From the NCBI RefSeq assembly GCF_001638985.1, contig NW_017265188.1, positions 372,001 through 436,000 of the forward strand: a stretch of DNA of 64,000 bases, given 5' to 3'. Below the pieces are notes generated by a model that had not been told where the DNA came from, ran no database searches, and was given only the letters and a program-made list of their open reading frames with translations. Origin of the DNA: Phycomyces blakesleeanus NRRL 1555(-). Its lineage: Eukaryota > Mucoromycota > Mucoromycetes > Mucorales > Phycomycetaceae. Of the stretch, positions 1 through 64,000 are shown in pieces (positions within the stretch are counted from its first letter, which is position 1; each line of letters starts with the position of its first letter). The translations under genes were made by a program, and so were the position numbers.

Positions 1-210
1 AGGAAATTGTGGTTAGATACAGTAAAAGATGAAGATGGCTATTTGCTATCTATAAAAGGAGTTTTCTTTTTTGTAGGGGTCGAACAGCCAAAAAGTGTAT
101 ATAGTGTGTATGTATGTATGTATGTATGTGCGTGTGTGTGTGTGTGTGTGTGTATGTATGTGTGTGATATACGGTAATGAGAAACATGATAATTTAATGG
201 GAGGGTATAC

Positions 211-1436
211 TCAGTCCGTGGGGCATGCGAACCCGTTACTCGGAATCACAGTTGCAACTCGAGTCTTGACCATTCCCGCAATATGCCAAGTCACCTCAAA
301 CCGAACATTGAGCGAGGCTTGCTCCTCAGGCATCGGATTTTGTTTTTGGGGACCACAGGCAGTATAGAGATTCTGCCAAGTGACATCTGCCTCTGACCAA
401 GCCTTGTATGAAATAGTCATCGGAAAGGAGACCTGGGATTGGGTCCTTGCCGGAAACACACGAAATCCCGAAGAGCCTTCTCCAAAAGCACGCCCAGTTG
501 TAGAATCAAAGATTTTGAAAGAAAGAGTGTTGACACGTGTGGGAACCCAGTTGTCCGAATTATCAACTGTCATATTGATTCTCCAGCTAGAGTCCATTTG
601 ATAGATCGTACCATTCACATTAAAATTATTAGAAGGCTCAAGTAGGCCGGCATCAAGTAGATGCAAAGTGGGTGTCCGTGGCCAGACGAAGTACCAGATC
701 ACACCTACAACGATCATGAATCCAAAAGCAATGAATAACACAGTTCGACCGGGCAAGCCACACAATCGCCGTCTTTTTCTTTTGATTTCTGGCAGTGGTT
801 CGAGATGTTGCATATTTTTGATTCTGCCAGTAGAGCGAGGTGGGTTGTGGTCTACCATGTCCATTGCAATGTTGTCTTGAAGAATAGAACCCACCGTGCC
901 GTCTTTCCCGGGAGAGTTGAAACTCGGGAGAGGGTCTTCTTCGAGATAAATAGGCTCAGATGGTGCATATGGATCGTGTCTATGATGGGAGTATGGGAGG
1001 TACGAATTGGCTCTTTGATCGGGATTGTCTCGTTTTCTATTTCTTTTTTTTTCGCCTTGGTGATGTCGGGCTGCGACGGCGTAGGGATCTTCTTCATGGT
1101 AAGGATTATTGCTGTAAGTCTGCTGGTAAATGTTGTCATCATATCCTTGAGAGTATGTAGTATTGTTCGGCTGGCTGGCGGAGGCAAGTCGACTGGTACT
1201 ACTGTCAGAGGCAGTTCTGGAATGAACTGGATTTGATTCATAGACAGAAGAAGATAAATTTGAATCAGCTAGATTTACTTTGTGTGAGCAAGATGAGCCT
1301 AGTTTATTTTATTTTATTTTATTTTATTTTATTATATTTTTATTATTTTACCAGGACTGGGAGTTTTCCTCACTGCTCTATATGGATCATGAGTATTTCG
1401 CGGAGGATAATCATAGGCATTAGGCTGATGGCTCAT
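211..1436 (-). CDS. LEA-2-like single-pass membrane protein, 2 exons
   Basis: Predicted to be a membrane-anchored protein with an extracellular or luminal beta-rich domain of the LEA14/LEA-2 kind; no enzymatic activity is implied. Start ATG at 1436 opens MSHQPNAYDYPP; exon 1 is 1436-1352, a 53-nt GT-AG intron is 1351-1299, and exon 2 runs 1298-211. The first ~195 residues are hydrophilic and rich in Pro, Tyr, Ser, His and Asn (PYHEEDPY, YAPSEPIYLEEDP). A basic stretch (KRKRRR) precedes one hydrophobic helix (VLFIAFGFMIVVGVIWYFVW). About 140 residues follow with the pattern of LEA-2 domains (NFNVNGTIYQ, TVDNSDNWVP). The short internal start near 894 is rejected because the frame stays open upstream through the intron to a good ATG. 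The basic-in arrangement suggests a cytosolic N-terminus, which is inference. The family call is moderately sure, the gene model more so. Confidence 0.75.
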
Positions 1437-2655
1437 TGCCTTTAGATATAAGAGAGGAAGGGAGAGAAGAAAGAAAGAAAGAGAGAGATGAAGAGTTGGA
1501 GAGATATAGAAATAAGAGGAGAAAAGGGATAATACGAATAATAATACGAATAATAAAACTGGGAGAAAACTTGGTCGGTTATCAATTCTCTGTCTGTGTT
1601 CTCTACTTGTCTGGTTGTGCGTATACCTGACTGGGTTGGCTCTGGCTCTGGCTCTGGCCGTCTGTTCTCATTAAATTTATTGTATTATATTATATTGTAT
1701 ATAAAAAGTCTATTTTCGGCATTCTTTGTGGGAAGCATCTCTCGCACTCTTAAAAACACACATACACAATATTGACAGTCCGATATTCGAGTGTGACTTT
1801 CGTGAATATGTATGATATGTGAAGGTCATTGAAAGAATATATATATATTATAATAGTAAAATAAAGGAGCTAAAAGGGAGTGTTACTTTGTGAGCATTTT
1901 GGTTGTACTTCTGTAGCAAAATATCGCTATAATGCAGCTTGTTCAATAATATTAATGAATTTAGACAGACCAATTGCTTCCAATTTGAAACAGTTTTATT
2001 AAAAAAAAATACAGATATTTCTAGATTATTTACAGTTAGAAACTAAAACTAAATGATACCATATGTTACTATAAGCTGGAAAGCGTCTGTCACTTAATAA
2101 TATCGTAATCTTGGGGCTTTATTACTATATATACATATATATATATATCCCCTTCCCCTTTGTATTTTCATATTAAACCACAACAGGAAACATTCAATTG
2201 GACACTTTCAATTGAACCTTAGATGTCATCACAATATAGCCATAATATCCATCGACTTTATATATATGTATATGTATAAAAGAGTCTTTATTAGTGAAAC
2301 CTTTGTACTGCTCAACTTATTGCTTCTTTTATATATATATACACGTACACAAAAATAAAAATAAATACAGATTGTGGACTCAAGAGAACGGGCCGTCAGA
2401 AATATAATTTTCTGGGCAAGTTTATTACCCTATTTTTAACCAGCATTCAAAGCCAAAAGTCAATACGTTTATTCATAAATGTCATATAAAACAAAAAACA
2501 AAAAAAGTGGGAAGGCGCCTCTAATAAGCCTCGTAATACTTTTGACAGTGTAGTGGCTTAAAATTGAATTATTACGGAAAAATTCCTGTATCCTCATATG
2601 TATAGTGAATTCACTAAAGGTCTATATATTTTCTTTTTAGAAATCAATACATGTA
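1437..2655. other. AT-rich intergenic region
   Basis: No gene is recognised. The part next to the LEA-like gene is purine-rich (1450-1530). The rest is AT-rich with short TA runs, for example near 1840, 2130 and 2330. It ends at the left edge of the first MITE copy. Confidence 0.6.
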
Positions 2656-3246
2656 CAGTGCCTCCGGTGCCAATTGACGCTTTTAGAGCATCTGCGGCGG
2701 TTACAAAGTTAATTCTTGCGACTGTTTCAATGTAGATTCCGAAATGTTCTCAAAAAATCTTCTGCAGCGGTTACATTACAGACAGCATTATAGATAATAT
2801 AGTCCATTTTTAAGGCCAGTAACATTACATGTAGTCTTACATTATACATTGATATTTTCTTTTTGAATCGTTTTCTTCCCTCTCACATCCTTTGTTAAAA
2901 CGAACAATGGTCTATAGAAATGAGCAAAGAAATCCTCAAATTAGGCTCACTATTAATCTGACAATATTGAAATTATTAAATTCATATTTTTAAGGCATTC
3001 ATAGAGAACAAATGTCCAATAAAATAAATTTTAAGAAAAAGAATATGAACAAAATCATTAGTGAAGAACTGGAAACTAGACAGTCAAAAAGCTCAAATTG
3101 TTCCTTTATAATATAACCACAATTTGGAAATCTGTTTTTAACCAGTATTCAATCCCTGGTGTGGCTAAACCACACTATATATAATGTTTTTGATAATGTA
3201 ACTGCTGCAAATGCTCTAAAAGCGTCAATTGACACTGGAGGCACTG
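2656..3246 (+). mobile_element. MITE-1 copy A (Tc1/mariner-like ends)
   Basis: A 591-bp non-coding element bounded by TA on each side (2654-2655 and 3247-3248). Its ends are inverted repeats of about 50 bp starting CAGTGCCTCC and running through GACGCTTTTAGAGCAT to GCAGCAGTTAC. TA duplication with CAGT-starting ends is typical of Tc1/mariner elements. It has no transposase, so it must be non-autonomous. The core 2684-3217 recurs in reverse orientation at 5701-6233, almost identical. A second GCAGCGGTTACAT motif lies inside near 2764, which suggests nested or composite ends. The family assignment is inferred from ends and target site only. Confidence 0.75.
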
Positions 3247-3385
3247 TACCTGGGCTGAGACGAAGAGAAAAAAATGAGGCGTCAGGTACCTGTGTAACTA
3301 ATAGAACAGCCAATAATTCTTCACAAGAAAATATAGCAATAATAAACTATTAAAGATGTTACTTTGAGAGGCCCTTAATTTTAAA

Positions 3386-4467
3386 CATGGGTTAATTTAG
3401 CCGGACTATACAATTAAATGTAGACAGTATCCATTACAGATTAAATATCCCAACCTGTCAACCAAGCGATTCAAAGGAGCACAGGCCACATTGGTGGCAG
3501 CCGAAATCATCCCTGAAAATACCAGGCCGAAAAAAGAATAAAAAAAGATTAAAAATAAAGCAAACCCCCCAAAAAAAGCCGATCACATAACCATAGTATC
3601 CATCGGACTCCAAACCCCACAAGAAGCTTAATGATATCAAGAATAAAGGTAAACTTGTCCTAATGTCAGACCAGAATCTATCTAGCAGTATGTATTATAG
3701 TTAAATCATACAAGCTAACACATAGAAATTGTGGTTTTTGACCCTTAGACGATTACATTATCGCTGCATGCAGAAATGATCAGGATGACATTCTCATCGA
3801 TCTACTCAAACTAAAGAATCACGACATCAACTTTGCTGATGGTGCTGGAAATACGGCTGCTCACCATGCGTATGTTATGTTATTTTATTTTGTTCAACAA
3901 ATTGAACGTTATAATTCAATTTCTATATTCAATATTCGCAATAGGGCAATGTTTGGTTCCCTAGCTTGTTTGGAAATACTGGCCCATCAAGGGTCAATTA
4001 ATATGAACAAAAAGAATATTGCCACAGGGGACACGCCTCTTCACCAGGCAGTTCAATATACAGATGAGCCTGATATTGCATTGGCAATGGTTGATGTATT
4101 GCTGCAGGCCAGCGCTGACCCAAGGTACGTACTAAGTCTGTCTATATTTATGGCGTTTAATTTATTTGCAAAATTATTACTGATAGATTAAAAAATAAGA
4201 ATGACCAGACGCCAATCATGCTAGTCGATCCGAAGGATGAAGATATGTTGGATCTTCTCAAGCAGGCTATCGCAGGCTATGAAATGGTAATTTGATCTCT
4301 TAAATGTCTATATTTAACATACTGTATATACATAAACGAAATTTTTATGTTTGTCTCAAATACATATATATACATTTCATTTAATTTCATTTCTGGTGTA
4401 GGGTGGATCTGATATAGAAGGACACAACGATGTATATGATTCAGATGATTATGATCCAGATTTTTAA
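3386..4467 (+). CDS. small ankyrin-repeat protein, about 5 exons (first exon uncertain)
   Basis: Ankyrin-repeat protein, presumably a protein-binding adaptor; its partner is unknown. Supported exons are 3749-3869, 3945-4124, 4187-4286 and 4402-4467, joined in phase by GT-AG introns. They give DYIIAACRNDQDD, then DGAGNTAAHHAAMFGSLACLEIL and GDTPLHQAVQY, then NKNDQTPIMLVDP, and a very acidic tail (YDSDDYDPDF) before the stop at 4465-4467. The repeats have the usual G-TPLH and AA-G pattern. The exon at 3749 needs one base from an upstream exon; ATG+G at 3386-3389 with a weak gttaat donor would give MDDYIIAAC and a 357-nt intron. This is the best candidate start found but not proven. The gene lies between two inverted MITE copies, and its promoter would be MITE-adjacent. 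Confidence 0.7.
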
Positions 4468-4554
4468 TATTTGCTTGTGCATATAACACAGACACACACA
4501 CACACATATATATATTGTAACATAAAACAATATATAACAGCTGCCAATATAGTT

Positions 4555-5220
4555 TTACTTCAATACAACGGCTGCATTTCGGCTGGCCAAGTATGTCTGC
4601 ACATTTGGTACACCCAAAGTACGAATAAATTGATAAATTTCTGCATTGTGATATCTCAAGCTCGTCTTTGGATCAGTGTATTTAGCATCAAGACCAGTAA
4701 TATCACAATACTTCTTCTGCGGCAAGACAGAGGGTGGACATTCGATGTTTTGGTCTATGATCAAATTAAGCAGCCTTTTAGTTCCGATTCCTCATATTCG
4801 ATCATCCAAAGGCTTACATGTAGGGATATCAAGTGCAAGTTCCTGTGCCTTTTCAAGAGCTAGCACTTGTTTCAGATTTTTCGACTTCTTCGGCGAAGAG
4901 TATTTAGGATTCTTAAAAGGCTTCTTGGCAATTGCTAAATTGAGAGGGCCAGAAATGATCTCTTCATGGTCATCGTATTCTAGATTCTGAAGAAGAATAA
5001 AACAAGAATAAATATAGAGATTTATGAAAAAGCTCTTACCTTTTGTTTGGACCCGCTTGATGACTTTTTCTGATTGGACCTCTTTGGAGCCCTTTAAAAC
5101 AATAATCATTAAGTCATTCCACACTCCAATTCATCTACTCACATCTTCACTATCCTTTGTGTTCAAATGGTGCAGGACAAATGTGGTGATTTTAGCAATT
5201 TCACCCCACAGTCACACCAT
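4555..5220 (-). CDS. IES6: INO80 chromatin-remodelling subunit Ies6/INO80C (5' end unresolved)
   Basis: Subunit of the INO80 remodeller, which moves and edits nucleosomes, working with Arp5. The last exon 4754-4555 encodes a YL1_C domain: NIECPPSVLPQKKYCDITGL, then YTDPKTSLRYHN and RNAAVVLK at the C-terminus. Upstream exons are 4979-4818 (KKSKNLKQVL, the Ies6-type basic segment) and one ending at 5040 (KEVQSEKVIKRVQTK). A further piece (DSED) lies near 5142-5153. The intron between IPT and YQNIE is 4817-4755; reading through it would hit a stop. The domain order (variable basic N-terminus, NLKQ segment, YL1_C at the extreme C-terminus) matches Ies6 and not the larger Swc2/YL1. I found no in-frame ATG, so the first exon lies further upstream, perhaps as a tiny exon. 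It converges on the ankyrin gene, with 87 bp between the two stops. Confidence 0.85.
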
Positions 5221-5700
5221 CGTACCTTTGATTGTGGGAATCAAATACAGTGTTTCTACTTCAAATTCAGGCAGTTCTAGGTTTTTTTGGACGAATCAAA
5301 ATCATAACACAGGCAGAATGTCTACCTTCTTTGGAAAGAATAATTGATATTCAGACAGTTACAGGTTAAAAATACCATAAAATAATCCCTTTCTGTTTAA
5401 AAACTATAGTAAAATTTGCCTTAATCGTTTTCTTTATGTCTAAGACCTAATTTTTATTGGTCTGAAAAATACACTTTGTCTCAATTCCAAGAGTTTAAAG
5501 ACTGTAATAAGGTACAGAAATCAACACCGGCTTTTGAAAAAACGTATTCGATCTTTAAATATATAAAACCTCGCACGTTGAGTTTGTATTTTCCGCCCCT
5601 CGATTGAACAATTCGTCTATTGGCATTGCGATCACTGTAATGGGATACGTGTCGATAGAAAAATTCAAAAAGTCTAAAAATGAAAAGAAGACACTGTATA
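5221..5700. other. intergenic, probable 5' region of the Ies6 gene
   Basis: No gene is recognised. It should contain the missing Ies6 first exon and promoter. The short minus-strand reading frame at 5481-5759 runs into the MITE and looks fortuitous. Confidence 0.5.
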
Positions 5701-6233
5701 AGAGCATCTGCAGCAGTTACATTATCAAAAACATTATATATAGTGTGGTTTAGCCACACCAGGGATTGAATACTGGTTAAAAACAGATTTCCAAATTGTG
5801 GTTATATTATAAAGGAACAATTTGAGCTTTTTGACTGTCTAGTTTCCAGTTCTTCACTAATGATTTTGTTCATATTCTTTTTCTTAAAATTTATTTTATT
5901 GGACATTTGTTCTCTATGAATGCCTTAAAAATATGAATTTAATAATTTCAATATTGTCAGATTAATAGTGAGCCTAATTTGAGGATTTCTTTGCTCATTT
6001 CTATAGACCATTGTTCGTTTTAACAAAGGATGTGAGAGGGAAGAAAACGATTCAAAAAGAAAATATCAATGTATAATGTAAGACTACATGTAATGTTACT
6101 GGCCTTAAAAATGGACTATATTATCTATAATGCTGTCTGTAATGTAACCGCTGCAGAAGATTTTTTGAGAACATTTCGGAATCTACATTGAAACAGTCGC
6201 AAGAATTAACTTTGTAACCGCCGCAGATGCTCT
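5701..6233 (-). mobile_element. MITE-1 copy B, inverted relative to copy A
   Basis: A 533-bp segment that is the reverse complement of the core of copy A, almost identical by eye. It carries the same AGAGCATCTGC ends and the internal GCAGCGGTTAC motif. Outer arms present in copy A (CAGTGCCTCC to GACGCTTTT) are missing or unrecognisable here: the left flank is ...CTGTATA and the right flank AAATGCG. So it is either a shorter form of the element or an end-trimmed copy. No clear target-site duplication is visible. Confidence 0.7.
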
Positions 6234-6399
6234 AAATGCGCATAGTTTATCGGACATTTAATAAAGTCTATACGTCACTCATTACGCGTCGGGTGTGCGT
6301 AGCCTTTGTCCTTAAAGCACACGTCCTCTCAGTTTGACTTTCATTTATATATTTATATAATACATATACATATTCTTTTTTGACTTAAACCAACAAGAA

Positions 6400-8366
6400 A
6401 TGGTAGAAAGAATTCTCATGCCAATAATTGCTTAACCTTTTTGATTTCGATTCTAATCTATACACATATATTATAGGGAAACTCACAGTCTAACTTGCCA
6501 CGCGGCAATGATAAAAATAAAGAAAAGGTAGCAACCAATAAACGAAATACCAGAAGTTTTTTTTTTACAAAAAAAAAGTTAGGCTTTGTCATCGATTAGA
6601 AGTTGACATTACAAATTAATAGGAAAAGGATAAGAAGAAGAAGTGGGAACCTCCAGTTCCCACCCGCGTTGGTAAAAAGAAGAAGAGAGGACCTGACACA
6701 ATCGCAAAGCTTCCTCCAGGCAAGTGTGCCATTTCATAATCACAATCACAGCATTGGTCTCATCCATCAATTATTTATCCAGTCTTTCCCACAACACGCT
6801 GTCGGCTGAAGATGCTAAAGATGGAACGCATAAAGGATTATTTGTTACTTGAGGAAGAATTTGTACAAAACCAGGAGAGACTCAAACCTCAGGACGAGCG
6901 GGATCAGGAAGAGCGAACACGTGTAGAGGATCTTCGTGGATCACCTATGGGTGTAGGAAATCTGGAAGAGATTATTGATGATGACCACGTTATTGTTTCT
7001 TCATCGACTGGACCCGAATATTATGTATCTGTTATGAGTTTTGTGGATAAAGACTTGTTGGAACCCGGGTGTAGTGTGTTGTTGCACCATAAGACCATGT
7101 CCGTGGTTGGTGTACTTGGTGAAGATGCTGATCCTATGGTTAGCGTAATGAAGCTTGAGAAAGCGCCAACAGAATCTTACGCAGACATCGGTGGTCTTGA
7201 ACAACAAATCCAAGAAATCAAAGTAAGTCCGTATTAATATATTTTATTCTTTAAAGCGAAAGGAAAATAGATATAAATATACACAGGCTTTACATTATAC
7301 CATATTACAATATTCTGTGTCTATTTGCCAACAAATACAGGTTTCTGACCATTACTTTTATATAAATGAAAACAAAAAACAAAATAGGAAGCCGTAGAAT
7401 TACCATTGACACATCCTGAGCTTTACGAAGAAATGGGTATCAAACCACCAAAGGGTGTTATTTTGTATGGTGTTCCTGGTACCGGTAAGTCAATAATCTA
7501 TTATTATTTTTCGTACCTGGGTATATATACATACTCTAAAAACCAAATTGCCAAAAACTCTCGGCATTTATTTATACTTAAATCACTGTTATTATTAGGA
7601 AAAACACTTCTCGCAAAGGCTGTGGCTAACCAGACCAGTGCTACCTTTTTGCGCATTGTTGGTTCTGAGTTAATTCAGAAGTATTTGGGTGACGGTCCCA
7701 AGCTTGTTCGTGAGCTGTTCCGTGTTGCAGAAGAAAATGCTCCATCAATTGTCTTTATTGATGAAATTGATGCCATTGGTACCAAACGTTATGATTCTAC
7801 TTCGGGCGGAGAGAGAGAAATTCAGCGTACTATGTTGGAACTCTTGAACCAGCTTGATGGTTTTGATTCTAGAGGAGATGTCAAGGTTATTATGGCAACA
7901 AACAAAATTGATAGTCTGGATCCAGCCTTGATTCGTCCAGGTAAGTGAATTATATATTTATATAAGATGAATAAAAAAATTGAAAAAAAAATTGCTCGAT
8001 TGTTTTAGGTCGTATCGATCGTAAGATAGAATTCCCTCTACCAGACGTTAAAACCAAACGACGTATCTTCAACATTCACACGTCAAGAATGACCTTATCG
8101 GACGATGTTGACCTTGAAGAGTTTGTTATGTCTAAAGATGATTTATCTGGTGCAGATATCAAGGTAAATTAGATTTGTTATACTACACAGAAATAAAATG
8201 GGAATATTAAGCAATATTTATGTATGTATAGGCTATTTGCACAGAAGCTGGTTTACTTGCGTTACGTGAGCGTCGTATGAAAGTTGTTGCAGAAGATCTG
8301 CGCAAAGCACGAGAAAAGGTGCTGTACAGAAAGAGCGAAGGAACTCCTGAAGGCTTGTATCTTTAA
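6400..8366 (+). CDS. RPT2: 26S proteasome regulatory ATPase Rpt2 (PSMC1), 8 exons
   Basis: AAA+ ATPase of the 19S base that unfolds substrates and opens the 20S gate. Exons: 6400-6402, 6477-6527, 6623-6719, 6783-7222, 7388-7484, 7599-7940, 8009-8163 and 8232-8366. The protein opens [12 protein letters not shown], with the Met-Gly N-myristoylation context known for Rpt2. A basic segment [20 protein letters not shown] follows, then the OB region ([15 protein letters not shown]), Walker A GVPGTGKT (split by an intron), Walker [13 protein letters not shown], sensor ATN, arginine fingers near RPGRIDRK, and a C-terminal HbYX-like tail ending GLYL. Length and order match the family closely. Two oddities: exon 1 is exactly the ATG, and the 63-nt intron 6720-6782 has a GC donor (CCAG|GCAAGT), confirmed by phase and by conservation of [13 protein letters not shown]. 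The start is chosen because it restores the MGN terminus. Confidence 0.96.
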
Positions 8367-9431
8367 ATGCTACATAAACATCAATATAAATCCTACGCAA
8401 CTCCACTTGTTCAATAGCTGTGCGAACCATCAAACAAAACAAAACGAAACAAAAAAAAACGAAAAAAAAAACAATCAAAGCAAGCACAATAATACAAAAT
8501 ACAAATGTGTGTGTGGGTGTGGGTGTGTGTGTGGGTGTGTGTTTGGCTCTCGGCTTTATTGATATTCTATTACGGGCTCAAAGAACGAATGAAACTTTAG
8601 AGCGTGTATTATTAAAAGAAAAAGAGTATTACCTGTGCGTTGGAGTACTCCTTTTTTATTTTTATAAATAATGATCTTTTGATATACATAAAGTGAGTAT
8701 AGTATGTAAGGTTGAATTTATTTCATTCTTGTATATACTCGATTAATTGGCATTGTTCTTGTGGGTTGAATGAACATACCGTCAAAGTAAATTTGCACAA
8801 GATTTGTGAAAAGTGAAGCATACAAGAAATAGTTTTTACCGGCCATAATCAGTTTATCTTGGATATCTTGTTGAAAGTAAAATATTCAATGTGGTTGCAA
8901 GCTACAAACACAAACCTCTACAAGTATATTGCCTACCCGATAACACGCTACAAAAAGTCATTATGAAACTTGGAACATTGATCAAATAGACAAGTATATT
9001 CAAATACATAAAGAAAAACCTGTCACTTCTTGGTGATGCATCAATTAATACCCAGAAAGAAATTGTCAATGAGAGCCAATATGATAATTGTTTGGGCAGT
9101 AAAAGTCTAAGAATAGAATACAGCTAATTTATTGTGAGCATGCTTCAACGAGTATACTATATATATACTCATCTTTATCCATACACTTTTTCTGAATAAA
9201 CAAGGCTCCTATGTTTCAATTTTTTTCAAAGAAAATAAAACCTGATATCATTGTCTGTTCTACGCGCCGTAAAATTAAGCAATTAAAAGGGGTTTCCTTT
9301 TTGTATAAAAGGCACTACAAATAAAGTAAATAGTGAGGAGCTTTCAACGAAGCATATACACTGTAATCTTATTTATCAGACAAGGTATTTAATTTATTAT
9401 AAATATTAACCAGCGATTATATCTAATATAT
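8367..9431. other. intergenic, about 1.1 kb
   Basis: Just 3' of Rpt2 there are A-rich runs (8450-8475) and a GT-rich repeat (about 8504-8548). The rest is AT-rich with no recognisable gene. The part near 9160-9430 probably holds the promoter of the TBC-domain gene. Confidence 0.55.
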
Positions 9432-11208
9432 ATGGGTGGGTCCGTTTACATTTTGCAGCAAAAACATATAGTCTGTTTAAGTATGTGTAATCTGTTGCTG
9501 ATATGTATGCTCTTAGTATTCGTTGATACTATCATGTGCCACCAAGAGCTTTCTCTCAAAACCAGTTTCAATGATATTTTACCTTTAAGCTATGTTAACA
9601 AAACCGAAGTTATAATCAAGGGCACGTTTAAAGGTGTACAAGGGGGTCGTTGTTCTTTATTCCAGCAACTAAAGCCGCCGTCTTATGCTACACTTTTGAT
9701 TGAGGCTCAAATTATATCTACAGAATTTGAATATTCTCCTAGTCACCCATCTCGACCTGTAACCAAGACAATTATATTGACGCCACATGTATCAGGAGCA
9801 CAAACTAGCACCTTTACGTTTATTTCAACCCCTAAGTCGCTTAAAAGCAAATTGCCTGTCAAGCTCAAATTTATCGTCGACAACCTAGATTCTAAACATG
9901 CTAGAGAGTAAGGTCTACTAGAGAAATAACATCAATTCCCTTGCTTTATAAAGCTGTCTGACCATCATATTTTGTTTTGTTTTTATTTAGAGGTAACATA
10001 CTCATGCACATAATTTGGGTGACTTTCATTGTCGACTGTCTGCTTGGAGCATACTTTTTGTGGAATCATGTTAAACCTACGTAAGATATATACATCTAGA
10101 TTATAATCTCTATTAAAGAAAGACCTATATATTAATGCGCATATGTGTGTGTATACTTAATTATAGAGTTTTGCTCACTGTTGATTCACTGAGTGAACCT
10201 ACCTCAGAAGACTGTTCGATTAAAGAGAAAGAAGAGATTTTAGAGCAGATTATATTGGGCCCTTGTCCTTTGGATCAGAAAAAGATATTGGCTAAATTTG
10301 CAAACCCAACTTATTCAACAGAATACCAATTCAATTACCTGGCTAATAAGATAACCAGCCATGAATCACTTATCGCGGATAGTCTCCATGACATGGCGCC
10401 ACTGCAGCCTTTGTTCGACTCAAAAGAAAGAAGGGACCAGCTTCGCAGTGTCCTTAGAGCTTATGCTGTGTATGATGAATCGCTTGGATATTGTCAAGGC
10501 ATGAACTTTATAGCTGGGTGTCTTTTGGAGCATGTAGGTATATTGAGTTTAGGTATATGCATTTATATATCTGAAATTTATGTAACCAATGCAATAGTTA
10601 CCTCCAAATGAAGCCCTTGGAGTTATGGTTACCTTACTTGGTCCTAATCCAGGCTCTCATCGTCTCAGATATATTTTCCATTCATCAACGTACGAGCTGT
10701 ACGCTAGTGTTGAAAAGATAAACAGCCTCATGTCTATAAAATTACCTCGACTGTATCAACATATGGTCCAAGAAAACATACATCCATCAATGTATGCAGT
10801 GAGATGGTATCGGACATTCTTTGGCCACAGTGGCCCAAAATCCCTTTTAATAAATACTATAAACCTGGTACTATTGAAGGGATCTGATATTCTTCCCTAC
10901 TGTTTACTGGCCGTATTGAAGGCAAATGAAGACAAGCTAAAAACATTGGACTATACTGAGCTCCCTCGTTTCCTCAACAAATCCATATTTGATGTTTTCA
11001 AGGTAAATTAATTTTTTTAAGGGACTTTGGATTAATGTACTATTAAAATCTGAACTCGAGTTAACTTTATATATAAACTGCTTAGGTGGAGAGAAACTCG
11101 TTTGTACAAGATACTCTTCGCTTAGCCAAAGACCGATTCTTGATTCAAAATGAATCAAAATATGCTGTCGAGACTTCAGATGATGAAGATTCTTGCGATG
11201 AAAATTAG
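9432..11208 (+). CDS. predicted membrane-anchored TBC-domain protein (fusion model, 5 exons)
   Basis: TBC domains usually act as GTPase-activating proteins for Rab GTPases. Exons: 9432 (or 9484)-9907, 9991-10080, 10167-10533, 10598-11002 and 11086-11208. Exon 1 starts with a hydrophobic signal-like segment (LLLICMLLVFV), followed by ~130 residues that I do not recognise. Exon 2 encodes a transmembrane helix (IIWVTFIVDCLLGAYFLW). Exons 3-5 encode the TBC domain: LRSVLRAYAVYDESLGYCQG contains the Q-finger, followed by MNFIAG, YAVRWYRTFFG and INTINLVLLKG, then an acidic tail. The intron 10081-10166 has good GT/AG ends and keeps phase, and no ATG suits a separate TBC gene; otherwise the frame would stop at the TAA just after 10080. 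The arginine-finger position (IxxDxxR) reads IADSLHD, so the arginine is absent. The two-gene alternative remains possible. Confidence 0.65.
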
Positions 11209-12923
11209 CCGTATATCTTGGACATTGTTGTGCGTATTATTACTACATGATAGTAATAGTAATGTATATAGTATTTCTAATGGGCAACTTAATAACCAAA
11301 AATAAATAAATAAATAAAGACACTCTTTTTCTGTGTAGTATCTTGTTTAATTCAACTGCTTTTACCTCTTAAAATATTATACTCTTTCGTTTGATTATGT
11401 TAAAAATGACTTTGTATGTTCTATAATGATTAGGATATATTGTGTAAATCTTAAGCGTACGTGAATTTTGTATATAGCTGTTTCAAAGACTTCACTTTTT
11501 AGAGGCAATAATAAACAGTAGTGATATATAATACTGGAAAAAAAAGAGCAATTTACCACTGAAATAAAGAATTATTTAATAAAAAGGAGGATTTTGATAA
11601 AAATGTCAAATTAAACGCTTAAAAGTAGATGTATATCCGAATAGGCTCAGAAACGTAGTCTTATATATGTAATTAACCTGGTGGAGCATATTGTAACTCA
11701 CAACCTAAAGACTGCTTTATATTAATTGCTCAAATATTGATCAAAACATCCTATTTTTTCACACGAAAAACACGTTTACTAATGAAAATATGGATATTTG
11801 CACAACATACCTATATTTCATGTCAACTTATTCCTCAGGACATACACCTAAAAAAACTGAAAGCTTGTACTCTTTTCTATTAAGTAAAATTGTGTAAAAG
11901 GATAATTAATAATGACAAGTGCTTGTCTGACCAGCAGCAGATAAATATTCATTAAAATATCAATAGATTTAAAAGTGACAATATCGATATTTCCACCACC
12001 AATGACGTTGTCTAAATGTCCGCCCGTAAAGCTGTACACCAAAAGTTGAAAACCTTGGTTCAAATAAAATAGCAATAATTGTACTTGTATTGTTTAATTT
12101 CTTTTACTTTATTTCGGACTTTACATACTCATATTATAGAATTTGTGATAATATTTGTAGCTAAAGTTTCTTATATGGCTTTCATACTGTTATCAATTTA
12201 AGTATTCGCTATCTACCTGCACTACCTGTTTGTCTAATTTAGTTCCTTATGTACCTATGTAAGCACATGTTCAGGAACAGTATTTACTCCTTTTTGTCTA
12301 CACACAAAAATTCATTATTAATCTTTAAGCTGGTTATTACCTTCGCTATCTTATTATTATTATTATTCAATTCCTATGATAAAAGGCTTGAAGAAGGTTT
12401 GCAATCAATACAATGGTTATGCACTATTCTTCAAGATAAATTGTACACACCCACACATATTCTTAGTAAGTTTTTAATTAAAAAAATTGAATTACTCAAC
12501 TTTTAAGCTTTAGAGATACCTACACAAAATTCAGAACAGCGAATATAAAGCGCCAATACAGATACAAGGAACTAAATATTATTTTGATGTATTTGCAGGA
12601 TACTACCGAAATGATTAATATCTTTAGGTAGCGTTCTTTTATATCAATCAATCATTACATTTATCTGGCTGATTACGTACTATATTCTCATGTGTCAAAG
12701 TCACAGATGATATATAAAAGAAAAGGTCTATGAAATACAGCACAATTGACAGGCAAGAATTTTAAACTCTGCATACATTTGTTCTTTACTCTTGTAAGTA
12801 ATCTATTAACTAAACTGCAGCATATATACTTACCCAATATCTTAGTATATCACTACAAATTGGCACTTTCAAAAGCACTGCCCAAACCTCATATCTCTGG
12901 TCCATTGTGGATTAGAAGACAAT

Positions 12924-13203
12924 GAACGAAGATACACCATTCCGAGTCCTTACTGTCAAGGCATCAATAAAGGAAACGGGATGAAACCCTGAACTCCTTA
13001 GACCTCTACAAGTCATTGTCGCTAAAGTCCACACAATTGCCACCCACACCTTCGCACTTATGAGGTACATATGTCTTCCCAAGTTATCACGCGATCCATT
13101 CTTCGATCTTGACAAATATATCACGCAAGATATTTTTGCTGATGTCTCTTTGCTGCTGTTTGATCATAACACTACCTTCTATATAACAGAAATGGCAAGA
13201 TAA
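12924..13203 (+). pseudogene. decayed conserved protein fragment, possibly transposon-derived
   Basis: From ATG 12924 the + frame reads MNEDTPFRVLTVKASIKETG, a stop, then NPELLRPLQVIVAKVHTIAT followed by HTFALMRYICLPKL and DKYITQDIFADVSLLLF to a stop. The pattern (LQ-IV-K-H-I--HTF-LMR, then a tail of acidic and hydrophobic residues) resembles the N-terminal helical part of repeat-family hypothetical proteins of mucoralean fungi, some of which I associate with TnpB/Fanzor-like elements. That link is from memory and unverified. The in-frame stop and lack of any flanking domain suggest it is dead. Confidence 0.3.
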
Positions 13204-13320
13204 AATTGTGAGCTTATTTATTGTCACGACTATGCCTATATTACTGTAATTATCTCTAGCATCTGCTTATTTTACGCAAATACCAAAATTCAAACCAGCC
13301 ATCAAAATTTATTCCGTAAG

Positions 13321-13599
13321 TTTTGCCTTTCCTTCTATATTAACCAACCCAAAGCTAAAGAATGTCTAGAAAGCAATATCAGTTCTGAATTTGGTTGACC
13401 TTCTGTATTAATGGTGAAAAACTGGTCTGTATCTCACAACCATAGTCATGAACCAACCAATGGTGTAGTATTTAGATATCTACTTCGTAAGCATGAATTT
13501 GATCTTTGTTTGTTTGATACATTTAGTACTTCTAAGCACTATCTTTCATGCTCCCAGCTTTCCCTTCGAACCTTCAAACGAGTCAAAAACTCTTGCTAA
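13321..13599 (+). pseudogene. possible FAR1/MULE-type zinc-finger remnant
   Basis: The open stretch from 13411 reads MVKNWSVSHNHSHEPTNGVV. W-V---HNHEP is the signature near the end of FAR1/WRKY-GCM1-like DNA-binding domains of MULE transposases. Upstream sequence shows cysteines in other frames and stops, consistent with decay. Only this motif supports the call. A MULE C-terminal and OTU remnant exists elsewhere in the window (50.9-52.1 kb), so the family is present. Confidence 0.35.
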
Positions 13600-14413
13600 T
13601 ATAGCCCCATCCTAATAGATTTACCAGTACCATTAAAATTGTAAGTGTCAGAAGACAAGCAGAAGAAGATCTCCAGGAGGGTTGTCGTTTGAGACAAAGA
13701 CTGACTAGAAGTCAAAGAAGATAAAAGAATTCCGTCCTGGTTACCGCTTAGGACCCACCCAAGCTACCGCTGGTAAGTCATTAGATTTGAATAACTTGGT
13801 ATTTAGTTTTGTAACGGGTTGAAAAAGCTAAGAAAAAGATGTTTTGCTTTGACTGCAAAAAAACATGGTGGGGTAAAAAAAAAAGTAGAATATGAAAGAG
13901 AGGGAGAGAAATTGGTGCTTAATTAAAACTCAAGTACAAGACACTTTAAACCCCGGAAAACTTGCAACAATTCACTAAAATCGCCTATTTTTTTTCTATA
14001 GGGTAAGCACTGCCACAGTCGAACTCCATCAATCTAAACAGTCACATGCTCTTCAATGTCTATGAAAGACATTGTCAATCCCCATCCTTTACGTCACTTG
14101 GCAACAGACTTTATATTCTTTGGTTTAACCGAATAAAAAATAATAATATAGACAACGCTTGCGGGCACGTGGAATTTGCCTAGGCTATAGTTGCTCTACC
14201 AAATTCTCTCGCTTCCAAAATAGCAATACGCCACTTTACAAATACTTTACCTAAAGCTCCTATAAAATATTCCTCTTTTTTATTATAATTTCTATCACAG
14301 AAAGAAATCAAACCGACCGTCTGGTCAAAGACACGCGTTCAGCCTTTGACCAATTTCTCCCTTGTTATTTTTATTATTTTTACTTTAGTTTTTTATCTCT
14401 CTCTTAATAGATC

Positions 14414-17837
<3,424 letters not shown>

Positions 17838-18124
17838 GTTGGATATCTTGCTATACAACATTGCACATAAACTTCCTGTAATTAGCATACTTTCTTCACT
17901 TGAACATACCTCTCCTGTCTATCTCACCTATCTACCTTTCATTTCATCTCCATCCATCCTTTTTTATCATGACATTGCCCTTTTATTTTAGAAAGACAAG
18001 AAAAAATATTATACTTTTATAGTACATTATGAATCAAATAAACAAAATATTAATGTATTTTTTTCATACATTTATAAAATAATAATAAATATATTGGGCT
18101 AGTAAACTAAGGAGGTATTGGATC

Positions 18125-19903
18125 TCAAGCATCATCTAAAAGCCTTGTTCTTTCATTGAATTCATTATAAAATGTCTCACGTGAAGGATTGTCGCTCGCT
18201 TGATTTGATAGGTGTACAAATGGAGCGTCCGATCGGCTGTCTTCTTGGATGGAAGCTACCAAAAGCTGAATTTCTTCGATAAACTGTCTCAAAGCGCGTT
18301 CTTCAGTGTGCCCAAATACAAAACCGACAACCACACAGATTGTAGCGATAACAGCAGAGATAATCATCACAAGACTGCTTGCCAAACTCCCAAGCAAGAA
18401 TTTAAGCTGACTCTCGTCTTTTGGAGCAATCCAATCTGGTAAGACTGCCACGGTAGAAACACAGAGAAACAGCAACATAATTATTGCAACACCAAACAAT
18501 AAGAGAAGTCTGTACGCTGTCTTTCGTGTGGCGACTTGGTCTCGACGAAGCAAAGTCAGAACAGCTTGAGCAATTGAGAGAGGAAAGGTGGTGAAAGAAG
18601 GATTGGATAATTGAACGGCTGACGGACTTGTCGAATTAACTTGCGTAGGCTGTGAATTGATTGAGAAGGTTGCTTGTACTGCAAAATGATCTGAGTAGCA
18701 CATTTGAGTACCAGGAATATAGTCTGTCATGGCCACCACAGATCCAGTGCATGTAATTTGAGAAGTACGCCGGTAGAAAATATAGTCAAGACGGTCACCG
18801 ACTTGTTTGGAGTGAGGTTGTTGTTTAAGAAAATGCTTAGACCAAGTGTTTGCAGGAGAATCGCAAGTTATTCCAAGATGTTGAATACATTCGTGAGGGC
18901 TACGATGGCCTGGATCAAGTCCAGTCTGTGAAAGTCTCTCGCTGTGTGCTTCGAGCCAAGCATCAGTCATGAATGCATGCTTTTTAAGCAATGCATAGTT
19001 GTAACTTGTAGGAATGCTATTAAAGTCACCAGTCTATTAAGTAAGAGAGAAAGAATAAATTTCATACGATTCTGTATAATAGTCGATGGATATAATTACA
19101 GCAATAACTTGTCTTCCTTGGGCAGCAGATGCTCTCAAAAGGTTGGACAACTCCCAGGATTCGGTTACACGATGACCTTCGTATTCATCGACATCTCCGT
19201 ACCCTGCATGAAGCTACGACACAACAGATTAAAGAAGGGTGTTTAATATATTCAATCATTTGAATGATGTGATATAAGAAAAACTGTAGAAATATTGGCT
19301 TACATGAGTAGTAAACACTTCGATGATCCCAATATCCGGATGATTTATACATGCTGATGCACATCCTTTGCCTACATAGTAATCACCATGGAATATTTTG
19401 AGTGGTCGACCTGCCAAGGTGTATCGAAAGTAGGAGGTCGAAACAATTGGGAACCGAGAAAGGATAGCCAAACCGCTACCGAGGGCACCACTACACAGAC
19501 CCACACACAATTATTTATAATAATGTTCTTTCTTGTCCTTTATACGACAAGCTTGCTTCCGATATGTGTCTCTTTGTTCTTTTCTTATTGTAGAATACCT
19601 GTAATAATAATTGGAGAATGGCAAAACATTCTCGACTTTGGATTTCAAATATTCAAAATCTTCTAGCATCCAAATCTCTTGCAACGTAACAATGTCATGA
19701 TTCTCATTACTCAATGCATCTGCAATTGCTCTTAATCGTGTCTTTCGCTGCTTAGCAATAAAATAAAGTCCCCTATTTTCGAGATGAGTTACTAGTCTAT
19801 CTGAAAATGAAACAAGTATGAAATAAAGAAAGAGAAAGGATACTTTGAATAAAGTATATTACCAGCAGTTTAATGTCAAAACTGACAAATCGTTTATGCT
19901 CAT
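18125..19903 (-). CDS. ISC1: neutral sphingomyelinase / Isc1-like phospholipase C, 5 exons
   Basis: Membrane enzyme that cleaves sphingomyelin or inositol-phosphosphingolipids to ceramide. Exons: 19903-19863, 19772-19599, 19490-19304, 19213-19100 and 19033-18125. The start MSINDLSVLTLNCWGL gives the usual beginning of the endonuclease/exonuclease/phosphatase fold. Metal-binding and catalytic elements visible are LQEIW (Glu), GSGLAILSRFP, HAGYGDVDEYEGHRV, TGDFNS (Asp, Asn), VGDRLDYIFYR, and CYSDHFAV (final Asp-His). After the catalytic domain two hydrophobic helices follow (LLLLFGVAIIMLLFLCVSTVAV and LGSLASSLVMIISAVIATI), as in yeast Isc1 and nSMase1. The intron before GLYFIAKQRKTR (19862-19773) was placed so that WG is restored. 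The short C-terminal tail is hydrophilic. The ortholog name is by family; substrate preference cannot be read from sequence. Confidence 0.9.
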
Positions 19904-22016
19904 GACAAGAATTATCTCTGCATAAACTCCAGACTATTTTTTTTTTCTTTTTTTCTTTTCTTTTTTAAAATACCGTTTTTTATCCTAAAAATTGAACCGG
20001 ACGATTCGCATCTTTGAGTTGTACAATCACTAGAAAACTTTCAGACTTATGACAAAAGGAAAAATAGACATTATGCAAGTACAATAATTATATCTGGTCT
20101 CTTTTGATCCATAATAGCTATATATTCTAATATAATTACTTTAATAGAGAGAGTGTGGACTCGTAGAATTTTAGACCAAATTACTACAAGTCTACACTCT
20201 CAAATACAAGGCAGGATAATGGCATTAATTAAGTATAAAATATATAATATTGATCATGTATTGTTATACATGCAGTTTGGCACTACTAGCTTACATTCTG
20301 TAATATATATATATATCTGTGTGTGTAATAAAATAGCTATCTGCCATACTACTTATTTCAAAATACAGTTTTTACTTGGTTTTGGGACCTCAAAAAAACA
20401 TCCAGTCCATCTTTTTTTCTTTTGTTTCTGCCAAAGTTTACTCATATTTAAGATTATAAAATAAAGTAAAAAGGAATCAATTATTAATATAAGAAACTAG
20501 TAAGAAGATGTGGAAAATTTGCTTAAAGGTTAGAAAGCATCGTATGCGTATATAATTATGCTATAACATTTAATTCTATATATAAATATACTATGTAAAA
20601 ATTGCTAGAAAAGAACTCATATCAGCAAAAGCTACTACAGGTGTTACTTATACAAAGAAGCATATGCAGATAATGGTAAGAAAAAGTTGATACATGTCTC
20701 TCAAGTATCTGAAACTAAATCGCATATAGTGGGAACATTCACTAAAAAAGGAAAAGAAAAAAGTGTAAGCATCAAGCAAGAAAAGGAGGCCGCAAAAAGA
20801 AAAAAATATGATTCAAGCTCTTCATCGACTTTCTGTAAAAAATTTAAACAAGCAGGACACAAATATATGCGTTCTCCTGGATGTCCGAATTTTATCACAT
20901 CAAAAGAAGAAATGCTTCAAGAAAATCTTGGGTATTACTACAAGCCGTTTACAAGGAAACTCCCTCTAAGAATAGTAACTGATGAGGGATCACAACATCA
21001 AAAGACCTTCGGGATATCATACTAAGAGCTATGTAGTTTACAAACTATTTCTATCTGTTTAGCAGCCACCAATATCTTGATTATAGCATTGTCTTCAAGC
21101 AAAGCTACTGATACTCGGTTTGTTAACTTGTGAATACCAGAAAAAAGCACAGATACCCAACATACCTCAAGTAACTTGATTCGAACTTGGGATACACCCC
21201 GTGCCTCTTTCCTAAGTATTATCTATAGTAAAAAAAATTACAAACAGGAGCAAGTTAATTCTTGACAGAGGCTTGTAAAGAACTATCCACAGCCTATAAT
21301 AATCATGTTATTTAAAAGCTTGAAGCTATACTTCTTAGATATTTGAAATGTCAGCTTAAAAACATGTTTGCTGTAAGTGATCAATCAACATTCAAGCTGA
21401 CACTAAAATCCCTTTCTGGGTACCCTGAAGAGTGTATTCCCATTCTATCACATATTTTGGTAGAATATGAAGAGGACCACACAAATCACCATCCCTATCA
21501 TGTACGGGGATTACTTTTACCTCGTCAGTTGAGGTTGTTTCCAAAACCCTCTTTAATATTTCAATCTATAACAATCTCTGCAAACCCTTTGTTTGCTTTT
21601 TTATCAACTTCTTTACTAAAAGGATATAATAAGCAGCTTGAAATGTTTAAAAAGACGTAAACTTTAAAGTATTGCGAGTCAAAAGGTATAACATCATTGA
21701 AATTTAATCGAAAAACATAACTAATTAAGTGTTTTTTTTATGCACTAGCGATTTGCTTCCTAACAGGAACAACAAAGTTGCATTCTGAAACCTCTTGCAG
21801 TCAGACAGGTTTTCGGTTGATTGTATTTTTTTTATAAGAGAGCAAAAGATTTTTCTCGGGCAGTAAAGAATATAGACCTCAAGATAACAGACTTTGATTA
21901 CGAAGAGGTTATTTCGCTATATAATTCTGTTTATTTAGACACAGAAATAATAATGTTTTTACAAATATAGTATGGGATGTAGTTATATACATCTTGACTT
22001 GGATTGGTTTGTGAGA
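19904..22016. other. 2.1 kb gene-poor region with degenerate element pieces
   Basis: It holds the promoter of the Isc1-like gene on the left (T-rich tract 19935-19970) and the 3' side of the P450 gene on the right. Two degenerate reading frames (20687-21025 and 21343-21660) are listed separately. Nothing else is recognised. Confidence 0.55.
20632..21660 (+). pseudogene. degenerate transposon-like protein fragments with a zinc-knuckle-like motif
   Basis: The frame 20687-21025 contains FCKKFKQAGHKYMRSPGCPN, which resembles a C-x2-C-x4-H-x4-C zinc knuckle (GH---SP-CP) with the first pair altered. A second frame, 21343-21660, contains HHPYHVRGLLLPRQLRLFPK and ISANPLFAFLST. Both lie on the + strand, are separated by stops, and have no cellular homologue I recognise. 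They look like two parts of one decayed multi-copy mobile-element protein. The family is not identified. Confidence 0.35.
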
Positions 22017-24188
22017 TTAAAAATCAAGAGGACTGTCTGTTCTGGGAACAAACCGAACTTTATACTCTACGGGAAGAGAAACAATACCCATAGTAACTAC
22101 TTTGTCCAAGTTTGGATAGGCTGGAGTGCCATCTTTGTTGAGAGCAGGCTCAACATTACAACGGGCCAAGATTCGAGTACAAAGATTAAAGATTTCTGAT
22201 TCAGCCTAAGTAGAAAAAAGAGATGTACTTTAACAAATCGTAAACGCTTTAGACCAGTATCGTAGCTACTTAGCTCACCATATAGATTCCGGGACAAATG
22301 CGTCTTATATATGCATAAGTTAATTATAATTCTAGGGTCATTATTTATTTTCATATCCACTCGGCTTTTTCGCAACATACCTCCCCCAACCGAAAACATA
22401 AGTATCTCTTTCTTCTGCAGGCCCATTGTTGGATGCCGACATTGTCTTTTCAATTCCAATGTAGCGATCAGGATTAAATTTCTTTGGTTCAACAAAATAT
22501 TTTTCGTTCATGTGTAGTGCATCTGTTCCAGCTAGAATAACCGTATCCTTTGGAATAAAGTATCCATTACTGATGACTATATTTGTTGTTTGACTTATTA
22601 GATATTTGGTCTTTCTGAAACTGTGTACTTACCATCATCAGTGGCACAATGCGAGAGTCCAAAAGGCGTGACAGCTCTGAAACGAAGACTCTCACGATGA
22701 ACGGCAATGTTATATTTTAGCTCACTACGGTCAGAGAACCTAGGAATTCGTTTGTGTTCGATAATAAAACTGTCAATCTCATCCCGCATTTTTTTCATAA
22801 CATCTGAATACTGCAGTAATAAAGCAAAAAGCCAATAAAGTGCTACAGCAATGGTGTCTCCACCAGCAGTAATCATATCACCTAATAAAAGAAATGATCT
22901 GTTATATCTTTTGCTTTTTTTTAAGCAGACAGAGGGATGATAAACAGTATGCCTACTTACTAAAAAGAACGTTTATATCCTGATCTACGAGTCCGTATTC
23001 AGCTTTGAGGATATTCATTTGCTGCGCCAGACATTCATTTTCGCCTTCAATTGCCTCATTGACGAGTTTAGCGATGTTCTTGTCGCGGGACTCTACCATT
23101 TTCACCATGTCTTTATGCACGCTTGAGAACATGTTGATCCATTTGAGAGCAGGAAGGAAAGATCCAAGGTCACCCACGATACCACCATACATCATTGTTT
23201 TATCGGACATTTCAAGTAATTTGGTGAACACTGGATCATCAAGTGATTTTACTGATTTCCCTACTGCCAACTTGATGATCACACCAAACGATGCGAGTTG
23301 AAAGTGAGGGAAAGGAACCACGGACCCATCCTTTTTTGATACACTAATCAACCGATCTACTGTTTTATCAGCAATAGCCTCAAAAAACTCCGTGTATTTA
23401 TCAATTGATTTTTGTGCCAAAACCGTGGTTGCTTAAAAGTCATTTAATAAAGAGAAAATAGTTAGAGCGATATTGATGGTTGTATCCATAATATATTACC
23501 AACTGCTCTTGTAGATCTCCATCGCTTTCCGGGCTGATTAAAGGAGACGCCTCTATGTGAAAATACAAGTAAATTCATATATATTATTTGTAAAGTAAAG
23601 AAAAATATACATACCTTCCTCCTTTGCTGTAGAGTCCAGTAGTAAAGCTATGGATGGGTCTTCTGGATGTCTTTGCACCGTTTCTCATAAACACATCATG
23701 TGCAATAAGTGGATCATTGATTAGTACCCAGGACTGAACGCCCATCTTGATCCGTATAACGGGGCCTAAAGATGCGCACGTCAATAATATAACAGTAACT
23801 CATAATTATAGTATACACAAGCCCAATCATTACCAAGTTCCCGATGCCATTTTTCAATCTGAGCACCAGGATTATCTCCCATTGAAAACATCTGACCTAG
23901 AATTTTTTAAGATGGTTATTGAGGTGTAGATTCTACATATAAAAGAAGAAATCCTATAACCAAAATATGTTAAACTTTAGCACCCAGCTTACCAACATAA
24001 GGATATCCAGCCTTTGGAGAAGGAATCTCGTGAAAGGTTTCGCCGCGAATCTGATTGATCGTACTTTCATTTTTTCGATTTTTAAATAGTGTATAAACCG
24101 CTTTGACCACCATGCTAAATACAATGACTCCTATGGTAGAAATCATGTATTTTTCGCTCAACAAGTGTTGAAAGTCAATTTTGTCCAT
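22017..24188 (-). CDS. cytochrome P450 monooxygenase, 9 exons
   Basis: Haem-thiolate monooxygenase, probably anchored in the ER membrane; substrate unknown. Exons: 24188-23993, 23896-23834, 23765-23615, 23552-23500, 23431-22961, 22881-22633, 22576-22381, 22303-22279 and 22205-22017. An N-terminal membrane helix (ISTIGVIVFSMVVKAVYTLF) is followed by a proline hinge (HEIPSPKAGYPYVG), the helix-C WR motif (GKRWRSTRA), the I-helix oxygen-activation motif (ITAGGDTI), the K-helix ExxR (HRESLRFR), FNPDRY, and the haem-binding FGWGRRICPG with the Cys ligand. All diagnostic motifs are intact, so it is likely functional. The Cys ligand is on a 25-nt micro-exon. The style resembles the CYP509-type families common in Mucoromycota, but that family number is a guess. 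It is isolated, with no biosynthetic cluster around it. Confidence 0.93.
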
Positions 24189-25860
24189 TGCTAAAAAGAG
24201 TCTTGAGAGAAGAAGTCTGTTGTAGCTACCAAAATTTAATTGCTTTTATAGTTTTGTGTGTGCATGTGTGTGTGTATGTATGTGAATGATAAGAAGTATA
24301 TTTCACAAGTAATCTGTCACGGATAAAGACAGAGTAAAATAAATTAACTTTGTATACCATGCTTTTTTTTTATCAATGTATCACATAGTATAAATCAATA
24401 ATTATCTATATCTGTGGGTTAGAATCTTTATTAATATTCTGGACTAAAGTAACCATGTACAAGTATACTAATACTAAAGGAAATACACTTACCGATACGC
24501 TTATAAAAGTTTAGCTTATACGTCTTATTACAGCTTGAAGCCCTTTCTTTTAACAAGGCAAAGAAAATGTCATTAAAATACTCTGCATTACATATTGAAT
24601 ATTTTTTCATATATATATTAATTATTATAGTCTATACCAAGACACAAGCTGTACAAAAACTTTCCTTAAAAAACATTAAAGTGCACTATTTTTGTAAAGG
24701 GTGTGTATATTACATTTATCTCAACAAATCATACTAACTAAAGAGGCATTTATTTAGGGAATAATGTAAAGGAAGTTACTTTCGACTAGTCATTTTCTAT
24801 GGAACCTTTATTGAAGGCACCTTTCCTTTTTTCATCTGATAATAATTTATATTGTAAATTTACTATGAATCACCACACACACGTACATATATATATATAT
24901 GTATATGTATATGTATGTGTGTATATATCATTGGCTTTGATTTAATTGCTATTAATAACATGGGGATTTATGTTCAGTGTAATGTATATTTTGACTTTTA
25001 GTTACATATTTCATACTTCATGGTAAGCCATTGTTTTCAAGTCTTCACACATTCTGTTTTTTTTTAAGTAATAATAATAGTATCATTATGGGCATATATC
25101 CATGGCTTAATCTAGTTATAGATGTGCATTGACGCCTCGGTAGTACTTCACGCTTACATCACGTAGCATGCATTCTAGTTTGATTTGTATTATGGGAATA
25201 GAAGCTATTTTCTTCTTTTCTTTAAAATATTCAATCTTGTGAGGAAAATTCAGGAAATACCTTTTTTTTTAAAAAAAAGACCAATTATATTAAAGGAATA
25301 TTCAAAACCTTTTATTATATATCTAAAAGGTAGCTCAAATATAATAAGTATATCAGGCCTCTTCTTCCTCTTCTTCCTCTTCTTCCTTTAGAAAAAAAAA
25401 GTATTATCATATTAAGACTTACACCACTGTATTTATGCAAAGTCTTTTGCAAATATACTATTGACCTGAATAATATACTGCGGGTCATTTACAGCTTATC
25501 TTTGTGAAAAATAAAAAAAAAGTATGACATTCAAGTTAGTCTTAATAAAGTCAATGTTTCTATAGAACTGTAACACCCAAACGCATGAATAATTCTAAAA
25601 AATCAGTCATACCCACATACTTGTTTTTATGCTCAAGAATCTTTTTATGTAATATATATATATCCATATATCATTTGAGCAAGAGATGAAGTAATGATTA
25701 TATTCTGTGAACCTCGTTTGTCTTTGCTTGTCATTTATTGCTGGGCATATACTAGTTTGATCATTTCGTTCTTATACAAATAAAGTAATGTTACTCGGGT
25801 TGGATTATAAAGCTGTTTGATTTGATCCGGTAACTGGTAAACAGTTACCTCAAACCAGAA

Positions 25861-26194
25861 ATGTATTATGTCACACACTATAGTACAGCCATGTGTTGCC
25901 TATGTGGCCGCCTAAGTCATACTGTCGAGCACTTACTTGCCATATGTCATATTTTTGGGCAGGTTTGAACTTTGGTTTTGGCCAGTATGTATACCTCAGC
26001 CTTTGAATATCCCATCTAGAACCTTTTGCAACTTATAAGCCCTCAACCCCCATTTATCTCCCCGACCATTGAAGTATACTATACTTTAGATTGTATTATA
26101 CTCATCATTTGGAAGGCGTACTGGAGAACAATCTTTGACGGTGTACCTTTTTTTTTTGTATTCATCGATACACTTGTAATAACGTCTCTATTTA
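25861..26194 (+). pseudogene. LINE reverse-transcriptase C-terminal remnant
   Basis: Around 25890 the + strand reads CCLCGRLSHTVEHLLAIC, a C-x2-C...H-x4-C pattern typical of the zf-RVT zinc-binding segment at the end of LINE-type reverse-transcriptase proteins. Near 26110 a second frame reads IIWKAYWRTIFDGVPF, matching the W-x3-W-x2-I/F-x2-PF end seen in many fungal LINE-like proteins. Frames are broken by stops and no RT catalytic domain remains. Similarity is judged by eye only. Confidence 0.5.
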
Positions 26195-26382
26195 ATACTA
26201 ATTAACTTCCACTTTCGTCTTTAACCAGGTTAAGTTTATTGTACTAAAGTCAATTCTATCTTGACTTTTTCTAAAAGCTATTTTTCTGGTTTAGATTCAC
26301 AAAATCTTATTTATTTCATTTAGAGTTTGTTTTTTATTCATTAATTTATTTAAGAAAAGGCTGTATTAATTCCTAATTTTAG

Positions 26383-27090
26383 GGGCACGACGTTTTCTGA
26401 TGGGGTACGACATTTTTATTCTACCGGACCACAAATTGTGGCCTTTTTGCCGGCATGGAGTAACTCTACCTGGTCCCTAAGAATCAATTCTTGTTATAAT
26501 AATTAATCCCAGGCAAGATACAAAATATTCGTGAAGCCTTTCTTTTGTGCTTTGCAAAAAAAAGTGGATGATAATTACTTACCAGTTTATGCTGTCAAAC
26601 TCTGGGAATATAAGTAGGTGAAAGAAAGACAAAGACATGGTACGCGTAAGAAGGCTAATAAATAGTAAAATATCAAGCAAGATTGCACTACACTTTAATA
26701 ACAGCAACTACTTATAATCTTTTGTATAACTGGTTATTGATATAATGTATTTTTTATGACCAAGTCGAAATTTAGGACGCAAACCGCTATTAATTGAATA
26801 TACAGCATTTTTTCGTATGAGACAGTATTTCATTATTAAGTTGTTCAAAAGCAGACCGAAACTCTTAAAAGAATGAGATTTAGGTGCCTGGGAAGAGATT
26901 GATAAACACGCAAAGTACGGGGGGAAAGTAGTAAGCTAATGCGTACAATGAATATATTGTATATTTTCAGGACACACCATTTTGCCCTGAAGGATTAGAG
27001 AAAGACACCGGCCCGGACAGGTGGTCACAATTCATCAGACGGGTTAGATAGAAACGTCGTACCCCACCAGGAAACGTCGTCTCCGTAATA
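26383..27090. mobile_element. non-autonomous TIR element, about 0.7 kb
   Basis: The left end (26383-26416) contains ACGACGTTTTCTGATGGGGT followed by ACGAC. The right end (about 27051-27085) carries the reverse complement with few differences (GTCGTACCCCACCAGGAAAC then GTCGT). This makes imperfect terminal inverted repeats of ~33 bp around ~640 bp without coding potential. The flanks (TAATTTTA left, TAATATTG right) hint at an 8-bp target duplication but differ at several positions. Superfamily not determined. Confidence 0.5.
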
Positions 27091-27293
27091 TTGCTGATAT
27101 ACTTTTCATAATATATGTATAAAAGAAAGGCCAATGCTAAAATAAATAAATAAATAAATGAAAGACCGTCAGCATTTGTAGGAGAAATATTAACATTTTA
27201 TTTTATTTTATTTTGAGCAATTCATCACAGTGCATCACCTAAAAAGAATAACAATAAAAATAAAAATAAAAAATAATAAGAGCCTTATTTCTC

Positions 27294-29140
27294 ATGGAGA
27301 GTTTAAATACCAATACAATCAAGCGATCTAAATGGGCATCAGACGAAAGTGAAGAAGATATCAAACCCCAAGAGCCAAAAAAACATAAAAAGAAAGAAAA
27401 GATCACCAAACCCAATTCCGATTCTACATCAGCAGTTCGACTCGCAACCATTTCTGCTGCTCCTCCCGTGTCAGCACCAGCACCAGCACCAGAACCAGAG
27501 CCAGTACAAACACAAACACAAACACAAACTAATCGGATCCCACGTCCCACAAGCCCCCCACCAAATCCTCTACTGTCTGCATGTCGCAGCGTTGATTGCT
27601 ATGAGCGTTTAAATCATATTGAAGAAGGATCGTACGGAATTGTGTTCCGAGCGCGCGATAGAGAGACGGGTGATATAGTCGCCTTAAAGAAGTTAAAGCT
27701 CGAGAAAGAGAAGAATGGATTTCCGGTCACTAGTTTGAGAGAAATCAATACACTGATGATCGCCAAACATCCTAATATTGTTAATGTACGCGAGATTGTA
27801 ATGGGTAACCATCTTAACCAGTAAGTCTCAATCATGTATTTCTATGGGGACTTAATTATGCTCATTATCATGGTTATGTATTTCTGTGAATTTTACAGAG
27901 TGTTTATTGTCATGGATTTTATTGAGCACGATTTAAAGACATTGATGACAGATATGCGAGCACCTTTTTTCCAGTCCGAAGTTAAAACATTGATGATCCA
28001 GCTATTATCCGCAGTGTCATTGATGCACGAAAATTGGATTATCCATCGTGATCTCAAGACAAGTAACCTTCTGCTAAATAATCGAGGCGAGATCAAAGTT
28101 GCAGATTTTGGACTGGCTCGCAAGTATGGCAGTCCGATGGGAAACATGACACAATTAGTGGTGACTTTGTGGTACAGGTACATACGCGATAATGTGAAAT
28201 ACATATAGAGAAACCATCAGAGTGTCGTTTTAAACATAGATACTGTAGAGCACCCGAGCTTTTGCTGGGAGCCAAGGAATATACCACAGCAATTGATATG
28301 TGGTCAATTGGATGTATTTTTGCTGAATTAATTAATAACGAACCATTACTACCTGGTCGGAGTGAGATCGACCAGATTGACAAGGCAGGTGTGTTTCCGC
28401 TTGGATAGAGATATCAAATCTATATCTCTTTCTCACAGGTATAAATTGTTTTTTTTTGTTGATAGATTTTCAAACTATTGGGAACACCTAGTGAAGAGGT
28501 TTGGCCTGGATTCACAAGTTTGCCACACGCCCAAAATGTTGCCTTTGTAAAACAACCGTAGGTTATTTATGCTTGTTGTGCATTAAGGTCTGTATTGATT
28601 ATCAGTTCAATTAGTTACAGCAATTTGCGAAGTCGGTTTGTTTGCATGACAGAAGCAGGCATTGACCTCATGTCTCGTATGCTGACTTATGATCCTGCAA
28701 GACGAATTACAGCCGAACAAGCCCTGAAACACCCATTCTTTAGGTAAATATACTTCTTATACTCAATACCTTTCTTTAAAACCAATCGGATCAATTTTAA
28801 CTGTAATATATATTTTTATGCGTGCGTGTGTTTTGTCTATCAAAAAGTGAAACACCTTATCCAAAGGATCCAGCTCTTTTCCCAACTTGGCCATCCAAAG
28901 GGTCCGGAGAAAAGTAAGCTTTCAACAGAGATATTGTTATTCTTTTGTTGCTTATTTTAAGCTGTGTATGTCTATTTGTGTATTATTATTTTTTTTTAAA
29001 AAAAAAGGCGAAAAGTCCACAGCCCATCGGCACCTCAGGGAGCACACGCAGGAATGGATGATGATGAAGATCCAGGATTGGAAGGAACATTATTTGCAGG
29101 ACAATCCGAATCTACTGGTTTCCGACTCAAATTAGCTTGA
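27294..29140 (+). CDS. CDK11: CDK11-type (PITSLRE) cyclin-dependent kinase, 8 exons
   Basis: Serine/threonine kinase of the CDK11/CDC2L family, which acts with cyclin L in transcription and pre-mRNA splicing. Exons: 27294-27820, 27899-28177, 28249-28384, 28466-28557, 28615-28743, 28848-28913 and 29008-29140. The N-terminus is Lys- and Pro/Ala/Gln-rich ([26 protein letters not shown]). The kinase shows [35 protein letters not shown] (PVTSLRE replaces PITSLRE), [38 protein letters not shown] and the C-lobe [12 protein letters not shown], then [17 protein letters not shown], all in CDK11 order. The intron 28385-28465 uses a GC donor (AAG|GCAGGT); the neighbouring GT would shift the frame, whereas GC restores IDQIDKIFKLLG. 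The stop is at 29138-29140. This gene is convergent with ARPC5. Confidence 0.94.
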
Positions 29141-29441
29141 ACATTTACTTTTTTCTTCTTCTTCTTTTTATATACACCCATGGTTCAGCTAAAGGTTTTG
29201 TGTGTGTTTGTGCGTCCACACGCCTTATTAAGCAAAGGTCATCTTTCTGTTCTTCTTTTTTTATTATTAGATATATATATATATAAAATGGAAGAATTGT
29301 CTGATATGAGTAGTGTACGTCAATTGTTCGAGAAGGTTTATGGGCTCGTATGTACGCGAACATTCATGCCATATTTATGTATATATATATGTGTGTGTTT
29401 GTATTTCTTTTAGAGGGAGCAAGTAAAATAGTGCGTTTTTT
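29141..29441. other. convergent 3' intergenic spacer (CDK11 / ARPC5)
   Basis: 300 bp between two stop codons facing each other, with T-rich and TA-repeat sequence typical of shared 3' ends. Nothing else is seen. Confidence 0.5.
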
Positions 29442-30109
29442 TTACACGATTGTACGTTTATCTGTCATGACACGAACAATGGAGCCAGTACCAGCTACCT
29501 CTGTCAACTAATATAATGAAAAACATATGAATAACACACCATATAAATTGAAATACCCATCCGTACCTTTTCATGCCAAGTTAACAATACACTGGAGTTA
29601 TAAACTTCAGGTCTGGCCATGCCTGCAAAGAGATACTTCATCAACACATCTTGCTCGTCTTGGGAAATCGAGTTGATAACTGGAGTAATATCAGTAGCAC
29701 GAAACTGTGTAAGGACATCCAACACTGCTTGTGTGGCCATACCCTAAAATAAAAATAAATTTTGGTATATACACATACATGTATGTGTGTAAGCATAAAC
29801 CAAAAGACACATAAAGAGAATCATTGGCATGCCTTTGCAACTCCGAGATGGCGACCATAAGGTGGATCCGATAGGGCCAAGGTAAGGGCAGCATTTTGGT
29901 CACCACTAAGAGTATATTCAATGAGGAAGATGATGGGTAGATATTTATGCTTATTACCGAGTCAATAGATTTCGAATGTCAGTGGTTCGCGACTGGATGG
30001 TAGCATTCACTTGTTCGGCTGGAAGAGGTGACTCAAATTCGGCAAGGAATTCATCTTGGGTATAAGTATCCTCGTCAAACTGGTCAATATCAATTTTGCG
30101 CCACGACAT
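29442..30109 (-). CDS. ARC15: Arp2/3 complex subunit ARPC5 (p16-ARC), 4 exons
   Basis: Smallest subunit of the Arp2/3 actin-nucleating complex, which bridges ARPC1 to the core. Exons: 30109-29958, 29905-29833, 29743-29567 and 29507-29442. The protein opens MSWRKIDIDQFDEDTY and includes LLTRGDQNAALTLALSDPPY, AVLDVLTQFRATDI, VLMKYLFAGM, LLTWHEKLTEVAGTGSIVRV and ends TIV, matching p16-ARC over its whole ~155-residue length. Between exons 2 and 3 the best join is a GC donor (AAG|GCATGC) to an attttag acceptor, giving AKGMATQAVL; the GT alternative would delete three residues and use a poor donor. The symbol follows the yeast name for the same subunit. Confidence 0.92.
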
Positions 30110-30997
30110 TTTATTATGTTAAAGAAAATAGTAATAGACTAGAAAGGCTTGAGTGTATCGAAGACTTCAGTCTGAAAGTATGTCTTTCTACGTCATCTTA
30201 TGCGGATATTTAAATAAACGTTTCTTCCAAAAAAATCATTTTCAAGTCAAAATGAATTTTGGTTTCTATTAGAGATATTTTGCAACAAGTCAAGTAAGAC
30301 ACCTGTGAATGAGTGTGGATGTAATAGTGTGTAGGTTCTGGTTGTGTTCTTACCGACAATAATGAGCAACTGCTACCGAATATCCTGAAATATTCATTTA
30401 TATATCAATACGCACAAATATTAATTTAGTATTGAAAAAGTTAATTAATATGTGTAACCTAACTGCTGATAACAGAACAGAACAGAAAATACAACACAAT
30501 ACAATAAGATTGATTTTAAGAAAGAGGAGCTGATATTTTTCGAAGCATAATTACAAACATTTTTATGCTTGTTCAATAAACATCTAAACAGTGGCAATTT
30601 TATTATTGTTTATAAAACAAATAACAATATCAGCAAAAAAAAACCGTTTTATAACAAGAAGTATTTGGTCAACAGGAATCGATAGAAATTTGGATTCATT
30701 TCCTCTCTTTCTTCAAGTATAAGTAATAGTGGATAGTAAAATTGAATAAGGGGAGTTGTAAGATTTTTTTAAAAGAAAAGAGAGAGTATAAATTAAGCAA
30801 AGTAGAACTGCTTATTATTATTATTATGACGATGAAGAAGATCCCTTCTAATATATATATATACATATACATATATATATAAGACTTCATTTCTTTATTG
30901 GACTTCTTTAAAAGAAGACCAAATAAATAAAATATATAGGGGGTTTTATACTGGATTTTGTTTCTTGTTATGTTTAGGCTGCGACTAGTATTAATGC
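30110..30997. other. intergenic, about 0.9 kb
   Basis: ARPC5 promoter on the left and septin 3' region on the right. It contains AT-rich sequence with TA and TTA runs (about 30815-30880). No gene recognised. Confidence 0.55.
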
Positions 30998-32787
30998 TTA
31001 TTTGTTGAAAGAGAAGCCCTTCTTCTTTGATTTTTCGGGTGTCATTGGTCTTCCTGCTTCCAGTCGGCGCCTCTTTTCCTCAAGCTCAATGCGTTGTTTG
31101 TCCAGAGCTTCTTTCATCTCCTTGTGGCGCGCATAAAGCTAAATTATATAAAAGAGAAATTAAGTATATCTGTAGAATTATTTCACGTTGCTCCTAAACT
31201 TACTTCTTCTTCGGATTGTTTCAATTTGTGTTCCTTCTCCTGCACCTTGGCGTGGAATACAGATCGCATTTCAGTCTCCATCTTGGCCAGTTTCTGCTCG
31301 TGAGCCAAACGCTCCTCTTCCATCTTCTGGACTGGGCTAATTATAAAAAAAATAAGAATAATATGAATAAGTAAAATAATAATAAGCAGCAAGGAAAAAA
31401 CAAGGCAAAAGTAGAATAGGGGATATATATGTGTGTGTGTGTATCTTTTTTAGACTTACTTGACCTCCTTGAACACAGAGGGATCTTGTTGGATACCCAT
31501 AGCAGACAATTTCTCTGTGCGATAATTCTCATAGAGAACATCATTTGTGAACTCCTTGAGTTCTTCCATGTGTGTACTATAATTTGAGTCCGTAAGAAGC
31601 AGCACTTTTTTCTCTTCCCTTCTTCTTCTGGATATTGTAGATTACTCACCGAATCAACATCTGGCGCAATTTAACGAAATCACAATGCTCTTCGTTGTCG
31701 ACCTGAATTACTCCCCAGGGGTATCTGCGTCCACGAACCCGACGGCCTCCTTCGACTTCAAACTCTTTATCTGATCCAACGATAGCAAAGGGGATCTTGG
31801 ACATAACTTCGCGGTTTTCTGCAATTGTCTCCTCATCATCATATTCATATGCTGGTGCTTGGTATATTTGGATATTGTGGTGCTTGATATCAGCCAAGAT
31901 GCGTTGTTTAAATGCAACAACCTCTTCTTCTGTCAAGGTGTCTGCTTTGGCAATGACAGGAATAAGATTGACACGGGTATGGAGACGTCGCATGAATTCG
32001 ACATCAAGTGGTTTCAGGGCATGACCGGTAGGAGTGATGAAGTACAGACAGGCGTGGATTCGGTTATCGACCATCTTGCGACGGTTGACTCTGTTCTCCT
32101 GTTCAAGATAGGCGTCAAAGCGAGATTCAATATTGTCTAGGATAGGCTTCCAGCTAATAAATTGTAGTGCAGTGAATTTGGTTAGAGACCAGGTGTGTAT
32201 AGAGTCAATTGGACTCCATTTGTCTATTATGCTTATTATTATTACCTCTCTTCGTTGTTGACAAAATCACCAAATCCTGGTGTGTCGACTACGGTCATTC
32301 TTAAGCGAACGCCATTTTCTTCAATATCTGTGGTTATTGATTGAATTTCGACTGTCTGAGGACAGTCATGAGTGGGTTCGGCAGGTTGCTTATTGGGATA
32401 GATTTGGGTATTAAACAGGGTATTGACCAAAGTCGATTTACCAAGACCGGATTCGCCTTTGAGGATATTTTAGTATAAATATATATATATATAGACTGAA
32501 TTAGTGATAAATTAAGGATGGTTACACATACCAACGACCATGCAGGTGAACTGGAAACCTGTCTTGACAGACTTGCGATGTACTTGGTTAGGGAAGTTTG
32601 CGAATCCGACATAGCCCATGAGTTTCTTTCGCATGACAGTAATCTACACAACAGGTTAGTTGGTTGGGCAGTGATTATGTATAAGAAAGAAGAAGAAAAA
32701 AGAAACTTACGCCTGATGAACCGTTGACTTGATCTAGATGAGGAATGTGAGATGAGAGTTGATTAGGTTGAATGACTTACCGTTCAT
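30998..32787 (-). CDS. CDC3: septin, Cdc3/AspB-type, 8 exons
   Basis: GTP-binding septin that assembles into filaments at septation and hyphal growth sites. Exons: 32787-32781 (7 nt), 32733-32711 (23 nt), 32643-32532, 32456-32246, 32153-31650, 31576-31460, 31336-31204 and 31138-30998. The protein opens [20 protein letters not shown] and shows the polybasic region and [16 protein letters not shown]1 [10 protein letters not shown]3 DTPGFGD, G4 AKAD (VIAKADTL), the septin unique element ([19 protein letters not shown]) and [11 protein letters not shown]-terminal coiled coil follows ([20 protein letters not shown] to LEEKRRRLE), ending KKKGFSFNK. The coiled coil and [18 protein letters not shown] favour Cdc3/AspB (SEPT7-like) over Cdc10. 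The N-terminus is much shorter than in yeast Cdc3. The first two coding exons are tiny and were placed by phase. Confidence 0.93.
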
Positions 32788-34149
32788 TGTAATTAAGAGA
32801 GTAATGAGAAGAGAGGTGTCTATGAACAGGAAGAGTTGGTTCTTTCTTAGGTTGGTCTTTTTGAGGGGAAAAGTATAATATTTTTTTATTTTTTTTATTT
32901 ATTAAATATATTATATTTTTTCATTTTCAGGGTAAAAATAAAATAAAATAAAAAGGGAACCCTCGACTGGATATGTATAAATGTATACAGGTATATAATT
33001 AAGTGTGTGTATAAGGAGTTCGTTTTATACCTCTGCTTTGGTGTGAATCCTAGAGACTTATACTCACTAGGTTTTTACAATGTTGAAGAGAGGGGTAAAA
33101 AAAAAGAAGAATATATATATATCTTCGAATCCCCTCTCCAAAAACCCCTCCTCCTCCCCTCCTCACTCAAGCTCTTTTTTATATTTGTATTTATATCTTT
33201 TGGCTGGTTGTTCTTGGTCTCTTGGTCTCTTGGTCTCTTACTCTTCTTGCTCTATCCTTCTCCTCCTTTACCCCCCCTCTTTGTTTCCTCCACTCCTGCA
33301 AAACTAATAAATATATATATTGTGATGCCAAGGACTCCTTGGACTCTTTTATCTTATATTGTAATATGTATTTTATTTTAGTTTTATAAAGAAGCTTTAT
33401 GCTTCATACGTTATTGTGGATCTTAATCTTGTCTGGAGTGATGTCTAGTATTATTATTAAAAAAAAAGATATATAAATGAGCTGTTTGAAATATGAATAC
33501 ATAATATACGTTATGGAGTCTCTTGCCCTTGCTTTGATTCCCCTAGTGTCTACTCCCCCGTTCATCTCCTTTTCGGTAACCCTCATGCGTTTTGATTTCT
33601 TTAGTAGACATAATCCTTTAGACAACCTCTTGTTTAGATAATCTTGTTTATACCATCATGTCTTTCGCTTGCTTGCCTGTGCTATTTTACCCTTATTTTA
33701 TGATGTGCATGCATACTAATGTACTTGACATTTACTCAGCAAATAACCATCAGCCAATAATATATGTTAGAATTGCCAAGCCAAAGTTATCTGTTTGGCT
33801 ATTATTGATCCAGCGTTATTTTCATGGTGTTAACACTCATTGAACTACAATAAGACGGAAAGAGAGCACTGATATCTTGATAGAACTGTTAAGACATATA
33901 GTAACCAAGACTCTTGCATTGATATTCACATTTGTATTCACACTTGTACTCTTCGTCATACTCTAATACAAGCCTGAGGCTTTAATTTCTGGTTCTGCAT
34001 CGTTCTCCGCCACAAGAGTGAATGAATGAATTTCCTTTTCGGAGTAGCTGAATCAGAAGAAATGAGATAAAATGAAATACGTTGCTACCCTTTTTTTTCA
34101 AAGCTTCTTTTCACTCTATACTGTAATAATAATAACAATAATAATAATA
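32788..34149. other. intergenic, about 1.4 kb, with strong pyrimidine tracts
   Basis: The septin promoter side contains T-rich and C/T-rich tracts (33120-33300). The rest is AT-rich with no recognised gene; short open frames here (33007-33381, 33658-33843) have no protein-like composition. (AAT) runs near 34123-34150 lead into the next start codon. Confidence 0.5.
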
Positions 34150-34640
34150 ATGTCAACTCCCTGTCCAAGATCCAACCTCTACGACTCACTTCCCAAACTC
34201 GAGACTTGGTACAGCTCAGAGGCAGTTGAATATGTTATCCCCCAAAAGAAACCATCCCAGATGAATCGAAATGTCTCGTTTTCAACCGAGCCTCCCTCCG
34301 TACACTATCTTGACGACCAGGAAGAAGAAGAAGAAGTTGTATTAAAGGAACACCAAAGAGCTATGAATTCAAGTGGTAAGTAAAATTTGATACCTATACT
34401 TCTGGATCAAAGACCATTGTTCTTACAGTCTCTTATCTTGATTTCGATTTACAACAAATTCAGTACGATCTTTCCTAAAACATTGTGCAAGAAAATTCGG
34501 ACACCACTCATCCTCCTCTCGTAACGCCATACGCCACCACGCCTAATCAAAACACACAAAAGCAACCGCAAATGCAATCACAATCGCAATCGCAAACTCA
34601 AACTTATTACTCTGACACAAAATACTCATACTATTATTAA
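34150..34640 (+). CDS. small intrinsically disordered protein, 2 exons
   Basis: I do not recognise a family. Exon 1 is 34150-34375 and exon 2 is 34492-34640; the 116-nt intron keeps phase (G|AA). The product is about 124 residues with no predicted globular domain or membrane helix. It contains RNVSFSTEPPSVHYLDDQ followed by an EEEEE acidic run, and a C-terminus rich in Gln/Ser/Thr (QMQSQSQSQTQT) ending in Tyr residues (YSDTKYSYYY). RNVSF fits the RVxF-type protein phosphatase-1 docking pattern, which with the following PPSVHYL is reminiscent of fungal PP1-regulator segments. That is inference. The (AAT) repeat just before the ATG and the short length lower confidence, but the ORF/intron structure is clean. 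Confidence 0.55.
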
Positions 34641-34994
34641 TTTCCTTTATATATACATTATACATACATTCACACACAAACACACACACACACAATATTC
34701 ATACAAGTAATAATCTTTAATTCTAATGTAATTCTCTTTTTAATTCTTACTCTTTACTCTTTACTCTTTAATATTTGATATCTTTTCTATTTTACTTTAC
34801 AGTCTATTAATTGGATCCAACAGTTTTGTGGGACAACCCAATAAGAAAGCCACTTTAATGGCATATGCTCTAATCGGGAAATCCGGAGCATTAAAATAAA
34901 AATAAAAAATTGTACAACAGTGCAAAAGCAAAAAAGATATATATACATATATATTAATTCTATTAGAGTTCCTTTTTAAAATTCATTTAGTATT
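34641..34994. other. convergent 3' intergenic region
   Basis: 354 bp between the small disordered protein (+) and OGG1 (-). AT-rich with CA and TACTCTT short repeats; no gene. Confidence 0.5.
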
Positions 34995-36520
34995 CTATCC
35001 AATCGTATTTTTACGTTGTCGCTTCGACCGTCGGACATGTGTATCATGCTCATTGTCTTGATCCAACACTGGATCTGGGACGATTAGCTTCTTCAAGACA
35101 ACTTCACCAATCAATGCCTCCTTCTTTACGGCCTTTTCTTTCTTTTCCTTTATAATTCTATCATCAAATGATCGCAGATCAGCGGTAAATAGAACCTACA
35201 AGAACCACAGCAAATATATTAGTTGTATAAATAAAATAAAACAAAATAAAAATAAAAATAAAAAAATTTCAAGTAATTAATTAAATAATTCAATTCAATT
35301 CAATTCAAAATCAAAACTATAATTGACTTACAGAGTGAGCCCAACCACTGTAGCTGCCAAACAGATCACGGAAATTGGTCGCAATTGCTTTGTACAGAGC
35401 AGGCGTTAAAGTCTTGGTTTTAGAGACACCAGTGAGGTTGAAGCGGTAATCACGCATCGCAATTTGCCACACGTGTGTATCGACAGGAATAGCTTCATGC
35501 TGATCTAATGACATGAGGCACTAAACAAAGATCATATGTAAGCAGATTCAACAATCAAGAATACGGATTTGTATGTCGATATGTATTTACCACACAGTCG
35601 GCAACCTTTGGTCCCACTCCAGGATATCTCATAAGTGCAGTTTTGGCTTCATCAAACGAAACATTTCTCAATGTATGCAACCATTGCTCTTTCTGATCTG
35701 GATGTTCGGCTGCAATCTGAGCTGCTGTCTGAGCAATATATCTTGCACGATATCCAAACCCTAGTTCTCTTAGCTGATCTTGAGTTCCAATCAGCTTATC
35801 CAACGGAGGAAATGCATAAAATCCTTCTCCATCCATAGTCGCCACTTTGGGCCCAAACTGGACACATAGCTTGTTGACCTATTTTATATATGGTATGATT
35901 CACATGCACGGTGACTTTTATATATACACATTGTAGATATTAAATGCATATAGACATTTATTTACCATCTGTGATATTCTGGAAATGTTGTTATTACTTG
36001 AACAGATAAACGACACAAGATTCTCCCAAGGGTCCTGTCTGAGAATACGAATTCCTTTCAGCCCCATGGCTTTGACCTTGAAATTAGGATCTATACCAGA
36101 CCATCTCTCATAACATTCTGACAAGGATACTTTGTCCAACTGGAAATAGTCTCTCAAATCTTTTTCGATTGTCTTGTCTTCTTCCCACTCTCCATACATA
36201 ACACTAGTGTCTAGTATTATAGAAACACACATTATTAATTAATAAATTAATTAATGAAATATTATCATCAAAAATTTTAAGGTAATATAAATTTATTTGT
36301 ACCTGTTTCTTTCAAAACCACCAGTCTACCGTTCAATACACAAGACCTTTGATATGTATAAGTCAAAGAAGGCAAAATTCGAGTAGGCTTACCAAAGGCC
36401 ATTGTTTTGCTTCCATCGAAAACTCTGTCCGCATCTTAAAGTGTCCAGACGCAATTCATTGGGTGAGACATTAAGATCTTTCCATTTAAGAAGACTTGAT
36501 GCACGAATTGGTGGTGTCAT
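34995..36520 (-). CDS. OGG1: 8-oxoguanine DNA glycosylase OGG1, 6 exons
   Basis: Bifunctional base-excision repair glycosylase/AP lyase removing 8-oxoG opposite C, nuclear and probably mitochondrial. Exons: 36520-36393, 36346-36303, 36210-35966, 35878-35591, 35520-35332 and 35195-34995. The protein has RCGQSFRWKQ (N-terminal OGG domain), SFICSSNNNISRI, GFGYRARYI, and the helix-hairpin-helix with catalytic lysine GVGPKVADCVCLMSLDQ, then the catalytic Asp in IPVDTHVWQIAMRDY. All active-site residues are present. The C-terminus is basic (RRSKRQRKN), a possible nuclear signal. The length (~360 residues) is normal. The 44-nt second exon was set by conservation of LWSCVLNGRLVVLKE. The gene is adjacent to a 12-kb palindrome but does not overlap it. 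Confidence 0.94.
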
Positions 36521-37909
36521 GATGTTAAATCTTCGTCACTGCTATTTTTTTTTCATTTTTTTTTAGTGAACATACAGCCACAATATATTCAGCCTCCTCA
36601 GCGGAGATTTCTCTTATAAGGAAATCATTGCCACACAATGTACACAGAAGGGCAAAATAGAGAATACATATAGTAGTTTTCAGGTAAAATTCCTATCGCA
36701 AAAAGGATCAAATAATATTAGTATTGTTATTTTTTCCTATTTATGTCAGGTGGAATATATCCTCTCGGTAATTTAGCGTATACTCATTAAAGATAACCAT
36801 TACAATCAATGTCATATCTTTGCGACACATTGCAATTAGCAAAAGTATTAAAAAGTCCCTCAAGTATATATATACACACATCAATTTGAAGCTGATCTAG
36901 AGTGACCCAACAATACCCAAGAATCCCTTTCATCTTTTTTTCATATTTATACATATACAATATATACTATTTACAGAGAAAATTGTTGCTCCTGATCCAC
37001 ATTGATGTTGTACTTCAAAAGTTAAATGGCGCATTCTTAAGATGTGTTGTCGCACAACCATTGTTTTTGGTTTTTGGTTTTTTTTTTTTGCTTTTCATTG
37101 TTGGGTAAAGTACAGCGTTTAAACTTTATATTGGTACAGCTTGAATTTTATTTTAAGGTCGACTATGGCCACTAATAACGTCTTGAATTATTGAAGACGC
37201 TCTTCTAAGCGGTGGAGCCGCATTGCTATATCATCCTGCAACTTTTACAAGTGAGAACATTATTCAAACCCAAAGTAAGTTTCAGCAAAAGCCATTTTAT
37301 TACATAAATGACATTCGTGTATTTGAAAAAATGGTAGTATGATCTCCCAACAACCCTTGCATTTCTTCTTGTTTACTTGGTGTATGATTTGCAAACTCTT
37401 TTGATCTGCAACTTTTAAAGCCATATTGGCGCCAGCTGTTGCATACATTCCTTCGTTCTACTTGATTAACATCATGGTTACAGATTTCTACATTACGCTT
37501 CTGCCTTTTTAGCTTAGCCATTTAATATTCAGTACTTCTTTTATGTTTTGTAACAACTACATCATGGTCACATATATTAGATTTTTCAGCTCTACGCTCT
37601 ATGTCATATATATGTAAAAGTATGAGTTTTGTTTAGCATATTTATCGTCTCAATTTGTGAGGTGATATTTTAAAAAAAAAATTCTCCTATAACAAATCAA
37701 AATTCGTCTCAACCTCAAGTAAAAAATATATACACACTATTATACTTAATGCTCTTGGTTTCTTTTAAGCTTTGGTTTCCAATATAACAATAAACTTTAG
37801 AAATTTCTGAAGCATTGTTTTGATGGATATAATATAAAAAGGCCTCTTCTGTCTGTATCGATGGGAACACAAGTATCAATCGTGAATTTTAACTCACATA
37901 TTCACTGTA
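36521..37909. other. intergenic, about 1.4 kb, next to the palindrome
   Basis: OGG1 promoter region to about 36700. The 37260-37540 stretch (minus strand) has two overlapping frames that read like a frameshifted fragment with cysteines (KKKCKGCWEIILPFFQIHEC HLCN), possibly a zinc-ribbon remnant; no family is recognised. The rest is AT-rich. It ends at TA (37908-37909), the border of the left palindrome tip. Confidence 0.4.
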
Positions 37910-38404
37910 GGGGGTTTCACCAGCTTTGGATGCTTGACTGTTGGATGTAGCGGTAGTTTAATTCGAAAAATGATTGGCTGCGACGAATCTTCAAGAAATG
38001 AAAACTGAGCATCCAGGCATCCAAAAAAAAATAGTTCGATAGTCTAATGTAATGACTTGGCCAAAATTTACAAGATTCTGTGCTTTATGTACGATTGATG
38101 GCAAGGTTCATAGAAAAGCAATGTCAAAAATAAAACATAATCAATCTATGTAAGAGTGGCTATCTTAATACAAAGTTATAGAAGTCTAACTTACTTGTAG
38201 GGAATTTGGGCATGGGCAATATATTTATGAGTATTCTAATCAAGTGTATTATAAATATGAATTCTGACATATATGAGAGAAACCATATCAACCAAGAGAC
38301 ATTAATGGTATTCAATAGTTGTTTTTTGACATTGGTTATTGTTGGATAGTGCTTAAACTAACAATACATCCAACAGTCAAGCACCCAGAGCTGGTGAAAC
38401 CCCC
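37910..38404 (+). mobile_element. MITE-2 copy at the left tip of the palindrome
   Basis: A 495-bp non-coding element with ~50-bp terminal inverted repeats starting GGGGGTTTCACCAGC and including TGCTTGACTGTTGGATGTA. It is bordered by TA on both sides (37908-37909 and 38405-38406). The TIRs differ at a few positions from each other (TTTGGATG versus CTGGGTG). TA target sites suit Tc1/mariner or a similar TA-targeting family; the G-rich tip is also seen in PIF/Harbinger elements, so the superfamily is open. Confidence 0.7.
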
Positions 38405-38544
38405 TATAAGGAAAAGCTCTTTGAATTGAAAATCTAATATATTATGAGAAAAGGATAGTTTTACAATCTGGGCATATTTTACCTTATTTCTGAATCATTA
38501 TTCTTTACATTTGAAAAGGTGATACGGACAGTATTGGTTTATAT

Positions 38545-38632
38545 GATGAAGTGGTCCAGACGGTTAAAAGGAAAAGAGAATAGATATCGATCTCCTTTAT
38601 CATATCCTTGACTCAAATATTTGCATTTGGCA
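38545..38632 (+). other. tRNA-like promoter segment (weak)
   Basis: GATGAAGTGGTCCAGACGG followed by TTAAAAGG resembles the acceptor/D-arm start of a Ser- or Leu-type tRNA, including an A-box-like GTGGTCCAGACGG. About 50 bases on, TTGACTCAAATATTT is a poor match to a B box. No proper anticodon arm or acceptor closure is seen, so it is at most a decayed tRNA or a SINE-like head. A mirror copy is at 49333-49420. Confidence 0.25.
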
Positions 38633-39335
38633 GCTTGTTCTCTCAAGAAAGATAAAAAGAAAACAAAAGTGCTGTGTAAGGATGGTCTTTATTGCTTTCA
38701 TCTTTCGATAATTAATAAAGAAAAATAAGATAATCAGTAAGATATTGTTAAGCTATTACAAAGATGTTGGGATAGAATATGCTTCTTTGGATAATTAATA
38801 ATGAATAAGAGAGAGAAGTAGAAATAGCTAAATATTTCTGTGGTTGATTATTACAATTCTTGTGTCTTTTAATTGATTTCTTCGCCAGCTATAAGAATTA
38901 TATTCTTTTTGCGGCTACGACTTGAGCAATTTTTTTTACATAATTGATACAAAGAAAGGTTTAGGAAGATAGGATATGTCTGGGTCATATGGAAGTTCAA
39001 AGACACGCGCAATTAACTAATGAACTAATGAAGAATCTTCTATTTATGCAAGCTCTCAATGAAGATAAAGATAGCGAATATATCTACTAAGAAGATAATG
39101 CTCCCTGTCACAAGTTTAATATTGGATAAGAGTGGAAGAAATGACATAATTTTATAGTAATAGTAAGGCTGCCAAGTAGTTTAGATTTTAGCTCTATGGA
39201 GATCTCATAAGAATATTCCACCAGAAGAGTGAAAAAGAAAAAAGAGGTTAATCTTCAAAAACTTTTAAGGAGGTGGCGGTTATTACCTATATGGAATAAA
39301 ACAACACTCGGGTTGGTGTTTGTAATATTAAGTGC

Positions 39336-39389
39336 ATGTCAATGGCTAATTGCGTGGCAATGCCTAATTGCATGTGAATGCTTAATTGT
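39336..39389 (+). repeat. three imperfect tandem copies of a 16-18 bp unit
   Basis: Three consecutive units of the pattern CAATGGCTAATTGC, CAATGCCTAATTGC and GAATGCTTAATTGT lie here. The mirror copy is at 48576-48629. Each unit contains a TAATTG or similar core. Function unknown. Confidence 0.6.
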
Positions 39390-40516
39390 ATACATGAGAT
39401 GAAGAAAGTTAATGAAACGTCATCAAACTATTGATTTTTTTTAAAGAAAAACTGTACCTTTGTATTTATATGTTTTTAGGCATGAGTTGTCAAGTGAAAG
39501 AAGATCGGCTAAACCAAGAATGCTAAAGAAGTTGTATTATTGATATATTAGAATTTAATAAGTATGATGACTATTGTCGGTACGAGTCTATATATACATA
39601 TACATACCTTGCTTGTAAGAAAATAAAAAAATTCAAACAGATCTCAGTACTGAATATTGTATTAAAATATTCGTTCGTCTGTTTTTAAAGTGTATCCGAT
39701 TTATCCCAAAAAGTAAAAAATAAAGATTTTTTTGTCAAGACCTGCGCTTGAAGGCCGATCCACTCAAGTTTACACTCAAGCTTCTCAACAACCCTCATTC
39801 CTGCCTACTCGGCATGGCATCAAATTTACCATGACGGCAAAGTATCGGTGAAATGCTTTAATGCCAAACTGCTCGGGACAGGTGTCTGAGACACCCAAGT
39901 GAACAGCATAGCATTTACTTAGGCACCTTAACTTTGCTTCGGGTTCGTCCCTCATGTCCAGTTCTGTTTACCAGAGCGTGGGTTACAAGTATCAAAGTCT
40001 AAGCAATGAGGGACTTGAAAAGCACAGGGATCATTTCAACAGGAAGCAGTAAAATACAGGCGATTGTACTGGGTAATCTGTCGATTCTGCTGGAATCTAC
40101 CTGTATTACCTCACGTCCAGGTGCTCAACGAATTTAAAAAACTCTACGCATCCAGGTGATACACCCTTATACTTGCACCTTTCTGTGACAATCTTGACAT
40201 GCCCCAAAGGACAAAATCTGGAGAGCCAATATCCAACGTCCTAAGAAAATAGCATAAAGCTACCTCTGCGTTCCTCAGTCTTCTCCATGTTATGTGCCGC
40301 ACAACACAGAAAAAACTGACGTGGATTTCATCCGGCTTTCGCCTTCATATGAGTGGCTCAGGAAGGTCTTTAACGTCCAGTATGCTCTACACTAAGAGCT
40401 ACTTTCCCTTACGGTACTTGTGTTCAGTTGGTTTTTTATAAGTATATTTAGCCTTCGATGAAACTTTTCACCAGGATTAGGGAGTTTGTAAAACAACCCG
40501 ACTCATCGGAAGCTAC

Positions 40517-42125
40517 TTAACACAAAGACAAGAACTCAAGACAAGGTGAGGGGATTGCACCCTCCAGTAACCTTTTCCAGGGAGTGAAGGCTACTGACTT
40601 GTTGGTATGTCTGGAAAAGCAGTTCACTAGTTCACAATCCAGAGCAGTCAAAAGACTACTCCGGTTCAAACATTGGAGCTTCTCCATCTCAAACAATAAA
40701 GTCCAAGACGGAATCCCTTTTGGTTTCTTTTCCACTGCAGTAAATGCAGGTAGAATCGCTCAAAGTACGGACCAATTTTAGGCCATGGTACCTTGAGCGA
40801 ACTCAATGACTAGACGCCAAAGAGTGCAGTGCGTTCAATAAAAAAACCAGAATCTCATATTAAGACAAGCCTTATAAATAAGGCGTCTACAATGAGCGAG
40901 TTGGAAAAGAGCCCGGAGACTCACTGTTAAAGACCATGATATACACATTTTGCATGAAAATGTTTACGTATATTCCTTTTGATATATCGTGACCGATAGA
41001 ATACGAGGTACTCAGTGACCACTCCAAGAGTAGAGATATAAATAAAAATCGAGTATAAGGTTAATATACTTATTGTGTCAAAGTGTGTGCGCGTGTGCGC
41101 GTTTACTTACCTAGCTGTTAACTGCGAAGGGTGTAAAATACTGAGCTGGTTCTCGGTACACCTCTCCATAAGCATACTTTGAACACTATCAAGAGAATAA
41201 AGTAATATAAAAGTATAAAGTGAGTATGTTAATTGAGTCAAAGTATGTATATATTGACTTACAACTCAGTGGACCATACATGGTATGAAGGCACCATCAA
41301 AAGAATGGTGGTTAACAGCTAAACAGAACTAGAAACTGCAATAGAAAAAAAGAAAACATCAAATCATAGTTAGCGTGTTGATCGTGTCAAAGTATATGTG
41401 TATGTACGCGTTTACTTACCTAGTAAACAGCAGCGGAAGGCTTGAAAAGTACTTGTGCTAAAAAGCAAGACGGGACGGGACACTGGACACTGTGATAAAA
41501 TAAAAGAAATATCGAATCATAGTTAGTGTATTGATCGTGTCAAAGCGTGTGTGTGTTTGCTTACCTAGCAGATAACTGCGTAGGGTTTAAAAAAGTACTT
41601 GTGCTTAAAAGCAAAACGGCACTGGACACTGGACACTGTGACGAAAGAAAGAAAACATCAAATCATAGTTAGTGTGGTGATCGTGTCAAAGCATCTGTGT
41701 GTGTGTATTTACTTACCTGGTACATGAACTTGACGTGAAGGACCTCTCCGTGGCTACAGTGGAATGGACGCTGGGCATAGAAGACAGAAAAAAAACATGC
41801 ACAAGAAAACACTGTGCTGTAGTTAGTATATTGACCGTGTCAAAGTGTGCATATGTCTGTATAATACTTTACCTGCTATTAGACTGGACATCATTTTTGG
41901 AACTTAGCTAGAAACCGCGTCTGGGGTGCGTTTTCATAATAAATATCAGTATGCACCTTATACGGATAGAAAGATATAGGCATTTAAAGACAATTTTCTT
42001 ACCGTGTCGGAAACCAAGGACCACCGAAAGGAAACCAGGAGGAAGAGGAGGGATAACAGGAAATTGAGAATTGTATCGATTCTTGTATGAAAAAAAATGG
42101 GGATGGCGCAGCACGGAAGGCGTAA
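40517..42125 (-). ncRNA. putative spliced non-coding transcript, left-arm copy (outward)
   Basis: Mirror image of the right-arm unit (see 45840-47448); every splice signal is present at position 87965 minus its right-arm coordinate, for example introns at about 41921-42002, 41771-41872 and 41636-41716. It would be transcribed leftward, away from the spacer. The isolated open frames 41699-41911 (+) and 40517-40735 (-) are not supported as proteins. Confidence 0.35.
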
Positions 42126-43171
42126 AATGCCTATTTTGGATAAATCAAAACAAATTCATATGAAAATTAAATAGTTTCATGTTTTCAGTAAAAGCTCCAT
42201 GTTTTTTATCGCATATTTTTATTGCGTATTTTTTATCGCATATTTCTATCAAGGACCTATTGGTATTATCTAATAGATACATTGAATAGTACCAACACTG
42301 AATACATTTGAGTATTACCTTGTTTTAGATAACATTTATATTTCTTTGGGGAATATATTTCTATATCTTTATGTTCACACTACTGATAATTATTATTATT
42401 ATTATTATTATTATTTTAAAAAAAAATACCAAGTAAATAAAGAAATTCTCCTTAACATTATAATCACACTTTGTTTTCTTTCGCTTCACAAAGTATCCTG
42501 AAAGTCATATAAGTATATAAGAACTACTATTAAGAAAATAATAGCATGTTTTTATTAAGCTATTTTTTTTATTTAGGCTATTCAGTTTTACATACATATG
42601 CAATATCTCTTGTGAGCTACAAACATAATACTCTTTCTTACTCTTGATCAATAAAAACATCGTTATTATAATGTATATTCACATATCTTAGCTAGCATGA
42701 CTTATTCTTTACATAATTATGTCTAGAGCCAAAATTTTAATTATATAAATGTATTAGTAAAGTTATAGATAAATAATAAAGCTGTTAAACCTTTCTTTCG
42801 GACACTGTAGTATGTATATACTGTTACAGTTTATATTTCTTTGAAATCATATTAAAATCATTAAAAAAATTATTTAAAGGATTATTGTAGACATTTTACA
42901 GCTACTGTAGATCTCTAATAGTACGTATTCATACTCTTTCTTTTCTCTTTCTCTCTGATAAAGACATTACTCTTTGATACAGAGTCTAGTCGGCGAGTTC
43001 TTTTTTTTCTTTACTCGACCCTTCTGCTTTTACATTATTTTCAATATACAATATCTATAACTATTTTAACAAAAAAGAATGTAATGATGCTTATACCCTA
43101 TCAAACTAGCTACATATTTTGAATTATATTTAATGCTGATATAGCCCATCTAATAAAATCAGAACAATAAT

Positions 43172-43465
43172 ATGTTTTCTAAGATCAAAGCACAGAATAT
43201 AACAGGTAAGAATCCCTCCATATCTCTATATGTATATACTTTTATTATTCTTCTCTTGTCTTTTACTTGCTGTTTTACTTTTGTGCACTTTTCTTGATAA
43301 ATCATCAAGACTAATCATATAATATCAATAGGAACAGCAGCAGCAACAGCAACTAAATCACCAATATCAACAAGTCTTCTGATTAGTTTCCAATATTTTC
43401 TTAATATTTTTTTTCTGAAATGCATATATTCAATTAAACGAGAACAAAAGAGAAAAAAAAAGTAG
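43172..43465 (+). CDS. possible small two-exon protein in the palindrome spacer
   Basis: ATG at 43172 gives MFSKIKAQNIT; a GT-AG intron (43206-43331) then joins in phase to GTAAATATKSPISTSLLISF and a hydrophobic/basic tail ending KREQKRKKK at the stop 43463-43465. The intron has a good gtaaga donor. The product would be ~55 residues with a short hydrophobic stretch (FQYFLNIFFLKCIY). The family is unknown and the composition is simple, so it may be fortuitous. Confidence 0.2.
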
Positions 43466-44699
43466 ACAATTGGAACTTTGATTTAAATCTTTGACTCATG
43501 ATAAACAATAAATGAGAAGAATCAAAATAAAAACGTAAAATAGAGTGAGAAAGAAAAATATAATTTCTAGCCAAAATTTTACATGAATTCAATATATTAA
43601 GTACTCCTGCGAAATAAAGACAGAACTGTATATCTTTTAACTACTATCTTATCTTTTCTTATAGTCTGTACTTCTTGTATATAAATATTATCTTTGTTGC
43701 TGTAAATATATTGAATATTGCAGATACACTTAATACTACTGCCCTATTTATATGCTATTTTTAATACATTTTACATATCGTCAAGAACAAACAAAAAATT
43801 GCCAGAAATTGTTCTCCAGTAAGACTTTTGAGCAGAAGAAAGAACGTCATTAAAAACATGATAGTAGTCAATATGTGGCGATAAACGGAGGTCACAGAAA
43901 TATAATGTCGAATGATTCCAGATAAATTGGTAGGAGAGTGGTGAGACGTGCTGTGTATGTTGGTGTGGTGTAAGAAGTTTGTAAAAAAAAACATTTAGAA
44001 AAGGAAAAAGGGGATTATCAGATAAACATTCATAGTCTTTGTAGCAAATAAAAGTGTTTTTTGGATAAATACCCAGAGAAAATAAAGAAAAAGAAAATAT
44101 AAGTGTGTAAAAGTTGTTTTTTATTGAGTTAATTTATTTGGGAATATATAGTTTTTCTGAGTTAAGTTGATAGCATGTTATTGAGAAAATTAGATAGTTT
44201 GGATAATACTAATTGTGTTGGTAATTGAATATGGGTACTTGTCCGAAACCAACAGTGCCACCAGCTTGCCTATAAATACTTAGGCTCTACCAGTATAAGA
44301 TATTAAATTGATTTAAAGTACATAATCTATACAAGCCTTGAAATATTGTTAATGTTGTAAATGAGTATTGACTACTGCTGTAATTGAGAATAAGTCTGAA
44401 GAAAATAATACAAAGCCTCAGCTATTCCAGTCAAAGGTATCTACCGATTACTTTATTATTTAACACACAGGTTTAGCATGCATGATAGTGATTATATTTC
44501 ATATGATGATATCACCATAATATGGGATACATCAGTAGATTATTATAAGCATAATTATAACTCATAAACACATTTACTTTCGATGTTAATACTTCATTGG
44601 GACTACACACATTTATATAATTAATCATACATTAATTATTCCAAGATCACGTTGCTCTGATTAAGGCTCAGATAGGATCGATTACCTGACCCCAGTCAT

Positions 44700-44895
44700 A
44701 TAATTTTCCCGATCCAAAATAATATAAATAGCAGTAGTAGTTCAGTGTAGGAACCTGGTCAAACTTTGATACAAAATCCTTTCTCAATAAACAAAACCTA
44801 CACAAGTTCTCACGAATCTTCGTTCCTAATCTCAAATCTTCAATTCTTCCTCTTAAAAACTTCTTCAACTTCAACCACCACAACAGTTAAGATGT
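44700..44895 (+). promoter_or_regulatory. promoter-and-leader-like block pointing to the right arm
   Basis: A TATA-like ATATAAATAG (44722-44731) is followed by a C/T-rich, G-poor leader (44775-44885: many CTTCAA, CTTCTT, ACCACCACAACAG) typical of fungal 5' untranslated regions. It ends in AAGATGTAAATA, where ATG is immediately followed by TAA but where GTAAAT could also be a splice donor. This would suit a non-coding or leader exon for transcription into the right arm. Inferred from composition only. Confidence 0.3.
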
Positions 44896-45839
44896 AAATA
44901 ATATACTCCAAGTCTTAATATCTTAAGATAACTTTAAATGTAAATATTTCAGTAAACTGCTGAAGTTGATCTTACTTACTGTATTATTATATTATATGTT
45001 AATGTATATATATATTTAACCATCAAAAAAATAAAAGTAATATAGACTATCCTAACACATCTCTCTATTTATTTTCTTATTATTTTCAAGAGAATAGACT
45101 GATACCCACAATATATAGGCTAAAATGATATTATAGTAGATCAGTATATATTATCTTCTCTTACACATTTGAGTAATCTATCACACAAACTACTCAAGTT
45201 TCAATTGCCATGAAATTTATATAATTAAAATTTTGGCTCTAGACATAATTATGTAAAGAATAAGTCATGCTAGCTAAGATATGTGAATATACATTATAAT
45301 AACAATATTTTTATTGATCAAGAGTAAGAAAGAGTATTATGTTTGTAGCTCACAAGAGATATTGCATATGTATGTAAAACTGAATAGCCTAAATAAAAAA
45401 AATAGCTTAATAAATACATGCTATTATTTTCTTAATAGTAGTTCTTATCTACTTATATGACTTTCAGGATACTTTGTGAAGCAAAAGAAAACAAAGTGTG
45501 GTTATAATGTTAAGGAGAATTTCTTTATTTACTTGGTATTTTTTTTTAAAATAATAATAATAATAATAATAATAATTATCAGTAGTGTGAACATAAAGAT
45601 ATAGAAATATATTCCCCAAAGAAATATAAATGTTATCTAAAACAAGGTAATACTCAAATGTATTCAGTGTTGGTACTATTCAATGTATCTATTAGATAAT
45701 ACCAATAGGTCCTTGATAGAAATATGCGATAAAAAATACGCAATAAAAATATGCGATAAAAAACATGGAGCTTTTACTGAAAACATGAAACTATTTAATT
45801 TTCATATGAATTTGTTTTGATTTATCCAAAATAGGCATT

Positions 45840-47448
45840 TTACGCCTTCCGTGCTGCGCCATCCCCATTTTTTTTCATACAAGAATCGATACAATTCTCA
45901 ATTTCCTGTTATCCCTCCTCTTCCTCCTGGTTTCCTTTCGGTGGTCCTTGGTTTCCGACACGGTAAGAAAATTGTCTTTAAATGCCTATATCCTTCTATC
46001 CGTATAAGGTGCATACTGATATTTATTATGAAAACGCACCCCAGACGCGGTTTCTAGCTAAGTTCCAAAAATGATGTCCAGTCTAATAGCAGGTAAAGTA
46101 TTATACAGACATATGCACACTTTGACACGGTCAATATACTAACTACAGCACAGTGTTTTCTTGTGCATGTTTTTTTTCTGTCTTCTATGCCCAGCGTCCA
46201 TTCCACTGTAGCCACGGAGAGGTCCTTCACGTCAAGTTCATGTACCAGGTAAGTAAATACACACACACAGATGCTTTGACACGATCACCACACTAACTAT
46301 GATTTGATGTTTTCTTTCTTTCATCACAGTGTCCAGTGTCCAGTGCCGTTTTGCTTTTAAGCACAAGTACTTTTTTAAACCCTACGCAGTTATCTGCTAG
46401 GTAAGCAAACACACACACGCTTTGACACGATCAATACACTAACTATGATTCGATATTTCTTTTATTTTATCACAGTGTCCAGTGTCCCGTCCCGTCTTGC
46501 TTTTTAGCACAAGTACTTTTCAAGCCTTCCGCTGCTGTTTACTAGGTAAGTAAACGCGTACATACACACATACTTTGACACGATCAACACGCTAACTATG
46601 ATTTGATGTTTTCTTTTTTTCTATTGCAGTTTCTAGTTCTGTTTAGCTGTTAACCACCATTCTTTTGATGGTGCCTTCATACCATGTATGGTCCACTGAG
46701 TGGTAAGTCAATATATACATACTTTGACTCAATTAACATACTCACTTTATACTTTTATATTACTTTATTCTCTTGATAGTGTTCAAAGTATGCTTATGGA
46801 GAGGTGTACCGAGAACCAGCTCAGTATTTTACACCCTTCGCAGTTAACAGCTAGGTAAGTAAACGCGCACACGCGCACACACTTTGACACAATAAGTATA
46901 TTAACCTTATACTCGATTTTTATTTATATCTCTACTCTTGGAGTGGTCACTGAGTACCTCGTATTCTATCGGTCACGATATATCAAAAGGAATATACGTA
47001 AACATTTTCATGCAAAATGTGTATATCATGGTCTTTAACAGTGAGTCTCCGGGCTCTTTTCCAACTCGCTCATTGTAGACGCCTTATTTATAAGGCTTGT
47101 CTTAATATGAGATTCTGGTTTTTTTATTGAACGCACTGCACTCTTTGGCGTCTAGTCATTGAGTTCGCTCAAGGTACCATGGCCTAAAATTGGTCCGTAC
47201 TTTGAGCGATTCTACCTGCATTTACTGCAGTGGAAAAGAAACCAAAAGGGATTCCGTCTTGGACTTTATTGTTTGAGATGGAGAAGCTCCAATGTTTGAA
47301 CCGGAGTAGTCTTTTGACTGCTCTGGATTGTGAACTAGTGAACTGCTTTTCCAGACATACCAACAAGTCAGTAGCCTTCACTCCCTGGAAAAGGTTACTG
47401 GAGGGTGCAATCCCCTCACCTTGTCTTGAGTTCTTGTCTTTGTGTTAA
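45840..47448 (+). ncRNA. putative spliced non-coding transcript, right-arm copy (outward)
   Basis: Seven consecutive segments have all signs of real introns on the + strand: 45963-46044, 46093-46194, 46249-46329, 46401-46475, 46546-46629, 46703-46779 and 46855-46943 (75-102 nt). Most start GTAAGT/GTAAGC, carry a CTAAC branch-point-like motif after a shared TTTGACACGATCA segment, and end in a T-rich tract plus CAG or TAG. The exons between them are 48, 54, 71, 70, 73 and 75 nt. Exons 46045-46092 and 46630-46702 have stops in all three frames, so no protein can be read through. Exons 46330-46400 and 46476-46545, with their introns, are duplicates of each other (TGTCCAGTGTCC start). Boundaries of the transcript are unknown. 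It may be a long non-coding RNA or a dead gene that kept its introns. Confidence 0.4.
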
Positions 47449-48575
47449 GTAGCTTCCGATGAGTCGGGTTGTTTTACAAACTCCCTAATCCTGGTGAAAA
47501 GTTTCATCGAAGGCTAAATATACTTATAAAAAACCAACTGAACACAAGTACCGTAAGGGAAAGTAGCTCTTAGTGTAGAGCATACTGGACGTTAAAGACC
47601 TTCCTGAGCCACTCATATGAAGGCGAAAGCCGGATGAAATCCACGTCAGTTTTTTCTGTGTTGTGCGGCACATAACATGGAGAAGACTGAGGAACGCAGA
47701 GGTAGCTTTATGCTATTTTCTTAGGACGTTGGATATTGGCTCTCCAGATTTTGTCCTTTGGGGCATGTCAAGATTGTCACAGAAAGGTGCAAGTATAAGG
47801 GTGTATCACCTGGATGCGTAGAGTTTTTTAAATTCGTTGAGCACCTGGACGTGAGGTAATACAGGTAGATTCCAGCAGAATCGACAGATTACCCAGTACA
47901 ATCGCCTGTATTTTACTGCTTCCTGTTGAAATGATCCCTGTGCTTTTCAAGTCCCTCATTGCTTAGACTTTGATACTTGTAACCCACGCTCTGGTAAACA
48001 GAACTGGACATGAGGGACGAACCCGAAGCAAAGTTAAGGTGCCTAAGTAAATGCTATGCTGTTCACTTGGGTGTCTCAGACACCTGTCCCGAGCAGTTTG
48101 GCATTAAAGCATTTCACCGATACTTTGCCGTCATGGTAAATTTGATGCCATGCCGAGTAGGCAGGAATGAGGGTTGTTGAGAAGCTTGAGTGTAAACTTG
48201 AGTGGATCGGCCTTCAAGCGCAGGTCTTGACAAAAAAATCTTTATTTTTTACTTTTTGGGATAAATCGGATACACTTTAAAAACAGACGAACGAATATTT
48301 TAATACAATATTCAGTACTGAGATCTGTTTGAATTTTTTTATTTTCTTACAAGCAAGGTATGTATATGTATATATAGACTCGTACCGACAATAGTCATCA
48401 TACTTATTAAATTCTAATATATCAATAATACAACTTCTTTAGCATTCTTGGTTTAGCCGATCTTCTTTCACTTGACAACTCATGCCTAAAAACATATAAA
48501 TACAAAGGTACAGTTTTTCTTTAAAAAAAATCAATAGTTTGATGACGTTTCATTAACTTTCTTCATCTCATGTAT

Positions 48576-48629
48576 ACAATTAAGCATTCACATGCAATTA
48601 GGCATTGCCACGCAATTAGCCATTGACAT
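48576..48629 (-). repeat. mirror copy of the 16-18 bp tandem repeat
   Basis: Reverse complement of 39336-39389 within the right arm; same three imperfect units. Confidence 0.6.
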
Positions 48630-49560
48630 GCACTTAATATTACAAACACCAACCCGAGTGTTGTTTTATTCCATATAGGTAATAACCGCCACCTCCTTAA
48701 AAGTTTTTGAAGATTAACCTCTTTTTTCTTTTTCACTCTTCTGGTGGAATATTCTTATGAGATCTCCATAGAGCTAAAATCTAAACTACTTGGCAGCCTT
48801 ACTATTACTATAAAATTATGTCATTTCTTCCACTCTTATCCAATATTAAACTTGTGACAGGGAGCATTATCTTCTTAGTAGATATATTCGCTATCTTTAT
48901 CTTCATTGAGAGCTTGCATAAATAGAAGATTCTTCATTAGTTCATTAGTTAATTGCGCGTGTCTTTGAACTTCCATATGACCCAGACATATCCTATCTTC
49001 CTAAACCTTTCTTTGTATCAATTATGTAAAAAAAATTGCTCAAGTCGTAGCCGCAAAAAGAATATAATTCTTATAGCTGGCGAAGAAATCAATTAAAAGA
49101 CACAAGAATTGTAATAATCAACCACAGAAATATTTAGCTATTTCTACTTCTCTCTCTTATTCATTATTAATTATCCAAAGAAGCATATTCTATCCCAACA
49201 TCTTTGTAATAGCTTAACAATATCTTACTGATTATCTTATTTTTCTTTATTAATTATCGAAAGATGAAAGCAATAAAGACCATCCTTACACAGCACTTTT
49301 GTTTTCTTTTTATCTTTCTTGAGAGAACAAGCTGCCAAATGCAAATATTTGAGTCAAGGATATGATAAAGGAGATCGATATCTATTCTCTTTTCCTTTTA
49401 ACCGTCTGGACCACTTCATCATATAAACCAATACTGTCCGTATCACCTTTTCAAATGTAAAGAATAATGATTCAGAAATAAGGTAAAATATGCCCAGATT
49501 GTAAAACTATCCTTTTCTCATAATATATTAGATTTTCAATTCAAAGAGCTTTTCCTTATA

Positions 49561-50055
49561 GGGGGTTTCACCAGCTCTGGGTGCTTGACTGTTGGATGTA
49601 TTGTTAGTTTAAGCACTATCCAACAATAACCAATGTCAAAAAACAACTATTGAATACCATTAATGTCTCTTGGTTGATATGGTTTCTCTCATATATGTCA
49701 GAATTCATATTTATAATACACTTGATTAGAATACTCATAAATATATTGCCCATGCCCAAATTCCCTACAAGTAAGTTAGACTTCTATAACTTTGTATTAA
49801 GATAGCCACTCTTACATAGATTGATTATGTTTTATTTTTGACATTGCTTTTCTATGAACCTTGCCATCAATCGTACATAAAGTACAGAATCTTGTAAATT
49901 TTGGCCAAGTCATTACATTAGACTATCGAACTATTTTTTTTTGGATGCCTGGATGCTCAGTTTTCATTTCTTGAAGATTCGTCGCAGCCAATCATTTTTC
50001 GAATTAAACTACCGCTACATCCAACAGTCAAGCATCCAAAGCTGGTGAAACCCCC
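49561..50055 (-). mobile_element. MITE-2 copy at the right tip of the palindrome
   Basis: Mirror image of 37910-38404, bordered by TA at 49559-49560 and 50056-50057. Its outer terminus is the outer terminus of the whole palindrome. Confidence 0.7.
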
Positions 50056-53000
50056 TACTATATGCCACTGACTTCTTGGATATAGTGTTGAAAAGAGTCT
50101 TACACATATGACAGATTATTGTGAAACCTGGACATTCTTTCGAAGAAATTTTTTTTTTTTCTAAACGATTAATTAAAGCTTTGTTGTTGGAAGCAATAGT
50201 GTCTTGAACTAAAATGAAGGGTTGTTTTTTTTTATAGAAAAGTCTATCTCAGACAAATTCTGCTTGTACCAAGTACCTCTTCCAGTTTTTTGTTATCGAT
50301 AAACTACCGCATAAAAGCCTTAACTATAACAGCACCGATATCAATTAATGGGTGACATCTTACTTTTTATCTTATTTGACCTTACAAGGAAGACAAAGCA
50401 TTGGAAATTGACATTTGTTCTTTGTTTTAATTGAGAATAAAGCGCTAAAATATAAAGCATCTCGGTTTAGACAAAACTCTATTTCAATAAAGGTGTTCTG
50501 CATTCCAAAACATCTCGCCTTGTTTTGTGTGTGTGTGGCCATTTACTTTCTATATTATGGACATAAAAAAGAATAAGTATAGATAAGAGTATGTATATAA
50601 ATAAGGGTAAGGAACAAGTAAAAATATGATAGCAGCTATCAAAAGGGTAGGAAAGGTTAACGTTGGTCACACAATTCGGTGTGACTACTAGTCTGGGGTC
50701 CAGCTTGAAACTTTCTTCAAAAAAATACCTGTCTCCATCTTTAAATCAGTCCCATTTCTTGGGAACAACAAAAACACGTCCTTTTAAAGTCATTGTCATT
50801 TAATTGTAAGAATAATAATAATAGAAATCTTTGCAAATAATAGAATGTAAAACCTTTTTCTCATTACATACGTTATGTAAATTGTATAAATACAGTACTT
50901 TTAGGAGGTGTTGAGAAGTTTCAAGAAGAAGTAGATCAGCTATCTCACCAGTAAGCTAAAGCACTTTAGCTGTATGACAACACAGCATATCGAAAGTGGC
51001 CATAACGCGTTGAAAAGGAGAATTTTGGCTCCGATATTTGGGCTCTTATTTCGAACAGATATGCTCATATCTCTTACAACTGTACGGAAACTATCAAGAT
51101 CGTAGACTGGACGAGGAGTTGGTAACCGATGCAAGAATACTTGCTGTCGAACGCCTCCGTGGATTGATTTGCCACGTTTCAGGAATTGGTTTGATAACCA
51201 TCCGTGCCGAGCTTTTGGAAGAGGTTATCCCTGACGAGCATTGCGATCTCAGAGTAAAAGTGGTGTTTGGCCTTCTTTGTTGCCATGATTTTCCAAGAGA
51301 TCGTATATTACTTTTATCGAACATTCCTAAAATATGGATCCTGTCGTCTTCTTTGGATGAACGTTTGGAGCAATTAGGATATGATATTTCTCCAAAGCAA
51401 ATTGCTGTTGAAAAGCATGCTCCGTGGGTAAAATGCATCACAAAGCTTGAACGCTTATTTTGCTAGTGTGAAAAAGGATAACAGATACAGAATCTTATGG
51501 CAATGGTTGATGAGTTGGTCGATGATGCCGGTGAGATGATCAGTCGTCCAAATGTTTCCTTTCCTTTGGCAAATGAGATCAAAGCTCCTGGAAGACCTAA
51601 GCACGCCAAAAGAAAAACTGCTCTCCCAAAGGACTTTGTCCGTCACAAGCACAGACATCTCCTAGTCCAAAAAAAATAAAGTAAGAATATAACATACACA
51701 ATTACACAATCTAATACACATGATTTCTTATTTATCTAGAGTGAAATTAGAAAGATATTACAAGAAGGCATTATAGATGTGATGAAGGAACTCTTAGAGG
51801 AGAAGCCTCTAAAAAAAACCATTTCCGATGGCATTACACCATGTACATGCGTGCCACTGGACAACAATCAAAGTTAAGCCTCATGTACATCGGTCCTGGC
51901 CTGAGGTAAATGTGCTGTGTTTTGATGCTATCCGTAGAAGGAGTATCATCGACTATTTTTCTACAAGGAGCTGTTGGGGTCAGTTCCCAAAGAATAAAGT
52001 TTATCTCTTGCCATCCACTACTACCACTAACTTTCCTACCAATTCTTCGATAAATTCTTCTGATATTATTGACCTTACCAATATATAATTTATCCAATTT
52101 TTCTATCTTTTAATATACTTTACTCTTATTTTTTCTTTAAAGTTTTAGAAAACACAATTGCACCCCGTCTGTCTTTAATTTTAACGTTATATATAGGGCA
52201 CAGGCGCAAGTATTACTGCTTGCAAACGAATTGAAAAAAAAATGGTTATTATTTCTTGGAGTACAAAATTTCTGCGTTAAGAAGCAATCTGATAAAGATG
52301 TAAAACAAAAAATAATCCATAGATTTTGATAGACTTTTAGCTCGTTTAAAAAGATAAAACTTAAGTATTTTCTAAAAGGGCTGATATAATATGTATATAT
52401 GTAGAATTTGAGACGAATTGATTATATTTCGCTTAAAAAAAATAAGTAAAATGTACCATTATTCACACTTTTAACCATTCGAGATAATGTATTTATTTTT
52501 CTAGTAAGATGATTGGTGTGGGCAGATCAAAATGGCTAATAAAATATGGGAAAAAATCAGAATGAGATTATTCAATCAAACTACTTTCTATCTGTCCGCA
52601 CTGTCTTTTAAAAAGACTAAACTTGGTTCAACTGCATATAGGATAAAACCAAGTGTTCGTAATACGGTCTCTTCCATCAAGAATAATCTTATTTTCAGTC
52701 CAATTGGCAACGGGCAAAGGTTTGGAAATCAGTGTCGCCTGAACTTTTTTTCATCCTCGTTCTCAAAGAGCAAAGCATTTAGTATATTTTTAAAACTATA
52801 ATCCAATAATATTGCATAGAATTGTGACATTTGCTTTATATTTATATAAGGATTTCAATCTGTCCTCACCAAGTGAATATAAAGCCAAATTTATAATATA
52901 TATATATAAGATCATTCTTAGAATAAAATAAATAAATGGCAATATTAATGTCTGAACATTTGGTACTTGCTGTTAGCACTAAGAAAACAAGGTGCATACG

Positions 53001-54317
53001 TATATAACTTGATAAGGATCTTTCTTTTGTGTTTAAGGAACCAATAAGAATATAAAATGCTCATTTTCCAATAATATGGCGTTTTATCTTGTAACAGATT
53101 ATATTAAAGACACTATAAGACCTTTTCAATTAAAATATTTGAAAACTAGTATGTTCTAACTCTAAATTAAAAGCAATATAGTGTTTTTTTTTTGTAAATT
53201 ATTGAGAAAGTTATGAATGAATCAAATGTGAATCTTAAAAGTATACAAACCACGAAGTTTAATATGCAAATATAGTAGGGCAAGGTAGACTTTGGGTCTA
53301 CTTTATATTGGCCAATATATATATCGTAAGTTGTAATACATAAAAATGCCTTTCACAATATGACGATTTTTACTGTTTACTAAGACTTTGATAATATATG
53401 CATGCGAGCGTTCCTTTCTCTCATGTACAGATGATTTAAACACAATTTCAATGGGCAGCTATATATTAAACGTTTACTTCGATACTTTCCATAATATTTC
53501 TATTATCATAGGATAAGCATTTCTTCTCGGTGGGAATGTACATACGTTAATGTGCCACAAGAGTATACGCAAAATATAGGTATAATTTAAGGGATTATAT
53601 ACAGATGGTGTTTAGAATGCAGAAATGGGTGGATCGATAAGCGGTAAACCTCACTAATACTGCTATCGTATAAAAAGGTGGGTAAATATGGTACCTTCGA
53701 TACCAGAGTAATATTGGGAAATCAGCAGCCTGATGTAGACCTAAATGGCTAGAAACTTTTGTGTAATCTCGTTACAAAACAACATGCAATCCTAGTGTTA
53801 TTTGAAGATCAGATGCGCCTTATCAAATCTGTCATATTGACCATCAGGTTACCCAAGGAAAGGATGAAAAGAAAGGGATATGTAAAGAGCCAAGAATACT
53901 CAAAAGCCAAGGTACTAACGGTAAATAAAACTGTTAAGAGGATAAAGAATACTAATTATAAAGTTAAGCAAATAATAAAGAGTAATATTCAATCAATCTA
54001 TCAAACCATGATAGGATTAAAAGTCAAGATACGACAGTAATCTGTAGACTGGTAACGAGACCTATTTTACACCCCTGATAATCAATGTACTTTATTAAAA
54101 TGCGGAGCAACCTGCCTAACTTGAGTAAACAAAAGTATACGACCCTTCAGAAAGAAAAAGCCAGATCTACTACTTCATCATTGTTCGTGTTCGTCAAGTG
54201 TTGGATTACAGTTTTTTTTCTCCCTTCAATACGATTGAACGTCACCTTACTGAGTTTTTAAAATAAAACATATAAAGAACAAATTCGCATAATCCATCTT
54301 GTTAAGGAATTTAAACA
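50056..54317. other. 4.3 kb gene desert to the right of the palindrome
   Basis: It holds a decayed MULE/OTU element (50930-52090, separate entry). From 52100 to 54300 it is AT-rich; the open frames at 52532-52801 and 53759-54040 are Lys/Ser/Ile-rich, without intron signals or family pattern, and are not called. The last ~250 bp are the promoter of the SAK-HAD gene. Confidence 0.55.
50930..52090 (+). pseudogene. decayed MULE transposase C-terminus with OTU-protease-like remnant
   Basis: Several frames on the + strand together look like the end of one protein. Frame 51038-51466 has CDLRVKVVFGLLCCHDFPRD then LSNIPKIWIL, which resembles the C---YGLPC-H--- segment and following LP-DI---W of MULE transposases. 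Frame 51497-51679 has RPNVSFPLANEIKAPGRPKH, resembling the KGRPK linker near MULE C-termini. Frame 51828 on has ACHWTTIKVKPHVHRSWPEV, like the histidine segment of OTU domains (HFVQV-LKP-HP-PP) often fused there. Stops and shifts separate the frames, so it is dead. Similarities were judged by eye. Confidence 0.45.
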
Positions 54318-55778
54318 ATGAGGTTTCATCTAAGCGAGATTAACAAGATTGAAAAGGTAAATCATATTCCTTATTAACAAAGTGACTGTAATTTACTGTA
54401 TTAACTTGTAGACTGTATAAATTTATAGGGGATATTGCAACGCCAGTTTGAAGCCTCACCATTTGCGAAAGGATATACTACAAAGACAAACCCTACGATT
54501 CTCAAAATCTTCGACTTTGATTCAACCTTATTTCTATCACCATTACTCAGCTCTAATATTTGGCACAAATCATTAATCAATGCCGTCATCAAAGAAAATC
54601 TTCTGGGTCCTGGCTGGTGGAGAGATTACAGAAGTCTTGAATTAGGTCCATTCGATCAACTTGAGGAAAAGGCATGGGATGGATATTGGAATGAAGATGT
54701 AGTATCCGAGGCGCGAAAAGCTATAGCAGACCCTAATTCCCTGACAGTCATGCTGACCGGACGGCGGTACCATCCATTTTACAGCATCGTATACCCAATT
54801 CTTAAAAGCAAAGGTCTCTTCTTTGATGCTATTGGTCTTCGACCTGATCCTGAAGATAAAGAGCCCGACAACTCAGGGCTAATGTACAACGTAATGCCAA
54901 ATGTATTTCAAACAACGATGTCTTTCAAGTCCTCTTTTATCGTCAACCTCCTGGCAAATGTACCGTCGCTCCAGAACATTATTATGTGGGATGACCGAGC
55001 TGCACATATCATTGCATTCTCTAAATATCTTGAAGACATGACAAAGGAAGATATTATCGTAGGTGGAGAAATGATCCCTGTTAAGGCTGTCAGACCAAAG
55101 TATAATCCAGAATGGGAATATGCCGTGGTCAACAATATCATCGATTCCCACAACAAGTCCATCGAGAGATACTTTCAACATAAAAGCGAGAATCCCGACA
55201 TAAATTATACCGAAAGTGAGGAGGTTTGGGAGCAGTCAACAATTGTTAACAATGGATCCCTGGCAACATGGAAAGACCAATACAAGATAGCTCCAATCAA
55301 GACATCCATTGTTGTAAATCTTGAAAAGGACGCGGTGGGTGTGCTCAAGAATTGCTTTGAGCTTTTTTATGAAAAGGAGATTACCCAAGGGAGAAAAGTG
55401 GCACAGTGGGAGATGGTTGGTGGAGAGGGAAATATCTACTTTGGAGTCCATGTTTTTTTGGGTCAATGTTCATTTGATGAAGACATTCCTTTTGGTGGCC
55501 TGGGATCTTCTGTGGATGTTAAGGTTATTAGCCGCTCGCAAGGATGCCCTGATCACGGAATGCTCTTGAAAGTATTGCTTAAAGCAAGTCAAGATGAAGA
55601 ATATGGGCCAGAGGAGTATATTTTGCCACTTTGGCACAAACCTTCCAAGTATTTGTCACTAAATGAAGCGAATTATATGTGGTGTGAATTGGAGGTAGAG
55701 CACCAGTTGGTTTTATGCGGAGAAATGCAATATGGCTATTTGCTTGGAGTAGAAACATTACCTAGACCTGACCAATAG
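54318..55778 (+). CDS. Swiss-Army-Knife-type HAD domain protein, 2 exons
   Basis: Probable phosphatase-like protein of the HAD_SAK family (HAD domain of Swiss Army Knife RNA repair proteins); its physiological substrate is not known. Exon 1 is 54318-54356 (MRFHLSEINKIEK) and exon 2 is 54429-55778, about 462 residues. HAD motif I is IFDFDSTLFLSP (DxDST), followed by LGPGWWRDYRSLELGPFDQL, motif II LTGRR (Thr), and motif III/IV around IIMWDDRAAHI (DD) after a conserved Phe/Lys segment. The first ~250 residues contain the domain; the C-terminal ~210 residues (from VWEQSTIV) I do not recognise. No membrane helix or signal peptide. The motif residues are intact, so catalysis is plausible. The upstream start is preferred because the 72-nt intron joins in phase, adding a natural N-terminus. 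Confidence 0.85.
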
Positions 55779-57098
55779 ATACAGATACACATGAACTAGT
55801 ATTAGAGTATAAAAATGATAAATGTGGTTTTAACATTGTATGAATAAATTGCTTTCTAGAGGTTTTTATTATTTATTTATTTATACTATATTATCAACAG
55901 CAGTCCTGCAATTATATTACCTTGACATATATGAAACCGCGAATATGATTCGTATCCTTCAAAGTATCATGAAACCTACCATGCTAGATTAAGTATATAT
56001 ATATAAAGAAATAGTACTTGGTTTGTCTTTGTGACCAGCTATTTCCGAACCTACTGTAATGAACGTTTGTATTTTTGTATTATTACTTTCTTTTCAGTGT
56101 GAAAATGTAGTATTGCCTTTATATATAATAATAATAGCGAGGTAAAATAAATAAATAAAGGATAGTAATAGTAATAGCTTTGTACTAAGAATGAAACCCA
56201 CAGAAGTTTATTATATAATATGTACAGATACACACACATATATACATATGTTAGGGATCGATTTACAAAGGGTGTATGGCTGATTTTTATCTCTGAAACT
56301 CTTCTTGAGTAATCGCAACTAACACTCTCTTGTTGCAACAATAATAAAACACTATTTTTCCGTAGAAAAGATCCTTCCTTTGTTAAATTTACAATGTTAT
56401 ATTTTTATACAGCTTAATTGAGTCACGGAATTCGAATGTCTATGTCCTGGCTATACTTATAAGCTTTGTTTGTTTGTAGGGAGCTTTGTGCTCAAGAGGG
56501 TTAGTGAGCCTCTAATGCTACGAAGCAAAAGAGGGGGACACAACCTTTGCTTTGGAGTTTATCTGTTATATGATGTTTTTGAGAGTTTTGTATTTTCTAA
56601 AGTGAGAGATGGTGAGAGCCCAAGAAAACACATCCCGTAGACATGACTTCGCAAAGAGATAGGACTGATCTTAAGGCTTCTTGGTTCTACCAGAGGGAAA
56701 AATGACCTAAAGTCAAACAGGAAACATTGGGGAGGCATATAGAAAAACATGCTGAAGTGCAGCGAAAAATGAGAAGAGATAGCGTAGAGATTGACCGAGA
56801 GGGTGGATTTAAAGAGTGACCAAGAGGATGGGTGGGGACATGTAAAGGTTGTTACATATTGACTAACTCTTCACACTATCTTCCCCGACCAAAGTGAGAT
56901 AAGTGTGAAAGAGCGGTGAAATGTGTTTTGCTTTATTTGTTTATTTTTGTAATCCCAGATTTCTACTTAAGTACTGCATGATAAACAGAAAATAATATAT
57001 GATTTATATATTCAAATCGACCCTTTATATATATATATATATATATAATATACGTATTTTGATTTCTTAGAATTTGCTTTTATTTTTATTGCGTATTA
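55779..57098. other. intergenic, about 1.3 kb
   Basis: AT-rich with (TTTA/TTAT) runs near 55870 and 56150, and a somewhat GC-richer block at 56430-56860 with no coding pattern. A long TA repeat (57027-57050) precedes the next gene. Confidence 0.5.
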
Positions 57099-58469
57099 AT
57101 GACACGCATAACGCGAAAAGAAAAACCGTCTTCTATGAATGAGATTGAGAGAGAACAAGAGGATCAAGAATCCTTGATTATACCAGGATTCCAATTCTTG
57201 ATTAATTTCACGCTAGGTAATATTTCTTAAATAATGAGAAACAGCTCTTCATTAGATTAGAATGACCAACATTAATAAATATTGTTATATATATATATAT
57301 ATAGAAAGAAGCAAAAATAGATAAATAGTCGTCACTGACATGAATTTATTTTTATATTTCACATAGACGTATTCAAGGGAACACTCATGGTGCTGAAACC
57401 AATCATTTCTGTAATAATGGCTGTGCTTGCCATTATGCTTATTCTTAGCTACTGCTACCGTGTTTTGTCTGATGGAATTATGGATATTGTCTGCCCTATT
57501 GGATTCTTAGGATCATTAGTCCCTTCTTGTCAAAATCACCTCATGGGAGTTCCAGATTTCACTCATTTTGTTAAAGCACAGGAGTCTCTTTATGAAACAA
57601 TGCTTACACAGAACAATGCTGATGCCATCTCTGCTTTAGAGCTAAAGAAGGTTGAATTAGCAACACGCGATCTCCAAGTGATGATAAAATACTCCACCTT
57701 AGTTAGTGCAGATATCATGGATGCTAAACTTAAAGACTATCTTGTCCGCTCTCGTCGGTTTGGTCGAGATATTCAAAGTTTACAAGCACAAACCAAGGGG
57801 GTGATTGACAATCTCATCACTTACAATACGTTTACGATAAAGAAGTTATCTGATGTTGAGTCACGAAAAAGTAGTAGACAAGAACTACGCAAAGTTTATG
57901 AGAGCGCGATGGGTTTAGTTGGTATATGCTTATATATATATATATATATATTATTAAGCTTCCCACATTTCTAACAATATACTGTCTTCTTCTTTCTATA
58001 TACAAACAAACCAACAAAAAATACAGAGAAAGAAGCAAAACGTCTGATCTTGGCAATTGAAAAAGCCCAAGGTTCACTAGATGAACTTGAGGAGGATCTT
58101 TACGCCATTCACGAAATTTCTGTTCAAGAAAAGAATTACCAGCGCTCAGAAATCCCTCATTTATTAGCAGATCTTCTTAATCTAGTGAACGGAAAAGGAT
58201 TACAACGACCTCTTGTGGACGAAAATCTGGCACTATTGACCAATTTCGATGCCGAACGTGCCAAAGCTTCTAAACGACTAGTAGTAATGTTGGATCGCAT
58301 GGAATCTTTTCAAATGGATCTCGAAGAACTACGTACCCAAGTTGTCGCACCAGTTGTAGCGCCAGATATAATCCCACTTGAGATGCACATTGAGAACATA
58401 GGAAAAGCTATTGAGAGACTCAAGAGCGGCAAAGTTATTTCTTGGGAAGAGCGCGCTCAATTGGATTAA
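57099..58469 (+). CDS. N-terminal membrane protein with long coiled coil, 3 exons
   Basis: I do not recognise a family. Exons 57099-57216, 57367-57921 and 58027-58469 join in phase to ~371 residues. The N-terminus is acidic (MNEIEREQEDQE), followed by a hydrophobic helix at about 50-70 (ISVIMAVLAIMLILSYCY) and a second weaker one (IVCPIGFLGSLVP). The rest is mostly alpha-helical with coiled-coil-like heptads (ALELKKVELATRDLQVMIKY, RRFGRDIQSLQAQTKG, AIEKAQGSLDELEEDLYAIH). This looks like a membrane-anchored scaffold or tether with a soluble helical part. Topology is inferred. The start at 57099 is supported by the in-phase first intron (GT at 57217, AG at 57365-57366). Confidence 0.7.
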
Positions 58470-59262
58470 ATTTACCGGTGATGATAATGACCCTCGAAAA
58501 AAAATTGCAGTTGCAGGCGTTCTTATTTTCTTTCTTCCTTTTACTTTCTTTATTTTTTTTAAAAAAAATGAAAATTATGCGCATTTTCAAAGGCCTCGCC
58601 CTATCTTCTATGATATCAATTACCACATTCATATTTCTTGCATATGCTAAATAAAGATTGTCTTATAGCTATAATTAAATTAGGTATTTTATAAATTTGT
58701 TAATCTACTTATTGCTTTTGAGAAATGAGTTGATTTAACCAGCTTATATGCTATTAACGATTTCTTTATCAGATACTCTTGAAAAATCATTATGAATAGA
58801 GTGATACGAAACACAAACAGGGAGATGGTTGGTGTACCAAATAAATATTTGATAAAGAGACAAAATAATCTCTCTGGTATTTTACGTTTAATGAAAGAAA
58901 TAATCAATGGTTACAATAATATTTAATTTACCTGTTCATATAAATTAATTATTGCGATGTTCAATAGAACGGGAGTCAACTTTTAACCAGATAAGCAACA
59001 ATCAAAGCAACCGTACTAATTACCGTGCTTAAATACGATACTTTCTCGGCAATATCCGCTTATATTCCTGAATACGGTATTGGGTAATCTAATATTGTAT
59101 TTTTGAAAGATTTATCTCGATTGGATCTATAGAGACGTACTAATAGTACCATAGAAAGGGAGGCTTCAAATAAAAAGCTTTATAAACCGTTAATTTATTA
59201 TAGACATTTGCAGTATCTCTTCTTACTCTCAATACACAGACATACAGTAATCTCTCTTTACG
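58470..59262. other. intergenic, about 0.8 kb
   Basis: 3' region of the coiled-coil gene and promoter of the expansin-like gene. A TATA-like TTTATAAAC (59179-59187) lies about 80 bp upstream of the start codon. No gene. Confidence 0.5.
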
Positions 59263-59719
59263 ATGCTTGCTTCTTTTTTAAGTATCATTCTTTTCTCCAT
59301 TGCTACACCTGTTATTCAGGCTGGTTCAATTTTTGCACGCGGTTTCTCTGGTGATGGTACATATTATGACGTTGGGCCAGGTTCATGTGGTAGTTACAAC
59401 AGCAACAATGAATACGTTGCCGCGTTGAACAAAGAACAAATGGGCTACGCATCAAACCCTAACGAGAATCCCAACTGTGGTCGTCGTGTGCGTGTATCAG
59501 GTCCCAACGGTCGCACCTTGACTATAACTATTGTATGTACCTGAAATGAAATTGTTGGCATTTGTGATTTATGAATATTAACTGATGAGATGTCGTACAA
59601 TCAAGGTTGACATGTGCCCTGCTTGTGGTTATGGATCTCTTGACTTGAGTCCTGTAGTATATCGGCAACTTGGAGGAGGATCTGCAGGACGTATCCACAT
59701 CAACTGGAGCTGGGCCTAA
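59263..59719 (+). CDS. secreted expansin/barwin-like double-psi beta-barrel protein, 2 exons
   Basis: Small secreted protein likely to act on the cell wall or plant polysaccharide, non-catalytically, like loosenins and expansin-like proteins. Exons 59263-59532 and 59606-59719 give ~127 residues. A signal peptide is clear (LASFLSIILFSIATPVIQAG). The DPBB fold is indicated by GDGTYYDVGPGSCG, YVAALN, NPNCGRRVRVSGPNGRTLTI, VDMCPACGYGSLDLSP and VVYRQLGGGSAGRIHINWSW, including the conserved cysteines and the VDxCPxC and LDLSP motifs. There is no second CBM63-type domain, so it is a single-domain protein. The 73-nt intron splits ITI|VDM in phase. Confidence 0.9.
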
Positions 59720-59979
59720 CTGTTTTTTTATATCCCTCTTCTTTTATCCATTCCTATTTAATGTAACCACTTGAGAATATTTAAACTACTCTTTATATGC
59801 ATTGGTTTAGAATCATTAATCAGTACACCCCACATGTAAAAGCACACTCATATATATAAAAAGGGAAACTCATTCTACTTTCTTTCATGTATTAATTGAT
59901 TATAATTTGGGGTGATATTCTGTGAGACTCTATGTACAAAAGGAGGTTGTCTTTAATTCTTTATTACGGACTATTTTCT

Positions 59980-61566
59980 CTACAGAGTTTCTCTTGGATC
60001 TTTGATATTGAAAATCTTGAGATTTCCAGCGTATTTTCCTTCAGAGTTCATTTCATCGCCTGCGTAAGCTAAGAAATAATCGCGTGGATGCCATGCGACA
60101 GTGTTCATGGCAGCAGTACATTCAATGTGATGAACAGATTCGCCACTCTCGACATGAGACTAACAGAATATATATATATATATATACATACATCTACATT
60201 AGTACCCACAGTGATCTTTATATATATATACTTACAATATCAATAAAGTTATCTTCCGAGGCAGATGCGATGAATTGACCATCATAACTGAAACTAAGTG
60301 TACGCACTGGCCATCTAAGAAAGTAAATATTAATAATAATTAGAAACAAGAAGGGAAAATGGCTTCCTATTAATTTTGTTGATTGCCCTATTGTTATTAT
60401 ATTTGTATGAAGAGCTTACGTTAATTCAGAAAATGCTCTGACACAAGTATACTTTTCCATATCCCACAATGTCACCATCGCATCTGCTGATCCAACGGCC
60501 AGGTATCTATTGGTTGGGTCGGCTTCGACACAATAGCAGTTCGCAGTATGTCCACGCAAAGACTGAAGGAGTTTAAGTGAAGGATATTCGTACACTTTTA
60601 TAGTTCCCTGTCCAGTTGTAACATAAAATAGGTTGTTTGCATTGTTCCATGCAATTTCATTGACCTAATTCATAACTTTTATCAACCCTGGGCTATTCAT
60701 CGACAAGCCATTTTGTAGTTTATAATTTACTTACCTCCACGTTGTGTTTCTGGGTTTTAGCAATTGTGTAGGTGCGAGTATCGATGATACTTATAGTGTC
60801 ACTCTTATCCCCCACAGCAATATTATTACCATCAGGACTCCAACATATGTTTATGTTTTCTCCGCCTGTCTGGACTACAGCTGTACACTTTCCGGCTAAA
60901 GAGCAAAAAGCATATATGCGTATGCATACGTACAAGAAGCATAAACTGTAAGTATAACGACATACAATTCTTAAGCCTGACTTACATCTTTGATCCCACA
61001 CACGAGCTGTCTTATCGCACGATGCTGTAGCTAAACGATCTGGATGAGTTGGATCCCAATCAAGTTGATCTACACTGTCTGTGTGTCCTTTGAGCTCAAT
61101 CGAGTACCGAATGTCCGTCTAGATCAACACCTCGTCAGTCTTTTTATATATATATAACTAATATTAATGAAGGATGCTTACGCCACGATGAGGTGTCCAA
61201 ACTCTGGCAGTCTTGTCAACAGATCCGGATGCCAATCGACGTCCGTCACAATTCCACGCGACTGTGTGTACTTTTTCTTTGTGGCCTTTGTATTCCTTTA
61301 TTTTGGAATTATCAAACATGCTTGTAACCTTTTGTACAGAATGTCATTACTTATGCATTGATTGATTGATTATTTATTTATTTTCTTAAAAAAAAATAGT
61401 ATATATATATATATGTGTGTGATTCTACCTGCTCTCGTGTAATTGGGGCTCCATTGAAAGCATAGTTTTTTGGAATACCAGTTGGAGGGTTCCAATCGTA
61501 AACGATCTTCCCAGTGTCATTCTCAGACTCTCCTGGATTAAGTGCGGTTGAGTCAATGTCCATCAT
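59980..61566 (-). CDS. THOC3: THO complex subunit 3 (THOC3/Tex1), WD40 repeat protein, 7 exons
   Basis: WD40 beta-propeller of the THO/TREX complex coupling transcription to mRNA export. Exons: 61566-61429, 61328-61182, 61116-60986, 60895-60735, 60664-60420, 60314-60236 and 60159-59980. The repeats read YKGHKEKVHTVAWNCDGRRL with KTARVW, LKGHTDSVDQLDWDPTHPDR, GENINICWSPDGNNIAVGDK, VNEIAWNNANNLFY, LRGHTANCYCVEADPTNRY with MVTLWD, and WPVRTLSFSYDGQFIASASE. GENINICWSPDG, the VNEI-WNN segment and WPVRTLSFS are hallmark THOC3 stretches, which distinguishes it from other WD40 proteins. The N-terminus (MMDIDSTALNP) is acidic. All introns keep phase. It is divergent from the expansin gene's 3' end and shares a spacer with Snd3. 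Confidence 0.92.
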
Positions 61567-62077
61567 CGTTTAAGGTTAACGTTTTCTTTTTATTTAGTCT
61601 GGATAGAAATTGGGTGTATATAAATTATATATATATTTAAGAAAAAGCTTGCGCTATCTGAAATTTATTGATGGCCCAGTAAGAAGTTTGTCTGTAAAAT
61701 AAGGTACCTTCATTGAGCAAATGCAATTATATTTACAAATTCTTGAAGAAGTATTTCTATATTTCTATATGTTCAAATATATATATATATAGACTACATC
61801 TAAATTGAAGCAGTAAAATACAGTACATAATACGCTTTTATCTCCACGTATTATGTATGTGGGTAAGATATATCTTGCATATGTGTATGTATATAAAACT
61901 CACTTATTATACAGAGATATTATTATATTGCTTTTGTATAGGTGAAATTATTATAATAAAAATAAATAAAGAAAGAAAGAAAGAGAATGCGTATAAAGAT
62001 GTAAAATATTAAAGCAAAACCAAGTCAATTGATTTAAGCATTTGGGCCTTTTCCTATTATTATTATGTTTTCCTTTT
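61567..62077. other. intergenic, about 0.5 kb
   Basis: THOC3 promoter and Snd3 3' end. AT-rich with TA runs; no gene. Confidence 0.5.
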
Positions 62078-62826
62078 TTATGCTGCCTTGCGTGCCTTCT
62101 CGGCTTTCTTGATAGAACCCTGGTCAACCTTGGGTTGCATCTTCTCATTGTTCAAGCCGAAAGGAGAGACAACACGGAAAGGACGCTTGAGCTCACCAGT
62201 AGTAGCACGTTCTCCCCAGATGTGAATACGAGCTTCCTTTGTCAGCAAAAATGTCTTGAAGCCGAGAATAGACTGGATAATCAAAGGCTGGACATAATTG
62301 AATTTGAGATGCAATACGATGATCATAGCAATTCCCATCAACGATTGCTTAATCGACTTTTTGATTTCCTCGATATCGTAATCTAATCAACACATCGCTT
62401 TTGTTACTCTTTTTTTTTCTTTCTCTCATATTACCCTCTTTAATTCATCTCACCTACCCATCACTGTAATGTTAACCAGTTGTTCAGGTGCATCAGTACC
62501 ATCCCAGTTTTGTTTGGCAGGTTCAACATAACGCAACAGAGTCTTGTCTATAAAATTAATCGAAGGAAAAGAAAGTAAAGAAAGTTAAGACCAAAGTACA
62601 TAGCCTATATATATGTATGTATGTATTTAAGCTTACCATTCTTTTTCTTCACAACTGTAATAAGGTAGTAAGACATGCCGAGAATGGCAAGTTGAGCAGT
62701 GACATAAAGGGCACGCAAGTACCAAATATAATTGTCTAAATCAAGACGCTTAGTAATCTGACGGGATACCAAAAAGAAAGCAACATTGAATAGTGGGTGG
62801 TTGAGAGTCTTGTTCCAGTTGGGCAT
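62078..62826 (-). CDS. SND3: SRP-independent targeting protein Snd3 / Pho88, 3 exons
   Basis: ER membrane protein of the SND pathway that targets proteins with central transmembrane segments. Exons: 62826-62637, 62547-62458 and 62382-62078, about 194 residues. It matches Pho88 in order: N-terminal hydrophobic region (NVAFFLVSRQITKRLDLDN), second helix (YVTAQLAILGMSYYLITVV), LRYVEPAKQNW, the conserved VMDYDIEEIKKSIKQSLMGI segment, HLKFNYVQPLIIQSI, IHIWGERATTGELKRPF, and a basic C-terminus (KAEKARKAA). The two introns restore DYDIEEI and KNDKTLLRYVEP exactly. The start gives MPNWNKTLNHP. Confidence 0.93.
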
Positions 62827-64000
62827 GATGAGAAATGGAAAGAGATGAAGTAAGAAAAGAAAGAGAGAGTATGTTAAACACAGTGTTCCCACCAAGGTTT
62901 GATTGATACCAAAATAATGGAAGCGGCTATTCAATCGAATTTAGCGAGAATGTTCTCTCCACCCTATGTTATGTGCCAGACTGTGGCACAGTGGAGATAT
63001 AAATAAGGATGGAATTGAATTGAAGGATAAGATAAAGACACCTATTTGTTTACTTAATTAAAGGAAGAGAGTGATGTGGGGTATTACTTTATAATTATCT
63101 ATTTTACTAAATTGTATTTGACAATTCAGGTTATCTGTTAGTATCATTCAGTATATATATATTGAGATCTTCTTGAATTGAATTATATCTTGTCTTATTT
63201 TTGGTTTGTAGATTACTTTTGTTAGGGACTCCAAACACATTGATATGGTCGGAAGGGCAAGCTGTCCACTTTGAGACTGCTATAAACAAGTTGATTGTGA
63301 GGTTTAAAGCAAGAATATACAGTGATCCGTTGTCCTGGAAACGATATACTCCCAGAGATAAGCTTTTTGCCTAAAAAAGAAAAAGAAAAAAAAAAAGGCT
63401 TAGACACGAGTGAGTTTGGGTCAGATAGGTACACCATGTGTTAAATTATATTCTGTACAAACTGGTTTAATGATACCTTTGTCGTTGGTATCACTGATTT
63501 TCTTGAGTACGCTGAATAAAATGACAAGGACACAAGATTGTAATGATGATGGTTTATGCTTATACACATATAATCAAATAGATTGCTTTTTAAAAATAAA
63601 TTCCTCGCAAATGAAACACACCATCAAATACTCAGAAAACCCGAATATGTGGATTATAAACCCTTCCGATCATCCCCTGTACATTCGCAAAGTGGTGTGA
63701 GAAGAATGGTGTCAAATTTACCAATGAACCATTCTCGAAGAAGAGGAAAAGGAAGGAGGGGCAGGAAAGCTAGGTTATGAAATATTTATCCAATGGAAGA
63801 CGAATGCTTTGGTTATAAGTCTTGTGGATTCAAACAAAAAACAAAAAGTTACAGAACCAATCCAGTTTAAAGAATCCAGACAATTCCAGATTTTGTCTTT
63901 TCTTCTTCTTCGTTGGTTTTGTTTTCTTAATATAATTTTTCCAAATTTGGATATTTAGAAATAAATAAGCTATTTACACATGTTTTTTATATTTTTATTG
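62827..64000. other. right-edge region with possible coding debris
   Basis: Promoter of the Snd3 gene up to about 63050. On the + strand, 63226-63384 reads TPNTLIWSEGQAVHFETAIN then KARIYSDPLSWKRYTPRDK, and 63410-63700 is open for 96 residues (CNDDGLCLYTYNQIDCFLK). Both are unrelated to a family I know and could be debris or exons of a gene cut by the window edge. Confidence 0.3.

Follow-up and report, generated by a model that had tools for sequence, protein, structure and literature searches.

A 12-kb palindrome of Phycomyces blakesleeanus pairs two predicted spliced noncoding genes with an LSU rRNA-like last exon

What keeps the two arms of a 12-kb inverted repeat nearly identical, and what, other than a protein-coding gene, do they carry? 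The question is raised by a locus within a 64,000-nucleotide stretch of the genome of Phycomyces blakesleeanus NRRL 1555(-) (hereafter, the window). Comparison of the window with itself by BLASTN recovered two inverted arms of 4844 bp that are 99.77% identical, with 11 mismatches and no gaps, a match whose length and identity rule out chance (Table 1). A preliminary description, made from the sequence alone, had placed the arms at 37910-42750 and 45215-50055; this stands, except that each outer end is 3 bp longer, and the coordinate sum of 87965, the 2.46-kb core, the lack of a net indel and the scattered single-base differences that it reported were all recovered. It had also seen no convincing protein gene within the arms, in agreement with which the only stop-to-stop open reading frame (ORF) of at least 100 aa between positions 37000 and 51000 is located in the core and has no Pfam match, so that protein-coding arms were rejected. 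Further palindromic copies, an LSU rRNA-like stretch in each arm and MITE-like ends had been overlooked.

Table 1. Coordinates of the palindrome and its observed and predicted components (positions in the window)
Feature	Position	Strand	Remarks
Left arm	37907..42750	.	BLASTN, inverted match to 45215-50058
Right arm	45215..50058	.	BLASTN, inverted match to 37907-42750
Core, 2464 bp	42751..45214	.	Separates two divergent predicted genes
MITE-like unit, left outer end	37908..38406	.	Own 54-bp inverted repeats; TA at 37908-37909
MITE-like unit, right outer end	49559..50057	.	TA at 50056-50057
Solo-LTR-like dispersed repeat, 533 bp, TGTTG...CAACA	44353..44885	.	Inside the core of the window palindrome
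Predicted spliced noncoding gene, left copy	39735..42140	-	Points away from core; ends estimated from conservation drop
Predicted spliced noncoding gene, right copy	45825..48230	+	Mirror of left copy, sum 87965
Predicted intron 1, 82 nt	41921..42002	-
Predicted intron 2, 102 nt	41771..41872	-
Predicted intron 3, 81 nt	41636..41716	-
Predicted intron 4, 75 nt	41490..41564	-
Predicted intron 5, 84 nt	41336..41419	-	Another AG 7 nt further
Predicted intron 6, 77 nt	41186..41262	-
Predicted intron 7, 89 nt	41022..41110	-	Least certain 3' end
LSU-rRNA-like last exon, left copy	39712..40773	-	RF02543 hit at 39712-40750 (118 bits, E 1.6e-28); model position 1 falls at 40773
LSU-rRNA-like last exon, right copy	47192..48253	+	RF02543, 109.6 bits within 46800-48700; end 48253 by symmetry, the search stretch itself ending at 48700

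The arm motif occurs in 35 copies in the genome, 20 of which form 10 head-to-head pairs, all in the (-)...(+) orientation (10/10), the other 15 being further copies. The pairs are confined to 5 of the 60 contigs, with three inside about 121 kb on contig C31 and three on contig C2. The seven assembled palindromes (W, the window palindrome; A; C; E2; E35a; E35b; and E24) have 40-bp flanks that differ from one another, 0-11 arm mismatches each, and cores that range from 1923 to 2464 bp and diverge by 1-4% (96.3-98.9% alike over ungapped columns). The solo-LTR-like repeat in the core of W, flanked by GTTAA at 44348-44352 and 44886-44890, was found at 31 other places in the genome among the matches listed (96-99%) and is absent at the corresponding place in the other six assembled cores. 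Contig C4 holds truncated copies, and L049, L050 and L052 are devoid of most upstream exons. The alignment of copies comprised 21 rows representing 20 of the 35 places (W and L001 being one place), with one arm taken per assembled palindrome (seven) and with L051, a match of <800 nt, left out.

An Rfam scan with fast filters missed a match in the arms that an E-value-based scan recovered: both arms match RF02543, the Rfam family of eukaryotic LSU (28S) rRNA, above its gathering cut-off of 50 bits, as do all four diverged copies scanned (best hit, 61.4-169.5 bits), and the LSU-like stretch is, on grounds of homology, derived from LSU rRNA. The arms share with LSU rRNA the fold family, the start at model position 1 and common motifs, including ACAAGTACCGTxAGGGAAAG. 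The likeness is degenerate and extends over about the 5' half only, the printed alignment reaching about position 1460 of 3401 with large deletions and 370 of 620 aligned columns being equal to the rRNA consensus. In contrast to LSU rRNA, the Phycomyces copies are partial, have predicted introns upstream and are dispersed outside the rDNA. A functional cytosolic LSU rRNA gene was rejected because the LSU is partial, the sarcin-ricin motif is missing (a genome-wide search tolerating as many as 2 mismatches gave no hits), and the copies lie outside an 18S-ITS1-5.8S-ITS2-28S unit. The ordinary rDNA is separate, with the 18S end and 5.8S located on contig C17. No SSU match was found in the window (fast-filter Rfam scan) or in 37900-45300, and 5.8S likeness upstream of the LSU match was not significant in W (79/1000) or L047 (127/1000), with 6/1000 for L050. 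Matches below the Rfam cut-offs included a snoRNA, KCNQ1OT1 and SCARNA7 (38.3 bits against a cut-off of 65, in L046).

The LSU-like exon lies in a nearly invariant part of the arms. Across 13 of the 14 arms of the seven palindromes (the right arm of E2, with a run of N and an extra 2 kb, was left out), only 3 of 1200 columns vary in 39807-41006, compared with 12-39 variable columns per 100 in each of 18 windows of the contrast region, 37907-39706. In a set of 18 rows (17 places), from which the C4 copies L049, L050 and L052 were dropped after inspection, variation is rarer in columns that agree with the rRNA consensus (12/370) than in those that do not (21/250; p = 0.006), and within-block permutation also gave fewer changes in the rRNA-matching columns (p <= 0.004); with those three copies added, the difference is not significant (53/370 versus 43/250, p 0.23-0.30). 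The stretch folds strongly (z -6.3, with 0 of 20 shuffles equally stable). Among rRNA pairs changed on both sides, 45/60 keep pairing (shuffle mean 28.0, sd 3.5, 0/5000), compared with only 17/30 of those changed on one side, in an alignment that was itself fitted to the structure and against a consensus that differs from the true ancestor. Covariation within the copy family was no higher than in shuffles (1 pair, 223/500).

Upstream of the LSU-like exon, and on the strand of the LSU match, seven predicted GT...AG introns were chosen by eye, without a gene finder. Their ends are equal to those of W at 14 of 14 positions in the single copies L039-L041 and at 13 of 14 in L042-L044, with the last G of the intron 5 AG changed in three of the six single copies compared. 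All six retain the introns and the 5' flank and thus are not processed retrocopies, and retroposition of rRNA was rejected on this ground. SINE28, a 28S rRNA-derived SINE, resembles the Phycomyces copies in origin and dispersal but differs in this respect. The longest stop-free stretch in the predicted spliced RNA is 80 aa, and this RNA is without coding capacity.

The predicted exons and introns differ in variability. When five of the six single copies (L039-L043, leaving out L044) were pooled, variable sites made up a smaller fraction of every exon from E1 to E7 than of any intron adjoining it (7/7), the totals being 70/529 for exons and 106/590 for introns (p = 0.032); in L044, exons 3, 6 and 7 are more variable than at least one adjoining intron. 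Copy by copy, with exon 1 included, divergence is lower in exons than in introns for eight of nine copies, significantly so for three (L042, p = 0.005; L046 and L047, which are almost identical rows, p = 0.029 each). L039, L040, L041, L043 and L044 taken singly show no significant exon-intron difference, and smaller p values for L039-L042 were obtained with exon 1 left out. The relation is reversed in L045 (exons 14.6%, introns 10.7%, not significant), where an insert near exon 1 disturbs the alignment. A BLAST-based table gave 22-26% divergence for short exons versus 15-18% for introns in L045-L047, from an alignment that crosses a missing module; the MAFFT alignment gave 10.6% for exons and 16.1% for introns in L046 and L047.

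Gene conversion clearly operates among the copies. In all seven assembled palindromes, the two arms match each other at 99.5-100%, more closely than arms compared between palindromes (93.4-98.7%, a range that leaves out the right arm of E2), which upholds conversion, already considered in the preliminary description, as one cause of the symmetry. At 6 of the 11 arm differences of W, the right arm agrees with palindrome C and the left with palindrome A, and several arm differences are common to other copies. Next to the LSU-like exon, the divergence of L039-L041 from W is close to 0, and it climbs to 22% in the 5' flank. In L043, L046 and L047, divergence is lower immediately downstream than in the LSU part itself, so that the copies are mosaics. 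Mammalian sex-chromosome palindromes, which are far larger and whose genes are mostly protein-coding, offer a parallel. Their arms are likewise more than 99% identical, a feature ascribed to gene conversion in the accessible parts of the sources (PMC3723533, PMC8981503); the Phycomyces palindromes differ in carrying a noncoding pair, occupying dispersed sites and having MITE ends.

The explanation we favour, at slightly better than an even chance, is a selected family of spliced, LSU-like lncRNA genes that is maintained in palindromes by gene conversion. The main rival is conversion without function: a mobile or duplicated repeat would have captured an old rDNA fragment, its likeness among copies would stem from conversion and recent duplication only, and any RNA would be functionless. 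This is a serious possibility, if somewhat short of even, and is consistent with the divergence gradients, the exchange of letters with A and C, the truncated copies on C4, the MITE ends, the degeneracy of the LSU and the exon-intron contrast being non-significant in six of nine single copies. However, conversion alone would not predict the pooled exon-intron contrast in 7/7 exons or the within-block deficit of changes at rRNA-matching columns in the 18 rows. The conserved intron ends also speak against it, as does the strong folding, although an rRNA remnant would fold too.

The outer ends bring in a second rival, a purely selfish unit in which the LSU-like RNA would benefit the element, through stability, nucleolar localisation or expression, rather than the host. 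Each palindrome end is a MITE-like repeat of ~497 bp with TA, for which 102 matches were found genome-wide (control, 0). TA, as a putative target-site duplication, is present at both ends in four of the seven assembled palindromes (W, A, C and E2); in E35a, E35b and E24, one outer end is truncated, altered or rearranged. An interval with identical ends on contig C11 contains a DDE_3 transposase ORF, apparently inside nested elements. Foldback or long-TIR elements and MITE-bounded composite DNA transposons similarly combine inverted arms, TA ends and dispersal, and the earlier suggestion of a foldback or mobile element captured the outer ends but not the internal spliced-gene-like content: the conservation peak in Phycomyces is an internal RNA-like stretch rather than the ends or a transposase. 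In the preliminary description, a common dispersed repeat lacking any special context would have counted against its reading. This is borne out by half: the arm is dispersed, but its conserved part is intron-bearing, LSU rRNA-like and noncoding. Dispersal, MITE ends and high copy number fit a selfish unit; yet L039 (contig C34) and L042 (C11) have no match to the outer 1576 query bases among the matches listed while their LSU parts are 99.7% and 98.3% identical to that of W, and the only long ORF, that in the core, has no Pfam match. We regard this reading as improbable.

A centromere, proposed in the preliminary description, is very unlikely: the gross anatomy, long identical arms flanking a core, recalls the inverted-repeat centromeres of Candida tropicalis and fission yeast, but one locus per chromosome does not fit 10 pairs on so few contigs, clustered on C31 and C2 and accompanied by 15 further copies, and the core is common to several palindromes. 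An assembly artefact, that is, a false inverted duplication, is scarcely credible: long palindromes are difficult to assemble and one arm of E2 contains a run of N, but the seven copies have distinct flanks, cores and arm mismatches, some of which recur in other copies. PacBio assemblies exist for strains UBC21 and L51, according to the accessible part of PMC11258239, a paper that also devotes a section to Iso-Seq.

Under the favoured explanation, a selected lncRNA gene family, the palindrome would consist of identical noncoding genes paired head-to-head around a common 1.9-kb core, to which a solo LTR is added in W. Each gene would comprise seven predicted introns followed by a 1-kb final exon from the 5' half of LSU rRNA, degenerate in sequence but still strong in folding. 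We infer that such a gene would undergo Pol II-type transcription and splicing, that its exons would be kept by selection in addition to conversion, and that arm-to-arm conversion would maintain a dose of equal genes, the 12-kb unit having presumably been spread by its MITE ends with transposase supplied in trans. The RNA might then mimic LSU rRNA in trans, for instance as a binding partner for the ribosomal proteins or assembly factors of LSU domains I-II. More tentatively still, and with rather doubtful standing, the family may define a class of RNA gene that is new: a multicopy, spliced lncRNA built on LSU domains I-II, held at a high and equal dose in head-to-head palindromes that mend themselves by conversion between arms, with a trans-acting, rRNA-mimicking role in making ribosomes or regulating their production.

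In the literature searched, which lay mostly outside subscription papers, we found no report of LSU-like RNA or such palindromes in Phycomyces, and Rfam 15 shows the LSU-like RNA only as a degenerate LSU match. Divergent rDNA paralogues within a genome are described for filamentous ascomycetes in the accessible part of PMC5555474, where they are attributed to RIP; the Phycomyces copies share this character with those rRNA pseudogenes but, compared with what that part describes, are mutually near-identical, contain intron-like modules and reside partly in palindromes. If expressed, these copies would constitute a new kind of RNA gene. Should the RNA be made and maintained by selection, a segment of an rRNA would have become part of a spliced Pol II-type gene, of which there are ~35 copies. 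The small dispersed palindromes provide material to study arm-to-arm gene conversion outside sex chromosomes, and the family, if the favoured reading is true, would offer a natural system for the cellular role of isolated LSU domain I-II RNA.

Comparison of the window with itself identified two inverted arms flanking a core (see the table), which align over 4844 bp with 11 mismatches and no gaps (99.77% identity). The preliminary description had placed the arms correctly and given their constant coordinate sum accurately, although each outer end extends 3 bp further than stated there. The single stop-to-stop ORF of at least 100 aa within 37000-51000 is located in the core and gave no match in Pfam. 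A solo-LTR-like insert was also observed in the core; it is found at at least 31 other places with 96-99% identity, including the core of another palindrome. Elsewhere in the window (35% GC) lies a second, smaller inverted repeat carrying a sub-repeat; none of the matches listed links it (2650-6240) to the large palindrome.

Positions of the palindrome parts and associated features (window positions unless a contig, C with number, is named)
Feature	Position	Remarks
Left arm	37907-42750	
Right arm	45215-50058	
Core		2464 bp
LSU_rRNA_eukarya match, left arm	39712-40750	minus strand; 118 bits, E 1.6e-28
Exon-intron modules	41328-41722 and mirror	~150 bp, ~80% alike
Solo-LTR-like insert, core	44353-44885	GTTAA duplications
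Solo-LTR-like copy, other palindrome core	C2:756255-756786	different site
Second inverted repeat	2678-3217 / 5701-6240	540 bp, 2 mismatches, 2.5 kb between
Its sub-repeat	2650-2705 / 3197-3252	56 bp
L054, interval with the same ends	C11:1349700-1357480	7.7 kb
L033, solo MITE	C17:475600-476700	
Ordinary rDNA	C17:779300-779846	18S end, 5.8S (161.6 bits), ITS stretch; then N
Same-orientation LSU-like motif matches	C13:650912, 711860, 721116, 721434, 783766	five in 133 kb, unlike palindromes

The protein encoded at 54429-55775 is closest, among named relatives, to one of Phycomyces nitens (79%); another protein listed with it, assigned by NCBI to Phycomyces blakesleeanus, matches contig C20 of this genome at 100% from end to end, which makes the genome that of P. 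blakesleeanus. The preliminary description also proposed looking for the arm elsewhere, and in this genome (53.5 Mb, 60 contigs) both arm and core are present at further places. A 20-base arm motif, allowing up to 2 mismatches, has 35 genomic matches (reversed control, 1), 20 of which form 10 pairs spaced 6.6-17.6 kb apart (three each on C2 and C31, two on C35, and one each on C22 and C24). All ten are ordered minus then plus, so that the copies of a pair point away from each other. Seven pairs are assembled and all seven are palindromes, namely, W in the window and A, C, E35a, E35b, E2, and E24 elsewhere; the three remaining pairs, of which C2 holds two and C22 one, are defined by paired inverted genome matches. 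Among the 15 copies left over, that at C4:706692 is part of a further inverted pair, the eleventh, which is more diverged and lacks the motif in its partner arm; two of the C13 matches, 721116 and 721434, 318 bp apart, may represent one rearranged copy.

Within a palindrome, the arms differ by 11 (W), 7 (A), 1 (C), 9 (E35a), 1 (E35b), 11 in 3863 bp plus 0 in 605 bp (E2), and 0 in 4012 bp (E24) mismatches, with 0-8 gap letters. Between palindromes, arm likeness is 93.4-98.7%, excluding the right arm of E2, which contains an N run and extra DNA, and the differences are concentrated in the outer third. The closer match within than between palindromes indicates that the arms are equalised inside each copy. 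Copies also exchange sequence with each other, since at the six innermost of the eleven differences in W, the left arm agrees with A and the right arm with C.

When 13 of the 14 arms of the assembled palindromes are compared, variable columns number 12-39 in every one of the 18 100-bp windows of 37907-39706, but 3 in the 1200 columns of 39807-41006. The conserved stretch of the left arm matches Rfam LSU_rRNA_eukarya (cut-off, 50 bits), and in a shorter Rfam search the alignment begins at position 1 of the model, opposite window position 40773. In the right arm, a plus-strand match scores 109.6 bits. All four diverged copies scanned also match, L048 and L046 with best scores of 169.5 and 143.8 bits, and the truncated C4 copies L049 and L050 with 66.5 and 61.4 bits. 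The consensus is matched at 370 of 620 aligned columns, including 202 of the 272 most conserved. The alignment ends near model position 1460, directly past the helix GUCAAG/CUUGAC (paired in 97.9% of cells), which we take to close LSU domain II. Of the consensus pairs changed on both sides in W, 45 of 60 still pair (shuffles, 28.0, sd 3.5), as do 17 of 30 changed on one side and 139 of 167 overall, all upper estimates because the alignment was fitted to the structure. The fold of the LSU-like exon is 6.3 sd more stable than those of 20 shuffles, as that of an rRNA remnant would also be. Covariation within the family was not above shuffles, and paired positions vary little.

This sequence is distinct from ordinary rDNA, a fragment of which was found on C17. 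The form of the motif that carries the usual G is absent from the 35 motif matches, and the sarcin-ricin motif has 0 matches in the assembly; the usual 28S gene therefore seems to be missing from the assembled sequence.

Upstream of the LSU match, on the same strand, seven introns of 75-102 nt are predicted, separated by six predicted exons of 48-75 nt. The introns were chosen by eye, with GTAAG-like starts, AG ends and, in several, CTAAC-like branch sites; in the predicted spliced RNA, stop-free stretches do not exceed 80 aa. Part of this region looks like a tandem duplication of exon-intron modules. Compared with the single copies L039-L042, W differs by ~22% in the 5' flank, 0.2-1.7% in the LSU part, and 11-25% in the 3' flank. 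In pooled L039-L043, each upstream exon (E1-E7) has a lower share of variable sites than each adjoining intron (70/529 versus 106/590 overall, p 0.032). When the copies are taken singly and exon 1 is counted, eight of nine have less divergence in exons than in introns, significantly so only in L042 (p 0.005) and in the nearly identical L046 and L047 (p 0.029 each); L045 shows the opposite direction, not significantly. With exon 1 omitted, Fisher p values were 0.002-0.04 (L039-L042) and 0.28 (L043). In L042, L043, and L044, the final G of intron 5 is altered, with an alternative AG 7 nt downstream; L045-L047 lack one exon-intron module.

The palindrome begins, after TA, with GGGGGTTTCACCAGCT and ends with AGCTGGTGAAACCCCC before TA. 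Both ends with TA are present in W, A, C, and E2 (four of the seven assembled), the end sequence of E2 being altered; in each of E35a, E35b, and E24, one end is truncated, altered, or rearranged. The outermost 499 bp of the arm contain their own 54-bp inverted repeats. The end sequence has 102 genomic matches (control, 0), and at least 18 pairs at 489-499 bp spacing occur outside palindromes among the places listed, which identifies the palindrome end as a MITE-like repeat. The palindrome thus looks like a composite with such a unit at each border, and the TA ends suggest the Tc1/mariner superfamily. L054 has the same MITE ends and transposase ORFs within, one of which, when scanned, matched DDE_3 (103 bits); a 1.5-kb element with a transposase is present there more than once, in part inverted, along with an N stretch, and the ORFs apparently belong to nested elements. 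A solo MITE of this type, at L033, is at the centre of a larger palindrome, the 199-bp inverted repeats of which (99.5%) continue beyond the MITE into the flanks, and E2 has a short inverted flank.

Gene conversion clearly acts on the copies, and the chief alternative to selection is that it does so without function. In L039-L041, divergence climbs with distance from the LSU-like exon, a pattern characteristic of gene conversion or of a recent replacement; the adjoining downstream stretch of L043, L046, and L047 has diverged less than their LSU part, so that copies are mosaics. Conversion alone should respect neither exon borders nor rRNA-matching columns. Over 18 rows, 12 of 370 columns equal to the consensus vary versus 21 of 250 unequal ones (p 0.006; within-block permutation, p <= 0.004); with three truncated C4 copies added, the contrast (53/370 versus 43/250) is not significant (p 0.23-0.30). 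Selection on a predicted spliced LSU-like noncoding RNA gene, in addition to conversion, is likely though not proven.

Divergent rRNA paralogues of ascomycetes are ascribed to RIP (PMC5555474), and mammalian sex chromosomes carry gene-conversion palindromes (PMC3723533, PMC8981503); the parts of the literature surveyed contain no report that links palindromes of this kind to a spliced, LSU-like RNA gene. In the proposed mechanism, two equal genes would be transcribed outward from a single core, and mutations in one arm would be overwritten from the other because the head-to-head layout lets the genes pair. The MITE ends would have spread the unit. The predicted RNA, with degenerate LSU domains I-II, may compete for, or report on, factors binding those domains.
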